From positions 34,675,554 through 34,739,553 of the forward strand of contig OX485803.1 in NCBI GenBank assembly GCA_950295325.1: a stretch of 64,000 nt of DNA, in the 5' to 3' direction. This stretch comes from Polytrichum commune. Taxonomy: Eukaryota; Streptophyta; Polytrichopsida; Polytrichales; Polytrichaceae. The notes under the pieces are model-generated. The model did no database searches and was not told the origin of the DNA. It saw only the letters and a program-made list of their open reading frames with translations. Every line of letters starts with the position of its first letter. Within the stretch, counting starts at the first letter, position 1. Below are positions 1 to 64,000 of this stretch, one piece after another. Position numbers and translations under genes: made by a program.

Positions 1-3000
1 TATATAATGTGTGGGGAGTTCCAATGACATTGGAAGGTACGTGTACATTTTTTTGCGTCACATTAATCTGTCATGTGTTTGGTTTTGAATGTGGAATTGT
101 GTGAAATGTGGGTGCCGAGTGCTACAGTGGTTGTGATTTGAATGGATTTTGAGATTGGATTTAGTGGGTTGGTTGTAGGTGGTGGTGGTAGTGGGATTGA
201 GTGTATAGCATGTAGTTGATAGAAAAACAGATGTGGCTTATAGGAGGGCTTGTTTTATTCTTCTCGATTTGGTTTGGTATTTTGTTAGAATTTGTGGTGA
301 ATTAATATTTGGATGCACGTAGGGTGTTGGATTTGAGGTAGGGATGTGATATTAAAGGTGGCAAGGTTTGCGATGAATTTTGTTGTATTAGTTAGAATGT
401 GTGTTTGTTAACACACAATATTTATTTGTTTTTATTCTTAGAGGTAGGTTAGAGTACATGTTTTAAAAAGTTGAAGCATTATAGACTTTGGCGGCTAATA
501 ACATAAATGATCATTTGCCTACCTTGAATCAAAACTTATCAATTTTTCTTGTTAGAGTTTTCTTTTGTAGCTAACCATAGTTGTTTTCCGTTTGTGATTT
601 GGTTGAGGGAGCAAAGAGTTATGAATTTCCAAAATTAATATATAGAATAGGATATTCATTCGGGCAACGGCTGTTGGCCCAAGAAAAAATTCAATATAAA
701 CATTATATTTTTCTAAATAAATATTTTATTTGATTTTCTAGGTCCGTTTAGAATGTGTGATTTGATTAAGTAAAAAATTAGGTTATAAATCTCTAAAGAT
801 TGGATACATAGTTTGGACACTACTGTTATCTAGGTGTGTAAACCTAATGTTGCCATGTCGAGGTGATAGGGCAAACCTATTTGATATTTTTTTCTTTTAT
901 AAAAAAATTCATAGTCTTTCTAGAATTGTATTTCATGACGGATTTGACCAAAATATGAATTAGAAAGGTTTATTTTCCTTAAGTTGAATGTACTATAGGG
1001 TTTTAGTTGACTGCTGCATTACAAGGAGGCTGTTAGATCCATCTAGATTTACTTTGCTAATCTCACATTATTCTCTAATAGACCTCCTTGATAGCTTCCC
1101 AATAGTGTATAGCAAGCCCCAATTTGAGTAATAACGAATTAATTATGAGTTCTTGAAGTTGGACGTTAGGTAGGTGGAGGTGAAAGGATGGGTTGAATAG
1201 ACATTGTGCTTCCAAGGCTCATAACTTTTACCATTCTTATCCAATACGAGTGGATTCTAGGTCTCTAAAAAGCTAATAATATGTACTAGGAGATTAATTA
1301 TAGTGAAACCAAAATTAATTTATATCAAAATAAAGATTTAACCATTGAATAACCTAAGTTTCATAGCTAAGTTAGCTACAAGGAAGGAGTTACGGTCAAT
1401 TCGCAGGAAGTGGAGCAAGATAAAGAGGTAGTGGCTTGACTTATATCAAACCCAACCGAACGAGGAGTACTCATGTAAGCCAATTAACCCTAGCCTTCCA
1501 TTTAGGATTGAAGAAAGCACGGCCAAGGTATTCATTCCTAAACCCACTCACCTATTTCAACCACTTGACCGCCAAGGGGGGTATCCAACTCCGTTGTTCT
1601 TCGGGGCTCCTTAGTATATTTCATGGTAGTAGTTTTTATTATTAGAAAAAATCATATGTGGTGAAGTTAGATTAATCACAAGCACGACCATTCAATATGT
1701 CGTTGGTGAAAATGTGGAGTTAATGATTCACGAATCCACTATTATATTGTTGGCCCTATGAATTGAAAGTTATGGTCCCAATCTATGAAGATTGTGCAAC
1801 AAGTTAAATCTTCAGGTTGCTCGTCACCCTGGTCTATTAAGTTGCGTTTTGTAGTCCATCCAGTGCAACGCACTTAATAATAAAAATATGAAAAATATAT
1901 CGTGAACCCTTGTTGGCATGAATGTCCAAATCGAGAACTCAATTCGGTAAGGTGACACCACCCTTCGGTCCGAAGGGTTTGGCTATCACTCGACCTTCAA
2001 GGGACATGTACGAGGCTCTAGGAGGTTTTGAGCTAAGGGGTGCATTAACCAGGTAAGGGGTGATGCCTAATGCATGAATGCAATAAGATATGATGTGTGA
2101 ACTAAAATAACTAACTAAGAAAGAAGTTGTATAAATAGTGGGACTTAAGCTAAGTCCTCCCGCTTAAAAAAATCTAAAAACAATTATATAAAAAAGTAGG
2201 AAGAAATCAAACAGTCGATCAAACCGTCACTATTTTGTCTACGGAGCTAGGGATGGTATGAGGTACACCGGTTGTTGTGTGTCGCAATCCTCGCTAGCTC
2301 CCCTTCACTAACTTGGTCATTTTTTCAATTCTAGCAAGGATCACAAACACCAATCCTTCGCATTCCACCATGCGAATGGTTAGCTCCCCATACCGCGGAC
2401 CTTATAATTCATAGGAGGGGAACGAACCCTCCTACTTTGCTTTCGGGACTCATCTATTAATCGGTAACTAATTCTTAGATGTGGACTTCCATCCATGGAA
2501 GTCCCATCTTATGTTGATCATTGTGTTGCCAGAGCAACACTACAACAACCTGAACCATACTAGGCAACTATGCCCTCACATTGGGCCAATGCCTATGAAG
2601 GCCGTGATGTTTGGCCTCGGGTGGGTTCGGCCACACCACCTCACCCATGTAAGCCTCTAGGACTTTTGGCAGGGCCCCTACCCCACTGTCAAGGAACCAT
2701 TTGTCTCTCTATCAAGAGTTGGGACCAAGTAGACATTTTCCCTGGGCCTAGAAACCCCCAGCAGCTTTAGACCATCATAACTTCCTTGTTTGACCTTTGA
2801 TGCTAACAAGCAACCACTCCATCGTCATCTGCACTTCATGTAGATGCCGATGGACTTTTCACTTGCCCCATTTGGGCAAGTATTAAGGAAGTTATGACCG
2901 TTCAAACCTTGGCAGTCCCGGGAGCCACTCCCAGGCTACTGCTATACCAGAGCAGTGTTCCGAGACAGTGCCCCACTCAAATTGCCATATCTCCTATCTC

Positions 3001-5231
3001 ACACCTCCGATTGAGATGTTGTTGAACATTCTAGAATTTACATGCCACAAGGTACTCATAGGTGATGGCCTAACCCTCGTGCCTCCTAATCTCCGTGTGT
3101 GGGAGGCGTTCCCAATGCCCGGGGCCCTCACCCACACTAGGATCACTTGGGCCCTCTCACCAACAACACCACAAGTCCCGGGTGTAATTCCGGGGTCCCC
3201 CTTGTGCCCATGGTGTTTCCGGCACTCTTCATGGAGAGTTGTGCGACACGTTGGTTGCCGGTGCATCCAAGGTGCCTAGAGAAATTGGTGCCTGATTTCT
3301 TATAGTTTTCATGCAAACACAGTGAAGAAGAGTTTTTGAATATTTTGGTGTGGATTAGAGCAAAATGTCGCCGTCTGGAGAGCAAGGTTGATCCCCCTCC
3401 TTTCGTGAGATTTTTTTTTTTTTTTTTTGGTTTTGTTTTTTGGCATATAATTAAGTTAATCTACTATGGCAACGCTTCCAAAAGAAGCACTAACACCCAT
3501 TGAGTTTACTTGAATTAAACCCTACATTTATGTCTTTTAGTGGTTATCCTCCTACGTAAAACACTTCCAAAATAAGTGTTTATATTTTACAAGTTCCGGT
3601 ATAGTTTCAAAACTCTGTCCCATTTAAAAATAAAATAAAAGAAATGACAATGGATTATGGTGTTACGTGTGGAATGGAGAATGCATGTACGGATGAAATT
3701 TGTAAATTGATGTGGTGCAATAAAGTACAATTCCCAAACACAAACCAACGATGTGGGCCCTCCGACTCACCTCGGTCTCCAAGTGGCAATGGTTGGTCAA
3801 CAACCAAAGACCCATCGGAGGGAGGGCGGAGTGTGAATGGGTTGTGGGTGGAATGGAAGTGGGGTCCATATATACCCATGGGGAGGGTGCCAATTGGATG
3901 TGATCCCCCGCCACCCAACTCATGGATGCCACATATCCATGGGGGGACATGCAATGGACATATCGACTACTCATGAGCAACTGCCTAGCTTGTTGATTGT
4001 GTTGGTTGCAAACGACTTGGTCATGCGATTACTCTCCAACATTCAACTTCTAAACTAGACAACTATTGAAGAGCAGTCGACAATCTACGCAAGGTACAAA
4101 AAAAATTCCCTTTCCCCCTCTCGGTGTCACGTCCCTATCATAGACATGATGCAATGTGATGGACACTAATGGGAAATTCTTGATTATAGACGCTCAAGAG
4201 CAAATGTAAATCCATTGGCCGAGAAAGGTGTTAATGCAAAACTTTGTAAAATATAGTCAATCAACACTAAGAGAGAGAGAGTTGGGTTTTTCTTGCTTAG
4301 TGCTATGCTTACTGTCAAGCTTAGTCTTTGTGCAATACATCCTCTTATCAAGAGGCCAAACCATTCTTTTGCATATCTATGTACCTTTCAAAACCCGGGA
4401 GGGTGGGTGGGGTCATTCCTCGTGGCCGTGCCCTTGCCTAGCTATCAACTTACCATGGTCATTGTCTTCTCTTGGTATGTCTCTAAGAATGTAAACAACC
4501 ATAAGTAATCTATATTACAAAGGTTTTACCTTTGCACCCTTAACACAAAGTTATGTATTTCATAATCAAAGTATGCCATCTTCAAGTATAAACCTTGTCC
4601 ACTAATACTTCAAAGTCCTATCATTTCTCAAAATATTGCCTAACATTCCTCATCATTAGTGAATGTTTAAGCCCTATATACACATTATTTTTTGACAAAA
4701 GTTGATATGCAAAACCTAAATATGGTGTCAAATTTGTGAAGGGTTTGCCTCACCTGTGCCCATGCCACCAACCAAATCCAAAGAGAGGGTTAGTAATATA
4801 CACGAGGTGAATAACAACAGAACCCAACTGTTATCTATGTCACACAATAATGTACAACATGAACATACATTTTGCAAAAAAGAATACACATACTTCCATG
4901 GAGAACTCTACATGTTCCTTAGCCATTTGAACCTTGTGCATTTGAGGTTAGAGTTGGTTTACATACACCTCCCAACTCACCGATTTTGCATCACATGCAC
5001 TAAGCCCAAAAGTTACTTAAGGTAAACAACCACCTCGCTTTAGCCAGCAAAAGGAGGTCCTTATGGCCTCATTCTCTTAATATAGAGTTAGGTAATCCTT
5101 TGTGGCCATAGATGCAGATGTCATGATCTATGGTGGATATCCGTTAGTTGAGACTAACCTAACCCTAAAGTAACTTTACTTTGGGTTTAACATAAGTTAT
5201 TGTTTAGTTCGTTTATGATTAAGGCTATACA

Positions 5232-5235
<4 letters not shown>
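1..5235. other. AT-rich non-coding stretch, no gene recognised
   Basis: No reading frame here is longer than about 110 codons, and none shows a recognisable domain or codon pattern. The longest (3644-3976) overlaps equally long frames on the other strand, which is what a low-complexity compositional patch gives. The part from about 1.9 to 3.4 kb is richer in GC and reads like decayed repeat DNA. It contains a 17-bp palindrome at 1961-1977 and a CATAACTTCCTT motif near 2777 that returns inverted near 2885-2900. A run of about 18 T lies near 3410. I cannot assign it to a known family. Confidence 0.5.

Positions 5236-5268
<33 letters not shown>
5236..5268. repeat. (GA)n microsatellite
   Basis: An uninterrupted GA dinucleotide run of about 33 bases, followed by purine-rich sequence to about 5480. 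It lies outside any gene I can identify. Confidence 0.95.
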
Positions 5269-5271
<3 letters not shown>

Positions 5272-6933
5272 TCAAAGGATAATGAAGAAAGAGACTATTG
5301 TTGACAAAGATTGAGAGGAAATTATCATGTGATAGGGAAAGAGTGGGAGTTACCAAGGGTTTCGTGGGCGAGATAACATTTGAGGATAACTAAGTCTTGT
5401 GAAAGGCAAAGGAGGAGTTTGAGAGATGGAAGAACAAGGGTTAGTCTAAGAGAAATGCCACTTGCTATGTGAGAGGTGAAGGACATGAGGGATCGTATTA
5501 TTCAGGTTCTAATTATAGTTGATATGAGGACTATAGTCTTATTGATTTGTGTGTAGACAATGAGTTCAATGAACTCTTTTACCAATTGAAAATGATGAGA
5601 GGGTGTTACCTTGGTTGTTGTTGATGTTGTAGGTTGTGTAGGGTACCTAAGACTATAGATTGACCTTGGTCCTAGTTATTAATTGCAAAACTTGTGAGTG
5701 ATAATTAAATATTATAAGTAATATTTGTCTTGGATTGGAATTAACATTGACCAATTGATGAAGGAACTTGATATGATTTGACAATACATTGGCTAGTTGT
5801 GACAAAGACAATTGTTACACTAAAAATTAACTATGGTTACCAAAGACTTTTGTTACACCTTACTATCAAAAAAATGGAAATTACAAACCATAGCCAAAAG
5901 ACATGACTAAATGAGATACTAAAAGTGATGTTCTGATAGGTACTCTTGAAAGAAAGAGAAGTGGAAGACATGTCAATTGTGTGTGTAAAGTAGAACAACA
6001 ACCCCTTTTGTCTAAACAATGAATTGTAATGTGATAGATGTCTATAAGAGACACTAGTTAAGCCTTCCTTGAGAGTTCGTACCCTAGGTTGTGGTTATAT
6101 TAAATCATAGCAAAAAACTAACTACAAGGATGCTAGTGAATAATTCCCCTATTTGTTGGTACAATTGGCACAAAACAACCCAAGAAGAAATTTTCAAACC
6201 TTGAGGAAGTGACAAGTAAGGGGAGATGATCAGTGCATATATAAGCACAAAGTAATACCGGAGAAGCAAAGAGCAAAGCAGCTGACAAGTAGTAATGCCA
6301 CCATTAGCTTGCATCTCACCATGATGTACATCATGGCTAGCTGCTCGTCACTTCCAAACCAAAATACTATTACCCCCCATGTGCTGATGCACACAAAACA
6401 ACCCTTTCATAGCCTTGGTAGTTTAGGGCTAAAATCAAATCAAAGGGTCCTTGTTGGAATAGTTAGAATTAAATGTAGTGAAGTGAAGGTAAAGTTTTGT
6501 CATACATGGCATTTGGGATGGACATCTCTCATTGAAACATATGTTGTTATACCAATGAAGCTGTAAGAATTGAAACAAATTGTTGAGTTTACATTAGCTA
6601 TAATGGGTTACAAGGTGATTCTATAACCTCTGATTTTCTAACCTTTCTAAATCTTTTGGTTATAATATGCCCGATTCTGATCAGAAGACAGAATCCAAAA
6701 TAACATGCACACTACAAAAATTGTCCGTTTTTCTAATCTACAGTACAATTTTACATGCAGAATCAATTGAGAGAGTCCACCTCAAAGAGTTATCCTACTA
6801 CATGTCTGCTGCCAATGGAAATTTTCTCATCTGAGTGCTGGGAATTCTTGAAGTAGCTAAACTGAACCATCATACAGAAGAGGACTTGACAATTCTGTGA
6901 CTCACTCCAAGACTGCTATTCCCAAAATATGAT
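5269..6933. other. 3' flank of the kinase gene, no gene seen
   Basis: AT-rich sequence with no frame longer than 87 codons and no recognisable motif. The last 200-300 bases before 6934 should hold the 3' UTR and polyadenylation site of the minus-strand kinase gene. I did not identify a convincing polyadenylation signal. Confidence 0.45.
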
Positions 6934-9900
6934 TCATTCATCTTGAAAATCTGATTCTTCAAAGTTGCTTGAAGTAATGCTCGTGCACATTGTTAAATCT
7001 TCTTGAAGCCCCAAGTGAGATTGAATCTCTTGCACAAGCCACTCCAGCTCCACTGTTTGAAGTGAAGATCCAAACATGTGTTGTTGAACGCCTTCTCTGA
7101 GCATGATTACATGAAGTGGGCGTCCATTACGATTCTGTTGAGGCAGTAACGGTTTGGTGAGTAGATGAAATTCACAAGGATTAAAATCAAACCACACATG
7201 GCTGGAGCAAAATCATATCCATCATACCTCTTTCATCACAATTTCAGCAGAGCTTATATCTTGAGGCTTTCCAACAATTTGATGTTTCCAAAAGTCGGCA
7301 ACACTCCATTCAATTGAGAATTGAGCATCTTCAATCTTTATACGAACTGTAACTGCAAGACTGGACAAGACGTTCCTCATAAGCCTGCAACCACAACAAA
7401 GAGAGCATCAGCTCACCTCCTGAATGTTTTTTTACTGAACATTGTATAGCGCATGAACATGTGCTAATGCTATTCATTTCTGCTCAAGTCATGTATTTTA
7501 GAGGTATAAGAAGTCATCACATCGAAGCTATGAGAAGGCCAACAAATTGGGATTGAAAAGTTCAATCCTCACGACTTCATTTTTTGGTGGATATGCACAC
7601 TGAGCAAATAGCATAAGAATGAGAGTCCAAAACTCACCCCAAACCAACAAACCAGAAAGGAAGAGAGAACAAGGCGAACAACACTGGACCGCCTCCTCTA
7701 ATTACTGAGCCTGTCCAGAAAGCGATAAATGCATTCCATGCCTGCCAGAGGTTCATTACCCATACAGTAATGAGTGACCAATAATTTAAGACAAGATACT
7801 CTGAGCTGCATTCCAATGAAAAAATCTGGTGGAGTTCATAAAATACATCAAGGCATGTGCTTAAGCCCTTTTTTGAAGCTCTCTTTTTACAGCTCAATAT
7901 TGGATGCAATTGTATGTTCCATTCAAGGGGCTTTCCATAGTTTGTCATTTGATGCTAAGAGGAAAAACTATCAAGCTGTTGGTAACGTACCACAGTAAAA
8001 GTGCCATCTGCCACAGTTTCTGATGTAACCCCGGCTGGTGGAATGACAATGCTCAACATAGTATTGGTCTTCCTCAGGTCCTGCACACCAAAAACTGATC
8101 ACATTCTTTCCAGATTTGGATGCTTGTATCATATCAACAGTTTTATTTTTAGGAAAAAATAGCTTCACTGTCCTGGATGATGTGTCGGAAGAATATCATT
8201 GAGAGCCCAAGCCCAAATAACTTTGTCATAAATTGTTCGCATGCTTGGCTGAACCAACTCTGACAAGAAAGAGCTGACAATAATACACAGATAAGTAAAC
8301 CTGGTCCTGAAGCTTGTGTAAATAAACAACAGAGCTATTATTCTGAGCTTTCCATATTCCAAGTTGCACCTTTTCAGGATTGTCCCTATTTCATGATCCT
8401 AAGGCAGAAAAGCTTTGACCACTGGAGAGAAAAATAAGTTTCTATGCATCCTCACCACTTGAGTCCCTGCAGGTCGTTGAACAGACTTTCGTTGAAAATA
8501 CTTATCAGTCAAGGTTTTCACCACACCAGCACGCACTGAAGTAGGTGCATGATCAACTTCAGACAGAGCTCTGATTGTGTCAATTGCAGACTACAAATAA
8601 CAAGCACGAAAGAGGAATGAGTTTCTGATTGCTTATACCGTACACAGATAAACAAAATAACTTGCAAATATATCTGCTGTTCATAATTTGGTTCAGCAAA
8701 AATTCTCAGACATGGCTTCTTGTAGATTACTTCCTGTTTGAACAGAGAGCAAAACTATGGCTCGCAGTTCCAAGAGAGAGCTCATGTGAATAATGAAGAC
8801 TTCAAGTTCAGATTGATTGAGGAGTGAATGTAGACCTCCTTGAAGAAGAGAAAAGATAATCACCTGAAACCGGTCTTCTGGTGCAGGCTCCAAGAGTTGC
8901 TCAATGATGCCAGCAAGACGAGGACTCATGCTCACAATATTGCGAAACTCCACCTTCAAACGCTTCTGTCTTGCAAACATAATCTTATTAGTCCTTGCTT
9001 GGATTCACAAAGAAAGCCTTCCAAAACCACAATCCCAAGAAGACGAGTGATCCACCTGTGGGAAATATGAAGGAGAGCGTCCTGAGATCATGTACAGCAT
9101 GGTGCCACCCAGACCATACAGATCAGTCTGCAGCGTAGATCGATTCTGAAACTGCTCCGGTGCCATGTATCCATACTGAGCGTTTGACATAACATCAACA
9201 AATGCGTCATTGGGTGTTGACAAAGAAATGAGGAGATCACCTCAAAGAGAATTCAAAGAGCATCAGATGGAATACCATCTTGTAAAACTGGAGCTTCTGT
9301 GAAACTAGATCTCCAGTGGATCCTTGTTATATTGGCAAAACCATCAGACTGCTAACAGCTCAGAGCCTTGGATGACAAACAAAGATAAAGATTACCAAGT
9401 ATGGGTTTACACCAGGGTCTAAGACCCAAGAACCTCCAAAATCAAGCAATTTTGGACTCAAGGAGTTTGAACTAAGGTCCAGGTCCACGGTATGAAAAAA
9501 TGAAGTAGCACTAGTGTGACATCACTTCCCACCAAATCTCAGTGGTCCTCAGTATGAGAAACCACTCTTCAAGCTTAGGTACTATCTTGAGTCCAGAAGT
9601 AAGTTCCATTAAGGGGTGTTTGGAGACCAAGTTTCTTGGACCCAGAATCTAATGTAAACCCACCCTAAGGAGTGCGCTCCAAGAATCAGCATAAGTATGA
9701 ATTACCAAATATAAGTTGGATAAACTAGACTCAGAACTGAGAAAGTGGGAGAGGGAGAAAGACCTCGTGTAGAGCAAGAAAATCGCACCGTGCCGACAAC
9801 TGTGCTGCCTGTCACCATCACGGATGCTGCATCTTGTACAGCACCAAAATCGACCACCTTCACGTTCCCAGTCTCTTCATCCAACATGATGTTTTTCGGC

Positions 9901-12168
9901 TGTCATTGGTCAAATACAAACTTAGGACATACTTAGAACATTTTCAGAGGTGTCAGATTGAAACTACTGGCAGACTTAAAATATTACATCATACAGCACA
10001 GTTGCTTAAGATTACCTTGATGTCTCTATGAATGACAGGGGGCCGTAGGTCTCCAAGATACTGCAATACAGAAAGGACCTGCACATTTGAGCAAGTACTT
10101 ACGGTTCTCCAATAGAGAATTATGCAGATAAGTGCAATTTCTCGGCCTATATCTTGAAACTACAAAACTCTTAACTGTTTCAGTTGTCAATCCGAAGCTT
10201 TACTGCAGGCATAACATGTGTAATAAAACAAGCAGGTGAGCATTGTCTATGTAAGTCACGATTATGTATGGAATATGTCATCTTAAAAATTACCATCAAT
10301 ATACATTCTATTAAGGAAGTGCATAACGTACACCATGGCTTGAACCCATTGCGCCCATTCAAACCAATTATGTTAAGAGAACATGCAATTGACGATCACA
10401 AAAATAGAACTTCATGATCTATAGATCTTTGTCTCAACAAGAAACTAAAAACAAAAAAATCCCAGAACAACCCTGGTGTATTCTAAGGACATATTTGTAA
10501 TGACCAAAAAGCAAGACAACAAGTATCTGAGAAGTTACCTCCATTGCAACGTGCTTCACTTTGTCTTCGGACACTCGCCACCCACTTTCAATCAGATCCT
10601 CCAAGGACTTGCCTTTAGCTACCTTTTGTGCTATGTAAAATACTCGATCAAAAGCTGTGTCCACCTAAAGATGATGTCCCAAATGAGTGTTGACACCAAG
10701 GCAATTTGAATTCCTCTCTACTCTCAAACAAGGGCAAGGCTGATCGTTGCGAAAGTAATAAATTGCAATAGGTAGTCTCAATCCTGAATAGTGAAATCTT
10801 ATAGGTTGGCCTTAGCTTAAAAATTTCTTGGTAATCTATACATGTATACTTTAGAAACATGGCAGACAAACCTGAAAGAAATCAATATACTCTGCAATGT
10901 TGGGATGCTTCAATGACTTGAGCACTCTTGCCTCTCTTTCAAACAGATCCAAGTCCTGCAGCAGAATATCACAGTCAAAGCCTGCTGCTGTACATTACAG
11001 TCAGTTTGGAAGCCCATGTGATGAAATGATTGATTTTCAAGGTGGCAGATAAGGTTCATAGTCACTCTTAACCAATAACAACATGATGCATAGCAACTAG
11101 AAATTTAGGCGTCCATGGGTAGAATGCATGAAACTGACAAGCATGTAGGGTATATTGAGCAACACATCTATTCACCATGAAGAATATGAATGTTGTAGAA
11201 ATGTTCACAACAACAAACCTTCCAGCTCTTCATGTTTCGTAGCGACACTACTTTCAAAGCTACAACATCACCATCAACTCTCTCGGCTTCATACGTAACA
11301 CCAACTCCACCCTGTCCTAGAACCCCTGTGATTCTGTATTTTTCGGCAACTACATCACCTATGTTGTGGATTACACCACGTGACACTTTCTCAATCCACA
11401 GATTGTCCTCAACAGCATCATCTCTGCAACATTTACATTACCCAATTTCGATAAGCCCATCTTCTAAATTCACTTCGCTACAAACCAAGAGTAACACCAA
11501 CATTGCAGCAGAGACTCCCCTTAGACTAGATATGATGGAATATGGCATTTAACAACAAAAAGCCAAACTGAGAAATCTATTCTTGAGTTTCAATCACAGC
11601 ATCATATGAACCTGTGGACGACATCTCAGTACATCCAGCAACCGAGGTTTATTTTCTTGTGGTATTTACGAATAAGACGACAGCAGACGACAATTGAAAT
11701 GTTGAAAATCCATATAATGGTACCTACTTTTACTTGTTTTGAGCCTTAAGGTTGGCATACAAAGGATTTAGCATCACATAATTTCAATTCCAGGGACAAA
11801 GTCCATTGTCATTGTAGGAAAGTGGTCCAGCATTAAAAAGGAGGTCCACCTGCAGGTAATTAAGGTAAAATTAATTATTTTGGGAAGGTCGTCTGCAATG
11901 TCCTCATTGACACGAACTAACCTCAAATAACATTGCTTGCTATAAGTACATTGTCATCCAAACGCATGTTGGGGTGAAGCTGAACAGCTACAGGAACAGA
12001 AAATTACCTTCCAGAGCCAGACGCTCGACAATGACTATGACCAAAGTGTTCCCCTGAAAATAAGCGACGTCTGGTCTCTAAATTGTTTCTTCTAGAGGAG
12101 TTAATAGCATTCAATTTGCTTCTGTACCATGGGCTTCCAATAATGGTAAAATCCCGCACCACTAACAT
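6934..12168 (-). CDS. Bacterial-type Ser/Thr protein kinase with membrane segment, 13 coding exons
   Basis: Exons in gene order: 12008-12168, 11219-11423, 10872-10955, 10539-10664, 10016-10078, 9789-9899, 9056-9175, 8864-8965, 8456-8590, 7991-8080, 7638-7741, 7228-7384, 6934-7134. Every junction is GT-AG and the phases join into one 552-residue frame. A transfer-like N terminus rich in Ser, Arg and Asn (1-54) could be a transit peptide. The kinase domain starts near residue 83: glycine loop GQGGVGVTY (90-98), Lys111 in VALKVV, HRDIKPKN (209-216), DFG (230-232), APE (255-257). After it come a conserved-looking linker, a hydrophobic segment (about 419-437) and a C-terminal region ending near LEWLVQEIQSHL. 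All catalytic residues are intact, so an active kinase is expected. The loop style resembles cyanobacterial kinases, so a plastid role is plausible but inferred. The start is the first ATG in the first clear exon; a longer N terminus is possible. Confidence 0.85.
9401..9663. mobile_element. MITE-like inverted-repeat element in a kinase intron
   Basis: The intron at 9176-9788 holds a segment whose left end (ATGGGTTTACACCAGGGTCT, 9401-9420) matches the complement of its right end (around 9640-9662, ..TCTAATGTAAACCCA). The interior resembles the segment at 43714-44215, including a shared ..AAGGAGTTTG.. stretch, so this looks like a dispersed family. No open reading frame is present. The exact ends and target duplication are not certain. 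Confidence 0.5.
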
Positions 12169-12530
12169 CTGATCTATCTGCGCAACCAAAATACAACAAT
12201 TCGACAAATGAATGAGAATCTCTCAAAACAGATAAACGAACTGAGAACCCTATTCTTAAGTTCCAATCACAGTGTTACGTGAACCTGTCGACGACATGTC
12301 AACACATCACATCCACCAGCCGAGAATTTATTTTCTCACGGTATTTACAAATAACACGACACCAGACGACAATTGAAATGTTGATATCCCGCACCACTAA
12401 CATCTGGTCTATCTGCGTAACCAGAATACAACAATTCGACACATGAACCTGTGGACGAAATGTCAACACATTCAATTTATTTTTCTCACTGCGTTTACAA
12501 ATAACAGGACACCAGATGACAATTGACCAT
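11571..12530. repeat. Local tandem and dispersed duplications at the 5' end of the kinase gene
   Basis: One block (GAACCTGT.GACGA.. to ..GACAATTGA) occurs three times in the same orientation: about 11571-11711, 12243-12388 and 12447-12530. A second block occurs at 12151-12211 and again at 12386-12447, with about 90 percent identity. The 12151-12211 copy contains the 3' splice site and first codons of the first coding exon, so the second copy is a duplicate acceptor upstream of the real one. Confidence 0.75.
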
Positions 12531-12951
12531 GCAATTCGATGATACATGCCACCAAGAACCGAATGCAGGTCCGAGAGGTCAAGAATTCAGGGAACAGGTC
12601 TGCCAGACATTGGCACAGGTCCCTGAACATTCGTTCAACTCCACATCGGCTCCAAAATCCTTCACAGAAGATTGTATGGAAAGTTGTAATGGCATCTAAG
12701 AGAGAAATACACAAGATGAGCGCAGATATCTGAGAGAGACGGGAAACATCGAATGTGAGATGACAGACGCTGGCAAATAATTTGGTCGGCGTCGTTGGGA
12801 CACCAGCCAAATAACCCAGCGCACCGGCTGCCGCCATGTTACCTCCGCTCCTCTTCTTCTTCTTCTCCTTCTTCTTTCCTATGGCTATGGCGGAGAGAGT
12901 CTCATGCTCCTGCCCTGTAGCTATGGGCCCTGGCACATGAGCCTTGGCCAT
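12472..12951 (-). other. Possible first exon or leader region of the kinase gene
   Basis: A 159-codon open frame begins with an ATG at 12951, just upstream of the kinase gene and on the same strand. It starts with a Lys-rich stretch and a second Met in an Ala-rich context, then becomes hydrophobic. I see no domain, and no donor in this frame that would join in phase with the exon at 12177. It may be transcribed 5' leader rather than coding sequence. Its downstream part is made of the duplicated blocks described separately. Confidence 0.3.
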
Positions 12952-13090
12952 CGCGTGGCCTCGGCACTAGGCGCTCCTCATTTTTGAGGATCTGCCTGCT
13001 GCCCGACAGCACCCCCTGCCCGGCCAGCTCGGTTTACAAAAACTCTGCCCAGCTACTTCGACCCTGCCCCGGCCAGCTCTTTGTGCCCGA

Positions 13091-15290
13091 TGTTGAGTTA
13101 TCCTAAAGTAAGAGTAACTTGAGCGAAGTAATAGTGACTGTCTGTTCCACTTCAGTCTACTGACTATTGGGATTCAATTTGCTGTAAGTTACTACATTAT
13201 AAGGATCGCCCCAACATCAATATAAAAGCCCCACACCTCGGGGTGAAACATAATTGTTACAGTATTATTCTCTCTCTCTCTCTCTCTCTCTCTCTATTTC
13301 TTGAAAATCCAGCATAATTAAGCCCCAATATATTCCCTTACGGGCTGCCCGGGTTTTCCACTGAGGGGTACTTAACAAGACACAAGAGGTGTACTCTGAC
13401 ACATCCCAGAGTAGTGCGCCAGTGTTTCGCAAACAAAGCAAGAGGGTATTCCGGCTGGAAGTATATGAGGTGAGCCGGGTAGAAAGAGTTGCTGCCTGCT
13501 GGAGATCCTTCGAGGGAAGGAGTCTGAGGGTAGCCGGGGTCTGAGGTGAAAGCTGATCAACAGTAATCTTACCCCCTACTGACAGCCTTAGCTACACAGA
13601 CTGTTAGTAATGCAAGAGTGGGAGAAAGTGGAGAGCTAGTTCTCTTGAGTGTGAGGCTGGTGCTTTCTGAGCCACTCGTTATCTAAACAGGGAAGTAGGG
13701 TCACGGAACCAAGAGAAGGCTACAGTTGCAAAGATGAGCAAGAAAAACACCTCCAAGGATGATTACAAGGTGTTATCCTTTGGTTAAGCATGAAGGACTG
13801 AAATAGATTGGAAAAAAACTACACAGGAATTCTTGATTTATTGGAGTTTGTATATTTCTTGCTTAATACTATATGGATATGTAAATATCTTTCTAAGTGC
13901 AAGAATTACAAAGAAGAGATAAACTCCACTTATTTCCAAGGAAAGAGTACAACCTTGTTGACATCGATAACAAGTAAGAAGGTCCGTTTACACCTGTCGT
14001 ACGCTCTACTAACTTACTTCTTGGTAATTGTGGGGAGCATGGGCACAGGTGAGGACCTCTTCTACAAGTGCTGTGCACCTTCCGAAGAAATGTCCATTCA
14101 TAGTGCTTCCACAAGAAACTATTTCTTGAAACTGGAACGATTACTATGATACTTTCTTTCTTTCTTGTTGGGAAAAAATACTTCATAATCTGTTCTTGGT
14201 GATTGCAATAATACCTGTTATATGGGTAATAGGAAACTACTCTCTGCGCTGTTACAATGCCGGGATATTCTGACAAATAATCAGTCACCAATATACCTGT
14301 GGTAATATTACAATTGACTTTCGAACTCAGACATATAAGTCTGGAGTTGCCTTATACTTCTGTAACTCAGACTCCTACTGGGTGGATGTTTAGCAGGATG
14401 TAAGTGGTGGATACTCCTGTAGAGTCTTCTATCAAAAAGTCATATAAGAATTTGCTCCTGACTCAGTGTCTTGACTCTGTTAAACTAAAGCCATATAGAT
14501 ATGATTAACTTGGTCCCATACTTTCTCTGTGATGTTTATAATAGTGAAGTAAGTATACCCTTAGTCGTATATGATGATGTAATAGTCTGAGGGATTTACA
14601 GACATCCATGGTCATCTTACTCTGCCCCTATAAAGGTGTTTCGATTATAAGCAGAGAAGTGATACCTGTGAAATATTACACCCTAAGTACCTGGATCTTT
14701 ACCTTTTGAGAGTGTATTACTGTAATGGCTTCTGAGAACTACTCATGGGAGTTGTGAGTACTGGGCTTTGACTGACAGTATATAACCTTCTTGATTACAG
14801 AAAACAGTGGAAATTAATTCTGTACATTAGTATGATACTAATTACAAGCTATATGTTGAATTCACGGAACGATGGTTGGTAAGAAAGTTTAAAGTAACCC
14901 TGGTATGGCTGTTACACAGCAATTACCATTACCGTATGGAATTCATAAGGTGGGGATCCCCGACCTTGTACAGGAGTAAAACACTAGCATCTAAAGGTGA
15001 CACGGGCACCCTTAAACTGCAAAAAGTTTTACTGGACTGCGCATTAAACAGTTACTCTCTATATCTCGGCATATTATGAGGCCTGAAGTACTATGAAGGA
15101 AAAAATCCTACAATACAGGTTCAAGTAATTGAGCAGTGAACCATACAATACTGACTAATTATCTAGACCCTATTCCCACAGGGATGTATGTTGTCACTAC
15201 TTAACATTACCTAACTCTACAAGAGGGTGTTATATCCTAACTTGACAAGAGAAAAGTCCAGACAAGACCAGTCAGCCCTCTGTCGCAACA
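13091..15290 (+). repeat. Candidate 5' LTR of a copia element
   Basis: The segment starts TGTTGAGTTA and ends GTCGCAACA, the usual TG...CA style termini. It is followed at once by CTTTATCAACACG, the same layout as the confirmed copia element at 52193 (LTR ending ACAACA, then CGTTATCAACATTG). A TATA box (ATATAAAAG near 13220) sits about 130 bases in, as expected for a U3 promoter. A gag-like frame begins about 110 bases downstream. At 2.2 kb this would be a long LTR for copia, and no partner LTR is in the window, so the left boundary is provisional. Confidence 0.45.
13269..13295. repeat. (CT)n microsatellite
   Basis: About 27 bases of pure TC repeat, inside the candidate copia LTR and just downstream of its TATA box, so it could form part of the transcribed leader of that element. 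Confidence 0.95.
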
Positions 15291-15402
15291 CTTTATCAAC
15301 ACGAGGCTCTTGGGTTTTTCACTCTTGCTTGATAGAATAGTATAGTATTTTTTCTTTTCATCTTATAGCATCTTGTCTCCTTGTTTTTATCATTATACTA
15401 GC

Positions 15403-15694
15403 ATGGCTTCTTCTACCTCTAAATCTCCGCTAGAGAAGAAGGTAGCCAAAAGCATACAACCTCTAACTTTTCCAGAGTTGGAGGCCGATGGGAGAAATTA
15501 CTTGAAGTGGTGTATCGATGTCAAGGCATACTAGGTAGTTGACGACCTAGAAGGCATTCTGAATTATCCGGTACCAGACAATTTTACAACATCACAAAAG
15601 AGTTGGGCGTTAGTTTTTATGCGAAAGCATATTGATGATTCACTTGAACAACAATATTTACAAATTGAAGACCCACCATACTTGTGGATTCCCT
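15403..15694 (+). pseudogene. Truncated copia gag (UBN2-like)
   Basis: An ATG at 15403 opens a frame whose N terminus reads like a plant copia gag: a Ser/Lys-rich start, then PLTFPELEADGRNYLKW and later SWALVFMRKHIDDSL and QQYLQIEDP. This order is typical of the UBN2 gag domain that precedes pol in many copia elements. A TAG after the DVKAY stretch breaks the frame, and recognisable homology stops after about 95 residues, near 15694, so most of gag and all of pol are missing. With the upstream candidate LTR it is best read as the 5' stub of a copia element. Confidence 0.75.
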
Positions 15695-16426
15695 TAAACT
15701 TCTCATTTTTCTTTTCTCTCTAAGAGGTCAATTTCTTGTTTTCATTAATCATGAACACAAAATGAAACCAAATTTCTTATAAAATTAAGGTATTTGGGAT
15801 TGCTTTTAGGGATTGTGTTGCACGAAATTTTTGAGGAGTGTCATTGGAGATTAGGTGGCATGTGAGATTTCCGTTCGGCCTAAAAATAAATTCTTATTAG
15901 GGTCGAATTATGTTTGTCAACAGATATTCCCATCATTGTTATAAGGAGAAAATTTTATGTTGTAGTAGGAGATGAGAGATGTGCATTTTTTTTTTATGGC
16001 AACAGGAAGTCCCTATTTTTTACCACCAACCGCAGGGCGGGTGCCGGTTGGATACGGTCAAATTCAATTTCTGCTTAAGTGTTGTTTTGGGAAAAGAGAA
16101 TCCAGTGTTGTTGTTGCATTGTTCCTTGTATTTTGTTTTGGTACCTTCCCCTGTGGCGGGCTGTAGTGCTGGGGTGTTCCAGCATTGTCCCATTTTGTGT
16201 TGTCCTAGATTGTGATAGGGTATTGTGGGGGTGAGGTCGGAGTAATGACCGACGAGACCCTTGTTTGTGCACCAAGTGGGCAGTGTTTGTATTCCCTTAT
16301 GATAAAGTTGGATTAATGACCAACAGACCATAAGCTTTGGTGGTGATTGAAAATGCAGGTTGCCTTTACCCTAACAACACATTAGTTTAGGTTGTTGGCT
16401 CCAGTGACTAAATCCATTGCGGGTTT
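15695..16426 (+). other. Non-coding lead-in to the gypsy element
   Basis: No convincing gene. This is where the 5' LTR and primer-binding site of the gypsy element should lie, but I could not match it to the 3' LTR start at 26703, nor find a standard tRNA-complementary primer site. The 5' LTR may have been lost when the copia fragment and this element were joined. Confidence 0.4.
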
Positions 16427-17713
16427 ATGGTCACAACTCGGAGCCAACATTATCGTTCTCCGTCTCCGGCATCATCGCAAGGTCGATCTTCGGACCTTTT
16501 GGACAGTAAACCCGTGGTAGCACCCGACGAGGCTTTTCAGCCTACTTCGGAGTGGGGGACTGTCACTCGGTCTCATGTTCTTTCGGTGGGATCCTTTGAC
16601 GAGATGGAGGAGGAGACGAGAAACGACATCCGGGATCGATTTTCTAATCGAGCGGGGATCATTTCCCTGCAGGGTTGAAAAATCCGGTTCAGAACATGGA
16701 TGAGGGAGAAACGTCAACACAATACCAACTTCAACAATTGGTATGCGTTCGAGCTTCTGCCACAACATTTGGAGCACGAAGCTCTCCAGATCTATGAGCA
16801 ACGGACAGATGCTCATTGGATGGAGTTGCGCCAGGTAGAGCGGTATTGAGAGAGTCGGGTTGAATTGGTTTCCGCATTGAAGGAAGGTGCAGCTTCCAGT
16901 TTGATGGCCGTTTCTAAGGTTAAGTCAGAGGTACCGGAGGGAGGTTATGTGGTGGATGTGGAGGGAGCTCCTCCTAGTGAGCCGAGGGCTACGAGTCCTG
17001 CTCCCACCGCGGCGACTACTTCGAACCCCATTATTCTATTGTCACGTTATGCCCAAGCTATCCAAACGGCATTAGCTTCTTTAAGAGCTCCGCCGGATTT
17101 TGATCCTCTATAGGAATTCCAACTCCATTTGCAGGAGGAATATGGAGGCTTCCGCCGCGATCGAATGCAGCGTATCCAGGACTTTCGACGGAAGAAAGAT
17201 GATACACCTCGTACCATGTACATAATGTTGGCGAGGTTTGCCAGCGAATCTGGAGGTGTGTTCGCGGAAAGTCAGTTGGTGAAGGTATTTTTGTTAAAGA
17301 TTGACAAACGCCTCATTGACTTAGCGTTGCCCAGAATCATCATGGGGTTTGGTGGTCGGACGACACTCGCAGAGGCATTTGCCGTGGTTGAGAAGTGTGA
17401 TCGTGCCTTGTGTCAGCACGACACCATTGACTTGGTGTCCATGCTAGTGAATTCTAGTAAATTCCGGAAGGTTCCGGTTGCGGCTGCGGGGTTGGCGGAG
17501 GCAGAGGTGGACAAGAGGGCCATGCTCAGAAGGATTGTCCTTCGAAGCAAAGACAAACCCAGACCGTCACTACTCCGAAGCGGAAACCATTTGTTCCCGC
17601 TAAGGGCTCGACGAAGGGGGCAGGTAATCAGTTACCCAAACAGTTGAGGTGATCTCATTGTGGGCGGACAAATCACACGGTGGAGAACTGCTTCGCTCTC
17701 CATCCAGAGAAAC
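16427..17713 (+). pseudogene. Ty3/gypsy gag, interrupted
   Basis: Successive frames (16427-16678, 16865-17113, 17129-17647) read as one gag broken by three stops. The N terminus begins MVTTRSQ, the middle contains a capsid-like helical region (QEEYGGFRRDRMQRIQDF through VEKCDRAL), and the C terminus carries a CCHC zinc knuckle at 17650-17691. In the knuckle the first Cys codon is now TGA, leaving SHCGRTNHTVENC. Gag packages element RNA into virus-like particles; the knuckle binds nucleic acid. The frame is followed by an insertion and resumes at 20173. This is the 5' gene of the methyltransferase-bearing gypsy element. Confidence 0.8.
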
Positions 17714-18417
17714 GTCCTTCTTCCGAACGGTGCCGTAGTGTAAATACGTACACTATATATATGTGTACGTATTTTGTGTTTCATTGTGATTCCTTCATTT
17801 GGAAAAAAGTAAAAGAGAGTAGAATTAGATTACCTTTGTGTTTACTTATAGTTATTCTTAGTGACTTTTAGTTTATCTTTTTTATTCTTATCTATTTTTT
17901 ATTCATAGTTACTCTTATTATCCTTTTAGCCTTATTTCTAGTTTTATCCTTAGTTTATATTTAGACCAATGAATAATTAGAAATCATGTGATGAGGATAA
18001 GAGGAGGAATTTTGGCCTTATCTCATATGTGTGGTTGAAGAGAAGAAAGGTTGGGGAGACAAACGTTTTTTTTGTTATGGAAATTCATTGTTGTGTTTTG
18101 TGTGGATTTGATGAGAATTGGAAAATAAAACATGCAAGAGTTGTGTTTCATGGGACTGTTTTCTCTTGAGTGATCACTTGCTTGAATGAGAGTTAGCTAG
18201 TTTGAGTGAAGGAAAGTCTGTTAGCTCTTGCATAGAAGGGTTGAGACTTCAACCGACTACAAAAAGACGGACAAATCTTTTGTTGGCAACAATCCTTTGA
18301 GGGAGTAACACTTATTGATAGATTTTTTTTTGTAAAGATTTGAAAGAGAGAAGAAATTTGAAGACAATTGAAGATTCGACGGTCCGGCAAGCAAAACCAG
18401 TTGCAGCCAGAAGCCCA
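17714..18417. other. Unclassified AT-rich insert or linker within gypsy gag
   Basis: After the zinc knuckle the gag reading ends in about 700 bases of AT-rich sequence that does not read as polyprotein. It starts near a perfect 33-bp palindrome (17742-17774, arms AAATACGTACAC). The last 30 bases before the CACTA element (from about 18385) may be gag again. I found no terminal repeats or target duplication that would define an insertion. Confidence 0.4.
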
Positions 18418-18689
18418 CACTACTAGAAAATCATGACCAAATCAACAGAAAATCAACAGATTTGTGTTGATTTGGGCACTGCAATGACCTATTTCACTGA
18501 ATTTGTAACTTCTTGCCAAAACCAACAGTTTGGTGCCTACTTTTTGTTGATTCGAGTAGTACAATGGCCAAATCAACAAAACTCACGCAAAATTAGAATC
18601 TTTAGAATATTCCATTATCCTTTTGGAAAAAAATTCGAGTATTTTGAAATCTTTTAAACCATTCGAATCTTTTGGAATCTTTTGGAATC

Positions 18690-19250
18690 TTAAATACTAC
18701 TAAATACTGTAAATAATATATTGCAGATTATACTATAAATAATATAGTGCAGGGTATACTATAAATAGTGTATGCAGATTATATTATAAATAGTATATTA
18801 CATAATAAAGTATAAATAGTATATTACATAACATAGTATAAATAGTATAATCTGTAATATACTAAAAATAGTATAATCTGTAATATACTTAAAATAGTAT
18901 AGTTTAAAATATACTATAAATAGTATAATCTGCAATATATTAAAAATATGATATGATATATTATACTATAAATAGTGTATTCTGAAATACATTATTTATA
19001 GTATAACTTGCAATATATTATTTATAGTATATTTGTGAAGATATGTTAATATTATATTTTAGAATATAAGTAAATACTACATTTCAGAATATATGTATAT
19101 AGAACATGTCAAAATATACGTAAATAGTATGTGTCAAAAAACACATAAATAGTATATTTCATAATATATATAAATAATCTATTTTAGGATATACGTATAT
19201 ACTAAGAATTTTTTAAATAGTATATATCAAAATATATTATAAATAGGTTT
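18690..19250. repeat. AT-rich degenerate minisatellite inside the CACTA element
   Basis: Units built around TACTATAAATAGTATA recur every 25-35 bases in both orientations, since the core is itself near-palindromic. From about 19275 to 19710 a different motif, GTTAACATTTATAAA, recurs about six to eight times. Both look like local expansion within a non-autonomous element. Confidence 0.8.
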
Positions 19251-19765
19251 GAAGTGTTCCTCACATACAGTCTACCCTCTATAAATGTTAACCTCCGGGA
19301 GTGGATCAAAGTTAACATTTATAAAGGTGTTAACATCTAACAATCATAAAATTATTTTTTTGAGCAATATACAAATCTTAACATTTATAAATATAAGCAA
19401 TTGTGAAGAGTGCTTGTGAGAGAATACCATTCATAAAATTGCAAACCCAATTAAAACTTTATTTCAATATCAAGTTTACAAATCATGGGTGAAGTATGAA
19501 TCAATGGTTCTTTGGTAATTGAATGTGTAGTCTTTATCATCCACCTCATGGTTGTATTTCATTTGTTAACATTTATAAAGTTAAATTTACAAAGAAGGGA
19601 GTACCATTTTGTTAACAATTAACACGTTTAACATTTATAGTGTGCAATATGTGGGGAGTAGAAGAAAGTTAACATTTAGAGAGGGTTAACACTTATAGGT
19701 GTAACATTTATGGAGGGTGCACTATAAAAGGGTTTAAAGCACTCCCTTTATATCAAGAAAGTGTG

Positions 19766-19835
19766 TTGACTTGGTGGTTAGAACCACCAAGTGGGAAGCC
19801 CAAGGTTGGGGGTTTCAATCCCTTGGCCCGCAACT
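19766..19835 (+). other. tRNA-like (SINE-head-like) sequence
   Basis: TTGACTTGGTGG at 19766-19777 resembles a pol III box A, and GGTTTCAATCC at 19811-19821 resembles box B; the spacing of about 33 bases fits a tRNA. I see no complete cloverleaf, so this is not called a tRNA gene. A tRNA-derived SINE captured inside the CACTA element is the simplest explanation. Confidence 0.4.
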
Positions 19836-20172
19836 ATGACCTCTAGCCTAGCTTAGCAAGCCTAGGCGAGTATGTTGGAGTTGATGGGGACGTAGTTTGT
19901 GCTGTGGTAGTAGTCTGAAATTAATTTTTTTGCCCGAACATCCAGGCCGTAAAAAATAAAATTTTCCGGAAAATCCGGAAAGTAAAAAATTGATTTTGAT
20001 TTTGATTTTTAATTTATTTTTAATTTTTAATTTTGTTGGTAAACTTTTGATGACCAGATCAACAGAACAGATCAACAAAACCGTGTTACAGAGTGTCCAG
20101 GTCAACGCGTCCTAAGTAACAACCGCGACCAACACTTTTTTGTTGATCCGGACGCAAAATTTTCTACTAGTG

Positions 20173-20695
20173 CCAGTGTTTTCCTAAAGCGGATCCTTCT
20201 CTACTCAACAACGGGAAAAGAAGTTGGAGGCAAAAATTGGTGTCTTGGAGGAGAGGTTCAAAACTTTGGCGTCATCCAACCAAATTTTGGACTTACCATC
20301 TACCTCCGGAACTAATGCTAGTTCTTCCACTCCAGATTATTATATGTTCGGAGCTTCTGGACAGGTGGTGAGTTCCGTAGCGGTGACACGTGCTCAAACC
20401 GTGTCACAAGCCACGCCTCCGACCATAGGGGAGTCTGTGGACAACTTACGCGCTCGGAAGAATGCTCCTGCGGATCAGATTGGCCAGGCACGTCTTCCAT
20501 TGTCTTTTGGATTGGCTGATGCTGCCCAATCTATCAGTAGTCGTAATTTGAGCTTGGAGGCTTCGAATCCGGAGACCAACGTGGTGCATACTTTGGCATC
20601 CAAAGTGTTGCACACCCCTTTGTTCACAACGATGGAGTGGTCGTCATCGATCGGATGTCCAACCCGCTAAGGTTTTTCACCTAGCAGGTAGGATT
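20173..20695 (+). pseudogene. Gypsy gag C terminus / linker
   Basis: Directly after the CACTA element the polyprotein frame resumes. A charged, probably coiled-coil stretch (KKLEAKIGVLEERFKTLASS) is followed by a Ser/Thr/Ala-rich linker to about 20670, then a frameshift into the protease frame. A stop near 20185 also breaks it. This part probably lies between nucleocapsid and protease. Confidence 0.6.
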
Positions 20696-21325
20696 TTGGA
20701 GGGAAAGGCATCCCCGTCTTCTTTGATTATGGCTCAAGCCACCGCGGACATTCCTACCACGGAGGATCCTACAGAAGCCGCCAAACTACGAGCGAGGCTT
20801 GCGGCGGAGCTCATTGCGTCTTTTGACGCACACGACTCAGATGGCCAAGAGCCAACCTCATCTCATAATTCACCAGACTTTGCAGGCGCCGCTTATCTTT
20901 CAGATGTAGTTGCTCGACCTGCTCGCGAGCGTCGAGGCATTCGACCTGGCGTTGTACGGATGGTGAATGATTTTGGCATTTTGATGGTCAGTCGGGCTGG
21001 TGGCAACCCTATTCGAGTTGCTCCACAGTGTGTGATGATGGATTCAGGAGCACAACCTGTTATGATCGGCAAAAAGTTGGCGCAGGCATTGCGGTTGACA
21101 GCCGACGACTTGGCTCCATGCCCATTTACCATCGTCACATCTATTGGCCACGTGGAGCGGGCCACTGGTTATACTCGGGAGCCATTACAGCTTAGCTTCC
21201 AAGTGAAGCCTGGAGATTCACCCGCACCTCTTCTTCTCATGTGTGTGGTGATGGATGCGACCAACTATGACATTTTAGTTGGTCAGCAAGCACTTTACAC
21301 CCTCGACTTTGGTTTGGACAACTAG
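20696..21325 (+). pseudogene. Gypsy aspartic protease region
   Basis: A 209-codon open frame. The second half carries a retropepsin-type active site, MMDSGAQPVMIG, with the catalytic DSG triad about 120 residues in. It is followed by the pattern DYDILVG-like (NYDILVGQQALYTLDFG) that closes many retrotransposon proteases. The enzyme would cleave the gag-pol polyprotein. The frame ends at a TAG right after the protease core. A further open stretch (21389-21619, PLPPWRDQFLRLVP) leads on to the methyltransferase and is probably the linker. Confidence 0.8.
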
Positions 21326-21679
21326 ATTGAGGAGGCTTAGATCCGACCAGGTTGGTCGGCTGGAGACGGTCGTAGGAAATTCATTCCTGTGGCATTCGCA
21401 GCGGCTGCCACCATGGCACCATTATCCATGGTTTTTGGATGCAGTGCTATAGTGGATACATTGCCTTATGGATCTGCATTATTAGAGGAAGCATTGGCAT
21501 TCATGGGGGATGTTGAAGACCCACAAGAGATGGCACATAGGCATACCTTGGTACGCCACCCTAAGGACCCTCTACCTCCATGGCGTGATCAATTCCTCCG
21601 GCTTGTTCCAACGGTGTGAGAATATTGTCTTTTCTCTCAGTTCTACCACACCAGTCATATCGAATAGTCTATCCACATT

Positions 21680-23250
21680 GGCACGCCCCATTTTGTTGTG
21701 CCCTCCAGACACTGGGATTACTTTGGTGGAGCTGTTTGGAGGCATTGGCACAAGATTAGCAGCCGTATTGGAGGCTGGCCTTACGGTCAAGCGGTATGTT
21801 TATGTGGACAACTCTCAAGTGTCCACCCGTGTGGCTTGTCATCATCTTCACCAGTTGATGGTGTTGTATCCTCAGTAGTTCACGGGTAGGTCACTTAGTG
21901 CATTTTAAAAACGACGTGTGGCATAATATAGAGAGGATTAAAATCATTTGAAATAAAAATTATAAAGGAATTCCAAATAATTAAGGGGCCATTAAATGTA
22001 GACAATTCCATTATAAGTAAGTTAGATGGACATAAACTGTGGGCCATTATTTTTTGTAAAATTAATATAGGGGCTGAAGATAAGGATCCTAGAAGGTATG
22101 TTTAGTATGTTTGCTATGGTCTCCTATGTGTTTTCTTCATAACTTTGTTTGCAATGATATTATTGTTTGCACCTTTCTTTGTTTCCATGGTTTCCCTTAA
22201 CACTCGTCAATGCGTTAGGAAGTAGATTAGCTTTTATTACTTAAAAGGAATATAGAATATAAAAAATTGCAGTGACTTGGACAATATAAGTAATGGAAGG
22301 GTGCAAACAAATGGGCCATTTTTGAAATTTAAGTAATTATAGGGAGGCTTTAATTCAGCCCTTGAAGGTAAATAGCCCCAAAACAAAAATCCCCCAGCCG
22401 CACGTGGTGCACAAAAATGCCTTAAAATGACCTACCCGTGCAGCAGTTACACCCGACTGCCATTCATGGGTGTTTTTCACGTCTCCCTCGTGATGTTACA
22501 TTCATCAGTGAGACCGACTTACGACACTTGGGTCCAGTGGATATGGTGATTGCGGGATGGCCTTGCCAGGGCCATTCACGTTTTGAACCAGGTGGAGGAC
22601 TAGAGGATCCCATGTCTAGTCTATTTTGGGACCTCATGCACCTCATGCAGTGGTGGTTATCCCACCAACCTTCCCCTCTAGGGTATATTTTCGAGAATGT
22701 ACCTTTGTTGGGAGACTCTCGGGACAAGGTGTTGGAAGGCGATCATCATGTTCGTCAACACCTTGGAGATCCCATTTTTGTGGATGCCGTGAGCATTGGT
22801 TCTTATGCCCACCGGCCTCGGTGGATTTGGACCAACCTCACATCGTGATCTACTTTAGCTGCAGCATTTCCTGTAGTGCCTCCACCTTTTGATCAAAAGG
22901 TGGATGACATATTGGATCCAAACCAAACTTCTTTGCCGGTTGTTCGAGATGATTTACCCCCGTTGGCATTGGTCAATAAAGTGGGGGCACCACGGCGGGC
23001 CTTTCCCACATTTATGACAATTCTACAATCCTTCGCGTTTCGCGATTGGGGCCGGGTACGGTGTGGGATGTTCACACCAAAACCCACACCGAACCAATGG
23101 CTGACGAACGGGAGCGTGTTATGGGATTCCGCACTAACACCGCCGCAGCTCCCGGCCTTTTTGAGGGCCAACGACGCTTCGTGGTGGGCCAAGCCATGGA
23201 TCTTCATACCATGGTGTGGATTGTTGCTTTATGCCTTTCATTGCAAAGGC
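21680..23250 (+). pseudogene. Cytosine-C5 DNA methyltransferase domain inside the gypsy polyprotein
   Basis: The canonical m5C-methyltransferase motifs appear in order: motif I TLVELFGGIGTRL (about 21716-21757, binds S-adenosylmethionine); motif IV GWPCQGHSR with the catalytic Cys (PCQ at 22561-22569); motif VI FENVP (ENV at 22693-22701); motif VIII HRPRWIWTN (about 22808-22835); and motifs IX-X, ERERVMGFRT and GQAMDLHTMVW (about 23115-23220). Without the MITE at 21881-22440 the domain spans about 1 kb, compact like DNMT3- or DRM-sized catalytic domains, with a short target-recognition stretch between motifs VIII and IX. It lies between protease and reverse transcriptase, in the same direction, and so was part of the element's polyprotein. 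It is broken by the MITE, a stop after motif VIII and a frameshift before motif IX. The order I-IV-VI-VIII-IX-X is that of DNMT1, DNMT3 and bacterial enzymes; DRM-type plant enzymes are permuted. Confidence 0.88.
21881..22440. mobile_element. MITE inserted in the methyltransferase domain
   Basis: The ends are inverted repeats: CACGGGTAGGTCACTT at 21881 and the complement of CACGGGTAGGTCATTT at the right end (22440). The flanks are CAGTAGTT (21873-21880) and CAGCAGTT (22441-22448), an 8-bp target duplication with one mismatch. Removing the element restores frame between the two methyltransferase parts. The 8-bp (possibly 9-bp) duplication suggests a hAT- or MULE-type MITE. It has no coding capacity. 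Confidence 0.9.
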
Positions 23251-24507
23251 ATCGTGGTGACCAATGGTTGTCTCTGGGGGCAGAGGACTCTGGTCAAGGG
23301 GCACAGCGGTCCATACCCATGGAGGAGGGAATTCACGCCATGGTTGGAGAAGCCGAAGGAATTTTTCAATTCGAGCAGCAAGTGATGGAGGAGCTTCGAG
23401 CTCAACATTTTTACACGGTTTTGGCTTTTTCGCCTCCGGTGGTGGCTTCATCATCACATATTGGTGGTGATGAAGAATTGCCAGACTCTAGTACTAGCAC
23501 TGAGACTGGGGGCATGGTCAATGCGTTTTCCTCTCATTAGCAATTAGAGTCTGTGCCAGCATCATGTGGTTCTCCTTTGGTGGAGAGGGAGACTACAGAG
23601 TTTGATGATTGGCCATTGGAATTAGGCCCTCATCTCATTGGTGTTGAGGCACGAAAGGTATGAGCATTCATTCGCTCGTATCGTAGGTGTTTTGCTTTTA
23701 GCCTTCAGGATCTTGAAGGTTATAAAGAAAAAACCTATCCACATTCAGTTGGAGGACGACCATCCCATTCTTCGGAGACCTTACAGGCTCAGTGTTTCCG
23801 AGCAGATTGGCGTTCAGGCTCGTTGCCGAGAGCTGTTGGCAGCAGGGCTAATCGAACTTTCCAACGGGGAGTATGCTTGTGTTACAGTTATGTCATCGAA
23901 GAAGGATATCTTTGGCAATTGGACGAAGAAGCGGATGTGTGGGGATTACCGTCCAGTTAATTGGAAGACCAAGTCGGATCGGTATCCCATGCCGATCCCG
24001 GAGGAGTTGTCCGATGTCATTGGATTTTCTCGGGTCTTCAGCACCTTGGACTTGAGATCCGGATATCACCAACTTCCATTACTTATGGGAGATCGGGTGA
24101 AAACTGCATTTTGGGGAGTTGATCATGATGATAAGGATCAACTATACTATTGGAAATTTCTTCCATTTGGCCTAAAAAATGCGCCTGCTGAGTTTCAGAG
24201 AGTGATGGACCAAGTCCTCTCTGGCTTGCCTTTTGCTCGGTGTTACATTGATGACGTGATCATTTTCACCAAAACACCACAGGAGCATGTAAAACATCTT
24301 CAAGCCGTTTTTGAGCAATTACGGCGGTGGGGATTGCACTTGCACCATGGCAAGTGCAAGTTTTTCCATGACCGACTAGCATATCTAGGTCATATGATTA
24401 TTCTAGGAGGTATTTTGGTACAACAAGCTAAGGTGGATGCCTTACAGAAGATCTCGGCACGGATCGATGTGCCGAGACTTCGTGCATTCTTGGGCTTGGC
24501 GAATTAG
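23251..24507 (+). pseudogene. Gypsy reverse transcriptase
   Basis: After a linker (23251-23600), the frame 23638-24507 gives a Ty3/gypsy reverse transcriptase. Visible motifs are RMCGDYRPVNWKT, FSTLDLRSGYHQ (first catalytic Asp), FLPFGLKNAPAEFQRVMD and CYIDDVIIF (the YIDD box, about 24244-24258), then KCKFFHDRLAYLGH and LRAFLGLAN. It copies element RNA into cDNA. A frameshift near 23660 separates the start (IRSYRRCFAFSL-type) from the rest, and a TAG at 24505-24507 followed by a TGA near 24518 separates it from RNase H. Confidence 0.92.
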
Positions 24508-25977
24508 TATCGGTGATTCAGCAAGAACTTTAGCTTAATCGCCAAGCCTCTCACCATTCTCACAAGCAAGGACCAACCTTGGACTTTGGGTCGTGAACAA
24601 CAGCAAGCATTTGAAACATTGAAGCAAAAACTAGGTGTAGCTCTAGTGCTTCGACGTCCGGATGTCTCCAAATCCTTCCAGTTGCATACGAATTGGAGTT
24701 CATTGGATTTGGGAGCAGTTCTCACTCAGAAGGATGATTTTGGCTGGGAGTATGTTGTTGCTTACGCGTCGCTAATGGCAGATGCTAATTATTCGTCCTA
24801 CGAGGGAGAAGCATTGGTGGCGGTATGGGCTATTGTCCATTTTAGGCCGTATCTTTATGGTCAGCACTTTATTTTAGTGATTGACCATCAGCCGTTACGG
24901 TGGCTCATGAAATCGGATAACCTTACTGGCAAGCTTGCCAAGTGGGCTTTGTTGGTTCAAAAGTATGACTTTGAGGTGGTACATTGTGCTCGGGTTACCA
25001 ACATGGATGCAGATGGACTCTCACGCAATCCAAGTCCTTCGGATGAGGACTTGACCGGGGCCAGGTGGCATGGAGATTGTGATCGAGAGGCGGCTCCAGG
25101 TTGGCACGCGGCTGCTTACCTCACTTTATTTTCTGGTGCATCTATTGAGATTCTGATAACATCGGATGATGAGATTGATCGGCCTCAAGCTATTGCGGAC
25201 ATATGGGAAGATCTTCCCGTATTGTATAAGCTTCAACAGGGTACCTTTCTTTTGTCTATTTCGGCAATGGAAACGAATAGGATTGGACATCGAATAACAA
25301 GGTTCCATTGGGAGAGCGGTTTGTTATTTCGATTATGGCCAGATAAGATATGGCGTATTGTCCCAAGGCCGGACCAGAGGGCCTTCTTGGTACGACAAGT
25401 GCATGAGGAACTTGGCGATTTTGACATACGTAGGACACATTCGATGCTACGTGGCCAATATTGGTGCACTGGCATGTATAAGCAGGTGGCTGCTTATATC
25501 GGGAGGTGTGAAGTTTGTGACCGGGTCAGGTCTAGCTTTAACACCTTGTCACCTCAGTTACAACTCTTACCTATCATGGGATTGGGCTACTGTTGGTCGC
25601 TAGACTTTGCAGGGCCGTTGGTTGTTACATCACATGGTGCAAAGTACGTGTTAGTGATGCTGGAGCACTTTAGTAAGTGGATTCAGCTTGTTGCTCTACC
25701 CCAAAACTCTGCAGAGTTGGCCGCGGCCGCCTTTTTGGATTGTGTGTTGGCACGTTTTGGAGCACCGGCTGAGGTGTTGACGGACCAAGGGAGGGAGTTC
25801 CTTGGTGTCTTTGAGGAGTTGTGGACTAAGGCGCTCATAGATCACCGTAGCATTTCTCGGGATCATCCGGAGCCAGATTGTTTGGCTGAACGAGTTGTTC
25901 AGACAACCAAACGTGGCTTGAGGAAATATGGATTACTTCGGGGAAGCCACCGGGAATGGGACCTTATGTTGTCATGA
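24508..25977 (+). pseudogene. Gypsy RNase H and integrase core
   Basis: The 463-codon frame from 24586 begins in the connection domain and runs through RNase H (TNWSSLDLGAVLTQ, YEGEALVAVWA, VIDHQPLRWLM, NMDADGLSR). The integrase follows: HHCC zinc finger (VHEELG, RTHSML, GRCEVC) and DDE core (SLDFAGPL; LTDQGREF; AERVVQT for the Glu). In the first RNase H motif the usual Asp is Asn (HTNWSS). The frame stops at 25977 near the end of the core. Domain order PR-RT-RH-INT is Ty3/gypsy, not copia. Confidence 0.9.
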
Positions 25978-26441
25978 ATTGCTATGGGCTATCGATTTAG
26001 TAGGCAGACCTCTTTGGCATCCTATAGCCATATTAGTTATTGTATGGATGTGAGCCTATACTCCCGAGTTTTATTCGAGAAAAACTATCTCCTATTGTGG
26101 ACTTGGATGACCCAAATATTTGGGCAGAGTGTTTGCAGGAGCGGGCTCAATTCTTCCAGAGGGCCATGTCTATGGCCATGGATAATTTGTCCATTGTTTA
26201 GAACCGTGACACATTGCGTTATGCACGCATTCGTAGTGGTGCTTACCGACCTCAGTTGCAGAAATTTCGGCAAGGGAATTATGTTTATCTCCAACGTGAG
26301 GCGCCTACGACATTGGATGTTAAGGCGGGGCGCACTATCCTTCGGGTGAAAGAGGTGTTGCCGAGTGGTTTGTTGTTGTTGGAAGGCAAGGATGGCAGGA
26401 AATGTCGCGAGCATATTAGTTTGCTATGTTTATTTTGCTAA
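25978..26441 (+). pseudogene. Gypsy integrase C terminus
   Basis: Across two frames the sequence continues the integrase: a WAECLQERAQFFQRAM-like helix near 26125-26165 and, in 26214-26441, a basic GPY/F-like module (KFRQGNYVYLQ, TILRVKEVLPSGLLLLEG). No chromodomain is visible. The coding part of the element ends at about 26441. Confidence 0.75.
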
Positions 26442-26692
26442 TTGATGTTGATGACGACACTCGATCTATTGTGTTTAACGATCTTAGTTTACACGACAGG
26501 GCGGTGAAATTAATTATGTGGAATCTGATGGCCAACCATCAGAGGCGATTAAGGATGGGGCTCACATTGCACCCAGCCTACAATTCCTTGGGATGACGTT
26601 CGCTACACTAGTTGGTTGCGGAGCAATCCTTCATTATCCATACCCTTGGATTTACTTGGTCCTAGCTGCTTGGCGGGACTCTATAGTCAGCT

Positions 26693-26780
26693 AAGAGGGG
26701 TATGTTGAGATGTGTTGTTCATGTGTAACCTTGCTATGTTTTAGTGTTATTTGTTAGTGGTGGTTGGTACTTAAGCTGCA
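26693..26780 (+). repeat. Polypurine tract and start of gypsy 3' LTR
   Basis: AAGAGGGG at 26693-26700 is a plausible polypurine tract, followed by TA and TGTTGAGATG at 26703, which looks like an LTR start. I cannot pair it with a 5' LTR, and the LTR may be truncated after about 80 bases. Confidence 0.5.
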
Positions 26781-28680
26781 GTGACACACGATCGGTATTT
26801 ACACGACAAAGCTGATATGCAGGAGAAGGACGCAACAAGGTGCATGAATAGTGAGGCAAATGATGCGGCTGATTTGAATGAAGACAAGTCAATCGACACG
26901 GAGCAAAAAATCAATGTGGTAGGCGAATCTTCGAGGTTTTTGTCTTTTCGCGAGAGGATGAAAGGATTATCGTTGCATCGTCATCCATTGAAGGATCGAA
27001 TGTCAACCATAAACCCCCACCCTTAAGCGTCGTAGTCCGGGTGAGAGCCAATGATTCACACGTACTTAATTACCTCCTCTTCCCATTGAACTCAGCACTG
27101 AGGCACCAGAGGTATCCATGCCACGCCACAACTTCACTTAAAGAGGAACCAAGTTACAAACATTAAAAAATGCCCTTCTCCCGCGTGAAATATATTCATA
27201 CCTTCACTAGTTGAGTTCCAGACACACCACCCTATCAACACATTCCCACAAGTTCTTTCCTAACATAATACAGTACAATGTTAACTCCTACGCTACACCT
27301 AAGCTGGCCTCCCTAATTAATTATCCAATGCTCTAGCATGTTAAGTGGATGGCCTTAACCCAACTCCCAAAACCTCAACTGCCGCCCTTCATTCCTGCTC
27401 TTCCGACCAACAACTCCAGTATTCTGCCTAGGTACAGAGTAGTGTTGATCTGCATCAATTGCACTCACCCTTGAATAGGCCCAGTTCACCCAGGGCGCCC
27501 ACCGAGTGCAGAGAGCAGCTTCGCTGGGAAAATGCCTCTCTACCTCCCCGAATCCTCTTGGTAGCTCCAAGCCTAGCTCCTTGTTGTCTTCCCCTTACCT
27601 CAAACGGCTTCACCTCTGCCTCAGTATACACCCAAGGGAACAACTCCCGTCCCCTGTTGCTGCATTCTCGGAAGAGCCCAGGCATGCTTCAACTCACTGT
27701 GGCGAAATGCCCAGAGGTGAATTGCTCCTCCGTATTAACCACCTTTTCAGAGGAGAGCCTTGCGCAGATGCATTGGACCACGACAATCTCCCTCCAAAAA
27801 TTCACTTATTTAGCTCTCAACACCTTCACAACTGCGTGGAATTAGTGCCCTGATTGTTACCTTAAGCAGCTGGAATTCAACATGAATGAGTGTTGATCTG
27901 GCCCTCTTGCATTCTTCGACACACAAATGCTACTTTCTCCGCCCAGCTTGGCCACTGGAGGAAAGAGCCTCCCGACAGAGCTGCAACTGCAATACCTCAC
28001 AGCGATTCCTGACCCTGCATCAGCCTTTGCCGACCTTTCCCTCACAAGCAACCAGCTCCCTGTCGCCACTTTGATTGCAGCGATTCCGCCACTTAATCTG
28101 GCAGGGTCTTCACCCTCTGTGTAACAGCCCCAACTAGCAGGCCACCGTCCGAACACCTCTGATTCAGATTGGCACTTCCGAATTCAGGAGCTAGAGATTG
28201 TAATTCGCTCCTGCCCAGTCTACGAAACCCACAACCAACGCCTTGCTGGCCTCGTATGGTGAATGCTAAATCTCGAATCAAAAATTTGGCAGGGACATTG
28301 CCCCACTGTCGCCGCTCCTTGTTTTTGGTGTTCGGTGAAACGAGAGAAAATGAGAGAGGATGCCCCTGAACTTGCCGGACCTCTCTCCTGGGCACCCCAG
28401 AAATCTAGATGCCTCATCCCTTCAGAACAAGACCCCCTTCCTTAAACAGGCAGACCCCAAATCCGAGACCAACAATATTTTTTAAGCCCGACACCCATAA
28501 TCCTAACCTAAATCCCTTGACTTTAAGTGTCACATAAAATCTAATTGACTAATTACTTGTTTTTGGCCTTTTCCCCATACATTTCACACAGTCTCACGTA
28601 AAACTTAAATCCCCTTAACTTTTAAAATTCTAGAACTCTCTAGCTTCTAACTAATTCAATCAAAACAGTACTGCACCCGT
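26781..28680. repeat. Repeat region, partly shared with 46.5-50.6 kb
   Basis: Several overlapping frames of 60-130 codons occur on both strands with no domain. The stretch near 27010-27050 (CCCCCACCCTTAAGCGTCGTAGTCC...) matches 46495-46535, and further short similarities follow (..CTAAGCTG.CC.., ..GTGGATGGCCTTA..). I read this as one copy of a dispersed, gene-poor repeat, perhaps an LTR or LARD-like element. No gene is supported. Confidence 0.45.
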
Positions 28681-28689
28681 TAAAATGTT

Positions 28690-29420
28690 ATAAAGGTTAA
28701 ATTGAAATGTGGGCACCATATTGGGTTCACATAATTGGCAACCATCAGGGGATGGATCCAGAATCTCTTGCTGCAAGAAAATTTTCGCTTGCAAATCCCC
28801 GCCAGGTTGCATGTGCTTAACCAAGTCGACCCCAGTACTAGGGCTGACCTCCGACTACTAGGGCTGACCTCCAACAAAAACTTTGTCTGTCTCGTCACCC
28901 TGGCCTGAGAATTGATTATGTTGGACATAGGCCCAAGCGATGCCATCCATAACTCCCAACCTACGTAAGTATTTGAAGGGTGTAACCTTGTTTCGGAGGT
29001 GGGGGGAATTCAACTCCTTGCACCGATAAAAAACGGGCTCAAGTTCTTCCAACGAAAGAAGTTGATGAGGGTCACTATCATTACGGAGGAGGAACTCACC
29101 CACAAGATCTTTATTGGCTTCAAGAACAATTTTGGTATGAGTGGCTTGGGGCGTTTTCTTCACGTGCTCCTCGATGAAGACGTCGATGCGCTTGCGGCTA
29201 TCTCTACAGTTGCCAACCTTGACGGGGTGCCGATGGTAGCCCAGATGAATACACGCACGCTGAGTGGTGTCACTGCCGTGGACTTAGAAGATTTTGGCGT
29301 GGCATAGAGCAATGCAACTGGGAGGCTCCTTACAGATCCTACACATTAGGTTGGAGAAGGTATGCACGGGACCACCAACGGGAAAGGGCTTGTGAGCCCA
29401 ATATGGTGCCCACAAGTGTT
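28690..29420 (-). pseudogene. Fragment of MULE-type transposase (N-terminal part)
   Basis: Read on the minus strand, two frames give a protein related to the element split around 52-58 kb: RACIHLGYHRHPVK-like, then HVKKTPQATHTKIVLEANKD, EELEPVFYRCKELNS and KVTPFKYLRRLG. The pair CRICKEPPSCIALCHAKIF here parallels CKICRLPHVCIALCHIRIL at about 50890-50950. The fragment ends around GDETDKVFV (about 28870), before the catalytic domain. It contains one internal stop. A 19-base direct duplication (ACTAGGGCTGACCTCC..) abuts its end at 28837-28875. Confidence 0.75.
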
Positions 29421-30540
29421 CTTAGACCAAATATACTACTAGGACTTAGACTTTGACGTTTGCTTTGTATTCAAAAACATAAAAAGAGTGAAGCTTGGTT
29501 TTTGGAGTGACAATTGAATTTAAAGCTAGATAGGAGTTAAGGTTACTAGTAGATCTTGGGTATTAGGAATAAAGAGGATGATGAGAAAGAGCATTCATCA
29601 ATACTTGTACCTCATATTTTGAAATAAAATATCACTTGTTGATGTTGCAATTGGAAGTGGATTTATTACGGTGCTATAATGCTCACGACATTAAATAGAT
29701 TATGTAAGCCAACTGCTTTCACCTGGACTACGACGCACAAGGGTGGGGTTTATGGCTGACAAAAGCCTATGTTATTAAGTTCATAATATATGGCATCACC
29801 ACCTACCAGTTTGGTGTACGCCCTACCCCGAACCTTTCAAGGCCCTGTGCGGGTTTCTTGAAGGTTGATTGATACTTACACCCTTCGATCTTTGTCGTCG
29901 GAGGGGTAGTCTCAATCCTCCGAGTTAAGTTTCCGGTTGGTTTTTTGCCCACGAGGATCGTACGAATGTTATGATTATTATTAATTCAACACGGTTTGAT
30001 CACGAAAATTTAACTTTATGGGACCGGGGCATAAGGCAACCTATCTGTTCAACATGTTGCACAATCTTCAAGGGTTGGGACCATCACTTCCAACCCTGGG
30101 GGCAACAACATGATGGTGGTTTCGTGAGTAATTATTCCCACCTTACCATCTACAAACATACAGAGTAGTTATGCTGGTGATTAACCCGGCTTCACCATAC
30201 ACGAACGAGCTATGAATGAAAAACTACTATCACAACACTTAACCGAGAGGCTCTGCATACATGGGAGTTGGAATCCCCCTCGGCGACTAGGTGGATATTA
30301 CCCCCCTAGCCTTACATGGATAGTGGAGTTGGGGTGAGAATTTACCTTTGTTACGCTCCCTCTAATCCTAAATTAAAGAGTATAGGGTTAAAACGCTTAC
30401 CGATTGACTCCCATCTTGGTTTGGTGAAGGTTGGTGTGGAAACCCTACTCCAACACTAGGCCGCCCACAACACCAACTCCTACCCGCCAACCTTGTATGG
30501 ACGAACCTCTTTTCCTAAGGCAGCAAACATCCCTTCGTTT
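29421..30540. other. Intergenic repeat-like DNA, no gene recognised
   Basis: Only short frames (65 codons at most) and no domain. Segments around 29820-29950 and 30100-30330 look like decayed non-coding repeat sequence. Confidence 0.4.
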
Positions 30541-31140
30541 AAACGGCCACAACTTTTGCTCACAAGCTTCAATTGGAACAATTCCTAATAATCTAAAAAG
30601 CTAAGAACAAAAAATATAATTCATCTAATTATCAAAGCAACTATATGGATCTTTTTAAAGATATGAGCTTACAAAATCAGCTCTTCGAATTCAAGAGGCA
30701 GATGGGATACCTTCATTCAAACATCCATAATTTTTTCATATTAACTTAGATTCTAGCAAGCTTAGACTTTCTAGAAACCTTAAAATCATATTTATAACTA
30801 TTCTAAATATAAAAACAACTTCATGCTTTTTCTTACAAGTATGAACTTACAAAGTCAGGTCTTATATTTTAAGAGGCAGTTGAGATGCCTTCATTCAAAC
30901 ATTCATAACTCTCACTCCTTAAATATGACTGTGACAAACTTATGTTTTCTAGAAAGCTAACAACAAAAATTATAATGATTTTGAATATCAAAGCAACTGG
31001 ATCATTTTTCTTTTAGTTATGCGCTTGCAAAATCAGCGCTTGTAATTTAAGACGCAGCTGAGATATCTTCAGTCAAACACTCATAACTTTTGCTCCCTAA
31101 CTTTGATACTAACAATTCTAGGCTTTTTGAAAAGATAACA
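30540..31140. repeat. Tandem repeat, period about 178 bp, about three copies
   Basis: A motif of the form TATG.(A/G)CTT.CAAA.TCAG..CTT followed by AAG(A)GCAG and TTCATTCAAAC starts at about 30663, 30840 and 31018, a period of 177-178 bases. Copies are roughly 70-75 percent alike by eye. A partial unit continues to about 31140. Confidence 0.75.
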
Positions 31141-34100
31141 TCAAAGGCTAAATTCATTCAAAATTTGAAGGCTAAAATGCAATTTTTGTGTGTATTACAC
31201 TTGCTTGGAAGTGACACATTTACTTAGAGGTGTATTAAAAAACACACTACGTTCTCTCAAGAATTCTAACTACAAGAATTCTAACTTATAGCTATATTGA
31301 ATGAATGAGGATGTTTCCTCTTTCTAACTACAATTCTAGAAGGCTTCGCCATGCAAAAAATGAAAAATGTGAAGAGAAATTAAAAGGGAAAGAGGGGATT
31401 TTTCAAACATCTCAAAAAATAGTTGGACCCCTTCGCCACCAGCTCCATTCTTCAAACTCTTTCCCAAAATTTCGGCTCGGTGTTTTTTCCCGATTGAGGT
31501 TGTCATCCTCTCGCCGAGGTGGCTCAGGCAGGAAACCTTAGAACATTTCTAATTTTTCGCCATCGAGTTACCAAGGGGACAAGTGGGCAGGTAGCGCCCT
31601 TGCTTTCTTTCTATTTTATCTTCAAAAGTATTCAAGCCGATTTCGTTTTCTTACGCCAAACACCTCCAATAGTCTTGTGTGAACCCTATTAACTAATAAA
31701 CTAATATTTGTTTAGCAAACATCAACTAATATTTATTTAGCTAGCATCTACTAACATTTGCTTAGGTAGCAGTTTTTACTAGCTAACATATTTTTTTCTA
31801 CTTCATTATTTTCTAGCACTTCTTAGTTTTTATTTTAACCAACCTTACCCTTTATTAGAATTTTGTTACTTCCGGTTGAAGGCTTGAAGTCCTCAGTACT
31901 TCACCTTCAATCTTCTTGGCTAACTACTAATTGAACTAATTTTCCCTAAATTCCTTATCAATTCTAAATTTTAGTGCTATCATTCTAACTAAAAGTGATC
32001 CCGCAGAGTGGTGGACCACTCTAAGGGTTCACATATGTGTATAAAATACATATCCTAAACCCAAGTCTACAAGGTTGATATTATAACCATAGTATTAATT
32101 TATAACAATTTTTGGATGTTAGACAACAAACAGTCTCACAATAAGATGTAAACGACTTTGGTTGCAAGAAGTGTGGTTAAGATATACTAGTGGTTCGAGT
32201 ATAGTTGTTAAGTGAGTCATTCCCCTAAGTAGACTTCACTAGAGTTTTAGTTAGATAATCTAGGCACTAGAAAGAAGATAATGCCACACAATTAATCATT
32301 GTCAATTTTTTAAATTTCAACATCATTATAAAAAATATATATTCATATAACCATAACCCTTTAATTCTTAACCCCTTTAATGAACCACCATTACTAAAAA
32401 TTCAGCCATAATCATATTAACTAGGAACCCTAAACCCGAACTCCCAATTACCACACCAAAGCTCGAAGAGAATTGGCAATTACTTAGAGATGAACTAGTT
32501 GAGTTTGAAAAATAATTGGTTGAAGTATCACTTACAATTAAAAATATCATTTTTTACCAAGTAAGTAACTTATATTCTGTTTTTTAAGTGTGCATACAAT
32601 ATCTTTATGTTTTATGCGTAGAATATAATACTATTACTACATTGCACCTGCCACAGTTGTAGGCCTCCAAGTTGTAGCACGTACAACATGCACCTCTGCC
32701 ACCATTGAGGCGGGCCCAACACTAAATCTTTGAACAATGAAGGTGTGGCAAGCGGTAGCAAGGGGGGCCACCCAAGTGGCAACAACCTTGCCCCAATTAA
32801 GCTAAGCTCATGAGCCAAGGCTAATATGACAATGCAATGCAACACCACAGTGAAAGAGGCGGTCGTAGGGTGTCAAGCCCTATCCCACAAAGAAATTGCC
32901 TTGCCTCGATACTACAAGGGTTTCAAGGGGTATTACAAGTTGGAATAATACCCCAAAACAACTTGTATCACTATATTCGTTAATTTGAGACTTTCTCTTG
33001 TCTCAAATTAATACATGGACCACAACAACATGGTCTAATGTTTGGGTCGTCCTACCTAAACCATCTTGATATGAGTTCTTAATTGGGTTCTTGATATGAA
33101 CACCCTCTTCAAAGTATTTGCATCTTACAACATTCTCCAATATCTGTTTGATTTTATCCATGTTCTTAGATTTGTAACTGTCTCAAAATGCCCAAAAAGT
33201 CCCAAATTAACGAATGTAGGATATTCCATGAAATCCCAAGTAGGATATCTTGCCAAGAGAATGACCATGTAGGGAATGGTCATTGGTTAAACAATTATGA
33301 TCTGCAATTTAAACTTCCACTTGTTCACAACTCTCTTGGCACACAATAGGGGGTCCAAATTATAGATTGGAATTGTCCTTCTAGTGAACGTTCCTTTCTA
33401 GTCCCCATTTTTCGTTTCTTATTTTCCGGGCTTGAAATAGAGGAAAAACGTTTTTTTTTGGCACATGCAAGGCATCGCATGTACCATTGGGGTATTACAC
33501 ATACCATTGGGTATTATGCATACCACTAGGGCATTTCGGTGAAGGATATAGTAGAAAATGAAACAAAAAATGGGACAAGATTTTTAAGCACAGAAATGCC
33601 CTTTGGGTTGGAATGCACAAAAAGTGAAACTATGTCCCTTGGTTCCACCATAAGTTTTTGTTAGTCCCTCCCTAGGGACTTTTCCCGATACATAAAGAAC
33701 CAACACAAGTTTGTGTGTGCTCCAATATGGCCCTTACCTAATATCAATTCCTTGGAAGGTCCTACTCATTTTGAGTTTAACCTTTAAGGTAGACATGCCT
33801 AATTCAGTTATTTATCTCAATTGGACACTTATATTTGAGTGGTATGTGGGTTGATGAAGCCTCAAAAAAAAAATACCAAAAAGACATGTGTTTAAAGAAA
33901 TTGGATTACATGCTCAAAATTTATTAACCATTTTAGTCTCGGTAGTCAACATAATTGACGGGGACCTATATGACCAATTAATAAGTGTGACAACTCTCAA
34001 TTTGAGAATGACTGAGATGTTCATATAAGCTCCGAAAAGTGTGAGAAAAGCGGCCTATGGTCTCAATTGGGATTCGCTAGCCATCTTGTACTCCTCACGT

Positions 34101-34181
34101 GTTTCATATCCTATGAAAAGTGAGCCACTCAAAAAAAAGTAAGCGTTTAAGATCCATCTACCATAATTGCCTTGAAAGTAA
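31141..34181. other. Intergenic DNA with MITEs, no gene recognised
   Basis: AT-rich, with no frame above 78 codons and no domain. It contains the MITE at 32974-33216 and a segment at about 33780-34000 that is repeated at 44225-44420. Confidence 0.45.
32974..33216. mobile_element. Stowaway-like MITE
   Basis: The left end TATTCGTTAATTTGAGACTTT and the complement of the right end (CATTCGTTAATTTGGGACTTT) match at 19 of 21 positions. TA flanks both sides (32972-32973 and 33217-33218), as for Tc1/mariner-type elements. Just inside the left end is a perfect 12-bp hairpin (32980-32991 with 33000-33011). Confidence 0.6.
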
Positions 34182-34695
34182 GGGCCGCTTTACACTTAGA
34201 GGCCGGGCCAATTCGTTGTGTAAGAGGCTTGAAATCCTCATTTGTGATTGGTCAAAAGGCTCAAATCGGCCCCAACCCCTTTACATCTAGAGGCCGGGCC
34301 GATTTGGTGGTATGATTTTTTAAATTAAAAAATGTATGTTATGACACGGCCCGAGCTCGTTGAATTGGGTGCACCCAAAATGGAAGGCCAATGTCATATT
34401 CCACTAAAAAAATCTTCTTAAATAAAGTATAATTTTTTAAAGTGAACTAGATCCATTGGATTATGTGGAATCTAAAGGCTCTATCTTAGATTATGCTACA
34501 TCCGTTGGATTAGGCTTTTTTTTTTTAATAAGCTTGGCTTCTTGGCCCGAGGGCCTTTACATATGGGAAAATTGGCCCCCGGTATAATCTTATTATAATG
34601 TGTAGTAGAGGCCGGCCTCCAACCCAAAAAAGGCTAAAATTTTGTGCAATCGGCCTCAAGGAAAATTGGCCCGGCCTCTAGGTGTAAAGCGGCCC
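34182..34695. mobile_element. Tourist-like (PIF/Harbinger) MITE
   Basis: GGGCCGCTTTACACTTAGAG begins at 34182, and the complement of the right end is GGGCCGCTTTACACCTAGAG; the match extends about 33 bases with one or two changes. TAA flanks both ends (34179-34181 and 34696-34698), the 3-bp duplication typical of PIF/Harbinger elements. An internal partial copy of the terminal repeat (CTTTACATCTAGAGGCCGG) lies near 34280. The element ends about 150 bases from the stop codon of the kinase gene at 34848. Confidence 0.9.
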
Positions 34696-34847
34696 TAAGT
34701 GAACAACTGGTTTCTGAAATGAACCTCTTGAAGCCTACTTTTTATTTCACTTCAAAGATTTTGAACATTCCAAAACAATTGATCCTTTTATTGTATCTAC
34801 AAGCTCTATATGTCCAAGAATTCAACTACACAAATATAGGTGTTCAA

Positions 34848-35891
34848 TCAAGAAGAAGAGGTACCGCAGCATAAGTACTTCTTCAGGGTCATAGCATTCC
34901 ATAACGACTTCATGTGAGACTTCATGTGGTACAACGTCCACGGATGTTTGAAAAACTCGTCCACCGTCAACCGTTGTCGTGGATCCACAGTTAGCATTTT
35001 GGAAACCAGGTCTTTTGCACTCGGGGAAATCATATCCCACACCTGATAGGATGGTCTTGAAAACCGATCCCCCTCAAACTCCACTTGGGCATCGCCCAAC
35101 TCACGAATATGATTTATATCCATTATGTGGCCCAAATGCTCGAAGGGATGTGTTCCACTGAGAAGCATGAACAAGATACACCCTGCACTCCACACATCTG
35201 CTTCACAACCGTAGCGTCGCTCAAGGACTTCAGGCGGAAGGTAGATTTTGGTGCCAACGATATTCCCCTCCACGTCTTCTCCACGACGAATAAACCTCGA
35301 CAATCCAAAATCAATAAGCTTAATCGTCAGGTCGACTTTTGTGTCGGCGGCCACGTCCGAAGAGATCATGAGGTTTTCAGGCTTAACATCCAAGTGCGCA
35401 ATCCCAATTGAATGGCACGTTCGAAGACCACGCATAATTTGGTACATTATGTCCGCGGCCTCTTGTTCAGAGTGGCCGGAGGGACGTCTTTCGCTAATGC
35501 GAGTATAAAGCTCTCCTCCGCTGCAGAGATCCATCACTAGACACACACAATAATCGTCCTCATACACCTCGTGGAGCGTGACGATGTTGGGGTGGCCAAC
35601 TAACTTGAACAACATCTGGATCTCTCTCTGCAGCGACTCGACATTGAATTCTGCATTGTCATGTTTTGAAACCACCTTGCATGCATATGGTCGATTGGTG
35701 AGAATGTTGAAACATTTATAGGTCGAGCAGCTGGATCCATCTCCCAGATGCTTGTCGAAGCGATACCGGTCACCTATGCACGGTGTACAATCAAATGGCA
35801 AGACTCTCTGCGAAGATGTCGTAGGCATTTTTGGGTGATGTTTTGGGAAAGCATCTTGATGCTTCTTGGTAAATTGGTTCACAACCTCCAT
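34848..35891 (-). CDS. CaMK/CDPK-like Ser/Thr kinase, intronless, no EF hands
   Basis: One uninterrupted 347-codon frame. The kinase domain is at residues 43-319: glycine loop LGDGSSC (49-55), Lys72 in YACKVVSK, Glu90, catalytic loop HLDVKPEN (166-173), DFG (194-196), PPE (219-221) and DVWSAG (232-237). It most resembles CDPKs and the small PEPRK/PPCK-type kinases, and it stops after the kinase domain, with no autoinhibitory helix or EF hands, so calcium would not control it directly. The catalytic loop has Leu where most kinases have Arg (HLD for HRD), and the third loop glycine is Cys. It is therefore a non-RD kinase, possibly of altered activity. The tail has a Cys-Cys pair (341-342) that could be lipid-modified. 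The first Met (35891) is taken; Met22 is an alternative. Lack of introns and stops suggests either a functional gene or a young retrocopy. Confidence 0.88.
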   Translation of the reverse strand: MEVVNQFTKKHQDAFPKHHPKMPTTSSQRVLPFDCTPCIGDRYRFDKHLGDGSSCSTYKCFNILTNRPYACKVVSKHDNAEFNVESLQREIQMLFKLVGHPNIVTLHEVYEDDYCVCLVMDLCSGGELYTRISERRPSGHSEQEAADIMYQIMRGLRTCHSIGIAHLDVKPENLMISSDVAADTKVDLTIKLIDFGLSRFIRRGEDVEGNIVGTKIYLPPEVLERRYGCEADVWSAGCILFMLLSGTHPFEHLGHIMDINHIRELGDAQVEFEGDRFSRPSYQVWDMISPSAKDLVSKMLTVDPRQRLTVDEFFKHPWTLYHMKSHMKSLWNAMTLKKYLCCGTSSS

Positions 35892-37084
35892 GCCTTAATT
35901 GATCTCATACAAAATACTTTCTATTGGGGAATGGGGTCAATTGATATGTGTCAGCTAAGTTGGCCCATGCTCTCAAAGTTGCCCAGATCAACCATTACTC
36001 AAGATCCCATGTAGAAGAATGGGGGTACAATAATGTTATTTCACCTCAGAATTTATACAAGGAGTTCACGAAATTAAAAGTAATGGGGTGAAAAGTAAAC
36101 ATAAAAGTAAAAATGTTAAGGCCTTAAAGTAAAGTTTAGGTGAAAAAGCTATACTGCAGTTTACTTGAAGCTCAGGTTGTATTATAAACAATAGATATGC
36201 ACGAGTGTCAAGGTCAAGGTTTTAGGGTTTAGGGTATGGCCATAATGAATGAGCTTACCGAAGAGTGATGTCTGGTTCAACGCTTTTGAATGCCAAGAGA
36301 TAATCTCCACGTAGGATTGAGCAGCGTCTTGACCAATGTGGATACAACACGTGGTAATATTCTTCCAAGAAATAATCATTTTGTGTCACATCAGACAACA
36401 CCCTACAATGGCACATTGGAAATTTTTGTTTCAGAACTTACACTGCCAATAAGGGCACCTCCAATTAAACACCTACAAAATTCAAACAAGAGAATTCTAA
36501 ACCCACATACCCCCCACCTTTTATGTCTGGTTAAGTTTTAGTGTAGGCCGTAGGGATTCCTTGTTAGTCTTCAGGGTTTTACCACTGCTTTGCACAAAAA
36601 TTGGGGGACATTTGTAATGGTTGGAACCAAACACTACCTTAGCATGATAAGAGTTGTCTTAAAATAGGATATTGTCACTTCTTGCATTCATATGGCCTCA
36701 AAACTGTACACCTATCTCAATATAGACCAAGTCCAGTTTAATCTTGTAAACAGAATAAGTATAAACCCTTGAGCCAAGAACCGCTCCCTTTCTAGACATG
36801 TTTGATTGCAGGTAACAAAGTGCTACAGTAGTTTTCATTTCTCACCTACCATCAACATAGTAGGAGGGCCAAGGCTGGTTAAGCTAAAGAATCCTTGTCT
36901 CTGCAGGCAACAACCTTGACCAAAGTAACAGGCTTCAGGACATTGTACTGCTCACCCAATTACTTGTGCTGATCACATGATGTAACTCCTCTAATTCTAT
37001 CTACATTACCGCAAGCCCAATGATTGCCCCATGTTTGTAAGCATCATCTATGGGATGAGAGATCAGTGCCTATGACTTCCAGAT
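35892..37084. other. Spacer between two minus-strand genes
   Basis: It should contain the promoter of the kinase gene next to 35891 and the 3' UTR of the methyltransferase gene next to 37084. No coding sequence or repeat structure was recognised. Confidence 0.5.
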
Positions 37085-40000
37085 TCACATGACTGGAGGG
37101 TTTTCATTGATTGGAGAGCATTCCTTGAACCTGAAGCCAAAGTCATTCAATATGCCCTGCAAAAGAACACCAGTTATGTTACCGCCTGAACCCATAAAGG
37201 CCACAGCAGAATCATCCCAAGATCAACTAAAACAATTCAGTTGGCTGCAACAAAAATCAGCACCTCTTATGATAGATCTGACCATACGGATGGTCCCTTT
37301 GTGTAGTTAGGATTGTTCACACAAATTTTCAACCATCCACATGTCCAAAATCAGAGGATTATAACATAAACGTGTACGTTGGTATTGTTGGGAAGCAATG
37401 ACTGCCCGGACAAAAATGTCCGCATTGGCCTTTAGGGGTTGACAATACTGACATCTCAGACCCAAGCATGTCAACTTAAATCTCAAAAGTTTCTAAGACC
37501 TCTATGAATACCAATATTCATCAGCAAGTACGGAAATGCCTCTAGAGAGTTTTCTTTGCTGATTGTATTAGACATGCACATAATAAATTATCGCACAGAT
37601 TGGTCTCCAAAGGTCAATATAATACTCACTGATGTATCCTTGATTCCATAAGCAACACAGTAGTGTTCCTGGAAGTAAAACAACAAACAGACACAAAGTT
37701 AGGAGCTGGGACATTGCCAACAACATAAAACCTTCTGTAGACCTTCCGTAGACAATCTGCAGATTAAGCATAAGTGTAACACCTGCTAAAAGATGTTGTG
37801 GTTACTGAGAACTAGGCTAATTACAGTCACTGGAAATTTTATAATTGATACATCAGCTGCAATGCTGCACGCAAAAAATTGATACAAGCTCTAAATTTTG
37901 ACTGAACATACCTGCATAATGTTCCACTCTTCAAATTCATCAAAAATCTCAAGATGCTCAATTCTGCACATTGTGCCACAAAGCACATTTCACTAATGAA
38001 ACGATGGGCTCCTCCACTCATGTTCAGCACATTTCACTCTGCTTATTCATCAGGCAGGACAGCCCAGAGGCTGCGATTTGATTACTCAACTCTTCATATA
38101 TGTTCAAATGCACAAATAATTGAATCCCAAGAGAACAAGAACCAACCTTCTTCGATCCACAGGATCAATCTGTTGATGATAAATTGCATCCATGTCCATA
38201 GCAACAGCTCTCTGCAGGATTCACAATGTTTCATTGATGAGAAAGAAATTAGGGCAGCTACATCTACATGAGGAAGAACTACAACCAAGGTTAAATTCAG
38301 AAAAGCCTGCAAAAGTAAATTGGAATAGATGGTGAAATATGTCTTCAAAGTCAAAAATCCAACCTGCCAGCCAAGCTCAGTGAATCTTTTCTCCTTGGAG
38401 TCCAAAGTTGGAGTGTCATGAAGGCCCAACAGAGGGCAACCTCGGCTCTGCACAAGTAAACAACTTTACAATGTAAACTTTGTTCATGCAGGTTCGGTTT
38501 TGCATCTAACATTTTATATGGGCTACGTTACAAATATCATGGTATGCATGAAGTTCAGCTGCATGTGATTCTTCAAGGAAACTATACACCATATTGTCAT
38601 AAGTGCCATATTGAAAAGGGAGGTTTGGAACCTCCAGGTTTCTCAACATCTGCTGGCCAAAGGCATCATCTGGATGAATCTGCAAAACCATACAAAAATC
38701 AACCTTAATTGTGATCATATACTGTGAGGACTGAGAAACATATATTCTTACAAAGCTGGCCAAAGAACTCTCAAAAACCCCCTTCAAAGACCAAAACAAG
38801 AGGGAATTGAATTTGACAAAGAAGAGCACCACGAGCTTATTGACATCAACAAAGCTCCCTACGGTGGCATCACCATTACCGACATTATCCCTGTGTCCAA
38901 GGGGAATCAAGCTCCAAACATGAATCTCTCTGACATAGTTCATTGGATAGCGAACTGAAGAATAAGTAGCTGAGCATCAAAACAATGATACCACTATGCA
39001 GAAGAGATACTTGAGGGCAGTGACAACTTGATTGAGAATATTAGATGTTGAAGTAAAGCATCAGACCCATTGGAATTTGACAATTAATCTGTTCAGAAGA
39101 TGTCACCTGCTCGTAGATGACAAATGCTGCTGTTTCAAATTTGTCAGCACACCATTTTACAACAGCACGGCTTACATTTGGGTCGAGATAAATGAGTACA
39201 CACTCAGCAATTATCAGCGTTGGTAACCTACGTAACAAGTCCCCAAAGAACAATGACAAAGTTAATGAATATACAAAGCAATTAGTATAATGACATAGTT
39301 CAAAAATGCATTTAATTTCTTCAGCTACGCCCCTGCTATATATTCTGTGTTGAAAACTCCACCAGCCTTTGAACTTGAAAATATGCACATTTTGAGGAGG
39401 ACCAGTTCCTACCAACGTGACAACTGTCTTATGACAAAACCACCTTATTATTTCAAAGCAATAGAGCAAGACAATAAGGATCAATACTGATCCACAGGAC
39501 CTTGTATTCTAACCCATGTCAATAACAACCAGACACATTTTTAAAGGATCCCCTCAAGACACAATATCAACAAACTATCAATACCAAGAATGCAAATATG
39601 GGAACAAGGAGAGCACCAAGGCACAGAAAGTTAACACACTCAGTGGCCATGATTGAAAGATATTTATGTATGTATGTATGTATGTATGTTGGATAAATAT
39701 TAGCTATCAAGAATCTTGGAAATACCCAAGTAAGTCCTCACTTGTCATCCAACTCTGCTTTGATGAAAGCGTTGTCAAGATCCTTTAGCTCCCTCAGGTC
39801 ACAAGGTAACAAGGAATAGTTTGAAGTGATGATCTCCCCTTTGGCTGCAACACAAAGGACCCATCAGATAATCATAATGTCTTCAAATGCAGTGTAACAC
39901 GCCTATTACTATTTGCACACAGATGTGATTGAAACTGCTTGAAGACCAAGATAAATAATATCCTTGTAAGTATTGTGTTTTAAACAACACTGCTTACAGA

Positions 40001-42689
40001 TATTGGTAACCAGAGAGCAAAAGGACATACATCAGAAGTGATAGCCAAGATAAAACACAAATAGTGTCATATTTGTATACCTGGTGATATCCCTGCTCCA
40101 GAACCCAGCTTTGTATGCAAGACGTCTTTGGAGGCAATGAGCATCGCTTTCTTCTTTGTCACCTGTGAATGACAACAAGTGCAAAGAGCTACTGGTTCAC
40201 TTTGTGATACCAGAGAAGAAAAGAAATAAGGAAAATCGGAAAAGTAATCCAATGGATAAGTGCTCACCTCCAGAAAGTCCAGCTCTACAAACTTATGTGG
40301 TGCTCTCCCTTCTTCCTGAACATACCTTTCAAATCATGTCACCACATACTCTTAACTTGGCACAAACATCAGCATCTACTAAGATTACAGTTTTCTTAAG
40401 CAAATAATCACTCTTGTAGTCTCACAAATGTGATCATTAGGAATGAGAGGTAATTATTTTCCAGAATAAATTGCAGCCACAGTGTTGAGTTTAATCAACA
40501 AAGTCAAGATTATGCCAGCAACATTAATGAAATCTCTAGATAAGATGAGGAGGAACACTGATAAGTGATCTGCTCACCACCAGTTGAAAATAAGTTGTAT
40601 CAAAGCCTGCCCCAAGTGACAAAATTTGCTTCTGTGGAGAGGGTCCATCAGAATTTTGTACTTCAGCATCCAAAAATTGAAACAGTAACTTACGCATAGA
40701 AGCCCATCGTGCGTAATAACCTAGCAACAACATTGAGTTATTCAAGTACCTTGCATATAGATAAGACTAGGTACTAACTAATTGTCAAAAATACCTGAAG
40801 GTCACTATTTCCTGTATAAAGTTAAATTAATTCATCCTGACCATTCTTCTCTCCAGCAAGACCCAAAAAAATAGATGTCCAGCGTAGCTCCATATAATCA
40901 GATAAAAAAGGTCAGATATTCTGTCTGAATGATTTTAACTCACAGACACAACTACAACATGACCTAAAGACTTTTGTATAGAGATCTGGCATTTACAACA
41001 ACAAGATTCTTAAATCTACAAGAACAGGGGAGGTTTCTTGAGAAATGCAGTGAGTGATAATGAGGAGATGTTAGAGGGTACAAGGAATTGATACCGCGGT
41101 TGATAATGGGAGACCGCTTGATGGATCGCCTCACAAAGAAATGCACATAGTTGTCGGATATGTAACCCTTTTTGACACATGACCTGAATTCACCAATAAC
41201 ACATTATCCAAAGTAACTCAGGAAAAAAACGATCAACAGAAAGTGGACGGAAATTGAGGGACACAGTGGCGAATATCCATCAAACGAAATTGCACAAACC
41301 TTGAACAAAGCACAACTTCCAACAAGGAGAATTAAGTGAAGTGACTCCACCAAACAAACCTCCATTGCTCTAAATACTAGCAATTGATTACACAAAAAAG
41401 GTAGAAAATGAAATGCAACTGGAAATCAAATCAAGTAATCCAAATTGAACCACTCTCAACCTGATCTAATTCTGTAATGATCAAAAATCTCTTCAACATC
41501 TGTGCTGCCATGCCAATCTTCACAAAATGACTATTGTTATCTCAACATGTTATATAAATCATGCTCAAAAAACACGTGGTGCTGAGTTCTCGACATGGAT
41601 ATGTCATATCCGAACCATTTCAGTCAGATGAATAGGTACTTCTCTAGGAGGTTTGGCATCAATTACCCATGCTAAAACCTCAAAATGCAAAAGCATAACA
41701 TTTGCCAACATGTCATGGCTACAAAGATTGATAAAATCCTTCAAGTCTGGGTCTCTCAACGATTACCTATTCAAAGACATGACCATGCTATGCCAAATTT
41801 CACCACATACTCTTAGCCCCGGGACAAGCTCATTGATTGGCAACCACTCCACACAAACACTGTCAGCTCAGAAAGTACTGTCCCTTATTTCAAGTTCGAG
41901 AAACAGGATGAATTCCACACACCAATTCGTTTTAGAGGTTCAGAATAATAAAGGAAAAAGGTTAAGACAAACCTTTTACCAAAACTTACATCGCACAAAA
42001 ATGAACCACCTCAGATGACTCCTAGAATTTCCCACATGAGCATCAAGCTCATGCCTCTGACACATCATCCGCTTAGATAGATTTAATGACATGACCATGC
42101 TATGCGAAATTTCAACACATACTCTTTGCCCGGGGTGAAACTCATTGATGGGCAACCACTCCACACAAATACTTTCAGCTCAGAAGGTGTTGTCCTGCTT
42201 AATTCGAGTTCCAGTACGAGAAACAGGATGGATTCCACACACCAATTCGTTTGAACGTTCAAGAAGAAAAGGTAGTAAAAATTTTGAAAATCAAAAATCC
42301 AACGGGAGAAAGGTTTGAGACAAAACTTTTTAACAAAAATTACATCACAAAATATGCACAACCTCAATTGACTTCCAGAAATTCAGCCATAAGCATCAAG
42401 CTCCTGCCTCTGAGACATCATCCATAGCTTCTTAAAGTGTACATCAGCCAGGATTGCAAAAGCTTTAAAAGAAGACGTGGTAAAAAATTCGCATGTTTAA
42501 GACATGGATCTCTACTCATCAAAAACAGATTAATAGCAAGCAAGATGAAGGATAGCTTTGAGAAGAAATGAGAGCAGATAATGAAGAAAGGGAGGTTTAC
42601 AATTTGCTGGCCGTAGCGTCGTCGTTGGTGGCCTGCACAGCCATGGTGCTACCACTGGCTCCCATGCCAATCGCGCCCGTTGGATCCAT
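37085..42689 (-). CDS. LCMT1: Leucine carboxyl methyltransferase 1 (PP2A methyltransferase), 13 exons
   Basis: Exons in gene order: 42601-42689, 41095-41183, 40578-40720, 40268-40315, 40081-40162, 39742-39844, 39107-39227, 38632-38679, 38364-38447, 38147-38211, 37912-37963, 37630-37668, 37085-37156. They splice in phase to 344 residues, close to the usual size of plant LCMT1. Recognisable parts are VKKGYISDNYVHFFVRR (33-49), the SAM-binding LSLGAGFDTTYFQL (93-106), LIIAECVLIYLDP (189-201), the IHPDDAFGQQMLRNLE block (226-241), EHLEIFDEFEEW (293-304) and EHYCVAYGIKD (309-319). The enzyme uses SAM to methylate the C-terminal Leu of the PP2A catalytic subunit, promoting holoenzyme assembly, in cytosol and nucleus. 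All exons are intact, so the gene is probably functional. The donor after exon 8 (GTTCCA) is weak. The start is the only ATG in exon 1 giving the typical TNDDATASKL context. Confidence 0.95.
39665..39690. repeat. (GTAT)n microsatellite
   Basis: About six tandem GTAT units, in intron 6 of the LCMT1-like gene. Confidence 0.95.
41776..42425. repeat. Tandem duplication of about 310-340 bp in LCMT1 intron 1
   Basis: The segment starting GACATGACCATGCTATGC at 41776 recurs from about 42089, roughly 85 percent identical, ending in GCATCAAGCTC.TGCCTCTGA and CATCATCC. It lies wholly in the 1417-bp first intron and touches no exon. Confidence 0.85.
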
Positions 42690-43710
42690 CGCTGCAAATC
42701 TTTGGGGCAACTGTGGCTAATCAATTAACTGTGTGTAATTGACATCGGAGGTCAGCAAATCGCGTCCAGAGCATTTGAAATTCTCCCGCGAGGACCCGAA
42801 GAAGACAGAGATTTTGGCGACGAGCTTGAAGTGACCAGATTAGGTCATACCCAGAAGTGGCTCAAATTGCCAGCGTGGCATCCTATGTGGCAGGACAAGC
42901 CCTTCCTCTTCCGGTTTCAAAACTACACTAAAATATCTGAATTTAATCTGGCCCACACTATTCATCATCGACTCACATTCATCGTCTTGTAATTGGGTTG
43001 TAACTAGAGAGAGGGTCACATGACACTTGGTGCTCCATGGCAAGCCACGAAGACCATTATTGTATGATTTTACATGGGGTGTTGATTTTAATGTCAACAT
43101 AAATCAAATATTTAGTGCAGCCTTCACTTGGCTTGTGCGCAAGTGATAATAAAAGGTATTTAGTACAATTAAAAGTCTTCCTATGTGACAAATAAAGAGA
43201 GGGGTTTCGTTGATTTTCATATTTAACATCCAAGTTATCACATGATAATAAAAGAAAGCAATTAACAACAATAAAGTCATAAGTTTTGCACTTAGGAGGT
43301 CCAAGTTTAGGTTTGGTATCCTATGCAGTACCAAGGCCATGATAGGCTAGGTAATGAAAAAAAAAAATCACTATATTTTAAGGTAGTATCTTTGGTAAAG
43401 CAAGTTACACATGTGGTCCCTCCATTCCCACAAAGTTGAAATTGGACTCGACCATGATCTAAACTCCCCTACAAATAAACTTATGGTAAGACGACATGAA
43501 ATTTTACCCTCCAAATGCTTATTGAGGAAATAGATTACAATATTTATTAGAATAAAGGTCACATCGTATTCAAAATTACACAATTGCTATAACTTATGCC
43601 TTACTAGAATGACATTTGTATTGTTAATGTTTTGTAATGTTAAACAACCTATTTGACCTTTGTTGGTCAAAAACAAAATAATCCATAAAAGTCACAACAA
43701 TGCACAAGTG
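42690..43710. other. Upstream region of the LCMT1-like gene
   Basis: No gene. The first 150 bases above the start codon are the likely promoter and 5' leader; I see no clear TATA box. The rest is AT-rich. Confidence 0.45.
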
Positions 43711-43713
43711 GCA

Positions 43714-44215
43714 CTATGAGAGCATTTACACTAGGGTACAATACCAAAGTAAGTGATCCAAAATTGACTGATCAAATTGAGCTACAATTTGGACATAAGG
43801 AGTTTACACCATGGTTCAAGTCCAAGGAATTAAAAAAAATTAAGTGGTGCCAATGTGGCATCATTTCCATGCCTAACCTCATCAATCCGCACTCCATAAG
43901 ATATATCCCCCCCCCCCCCCCTCCTCCTTTTGTTTTAACCAATCCTCGTGCTTGGAACTATAATTCCAACCATCATATGATGTACACAAGATCGCAAAAC
44001 TACACAAATATGGTGGTTGATGAACATGGAATACAAACATTTGAAATTATGGTTGTTTTGTTATTGTTTGATGTTTTGTCCCCACCAAGTGCACATCCCT
44101 TATAATTTTTGGACAAGTGATTTGTCCAAATATATTTAAATGTCAACTTTGGGTTTAGTCTTCAGTCCCAAAGTAAGGTCCATTACAAGGTCTCATGGAC
44201 CTAGATCCTAATGTA
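43714..44215. mobile_element. MITE-like repeat related to 9401-9663
   Basis: The left end (GCATTTACACTAGGGTAC) and the complement of the right end (TTACATTAGGATCTAGGTCC) are imperfect inverted repeats. The interior shares stretches with the element in the kinase intron, including ..AGGAGTTTA/G.. and ..GTGGCATCA.TTCC... It contains a poly-C run at about 43910-43922. Confidence 0.4.
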
Positions 44216-44224
44216 AGATATGTG

Positions 44225-44420
44225 GGTGTTATTCAGTTATTTTTCTTAATCAGACAACCATTGGACACGTGTATTTGATTGGTGTGTGGTTGGGTGAGGA
44301 TCAAAGAAAATACCATATACATATTTAAAATAATTTGGATCATAATTTGGATTCAAATTCTATTAACTACTCTTCACTCAATAGTCAATGCAATCGGGAG
44401 ACCCTATGTATTTGGTGTAG
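44225..44420. repeat. Dispersed repeat, second copy at about 33780-34000
   Basis: Both start CATTCAGTTATTT/TATTCAGTTATTT, share TTGGACAC.TGTATTTGA.TGGT.TGTGG and continue through ..TACCA..ACAT.T.T..A to ..GGGACCTAT. Same orientation, about 70 percent alike. No terminal repeats were found. Confidence 0.6.
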
Positions 44421-44984
44421 AATTCAACATAGACATGCACTTCTGATAATCATAATTAAGTAAAGGGAGGTCCAATTTTTTGGTGATACTTCATCATAGA
44501 TTTGCTAGTGCAACACAAATTCCGTTGTGTTAATCTAATTGGTAGACGTTGGAAAACAAGAACACGAGACCAAATACTTAGCACCCACATACTTTGAATT
44601 CACCATAAATACCATAAATGGTGTACATAGGCTTTCACCTTGTAACAAACCTCTCACAGGTTTGTCACCAACTTTCACACTAATAATTATCAATCAAAAC
44701 AATGAGTTGAAGAATTCAGTTTATTTTCCTTGTAACGTCAAATTATAATCGTAGACCAAGTAGGTCTTGGTCTAAGCTCAACCACCCGACCATAGGAGAG
44801 AGACAAAAAAAATCCTCTCTCCTCCCCCAAGCTTCCTCTTATCCCAAAGGCATTACTTTTACTTCCATTTTCATATATAGTAAAAATATTATATTCATAG
44901 CTATATCTCTTAGTTCTACTATGAATATTCTATCTTTGGTTCTTCTCAAACCTTCTTCCATCTTTTAACTCAATCTCATTCTTC

Positions 44985-45395
44985 CAATTGGAATTGTCTA
45001 ATTCCAATTGAATTCATCCATCCTTCCTTCTAGTTGGAATTGTATAATTCCAATTTGATTCATCCAACCATTCTTCCAGTTGGAACTGTTTGATTCCAAC
45101 TTGGTTCATCCAACCATTCTTCTAGTTGGAATTGTCTAATTCCAACTAGATCTATCTATTCATTGAGAGTTGTCTAACTCCAATGAATAACATTCATTTT
45201 TCCAAATTTGGAGTGGTCTAACTCCAGTGCACCTCATCGAGAGTTGTCTAACTCATGTGCACATGTTCTCAACATGGAATGGTCTAATTCCAATGCACTA
45301 AATGCGGAGTTGTTTAACTCCAATGCACATGCTGTCAATATGGAGTTGCCTAACTCCAGTCCATCCATCTTCAACTAGGAGTTGTCTAGCTCCCA
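44985..45395. repeat. Array of about 11 short hairpins with covarying stems
   Basis: A unit of about 35-50 bases repeats; each has a perfect or near-perfect inverted repeat with a 4-base loop, usually GTCT. Examples are CAATTGGAATT-GTCT-AATTCCAATTG (11-bp stem, 44985-45010) and TCTAGTTGGAATT (13-bp stem with loop 45134-45137). Later units change both arms together (GGAATT/AATTCC becomes GGAGTT/AACTCC), keeping the pairing. No coding frame spans it. Confidence 0.85.
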
Positions 45396-46890
45396 TCATC
45401 GTTTGCTTACACACTGGCACATGTGGCTAGAATATTCAATCATCCATCAATATTTCTAGTTACCTTACACACCTAGATGCCAAAACTAGGAAGAATTAGT
45501 AGGCAATAGAAGTTAGAATCTCATCCACGGCGGGAACATGAGGCAATAGTCAGTAGTTAGGCCAACCTCCTCTTTCCACCTTAAGGAGAGGGCCATGGGA
45601 AAGAAGGCATGCTATTTTCTTAAGGTAGAATTTGGCAAAGTCTCACTATAAAAGCAATTAATTTTCTTGAAGGTTCAACATTCATGGATTGATGTTGAAT
45701 ACTCAACATTAGGCGTTTTCCAAGCAAAATGCTTGTAGATAAAGAACTGGTCTCAAAAGGATGAGTGATTCGTACTTGAATTTGTTTTGAAAACTCTAAC
45801 ATTAAGAGTAAACGTTTGTTAAGTGCAATTGATTTGAAGCGGAATTTTGATAAGTGTTATGTTATATTTCAGAATGAAAGTAATGTCTTGAATGCTTAAT
45901 AGCAGTGGCCATGAGCGTTGAAATAGACAAACAAACCGCCAAGAGGGTGGAAAAAAATCAATGGTAGAGTTTCAAAGTCAATGAGGATGACAACCATACT
46001 ATGGCCATAAGCATGTGAGTCGGTTCACTCAATCTGAAGTAACAAGTGAAGGCTAATTACCGAGGAAAAAAAACAATCAGTTGGTGAAGGACGAAGAGTC
46101 GAATGTCAATAGGCATGTGATTAATTAAAGGTTGCAAGAGCATGAGTTTAGTGAAGGCAACTAGTCTTTGGCAAGAGGCGAGTGAAGTGTGAGACCAAGA
46201 GCGAGTTTGAGTGAGGCTAGTGATTGGCGAAGCCAAGTTGCCTAAGAGAGGACTTGGGAGTTGAGAAGAGTATGAGAGAAAGAAGTCGTGAGACTAAGTT
46301 ATTAGACAATAATCTTAGAGTAAGACAAGTGGCTTGAGAGGGTAAGTGAAGGGGCGTAGTTAGGAAGAGGTGACTATCTATTAAAGTGAGGAAGAGCTAA
46401 ATCACTTGGGAAAGGCCACAACTTGCAAAGAGAGGCAATCGCCCAATGTGAGGGAGAAAGGAAACAGATAATGTTGGTGTATGTTAGCCAGGATCACCCC
46501 CACCTTTAATTGCGTCGTGGTCCAGGTGAGGGATCCCCCTTCCACACTTGTCATAAATCACCCATTACAATATACGGTTCTTTCCCCCGTCAATTATTGA
46601 ATTGATGCCTGGGCATCTTTTCCTTTATTGTAATTGAGCCCACAAGTATTCACAAATACTTGTAAGCCTTCACACACAATCCTCACTCCAGTCCTACCTA
46701 AGTCCCCTAACTACAATGCTAAGCTGCCCCCCTTTGAGTAACTGAAGTTTAAATACTAACTGTGTAATTAATTCAGAGGTGGCCTTAGGCTACAGTGCTA
46801 AATACCCAACCAGTAAGGCCTCGTGAACAACCCAACCATCCCCCTTCGGCTTACCCCCAGCCGTTATGCCAACCGGCCTATCCCCTTGTC
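45396..46890. other. Repeat-rich, no gene recognised
   Basis: 45.8-46.5 kb is purine-biased, with many GTGAG-like and AAGAG motifs and no open frame. From about 46490 to 46890 the sequence belongs to the repeat family also seen at 27.0 kb and is interrupted at 46891 by the hAT element. Confidence 0.4.
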
Positions 46891-47124
46891 CAGGGTTGTC
46901 TATTGTGTCGTGACGGAGGGTAATCCCGACATAATGTCGTGCCGTCATGACACGTATCCGTCACGACATTATGCCGGATGCTTTCTTTATCCTGACGGAC
47001 TTGAATTTTACCGATTTTTTTGTGTAATTACATTAACCCATTTTTGACACGTAGGATTTACAATGTCCATGTGTGATGACATGTCAGCAAAGTAAAGGTA
47101 AAGTGGGGAAAAATTTACTAGAGC

Positions 47125-47255
47125 CCGTCCGCCTCCGTTCCCAACCCCCGTTCCCCCCCGTCCGCTCCCGTTCCCAACCCCGTCCGCTCCCCCCCCTCCG
47201 TCCGCCCCCCCGTCCGGTCCCCCCCCCCCCTCCGTCCGCTCCCCCGTCCGATTCG
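47125..47255. repeat. C-rich (CCG-type) minisatellite
   Basis: Units such as CCCGTTCC, CCGTCCG and runs of C up to 12 long alternate over about 130 bases, with G-runs on the minus strand. It lies about 240 bases upstream of the hAT transposase start. Confidence 0.9.
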
Positions 47256-47497
47256 AATACTATAAATTGAGGGTTCAAGGTGCCATTTTTGCCTCCACTG
47301 ACATAGTGTGTCTCAAGTCTTTTGATTCTCCTTTGAGGAGTGAGGATTGAATGCGTGAGACCCGAATACAGAGGATACTTTGTCCAATCTAGTGACTGTG
47401 AATTAGGGTTGCCCTTGTGGCACTCTTGAACAGGACCTAGTATGCGATCAAAGTTACTTGCTCTAACTTGTTTGTATTTGCAGGTTTTGTTGAAGTC

Positions 47498-48861
47498 ATG
47501 CCACGCCGAAATGATGCATGGGATCATTGGTACGAGGATAAGGGGATGGTTCCCGGTAAATCACAAAGGCAGGTTAAATGTAGGTTTTGCCCGTTCGTCA
47601 TATCTTACCGAGGAAATAGAATGTTGGCCCACCTTGGTTATAGACCTCCTGTAGGGGGTGCTTGTGATGTTTCCACATGTAGGATGGTACCCCCGCATAT
47701 TAGGGTCTTGTTTGAACATTGCGGAGGCATTGTGCCCTTACATGTAGGCATTGTAAATGAGGACTCTCCGGTGCCAGATATTGTACCTCTGGAGCCTATT
47801 ATAGCGGACTCCGTAATTAGTGAAACAGAGCCTTTGCTTATGTCCCAATCCACTCAACATTCTGATGTTGTGATATATGGCACACCTCCTCGTGAACTAC
47901 GTCAACTCAACATAACGGAGGGGTTCAATGTGTCAACAAAACAACTCCTTGATAGAGCATGGGCAACGGCTTTTTATGAAGCTAACATTCCTTTCAACAT
48001 TGTGAGACATCCTGCATTTGTTCATGTTGTGCGTGAAACTGCCCGTCATCGAATGCCAGCCTACACACCACCATCGTACAATGCCATCCGTACGAAGTTG
48101 TTAACTGATAAAAAGGTTGACCTAGATAGGCAAGTGAAGGAGAAGATGGGGAATTCCGTTGAAAAATACGGTGTTACAATATGTTGTGATGGATGGGACA
48201 ACGTGCAAAACCGACCTCTCCTAAACGTTCTCCAATGCGGCACAAAGGGAGACGTTTTCTTGGGTACCATTGATACCACGGGAAATCACAAGGATCATGT
48301 ATACGTTGCTGCTCAAATTCAACCATTTGTGGAAAAGGTTGGTCGACATAATGTGGTCCAGATTTGCACCGACAATGCCCCAGTTATGGCCTCCGCTGCT
48401 CGCGACTTGATTCAAGCAAATCCCGATCTATATTTTCAAGGATGTGCTGCGCATTGCCTAGATCTCCTCTTAGAAGATTGGGGGAAGGAGGAATGGGTGA
48501 AAAAGTTGGTAAAAAAGGCGCGCCATATTTGTATTTTTATCAAAAACCATCATGCTCTTAAGCTATATTCCGGAGGTTGTCACCAAATCTCTCACTCCGC
48601 CTACCTGTAGAGACCCGTTTTGCAACGAACTTCATCATGATAGATCGTCTTCTTCAAGTACGCAATGCTTTGGAAAGAATGGTGGTTGATGAGGATTGGC
48701 CTACTCTAATGCGTGATATGAGGAGGAGATCTCGCACCTCTTACATGAAGGGCTTTGTTGTGCGAAGCTTTATACGTTCTGATGGATTCTGGAACACGCC
48801 GAAGGTGCTGGATCCGGCCCCTGGAAGGGTGTTGGAGGGTAATCTAGCAATCCCACTTTGA
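47498..48861 (+). pseudogene. hAT-family transposase, frameshifted and truncated
   Basis: The frame from the ATG at 47498 to 48610 gives 370 residues. An N-terminal BED-type zinc finger (QVKCRFCPF, then MLAHLGY) comes first. A DUF659-like catalytic region follows with YGVTICCDGWDNVQNRPLLN (first Asp), VVQICTDNAPVM (second Asp) and CAAHCLDLLLED. A frameshift near 48575 moves reading to 48577-48861 (LSLRLPVETRFATNFIMIDRLL, then FWNTPK), where homology ends. The hAT dimerisation domain is missing. A 3' splice site (TTTGTATTTGCAG) ends at 47483, so the leader may contain an intron. It cannot encode active enzyme. Confidence 0.88.
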
Positions 48862-49247
48862 TTTCCGAGGCTATCCCTCACAATTTGATTTGTTGTCCGG
48901 TATTCGTCTCACTTAGACGTCAGGACTACCTGCATTGCTGGTCGGAGGATGTTTTCCGCTGCTCCTTCAGCAACTACCCATTCCTTGAGTATGCGGCCCT
49001 CCCTTCTGCTTCAGTAGTGTGTATATAGCGCCCTTAATTCTACCCTGTGAGGGTGCGAAACCCTCAACTGCGTCTCCCCTGGCCCATTCGACTACAATCA
49101 CTTCAGTGCATCCATCCTCCCTTGACTCCCGTTGTCATGACAGGTAACCTCCTTCCTACCTTACGATCTGCATACCTGTCCTTCTCCCTTCCCTGTTGGA
49201 TAGAACCCGGGTGAGCCAGCAACAATTCCTCCCGGATGAGGAGTGCG
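48862..49247. other. GC-richer repeat DNA
   Basis: Between the hAT remnant and the inserted small hAT element. It continues at 50124 after that insertion. Probably part of the 46.5-kb repeat copy; no gene. Confidence 0.4.
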
Positions 49248-49255
49248 GTCGTCAC

Positions 49256-50115
49256 CAGTGTTGAACGGGTATGTTGTAAAGTGCATATAGGGGAGGCCTG
49301 GTTTTTGAAAATTTCTTGGAAATGTAGAACATCGAGGTATTGATATTACAAAGGTTTTGTATTTTCAAGGTAGGGTATGTGTATGTGGTCTTGTAAAATT
49401 TCTTGAATTTTAGGGTACGTGTTATGGTGTGATTTTTTTTCATATACCAGGGTGCCCAGTGCAAGGGTATGGTATGTCATTTTAAGGTTTTTAAGAGAGA
49501 ATTTAATTATTTAATAATTTAATTTAAAATAAAATAAAAAATCCAAAACATATGAAGCATGAACTTGAGCAAACTGATCAAATTGAATCATGATTTGAAT
49601 TTATCAAATTGTCATGCTTGACTAAGTATTGACTCCATGGCGACAAATCTCACTCCCCTAAACACCCTAAGCAATCTCCTAAATCCTAACCCAGAATCAC
49701 TAAACTTGTTTAGCAAACACAAACCCTAGTTGTTATATGAAGTTGGTGCTTCAAGCAAAGACAAAACGGAATTACCTCTTCTTGAAGGTGCAACACCCTC
49801 TCTCCCACATTAATCAACGTTGCTAGCTTAACCCCAACAACAAAGCTCCACTACCTGTAGTACGCTGTGCACACAACAAACCCGTACATCGCCGGAAGCA
49901 GGCATAATGAACAAAGACGTGCATGTTTAAGGGTTTCCAAGCTCATCATTGAGCAAGGTACGGGTTAGTGACCAGGTTTAGGGTTGGCAGTGAGTCCAGG
50001 GCCCGGGTATGAACCTGGTATTTGCGCATTGCTTGGTAGTTCAAGCTGGTATCACAAACCAATGTACATACCCTTTTACAGACCCGTGTGCGGGACAGAT
50101 ACCCGTTCAACACTG
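49256..50115. mobile_element. Non-autonomous hAT element with 8-bp target duplication
   Basis: CAGTGTTGAACGGGTAT at 49256-49272 is exactly repeated, inverted, at 50099-50115. GTCGTCAC flanks both ends (49248-49255 and 50116-50123), an exact 8-bp duplication as made by hAT transposases. The 860-bp interior has no transposase frame. Perfect ends and flanks suggest fairly recent insertion. Confidence 0.96.
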
Positions 50116-50123
50116 GTCGTCAC

Positions 50124-50739
50124 CCAGCCTCGGTTCGCTTCCTCTGCTCCAGTGCAATCCCCGGTTGCGTTCCCAAACCGCCTAACCCACCGGCCTCTCA
50201 CCTAGTTGCTCCAGCAGCTTCTAGTTCGGGGCATCCATCCTTGCCCCTGTAGCAACCTGCATTGCCCAGGGTCTCCTTCGCCGCATTCGGCACCGCCCTT
50301 GCTCTCCCCTGCCGCGCCCAGAGAGAGCTATCCCCCAACCAACACTCCCTCATCCTCTCGACTGGATCCTAGAATTCAGGCTTCATCCCAACTGGTCCTT
50401 AAACGAACAGTCCTCAAGACTAAAACAAACTCAAGACCAACCCTTAATCCTTAAAACTTCTATCAATCTACTCAACATTAACTAATCCCACAATTTTTAG
50501 AGTTCTCACTTTGCACTAATTCAAACCCCCTAAGCCCCGCTAACATTTTTAGACTAGCTCACTTAAATCAACTCCCAACTTCCACTCTTTTTATTTTCCT
50601 GCATAAACTCAACATGACACTATTCTAACTTTTTAATGTCTCTTTAGCCTCACTAAACATTGTGGGCACAAAAATGGGCTCATAGTGTACTACTAAAACC
50701 ATGAATATCCAAAACGACTTTCGATTGTTTTTTCAACGA
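50124..50739. other. Repeat DNA, no gene
   Basis: Continuation of the sequence interrupted by the 860-bp hAT element. Pro- and Ser-rich short frames only. Confidence 0.4.
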
Positions 50740-52192
50740 TCTGCTTGTGCAGGTCATCTCTAATGTCAGAATGATCACTGCGATTACATGCATTGCAATG
50801 GAGGTATGCGCAATAGCACCGAGTGGGCAGGTTCAACTCATCTCCCATTTGTTGTGGATGATGTTGCCCTTGCTAGATCCACTTTTGAATGTAAGATATG
50901 CCGATTACCACATGTGTGCATTGCTTTGTGTCATATTCGCATACTTTATGTCCACTCCACATCTACTGAGATGTTAAGGACTTGTATTCATTTTGGTGTG
51001 CATGATCACCCATGTATCCAATGGTATATGCCGTGAATCATTAGACATGACATATTAGTGCATTGCAAATGAAGTGTTGAAAATACCCACCGCAACAAAT
51101 TCAACTATAGTTTTGGGTTCAAGCAAGCAATTCTTGGCCAATTATCTTTTCAAATCTCTCACTATTGTGAAGGTCGTCATCTAGTTGGTTCATCATTAGA
51201 GTTGGTCATGGACAAATTCAGTATTCTTGCATCTCTAAATTGTCGTAATTTTGTATCTGGATCAGAATGCTTTGTGCGTAGTGGAATGAGAACTATAAAT
51301 AGTATTATGATACTTATAAACCATTTTACTTTCAAGTTTCTTCATGGCAGTCGCTTCCCAGGGCAATCAAAAGAGAAAGTGTTTATTTTTAAGATGTCCG
51401 TAGATCTTCGATGCAGTGGTGTGAAGCTTGTAAAAAGAATGCAAGTTGGGGGGGCAGACATGGATAACTCTTGGATTATGTTTGACCATGTTAAACATGT
51501 GAAATATTGGACAACAATGGTTTGTCATGTGTACGATAGTCGATATTATAAAGTGTTGATCATTGCGTGTTGTGACATGCAATTTGATGATGGTACAACA
51601 CAAACTCTTTTTGGAAAAAATTGAATGTTGTAATAGCAGATAATGGTGTTTCAAAGGTAAACTTCAAAGGGTTCGTGGCAGACAATGCTTAAGCTAATTA
51701 GAATGTAGTGAGGATAATTTACGGTGATGATTATCCAACTTTGCCCATGGTCGTACGTGAACGTACATGTCTTTTTCATGGGGCTGCAAGTTAGGATAAG
51801 GTGACATAGAAGTATATCAAACCATTATTGCAATTTCAACACAAACAACTCTACAAGGATTATAAAGATGCAAAAACAATGAACGATGCTGAGACTAAAT
51901 ACTATGTCATTCATTGTTGGTGGTTGTCATCCGGAGCTGCTACAGAGGAAGGTATCATCGGTCTTTCAGAGTGGTTGGGATTTTCGCATTTCCGTTACAA
52001 ACAATGGGGTGATCACATGTTACTTGTAAGTGCATAGTAATCTACATTATTAAATGTTATTGAGCTTTTATTGATTTATTTAAATTCTAACATATCTATA
52101 ATTCATTTTTTCTAACCCTAAACTTATGTGTGGTTCATAGGATATGGCAATCGAAGAACGTGCAGAAATGCCAACATGCAACATTGCGGAAA
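50740..52192 (+). pseudogene. MULE-type transposase, 5' part (split by copia)
   Basis: Frames 50788-51036, 51202-51624 and 51828-52037 give a degenerate transposase related to the fragment at 28.7-29.4 kb. In order: MHCNGGMRNSTEWAG, CKICRLPHVCIALCH, RTCIHFGVHDHPC, SRFPGQSKEKVFIFKMS, SWIMFDHVKHVKYWTTMVCH, then CCDMQFDD (first Asp), GFVADNA (second Asp), RERTCLFHGAAS and SSGAATEEG (candidate Glu). This fits the MULE DDE layout. It has numerous stops. The reading continues at 58222 after the copia insertion at 52193. Confidence 0.75.
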
Positions 52193-52514
52193 TGTTGTAG
52201 AGGTAGGCATCTATACTGTAAAGATAGATGGCCACGTAGCAACCTCGAGATATGTAGAGGCTTAATTAGGAGCCATCAGTCCTAATTAGCCTCGGTCCAG
52301 GGTCCGAGGAGGAGTTGGACGATTATCCCAACGGCCGAGTATTTAGGAGGGAAGCCGCCATTGTAATCAGGTAGTCAGGAGTATCTGTCAGACCATTAAG
52401 ACTACTAAGTATGTACTCACAGTATATAAAGGAGGCCTCTACCTGAGGACCTACACTTCATTTTTGAACTGTTATGCTGCTGCACTTTCTACCTGATTTC
52501 TCACCTTCACAACA
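52193..52514 (+). repeat. Copia 5' LTR
   Basis: Starts TGTTGTAGAGG and ends TTCACAACA. A TATA box (AGTATATAAAGG) lies near 52423. CGTTATCAACATTG follows at 52515 as the likely primer site, the same layout as the candidate LTR at 13091-15290. Confidence 0.95.
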
Positions 52515-53255
52515 CGTTATCAACATTGTTTGCTCTTGCGCTTCTTACATCCATACTCTTATGCTCTTACTCTGATTCTTTAGATCTTAGTTCTTAGTTC
52601 TTACTCTTAGAAGTAGTTAGACGCCGAAAAGTTGCTCCAGTTTAGACTCAGAAAAAGCTGAGAGAAGTGAGAGATATTTAGTTATCTAATACCACTTTCG
52701 GCACTTGGAGTCTGATCGTTCGGAGAGAGTTTTTGGCGAAGCTCACAACTCTCTTGATCTGCTTATACCTTATTCATTTCAGGGAGCTCTATTAAACCCC
52801 CTTTTCTTTCTTCCCATTGAGTTTCTTTGTGCATGTACATTGATTATGCTTCTGAAGTTTCTGATTTCATTCGCAAAAACTCATACTCCTTAGCAGAAAT
52901 ACTGTCCAACTGTAGTTTGAATGGTTCAAAGTTTTGATCTGATTATACATAGGTTAGACCAGGTCTTTCTTAGATCTGATCATATCATACTGAGGTCTGT
53001 ATGTTGGACCACTTGTTCAAAGTCTTAGTATAGTGGTCAGAACCTCAGATTCTACCTAGCATAACCCAGATCATAATAGTCTGAAACATATAACCCTGTA
53101 TATATTGTCTGATATACCGCAATACTATCTGACTTAGTATATACAGATGTAGATATAGCCATTTGAGACTGAAAACCTGTCAGCTTACCCACAAGATTAT
53201 AACCAAATCAGTCTCATTGAAGTTCTTAGGTTGATAGCACAAACATTCAGCCAGA

Positions 53256-53877
53256 ATGGCATCTAGATATAAGTCTGAGAAGACCGAGAATCCTACTGTT
53301 ATGGCTACCCAAACATCATCATTTGCACCCTCAGAGTCCAGACTACAACCCCTGCAGTTTAACGCATTACACTCTAATGGTTCTAATTTCCTAGAATGGT
53401 TGAATGATGCTAAGACCGTATTAGCAGCCGAGGATCTAGCTGCTACACTGGAAGATGACCCAGCAGGCGAAATACATGATGTATACAAGTCCCAGGCGCT
53501 ACTGCTGCTAAGGAGGCACATGGACCATGCTCTAAGATTGCAATACATCCAAGTTGAAGCCCCGCCAGACTTTGGAGGGAGTTGAATGCACGATTCAACC
53601 ACCAAGAGACCCTGTTCTTACTGCAGGCTAGGAGTGACTAGATAAATCTAAGGGTTCTAGACTTTCCAAATTTTGTCTCTTTCAATTCTGAATTGCATAG
53701 AATCACAACCCAACTGAAATTATGCGGGCAAACCATTTCAGAGGCCGAGATGATTGAGAAATTTTGTCCACCTTCCCCCCTGCCACATCTATATTGTCAC
53801 AACAATGTACAAATATGAATTTCAGGACTCATTCACAGCTAATGTCTCATCTTTTGCTCGCAGAATAGCACCAACAG
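53256..53877 (+). pseudogene. Copia gag
   Basis: The frame 53256-53585 encodes the N-terminal UBN2-like gag: PLQFNALHSNGSNFLEWLND, then ALLLLRRHMDHALRLQYIQVE. Out-of-frame remnants (TTQLKLCGQTISEAEMIEKF and similar) continue to about 53877. A TGA at 53583-53585 and further stops break it. It is the same gag type as the truncated one at 15403. Confidence 0.8.
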
Positions 53878-54975
53878 TTGTTGCTTAGAAATGCAGAGTC
53901 AAGGCCGGCTCGGGAGGTGCATGTTACCGAACCAACTATGAAGGAGGTTCATGCCACATCAATCATCCAGACTGAGGCACATACAACCCAAGCACCGAAA
54001 CGGCCTCCCAAAGGGTTCACCAAAAAGTTTACATCTAAACCTACCAGGTACGTGGCAAGGGGGACGCCCAAGAAGCCTAAACCCTCTCATTCTAAACCTG
54101 TTAAGGGTAACTACCATAAATGTGGCCGCAAGGGCCACTATGCAAAGGAATGCCGGGCTTCGGCATATGTTGTAGAGTTATATAGAGAATTACATAAACT
54201 TAAAAACCAACCCTGGCATAATTATAACCTGGATGTACAAACTGATAATAATCCAGATATTGAGAATTTTATGGCATTAAGAGGCAAATCAGAAAATAAG
54301 GCTAACATAGCCCTATTAGATAGTGCCTCTACACATACAATTCTCACGAATCCTAAATTCTTTGAATTCAAAGATAAAGAGACATCATGGTACTATTGTA
54401 ACCTAGTTACAATGGCCGGAAGCCGAAAACTTAAGTTTCGGGAGGGCCGGGCAGTAATTGGCCTGCCCGGGGGATTCCCCCTCATATGTGAACGAGCAAT
54501 GTATGCTCCGGAAGCCCCTCGTAACCTGATCAATTCCAAGGACTTAAGGGCTAGCCAAATCCACGTGTCCACAGCGTTGGACAATGCTGAAGAGGTCCTG
54601 GAACTCAGGCAAGGGCAGAGCCTCCTTGCCACCGCTCATACGGGAGCCGAAGGCCTATATAAGATAGTTATAGAGTCTATAACATCTAGCCCCATCTCTC
54701 TGACAGATGAGGAGGAAGTTTGCATGGCAGCCTGGGACAAGGGCTCACGGCTAGATGGCCATAACCTGGCGACGGGAGTATCAAGAGATACTACAGCCAA
54801 ACAAGACTTATGGCATAGGAGGTTAGAACATCCAAGGGTAACGGTATTAGGTAGGATGTTACCCCTAACCTTGGGCCATAATTTGAGCTCATCAGATGCT
54901 CACAAAATGCATGAGTGCATTGCTTGTATTAAGGGAAAATTCAGTAAAAAAACCTTCAAAGTGGCAACTTCCTAG
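53878..54975 (+). pseudogene. Copia nucleocapsid, protease and pre-integrase
   Basis: A 365-codon open frame. The zinc knuckle reads YHKCGRKGHYAKEC with Tyr in place of the first Cys. The protease active site is IALLDSASTHTIL (the D-S-A form). The GAG-pre-integrase zinc module follows: DLWHRRLEHPRVTVLGRMLP and HKMHECIACIKGK. The long open frame in an otherwise broken element suggests modest age. Confidence 0.9.
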
Positions 54976-55878
54976 TGAGTTACCACCACCCTTGTATCGA
55001 ATCCATGGTGATATATGTGGACCGATCAATCCTCCTTCAGGTTTATTTAAGTATTTCTTTGTATTAATAGATGCATCCGGGAGCCACTTAGAGGTATCCC
55101 TTTTAACCACCCGAAATATGGTTTTTCCCAAATTGTTCGCTATACTTATTAAATATCGCAACCATTTTCCTGATTTTCCAATCAAGTAACTTAGGATGGA
55201 TAATGCACTAGAATTCAGATCCCACGCATTCGAAGACTATTGTGTAGCCACATGTATAGCAATGACGTATTCAGTTCCGTATGAACATTCACAAAATGGC
55301 TTAGCTGAGGCCTTTATAAAGAAAATACAACTAGTGACCCGACCCTTATTACTTCAGGCTCAATTGCCTTCATCCATCTAGGGGCATGCCGTATTGCATG
55401 CCACAACCCTACTTAAACTTAGACCCACACTACTTAATGTACAAACCCCAGTCAAACTCCAATCAGGCCGAATTCCAGATGTGTCACATATAAAAGTGTT
55501 CGGATGTCAAGTTTGGGTGCCTGTGGCTGAACCTAAGCGGTGTACGATTGGAGCACACCGAGAGGAGGGGATCTACATCGGATTTGACAGCTGTGAATCT
55601 TACTTAAAGCCATATTTGTAAATTGTCAATTTATTGAAAATATTTTCCCAAAACTCTACAAACCCCAGTCAAACTCCAATCAGGCCGAATTCCAGATGTG
55701 TCACATATAAAAGTGTTCGGATGTCAAGTTTGGGTGCCTGTGGCTGAACCTAAGCGGTGTACGATTGGAGCACACCGAGAGGAGGGGCTCTACATCGGAT
55801 TTGACAGCTGTGAATCTTACTTAAAGCCATATTTGTAAATTGTCGATTTATTGAAAATATTTTCCCGAAACTCTACAA
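54976..55878 (+). pseudogene. Copia integrase, with 217-bp tandem duplication
   Basis: The integrase core reads HGDICGPI (Asp), RMDNALEFRSHAF (Asp, 55193-55230) and SVPYEHSQNGLAEAFIKKI (Glu), broken by a TAA at 55187-55189 and a TAG at 55379-55381. The C-terminal part (SHIKVFGCQVWVPV, EEGIYIGFDS) lies at 55441-55657 and is tandemly duplicated at 55658-55874. The unit is 217 bp, not a multiple of three, so the duplication shifts the frame. Confidence 0.9.
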
Positions 55879-55978
55879 ATCTAAACCGGGTACAAGTCTA
55901 GAATTTTTAGCACCAGAAACCTTAACTCTGAACCCGGATCCACCTATTGGTTTATCAGAAACTGAGGTCACTAGATTA

Positions 55979-57837
55979 TTGCACTTGAAATTGTTAGCAG
56001 AAAAGGTGCCAGATGGCTTTGCTTCAAGAGATAGAATAATTAGACATCCTATACCCAGGACTGAAAACTCGTTACCTCAGAAAAGGGCAGCCCCTACCCC
56101 GACTGCCACACCAGCTAAGAAAACCACTAAACTAGCTGCTAAACCCAGAACCCCTAAGCCGAAGGCTACTAAGCCGAAGGCTACTAAACTGAAAAATCAC
56201 TACACAGCCGAATCATTGGATTCAGACCTTGGAACTCTGGAAGAAACCAAATCCAGGGCAGATTGGCCCATGTGGCAACAGACCCTAAAGGCCGAATATA
56301 ATTCTCTTAGAAAACATAAAGTGTTTGGCCCGACAGTAAATGATTTGGATAAACATCCAATAGGCCACAGACTGATCTTTATAAGAAAGTTTGATGCAAG
56401 TGAAACTATTACGAGATACAAGGTACGTTTTGTCGCTCAAGGTTTTTCACAAAGGCCCAGAATTGATTTTAACCAAACTTATTCTCCTGTAATGGATACT
56501 ATTTCTTTCAGATTCTTACTAGCATTGACTGTTCAATTATCATTATATATATACCTTTCGGATGTGGTTACAACCTACTTACATGGTGCCCTAGACATAA
56601 AACTGTTCATTGTACCGCCACCTGGTATTATACGGTCCATACCCGCAGCCATACCCGGCAAACACATGGACTTATAGATAATGAAGTCACTCTATGGACT
56701 GAAGCAGGCCGGGAGGACCTAGTACCACCACTTGTGTCACTACTTAATGTCTAAAGGTTTTATACACAACCCTACTCTGCCGTGTATTTTTACTTTGGTA
56801 AACACAACTGGTTTTGTCATAGTGGCAGTGTATGTAGACGATCTGAATGTGATTAGAATGCCTGATTTATGCAAATATACCCAAGATTTGCTAGTCCAAC
56901 ATTTTGATATGAAAATTTTAGAAAAAACAACCTACTGCCTGGGTTTACAAATTCAGCACTTTAAGTATGTTAGTATATTGTTACACCAACATGCATATAT
57001 CCAGAAATTACTCAAAACCTTTAACATGGATGAATCTCATTCATTGGCTGCCCCTATGATAGGCCGTAGTAAAACTAGGGAAAACCCCTATCATCCTCAT
57101 GAGGAGGAGGAAGATATTATTGATAAACAAAGATACCTCACGGCTCTAGGGGCCTTCATCTACCTAACTACACACACTAGGCCGGATATAGGCTTTGCTA
57201 CTAGTATACTTGCTAGACACAGTCAAAGTTCTACTGCTAGGCATTGGAATGGAGTAAAACATTTAATGAGGTACTTACGGGGAACCGAGGACTTAGGATT
57301 GTTTTACACAAAATGCCAAAATCTAGAAATTACAGGTTATGCCGATTCGGGCTTCAAAGCGGATGAGGTTGCAGGCAAATTTCAAATGGGATACATATTC
57401 ATCCGAGACGGGGCCCCAATTTCGTGGAAGTCAGTAAAACAAACAGTTACCGCCACGTCAATCAACCATGCTGAGTTGTTGGCATTCCATGAGGCTGCCA
57501 GGGAGGCAGTTTGGCTACAGACTTTGGAGGGAATCATTACTAAGCAATGCAACATCAAGACTCAAGAGAAGCCAATAGTAATATATGAGGATAATGCCTC
57601 CTGCGTGAGGCAAATGCAATCATGTTTTTTTAAGCTGATAGGATGAAGTATATTAGCCCTCATATATTTACATTTTCACAAGACTTAGTTGAGAATGGCC
57701 AAATAGAGATTAGAAAGATAGAATCAGAAAATAACATAGCAGATATGCTAACTAAAACACTCCCAGCCTATAAACACAAAAAGCTTATAGAGGCTGCAGG
57801 TATGAAATCACTTTCTGACCTTAACCGAATTGACTGA
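55979..57837 (+). pseudogene. Copia reverse transcriptase and RNase H
   Basis: A Lys/Pro/Thr-rich linker leads into the reverse transcriptase: TRYKVRFVAQGFSQRP, FNQTYSPVMDTISFRFLLA, then after a TAG near 56677 SLYGLKQAGRT, and VAVYVDDLNVI (YVDD at 56831-56842). RNase H follows: LEITGYADSGFKAD, PISWKSVKQTVTATS, NHAELLAFHEAAREAVWL, IVIYEDNASCV and NIADMLTKTLP. Breaks: TAG near 56677, TAG near 56720, TGA near 57646. Otherwise the frame is open for long stretches. Confidence 0.93.
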
Positions 57838-57895
57838 CACTCTTTTCTTTACTTAATAAAGTTTTTAACGAGGTCATCTCAAGGTTGAGGAGGAG

Positions 57896-58217
57896 TGTTA
57901 TAGAGGTAGGCATCTATACTGTAGAGATAGATGGCCACGTAGCAACCTCGAGATATGTAGAGGCTTAATTAGGAGCCATCAGTCCTAATTAGCCTCGGTC
58001 CAGTATCCGAGGAGGAGCTGGACGATTATCCCAACGGCCGAGTATTAAGGAGGGAAGCCGCCATTGTAATCAAGTAGTCATGAGTATCTGTCAGACCATT
58101 AAGACTACTAAGTATGTACTCACAGTATATAAAGGAGGCCTCTCCCTGAGGACCTACACTTCATTTTCGAACTGTTATGTTGCTGCACTTTCTACCTGAT
58201 TTCTCACCTTCACAACA
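57896..58217 (+). repeat. Copia 3' LTR
   Basis: Same length (322 bp) as the 5' LTR and about 96-97 percent identical, with the same TATA box. It begins TGTTATAGAGG, with one change in the fifth base. Confidence 0.95.
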
Positions 58218-58221
58218 GAAA

Positions 58222-59540
58222 ACTGTATATTAAAAATGACTCCAACAGTCCGGCAATCAAATGACTTGTTTATATGAAGCAACAGTGGATGACATGATTT
58301 GTGCTTTCATGCAAATTGCAAATTATCGGACATAGTTGAAAGGAAGATTAGATGGTAAAGGCCCAAATTTTGTGTCCTTAAAACTCAAAGCAACTACTAG
58401 GTGTGGGGATCTAAAAACATCGGTTGATGCTATGAAGTCTTACCCAGGGGCAGAAGGCACCAACACCAGAGATTGTCATTGGAAGGGTCCGAGTTATTTG
58501 GATCCACCAAACGAAACTCAACCTACCACCCGGTGTTGATTGCGACTTTCATCAACCCGACAAAGTGAATTATTCCATTCCTCATCCTAACACCCGGGCA
58601 ACTTGCCAATGCATAGAGGAATTGTTGGCTTTTGCAGAGCACGTTGTGGTACATACTACATTTGTGTTAGAGACTAAATGTCTCGTTTCCAATCGGCATT
58701 TTGCAAGATTACCATCCAACTCAATTAAATGATGTTGGGCATTGCAAGCCATTACATGGACTATGTGCAATACCAAAGTCGAGAGCAGCAAACATGACAT
58801 ACCTACACCAACATACAAAGGGCTCAAGAAGGAATTTCATTCTACCAACAATGTGGAGTATGAATTTTGGTTTTACCTTGATGACATCAAATGTTGTGTA
58901 AATGGCACTAAGAAGAAATATGTGTTGGATTGGCCTACAGTGCCCAACACTTAGCCAGTGAAAATGGGTATCAATCTATCAAGAGAGGAGGTGTTGGCAC
59001 TAGAGGACGCCGGATTTCGACTACAACAGAGGGAGGCATTGTCCCCTCGTCGTAGGCTTTTAACAATACCAACCATTCCTATCCCTCGCTCATAGTTTTG
59101 TATGTCACTGAACCCGGATGCCCACCCTATATTCATGTTTGGAAAGTCAGTGCGTCGTAATCCAACAACACTGCCAGCAGATCACAAAACCAATGGGAGA
59201 GCGCTGGACTCATAGACGGTTACTATGTGGTTGGGTCACTACCATTCCATATTCATGCTATGGAGTGATAATTAACATTGTCTCCAAAAAAAGATATCAC
59301 ATACCGCATCACAATTGGCGACATCCTGCATTGCACATGTCCAGACTTCACAAAATATTTTCTCAAGTATTGGGAAAGAAAGAGAAATGGATGTATTGCA
59401 AACATCTTTATTATGTGTTTAGATTTTTGTGTAAGGTGGATTATGAAAGTGATAAGTTCATTCATGCACCTACATATATGTACAATGAGGTTATGCCCCT
59501 ACTTGAACTTGCTGGTGTTGTAGAATGTGAATGATTGTGC
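58222..59540 (+). pseudogene. MULE-type transposase, 3' part with SWIM finger
   Basis: Continues the transposase left at 52192: ATVDDMICAFMQIANYRT, LKGRLDGKGPNFVSLKLKAT, FHSTNNVEYEFWFYLDDIK, LSREEVLALEDAGFRLQQRE. It ends with a SWIM zinc finger of C-x-C...C-x-H form: CTCPDF (59332-59349) and, after a frameshift, YCKHLYYVFRFLC (about 59394-59430), then LELAGVVECE and a stop at 59534. SWIM fingers are typical of MULE transposases. Many stops. Confidence 0.8.
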
Positions 59541-60382
59541 AAGTGTTGGTTGTAACTACATGTATAAGGATGTCAATAAATGACATGTATTGGTTTGAAT
59601 TATTATAATAAAAATCAGCAATTGATTGAAAGTGTTTTAAATGATCCATGGCAATAGGGCCCTTTCACTTGTGCTTCATTTAAAATACTAGCAATTTATA
59701 ATTGAAAATATGCAATTAATTTGTCAAATTTTGGTTGTGTACCCTAAACCCGTGTATCTTTACTAAATTTGGATTCATTGCTCATATGTTACTGCTCACC
59801 GCTCACTGCTCATCGCTCATAAGATAGCTTCCCTTTTCACATGGCCACATACACATAGACTGATGTGATTGGGTTCCCTAGACTTAGCTACTTCCTCTAA
59901 AGACCAATGGTCATCTGAATTGGCCAATTTAACGAATGCAAAAAGCCTGTGGGGTTGTTCCATGATCCACTAAATGATCACTTAATTAAAGAGAGATCAT
60001 GGTTCAAGCTAGGATGCCTTTGGCTTTATTTATATGTCGTTATTGGCTACTCAAAATGACTATTAATGAGTCGTGACTCCCTGATGTGAAAAACTTGGCA
60101 TAAAAAATTGTTACTACTAGACTATGGTTGGTTGTAATAAAGAGATTGCGCAATTGCATGTACAACATTGAGTGACCCTAATAATCCCCTCCTTAATCTC
60201 TTAGTTCCCTAAAATTCACACCAAAGAAAGTTTAACCTAGGTTTGAGACCCCGTTTTTTTTCTAAAGGCATTGTGACCTATTCATTGACCTACTAGTGAC
60301 ACTTAGAGTTTCAACAGACAATTGTTTAGTCTTCCATGTGTGGTTTGTTAAACGGAACCAATTCAAAAACCTATCTACATTT
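59541..60382. other. Spacer and probable LTR of second gypsy element
   Basis: AT-rich with no gene. Its right part should be the 5' LTR of the gypsy element whose primer site is at 60383, ending near CTACA (60378); the left LTR boundary is not seen. A short GCTCA-type repeat lies at about 59787-59820. Confidence 0.4.
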
Positions 60383-60400
60383 TGGTGCCGTTGCCGGGGA
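60383..60400 (+). promoter_or_regulatory. Gypsy primer-binding site, tRNA-Asp type
   Basis: TGGTGCCGTTGCCGGGGA matches the complement of the 3' end of plant tRNA-Asp (TGGCGCCGTTGCCGGGGA) with one change. This site just follows the 5' LTR in many Athila/Tat-type plant gypsy elements. Confidence 0.8.
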
Positions 60401-60770
60401 AGGCTACAGTTGTCGGAATATAGAAAGGTGTTGATAGAAACGACAAAGTTGACGTAAAAATTAAACTAAGGCATAATCTGGATATGGAAAAATTGAATTA
60501 AAAAATTGTGAAATGAGTTTCCAACTATGTCTGCAATTAGCTTACAATTGGACTAAACTAACCTTAGTAAATATTCAAAGGTCAAAATTAATGTGGCCAT
60601 GGGAATTTGGTGTTAAGGATTCCTCGTAGTGTACAGTAGCCTTTTTCACCCTAGTTGTGAAACTAAATAATAGGGCACAATTAGTGACCAAATTATGAAA
60701 ATCAAATTTGCATGGTCAACATGCACTTCTAGAATGTAGAGAAACTAAGTTTCATAAATGATGTCAGTTC

Positions 60771-61187
60771 CTCGGGGAGTGCACTTAAAGTTAAGACTAG
60801 GAATCATGTGAATGCGTACTTTTGACCCCCCCTATGTATGTACTAAAAAATCATCTAAAAATTGTAAAAAAAAAACGAAGTTGTTAAACACAATCTAAAG
60901 TTCTTGTTGTATAAATTCCAAAAAATAAATCAATTGTAAATATTTTTAAATTGACTTTTGAAGCAAAAAAACAACGCATTTTAGTTCAAACTTCTATCAT
61001 TTTTTTAAAATAATTTTTAAAAACTTTTTGTCCTGAAATTTATACAAAGTGATAGATATATACGTAATGATTTGGAACTTAAAAACTATTAATTTAAAAA
61101 CTATTTCAAGGCCAAGTATTGTAGGGGGTATGCCATCAAAACGCACTCACGTGTATTCCTAATCTTAACTTTAAGTGCATTCCCTAG
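60771..61187. mobile_element. MITE in the gypsy leader
   Basis: GAGTGCACTTAAAGTTAAGA near 60777 matches the complement of the right end (GAATGCACTTAAAGTTAAGA); similarity extends about 45 bases at each end. The interior is AT-rich and non-coding. Precise ends and target duplication are unclear. Confidence 0.7.
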
Positions 61188-61209
61188 GGAAATATTTCAA
61201 ACACAAATA

Positions 61210-61830
61210 ATGTTTGTTGGATCTTTACTAGAGGCTAGAATTAGAGGACTACCTTTAGAAATTCAACAAAATATTGTTACCAAAGTGTGGCAAAACATAA
61301 CTATAGTTAACTTTGTTGGGAAAAGAAAAGATTTTAGTAATTTTCTTGAAAAATATTACATTTTAAGTCAATACCTAGAACACACATTATTAGCACCTCA
61401 AGGAAAACAACTCATTGAAGACGCTAATAATGCGTTAAGAAGAATAGAGGATGTGGCCACGGGGGCTTATACCACACGGATTAAACACCCCTAATAATTG
61501 GTTATACCAAGGAAGGACCACATTTGTCTGTTGTTTTATACAATTTTTATAAAGCATCCTTTTGGGAAAGTTGGAATCCTTATTGGACCAAATCATCCAA
61601 TTTATATAAAGGGAATCCTAGCCAACTTCCTTAAACTACCCACTCACCTACAATTACGAATAAAAAATGAATACGTTGTATACAAACTCAACTTTGGCTC
61701 CCATTGTCAGCTGATTCAAATCACAAACAACGTGATGAAAAAAGCAAGACTCCAAGTAAACAATTGCATAAATGTGAAACCAAAAAATGAAAAGGAAATG
61801 CGGTTTCCAAAACAAAAAATGTCAAAGTAG
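61210..61830 (+). other. Two adjacent open frames, unrecognised
   Basis: Frames of 94 (61210-61494) and 110 codons (61498-61830) share a reading frame, separated by a stop codon. The proteins are rich in Ile, Lys and Asn, soluble-looking, with no recognised motif. They may be the N-terminal part of the gypsy gag or an unrelated insert. Confidence 0.35.
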
Positions 61831-61979
61831 TTAGAGTTACAATACTCGCTTTTGTTCGCTGCCACTCTTCCAACATCGACATCTTTGTGTGCATTATGAA
61901 GTTGAGAACACCGTGAGATTTCTTGCGCATTGTGTAGACTTGGCTCCATAGTACGTGAGGTGCAATTTGTAGAATTGTC

Positions 61980-62815
61980 TGTAGTTGTATGCCTTTGTTC
62001 TTTCAAGAATAAAAGCACCAAGCTTTGGTGTAATTTAGAAATGGTGTTCCTAATCGCAAAGTTGTCACTTTAGTGGGCATGAGCCAATCTTCTGTAGCGC
62101 ATCTGAGGAAGGATGTAGGAGGCAAGATTGAGAGACAAAGAGGAGGACCTCCAAATCTTCTTGCAGATTGAGAGAAGAGGCGTTGTGTCACTCTCATTAT
62201 TGAAGGTTGACTTGGAACTGCATCTGCAACAACAAGACAAGTTCGATATGAAATAGGTAGATTGTTGTTTGACATCACTATGAGGCGTGCTTTGAAAGAG
62301 GGTGGATTAGGTACACAAATGCAACAAAAGAAGTCAAGTTTGAGTCATAAACATATTCTCACACGCATGAGGTTTGCTCAAGGTATGAAAATTGGACCAA
62401 TGATGATTGGAAACGTGTGACTTTAAGTCATGAGATAAAGGTAGATAAGTTTAACTCAGATGGCAGGTCATGGTCTTGGATTGGAGATGGAGAACACGTT
62501 GGACCTCAACATGTTCATCAAACTGTGAAGCATGGTAGTGGGTTGGTGATGATTTAAGGATGCAAAACGGCTTTTGAGCCGGGAGCATGGTACAAAATTA
62601 AAGGTAGGATTGATAGACATTTGTACAAATTTATTTTAGAAAATTTCTTGTGGTCCACTACACAAAATTACAATATGGATCCTAGTAAATTGGTATTTGA
62701 ACATAATAATGAGTCCAAGCACACAAGCAAGAATGTGCAAGAATGGTTGGCATCACAACCATTTCAACTCCTTCAATGGTCTGCACAAATCTCCGGATTT
62801 GAATACCATTGAACC
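61980..62815 (+). pseudogene. Tc1/mariner-type transposase remnant
   Basis: Read across frames: an HTH-like start (SQSSVAHLRKDVGGK), RRCVTLIIEG, RRALKEGGLGTQMQQKKSSL and SHKHILTRMRFAQ. Then come DDWKRVTLSHE where functional enzymes have WSDE, FNSDGRSWSWIGDGEHVGPQ, VKHGSGLVMI, VFEHNNESKHTSKNVQEWL where the catalytic Asp is usual, and SPDLNTIEP. Both visible catalytic Asp positions are replaced (S-H and N), and several stops and frameshifts are present, so it is dead. The type resembles fungal Tc1 elements. It lies between the primer site and gag of the gypsy element. Confidence 0.85.
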
Positions 62816-62821
62816 TTAAGA

Positions 62822-63760
62822 ATGGGTATAAATGAACGGGTCTATAGTTACTACGGTAGGATGCAAGATCTCATACAATGTATGGGAGCCCATTTAATAT
62901 CATATAATTTTCTTATGAATATTTTCATTGGAGGTCTTTACCCGAACACCTTAAAAACCTATGTAAAGGAAGGTGGTCCAATGACCTACACACAAGCATT
63001 TGACCATGCTAAAATTTGGGAGGAATGTCGCTTAGAAGACGACTTGGTTATATACACTAACCACACTTATTCAAATAATCTCATTCCTCCCCATATGGGA
63101 ACTTTCCCCATAACAATTCACAACCAACATTATGTCACAAACGTCCACCCTTCCACTACTTTTAATGCCCCTTTATACACTAAACCAATTGTTATGATGT
63201 CTACATCTCAAGACCCTATGATAGCCAAACATGAGGATGCTATCATGAACCTCACCAAGAACATATGATAAATATCAACTAAGTCATGAGAGGAGCACCA
63301 AAACGGTCCCAACCTACTAATGAACGTACTGACGTTTGGTGCATAAATTGTAAAGGGCATGGACATGTGGCTAATGAGAGTCCTACACCCCAACTCAATA
63401 GGATTAAATGCACGTATTGCGGGGGTAATCACTATGTGAATGAATGTTGGAATTTCAGACCACAACGTCATGTTAATCAAATTGAGGATAACAAGAATCG
63501 TCCATAGCAAGAGGAACGAACAAGTTCCGGGTCAAATTCTAATTACAACCCTAGAATTGTTTTTATTAAATGTCTAGTTCCGATTAATTTTCCTAACCAT
63601 CCTAGTTGGGGGTAAGATCAATGGAACGGACCACTATACAATCCCACTACACAAAATTATAACTCAAATTCCAATGATAGGAGGAAGATTTCACTTTGTT
63701 TTAGATGCCAAGAATTGGGACATTATGCTAATGAGTGTCCTAATCCAAGGAAATCTTAAG
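62822..63760 (+). pseudogene. Gypsy gag with three zinc knuckles
   Basis: 62822-63268 is a Retrotrans_gag-like capsid: SYYGRMQDLIQCMG, FIGGLYPNTLKTYVKEG and AFDHAKIWEECRLEDD. The next frame (63286-63507) has two CCHC knuckles: CINCKGHGHVANES (last Cys now Ser) and CTYCGGNHYVNEC. A third, CFRCQELGHYANEC, lies near 63700-63742. The frame is broken by stops at 63269, 63508 and 63613-63615. It begins directly after the Tc1 remnant, so its upstream part is lost or displaced. Pol would lie beyond the window. Confidence 0.85.
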
Positions 63761-64000
63761 ATTGGACCATATTCACCATTTGGACACTTTTTGATGTACA
63801 AGACTTGTTTGCATGTACATAGTTAGAAATATGGGAGAATTTACCTACTCCGAAAATGCAAGGTGGCTAGCTTCTTTTGATTTGCACATTTTGGCATGAG
63901 AAATTGTGAAGGTGCTCAATTATTGAGTTGTGGATCACACAAGCATTCTACTTATTTTCCAAGTGAATGTGATTGGTCAAAGGTCTTTTTTGGGGGATAA
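63761..64000. other. Window end, downstream of gag
   Basis: No recognisable domain. Expected to lead into the protease of the gypsy element. Confidence 0.3.

What the first reader, a model, noticed from the sequence alone, without database searches (positions are those of the whole stretch)
21680..23250. DNA methyltransferase domain inside a Ty3/gypsy polyprotein
Seen: m5C-methyltransferase motifs I, IV (PCQ), VI (ENV), VIII and IX-X in the correct order and spacing, in the same direction as and between the protease and the reverse transcriptase. Known: I recall reports of retrotransposon-borne cytosine methyltransferases in dinoflagellates and Klebsormidium; host plants silence elements by cytosine methylation. 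Inference: an ancestor of this element expressed its own methyltransferase, which could modify its cDNA or shape its own silencing. This would be a land-plant case with a defined domain position.
Basis: partly seen in the sequence, partly recalled or inferred. Interest (0 to 1): 0.92.

Follow-up and report, generated by a model that had tools for sequence, protein, structure and literature searches.

The report
Plant retrotransposon carrying a DNA methyltransferase
The window holds a broken copy of a many-copy plant retrotransposon family that carries its own DNMT3-type DNA methyltransferase in front of a probably leaky stop codon and the reverse transcriptase, with relatives in Marchantia and Sphagnum, so that the question of what a jumping gene does with a methylation enzyme can be tested in a model plant.

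Summary
Confirmed, and larger than reported. The window holds a decayed Ty3/gypsy copy with a DNMT3-type cytosine methyltransferase (PF00145, 30.4 bits, cut-off 22; best solved relatives DNMT3B/3A) between protease and reverse transcriptase, on the same strand. It is not a one-off: the 408-Mb home genome has 123 scored PF00145 matches (352 candidates), 29 in open frames of 1190 aa or more. Relatives occur in named land plants (Marchantia, Calypogeia, Sphagnum). Catalytic residues are mostly kept; dN/dS is 0.12-0.41 where dS is at least 0.02. New anatomy: (1) methyltransferase and RT share one frame, parted by one UAG followed by CARYYA, the tobamovirus-type leaky context, in 49 of 49 alignable junctions of 50 examined; (2) the integrase ends in a PHD finger; (3) copies are A1-ORFs-B1-A2-B2 split direct repeats with TG..CA ends and 4-bp target duplications, although the integrase is DDE-type. 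Closest known: KnitGypsy-Dnmt3 of Klebsormidium (2018), whose enzyme gave no methylation in yeast (inconclusive). Most likely use, inferred: Gag-PR-DNMT made in excess over RT-IN-PHD, methylating the element's cDNA before integration. The window copy is dead, with C-to-T decay concentrated at CG and CHG.

The parts
16427..17515 (+). Gag region (broken), starts at an ATG
   Evidence: tblastn to L001 Gag: 16427-17140 49.6% and 17021-17515 53%; no Pfam Gag match
17578..17739 (+). nucleocapsid / zinc-knuckle region
   Evidence: 44% to L001 residues 195-248
17740..20217 (.). sequence inserted between zinc-knuckle region and protease region; includes AT-rich repeats 18703-19039
   Evidence: L001 is continuous here; repeats
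20660..21595 (+). aspartyl protease and linker
   Evidence: 55% to L001; gag-asp_proteas E 0.002, below cut-off
21603..21875 (+). DNMT first part, motif I
   Evidence: 52% to L001, 83% to P0030
21881..22440 (.). MITE-like insert with CACGGGTAGGTCA inverted ends; target duplication 21873-21880 / 22441-22448
22441..23052 (+). DNMT middle part, motifs IV (PCQ), VI (ENV), VIII (HRPRW)
   Evidence: PF00145 30.4 bits; 84% to P0002
23049..23537 (+). DNMT last part, motifs IX-X, and C-terminal tail (frame change at about 23049)
   Evidence: 79% to P0018, whose last residue falls on 23537
23538..23546 (+). stop TAG followed by CAATTA (UAG-CARYYA context)
23541..26414 (+). RT-RNase H-integrase (frame change at about 23725); PHD finger absent from this copy
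   Evidence: (Pfam)
26410..26499 (+). stretch 92% like the B repeat of the other subfamily (S2), next to the integrase end
26703..26808 (+). B repeat (U3-like) of subfamily S1; A1, A2 and B2 not found in the window
   Evidence: 91.5%

Best explanation
It is a degenerate copy of a DNMT3-carrying Ty3/gypsy-type retrotransposon family of bryophyte-type plants. Open members encode Gag, zinc knuckles, protease and a DNMT3-class methyltransferase in one frame, then a single UAG-CARYYA stop, then in the same frame RT, RNase H, DDE integrase and a PHD finger. Shown: the parts, their order and frame, the conserved stop context, mostly kept catalytic residues, purifying selection, young copies, split direct repeats and 4-bp target duplications. 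Inferred: most ribosomes stop at the UAG and make Gag-PR-DNMT, a minority read through and make the RT-IN-PHD part; the DNMT is therefore packaged at the level of a structural protein and methylates the double-stranded cDNA in the particle or nucleus before the integrase, guided by its PHD finger, inserts it. Pre-methylation would make the newcomer resemble host DNA or set a chosen silencing state. The window copy is long inactive and was probably itself methylated by the host.
For: PF00145 over cut-off (L001 45.9 bits; 9 of the 10 relatives scanned, the tenth, P0136, being a C-terminal piece). Profile ranking among the 49 PDB sequences at E 0.001 or better: DNMT3A/B/C 47-58 bits, DRM-type 32-39 (two of these chains are named only 'DNA methyltransferase'), bacterial and other 22-27, no DNMT1 or CMT. 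123 scored genome matches of 352 candidates; 29 of 123 in frames of 1190 aa or more (recounted). PR and DNMT over cut-off in one frame in P0055 and P0056. 49 of 49 alignable junctions TAG+CARYYA, with CAATTA, CAGTTA, CAATCA and CAACCA all inside the motif; background 4 of 1834 TAGs in the window, the junction among them. In L001 the first Met after the stop is residue 117, inside RT. PHD 39.9 bits, cut-off 24; homologous in 9 of 10 3' stretches of own copies, one of the 9 with a stop inside the finger. A1-ORFs-B1-A2-B2; target duplications rechecked. dN/dS of DNMT 0.12-0.41 for dS of 0.02 or more. PC Cys 66 of 68, ENV Glu 66, Asn 67, motif VIII Arg 64 each. Window C-to-T type changes: CG 18/138, CHG 17/128, CHH 29/619, A/T transitions 14/1131. 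SymbioDIRS-Dnmt3 enzymes methylate CG de novo in yeast (PMC5890265 section 10).
Against: No activity, transcript, particle or readthrough product was measured. The nearest described enzyme, KnitGypsy-Dnmt3, gave no methylation in yeast; the authors call it inconclusive because human DNMT3B failed too. DNMT is under weaker constraint than RT in the same bins (0.41/0.22/0.12 against 0.215/0.103/0.061), three very close pairs give 0.68, and dS is saturated between subfamilies and undefined for 14 of 91 pairs. Some relatives have no stop between DNMT and RT (P0136, P0160, P0163) or have the DNMT between RNase H and integrase (P0164, P0168, P0169), so the leaky stop is not universal. One Marchantia gene model (P0159) joins DNMT to RT in one protein. 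Protease and zinc-knuckle matches in L001 are below Pfam cut-offs (20.5 against 24.3; 13.1 against 20.8).
Confidence: 0.68

Rival explanations
1. The enzyme acts on the host side: it methylates neighbouring chromatin or the element's own integrated copies, damping transposition so that host and element coexist, rather than marking cDNA.
For: The window copy carries a CG and CHG decay signature. de Mendoza et al. name a slowed transposition rate as one possibility.
Against: CHG decay is at least as well explained by host enzymes; near-identical A repeats show recent activity.
Confidence: 0.25
2. The downstream frame is reached by splicing or re-initiation and the UAG is a true terminator; the CARYYA context is inherited without function.
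For: Marchantia model P0159 joins DNMT and RT, possibly by a predicted intron; no readthrough was measured; the copies share ancestry.
Against: 49 of 49 alignable junctions keep UAG and stay inside CARYYA in two subfamilies and in L001; same frame; first Met of L001 ORF2 only at residue 117.
Confidence: 0.15
3. The DNMT is an inactive passenger or serves only to bind nucleic acid or to methylate RNA.
For: KnitGypsy-Dnmt3 and SymbioLINE-Dnmt gave no methylation in yeast (inconclusive by the authors' own words); for SymbioLINE-Dnmt they suggest RNA. Motif X differs from DNMT3A.
Against: Catalytic residues kept in 64-67 of 68 domains; dN/dS well below 1; DNMT3-type kinship.
Confidence: 0.12
4. 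One-off chimera, chance match or a host DNMT3 gene next to a transposon.
For: The window copy alone is broken.
Against: 123 scored matches in the genome, RT homology behind the DNMT in 46 of 48 fetched copies, relatives in several land plants.
Confidence: 0.01

Closest known systems
KnitGypsy-Dnmt3 of Klebsormidium nitens (de Mendoza et al. 2018, PMC5890265; abstract and sections 6, 9, 10, 11 read, figures not seen)
   Same: Gypsy-type pol with a Dnmt3-class, non-rearranged DNMT in the coding region; repeats described as 'the same as that of a DIRS retrotransposon'; purifying selection on the DNMT (Ka/Ks below 0.2 there)
   Different: Here: land plants; DNMT closes a Gag-PR frame in front of a conserved UAG-CARYYA stop; PHD finger on the integrase; 4-bp target duplications shown. 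The main text of that paper has no 'PHD', 'read-through', 'Marchantia' or 'Sphagnum'.
SymbioDIRS-Dnmt3 and SymbioLINE-Dnmt of dinoflagellates (PMC5890265)
   Same: Retrotransposon-borne DNMT; DIRS-type repeats and more than one domain order in the SymbioDIRS case
   Different: Tyrosine recombinase or LINE machinery; here rve integrase
Gag-pol stop readthrough in retroelements such as Tca2, and tobamovirus UAG-CARYYA (motif recalled; papers seen only as search listing with abstract starts)
   Same: In-frame stop between Gag-type and Pol-type frames
   Different: Here the upstream product also carries a DNMT
Host plant DNMT3 (Physcomitrella; PMC6453930, passages seen)
   Same: DNMT3 class, non-rearranged
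   Different: Plant DNMT3 genes carry a C-terminal DUF3444; no such domain was listed for the family members scanned

Membership tests
DNMT3-class C5 methyltransferase | PF00145 with PC and ENV motifs | tested here: met
   the most distant relatives P0164, P0169 (no match) and P0168 (16.9 bits) miss the PF00145 cut-off and are known only by my family profile
DNMT3-class C5 methyltransferase | closer to DNMT3 than to DNMT1/CMT, DRM or bacterial enzymes | tested here: met
   PDB profile ranking; a full phylogeny with host DNMT1/CMT/DRM/DNMT3 was not made (references not held)
DRM (rearranged DNMT3) | motifs VI-X before I-V | tested here: not met
   order I-IV-VI-VIII-IX-X in window and relatives
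Ty3/gypsy | PR, RT, RNase H, then rve integrase | tested here: met
   protease match weak
Ty3/gypsy | TG..CA ends and short target duplication | tested here: met
   10 copies examined: 8 with exact 4 bp, 1 with one mismatch, 1 without a 3' end in the stretch
Ty3/gypsy | same long terminal repeat at both ends | tested here: not met
   A1-ORFs-B1-A2-B2 instead
DIRS | split direct repeats | tested here: met
DIRS | tyrosine recombinase | tested here: not met
   Pfam of L001 ORFs shows rve and no phage integrase
KnitGypsy-Dnmt3 | Dnmt3 inside a Gypsy coding region with DIRS-like repeats | tested here: met
   against the text of PMC5890265
KnitGypsy-Dnmt3 | common descent with the Klebsormidium element | not tested
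   no Klebsormidium sequence held
UAG-CARYYA readthrough | UAG-CARYYA between two coding stretches in one frame | tested here: met
UAG-CARYYA readthrough | readthrough product is made | not testable with these tools
   needs an assay

The most novel reading that the evidence does not exclude
A land-plant retrotransposon lineage that carries both an epigenetic writer (DNMT3) and a chromatin reader (PHD on the integrase), sets their ratio by a leaky stop so that the writer is made at Gag level, and integrates from a permuted circle-like DNA by a DDE integrase acting at the B|A junction: a self-methylating element that writes its own epigenetic state before it enters the genome.
Probability: 0.33. 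Interest if true: 0.92.

Novelty: new variant of a known kind. Interest (0 to 1): 0.8.

Why it matters
[quoted passage not shown] here they are in bryophytes, among them the model liverwort Marchantia. Why a retrotransposon keeps a DNA methyltransferase is called unclear in the 2018 paper. A model land plant with copies of its own makes the question directly testable, and the leaky-stop position predicts a dose: the enzyme should be made at Gag level.

Tried and rejected
Chance or one-off chimera: rejected. Bacterial or phage origin: plasmid and phage records give 26-34% identity in the 5 rows listed of 37 and of 175 records, and none covers 80% of the query. Viral contigs: three scans, no relative. 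First genome-contig scan: none of 17 stretches; second: 1 of 256 (L001, a contig filed under a cyanobacterial MAG, which I take for plant contamination). Classical LTR pair in the window: none, later explained by split repeats. No tRNA and no Rfam match over threshold in window or L001.

Not done: count of DNMT-less copies of the same lineage, and the genome-wide codon tally at the junction (genome search busy); a tree with host DNMTs; naming the host. Seven large contigs suggest n = 7, which I recall for polytrichalean mosses; this is unverified.

Full report
Observation. The finding holds. Piece 22438-22845 of the plus strand hits PF00145 over its curated cut-off (30.4 against 22 bits) and DNMT3B/DNMT3A in the PDB (E 3.2e-10). 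The motif-I and motif IX-X pieces score nothing better than E 1 alone, but relatives bridge them: relatives pass from window position 21875 to 22441 without a gap, and change frame at 23049-23052. The 560-bp insert at 21881-22440 is MITE-like, with inverted ends and an 8-bp duplication that differs at one base. Protease lies upstream (weak match) and RT, RNase H and integrase downstream, all on the same strand.

Family. A search with the window piece gave 51 proteins, up to 84% identical over the longer alignments, from 693 candidates. A profile search gave 187 from 8000 scored candidates, 120 of them listed. A search with the long frame of L001 gave 37 from 8000. Names given by sources include Marchantia polymorpha (5 proteins), Calypogeia fissa (1), Sphagnum troendelagicum (2) and the charophyte Closterium sp. 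NIES-53 (1, a partial match).

Home genome. The window lies in a 408-Mb assembly with seven large contigs. PF00145 gave 123 scored matches out of 352 candidates, all listed as over the cut-off. 29 of 123 lie in open frames of 1190 aa or more, nine of exactly 1386 aa (recount). The search works in six frames and does not tell host genes from elements; of the 48 copies that I fetched, 46 show RT homology behind the DNMT (L028 and L048 do not within the stretch held). The window copy is not among the 123.

Anatomy of open copies. L001 (9285 bp, ends overlapping by an exact 127 nt) holds Gag, zinc knuckles, protease and DNMT in one frame that ends with TAG at 3489-3491. It goes on in the same frame with RT, RNase H, integrase and a PHD finger (PF00628, 39.9 bits, cut-off 24). 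Zinc knuckles and protease are seen by eye and colinearity; their Pfam scores in L001 are below cut-off. Protease and DNMT both pass in P0055 and P0056. The window copy is colinear with L001, except for two inserts and the missing PHD end. The PHD region is homologous in 9 of 10 own 3' stretches, one with a stop in the finger; the tenth has no element end there.

The stop. I examined 50 junctions: 48 own copies (8 best-scoring, 40 taken from the table, not at random), the window and L001. One (L028) could not be aligned. All other 49 read TAG followed by CARYYA: S1 subfamily, which includes the window, CAATTA 16, CAGTTA 7, CAATCA 1; S2 subfamily CAATCA 23, CAACCA 1; L001 CAATCA. In 34 of 50 (counted from the rows) RT homology starts within 16 nt of the first stop after the DNMT, in the same frame; in most others an earlier stop or a frame change intervenes. 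In the window 4 of 1834 TAGs have this context, as many as chance gives (4.8 in shuffles), so the motif means something only because of its place and conservation. The first Met of L001 ORF2 is residue 117, inside the RT. That UAG-CARYYA is leaky is recalled knowledge (tobamoviruses). Protein ends agree in part: of 106 relatives that reach the end of the DNMT, 4 run on into RT motifs by a simple motif test (P0136, P0159, P0160, P0163), but many of the rest are cut by short contigs or have the DNMT behind the RT.

Terminal structure. 5' and 3' stretches of ten copies were compared. Nine show a direct repeat A1/A2, 97.9-99.8% identical. It is not a plain LTR: a second repeat B flanks A2 on both sides, giving A1-ORFs-B1-A2-B2, with a G-rich purine tract just before B1. 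The outer ends are TGTCACG.. and ..CACGACA, with 4-bp duplications TTAT, GAAG, ATTG, TCAT, CCAC, TGTC, ATGC and GAGA in 8 of 9 copies and TGGC/CGGC in the ninth. DIRS-like repeats with Gypsy domains are what de Mendoza et al. report for KnitGypsy-Dnmt3 (legend text). My inference: B+A is the LTR, and the integrated form equals a two-LTR circle opened at the palindromic B|A junction. The low A1/A2 divergence shows recent insertion; no absolute dates are given.

Selection and catalysis. Among 14 copies with both segments open (13 own and L001, of 49 examined), NG86 dN/dS of the DNMT is 0.41 (34 pairs, dS 0.02-0.1), 0.22 (5 pairs, 0.1-0.3) and 0.12 (35 pairs above 0.8, saturated); 3 pairs under 0.02 give 0.68; 14 of 91 pairs have no defined dS. 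RT in the same bins gives 0.215, 0.103, 0.061 and 0.60. Choosing open copies biases these values downward. In 68 family domains the PC cysteine is kept in 66, ENV Glu in 66, Asn in 67 and Val in 60, and the two motif VIII arginines in 64 each; five of the 68 are open copies chosen by me.

Lineages. A FastTree of 68 family domains rooted on a partial human DNMT3A puts Marchantia, Calypogeia and Sphagnum together with unnamed relatives, the two home subfamilies with L001 and others, and a separate clade (P0105, P0164, P0166, P0168, P0169, P0170) in which P0164, P0168 and P0169 have the order RT-RNase H-DNMT-integrase-PHD. Some deep support values are low and the root rests on one partial sequence. 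So the DNMT sits at more than one place in related elements, and the PHD finger is shared by both arrangements.

Decay. Against the commonest base of 25 S1-like copies (one of them, L009, S2-like at its junction), the window copy has C-to-T type changes at 18 of 138 CG, 17 of 128 CHG and 29 of 619 CHH sites and A/T transitions at 14 of 1131; over the 25 copies the rates are 4.3, 3.9, 2.3 and 0.7%. This is the expected mark of past CG and CHG methylation, from which I infer host silencing.

Literature. PMC5890265: abstract, sections 6, 9, 10, 11 and passages. There, SymbioDIRS-Dnmt3 enzymes methylated CG in yeast, while KnitGypsy-Dnmt3 and SymbioLINE-Dnmt did not, called inconclusive. PMC12344493: section 5 and passages (DNMT3 in LTR 'Copia' and DIRS elements of streptophytes and dinoflagellates). 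PMC6338049, PMC6453930 and PMC12477816: passages only. I found no report of DNMT-carrying retrotransposons in bryophytes in searches, of which I saw listings and abstract starts apart from the papers named; they cover only openly licensed PMC papers.

Verdict. A real, multi-copy, recently active family; a new variant of DNMT-carrying retrotransposons, with a leaky-stop arrangement and a PHD finger that I did not find described in what I read. The mechanism (cDNA self-methylation) is inferred.

Noticed in passing
26410-26499: Right behind the integrase end, where PHD should follow, the window copy has a stretch 92% like the B repeat of the other subfamily: a sign of recombination between subfamilies.
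   Followed up: partly
52193-52514 and 57896-58217: Direct repeats of 322 bp, 96.6% identical, around Copia-like ORFs (by eye) at 53878-57646: probably a Copia element.
   Followed up: no
47468-48610 +: 380-aa ORF that looks like a BED-finger/hAT-type transposase (by eye).
   Followed up: no
34848-35891 -: 347-aa protein kinase ORF without introns, resembling calcium-dependent kinases (by eye).
   Followed up: no
30592-31125: Three tandem copies of a 178-nt unit, 70-75% alike.
   Followed up: no
L001 1-9285: Contig ends overlap by exactly 127 nt: either an assembly collapse of repeats or a real circular form of the element; filed under a cyanobacterium MAG.
   Followed up: partly
P0043 (protein): DNMT start fused directly to integrase: probably a deletion derivative.
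   Followed up: no
L002-L049, DNMT and RT segments: Between subfamilies DNMT differs about three times as much as RT in dN (0.28 against 0.09): relaxed or diversifying change, or exchange of the RT part between subfamilies.
   Followed up: no
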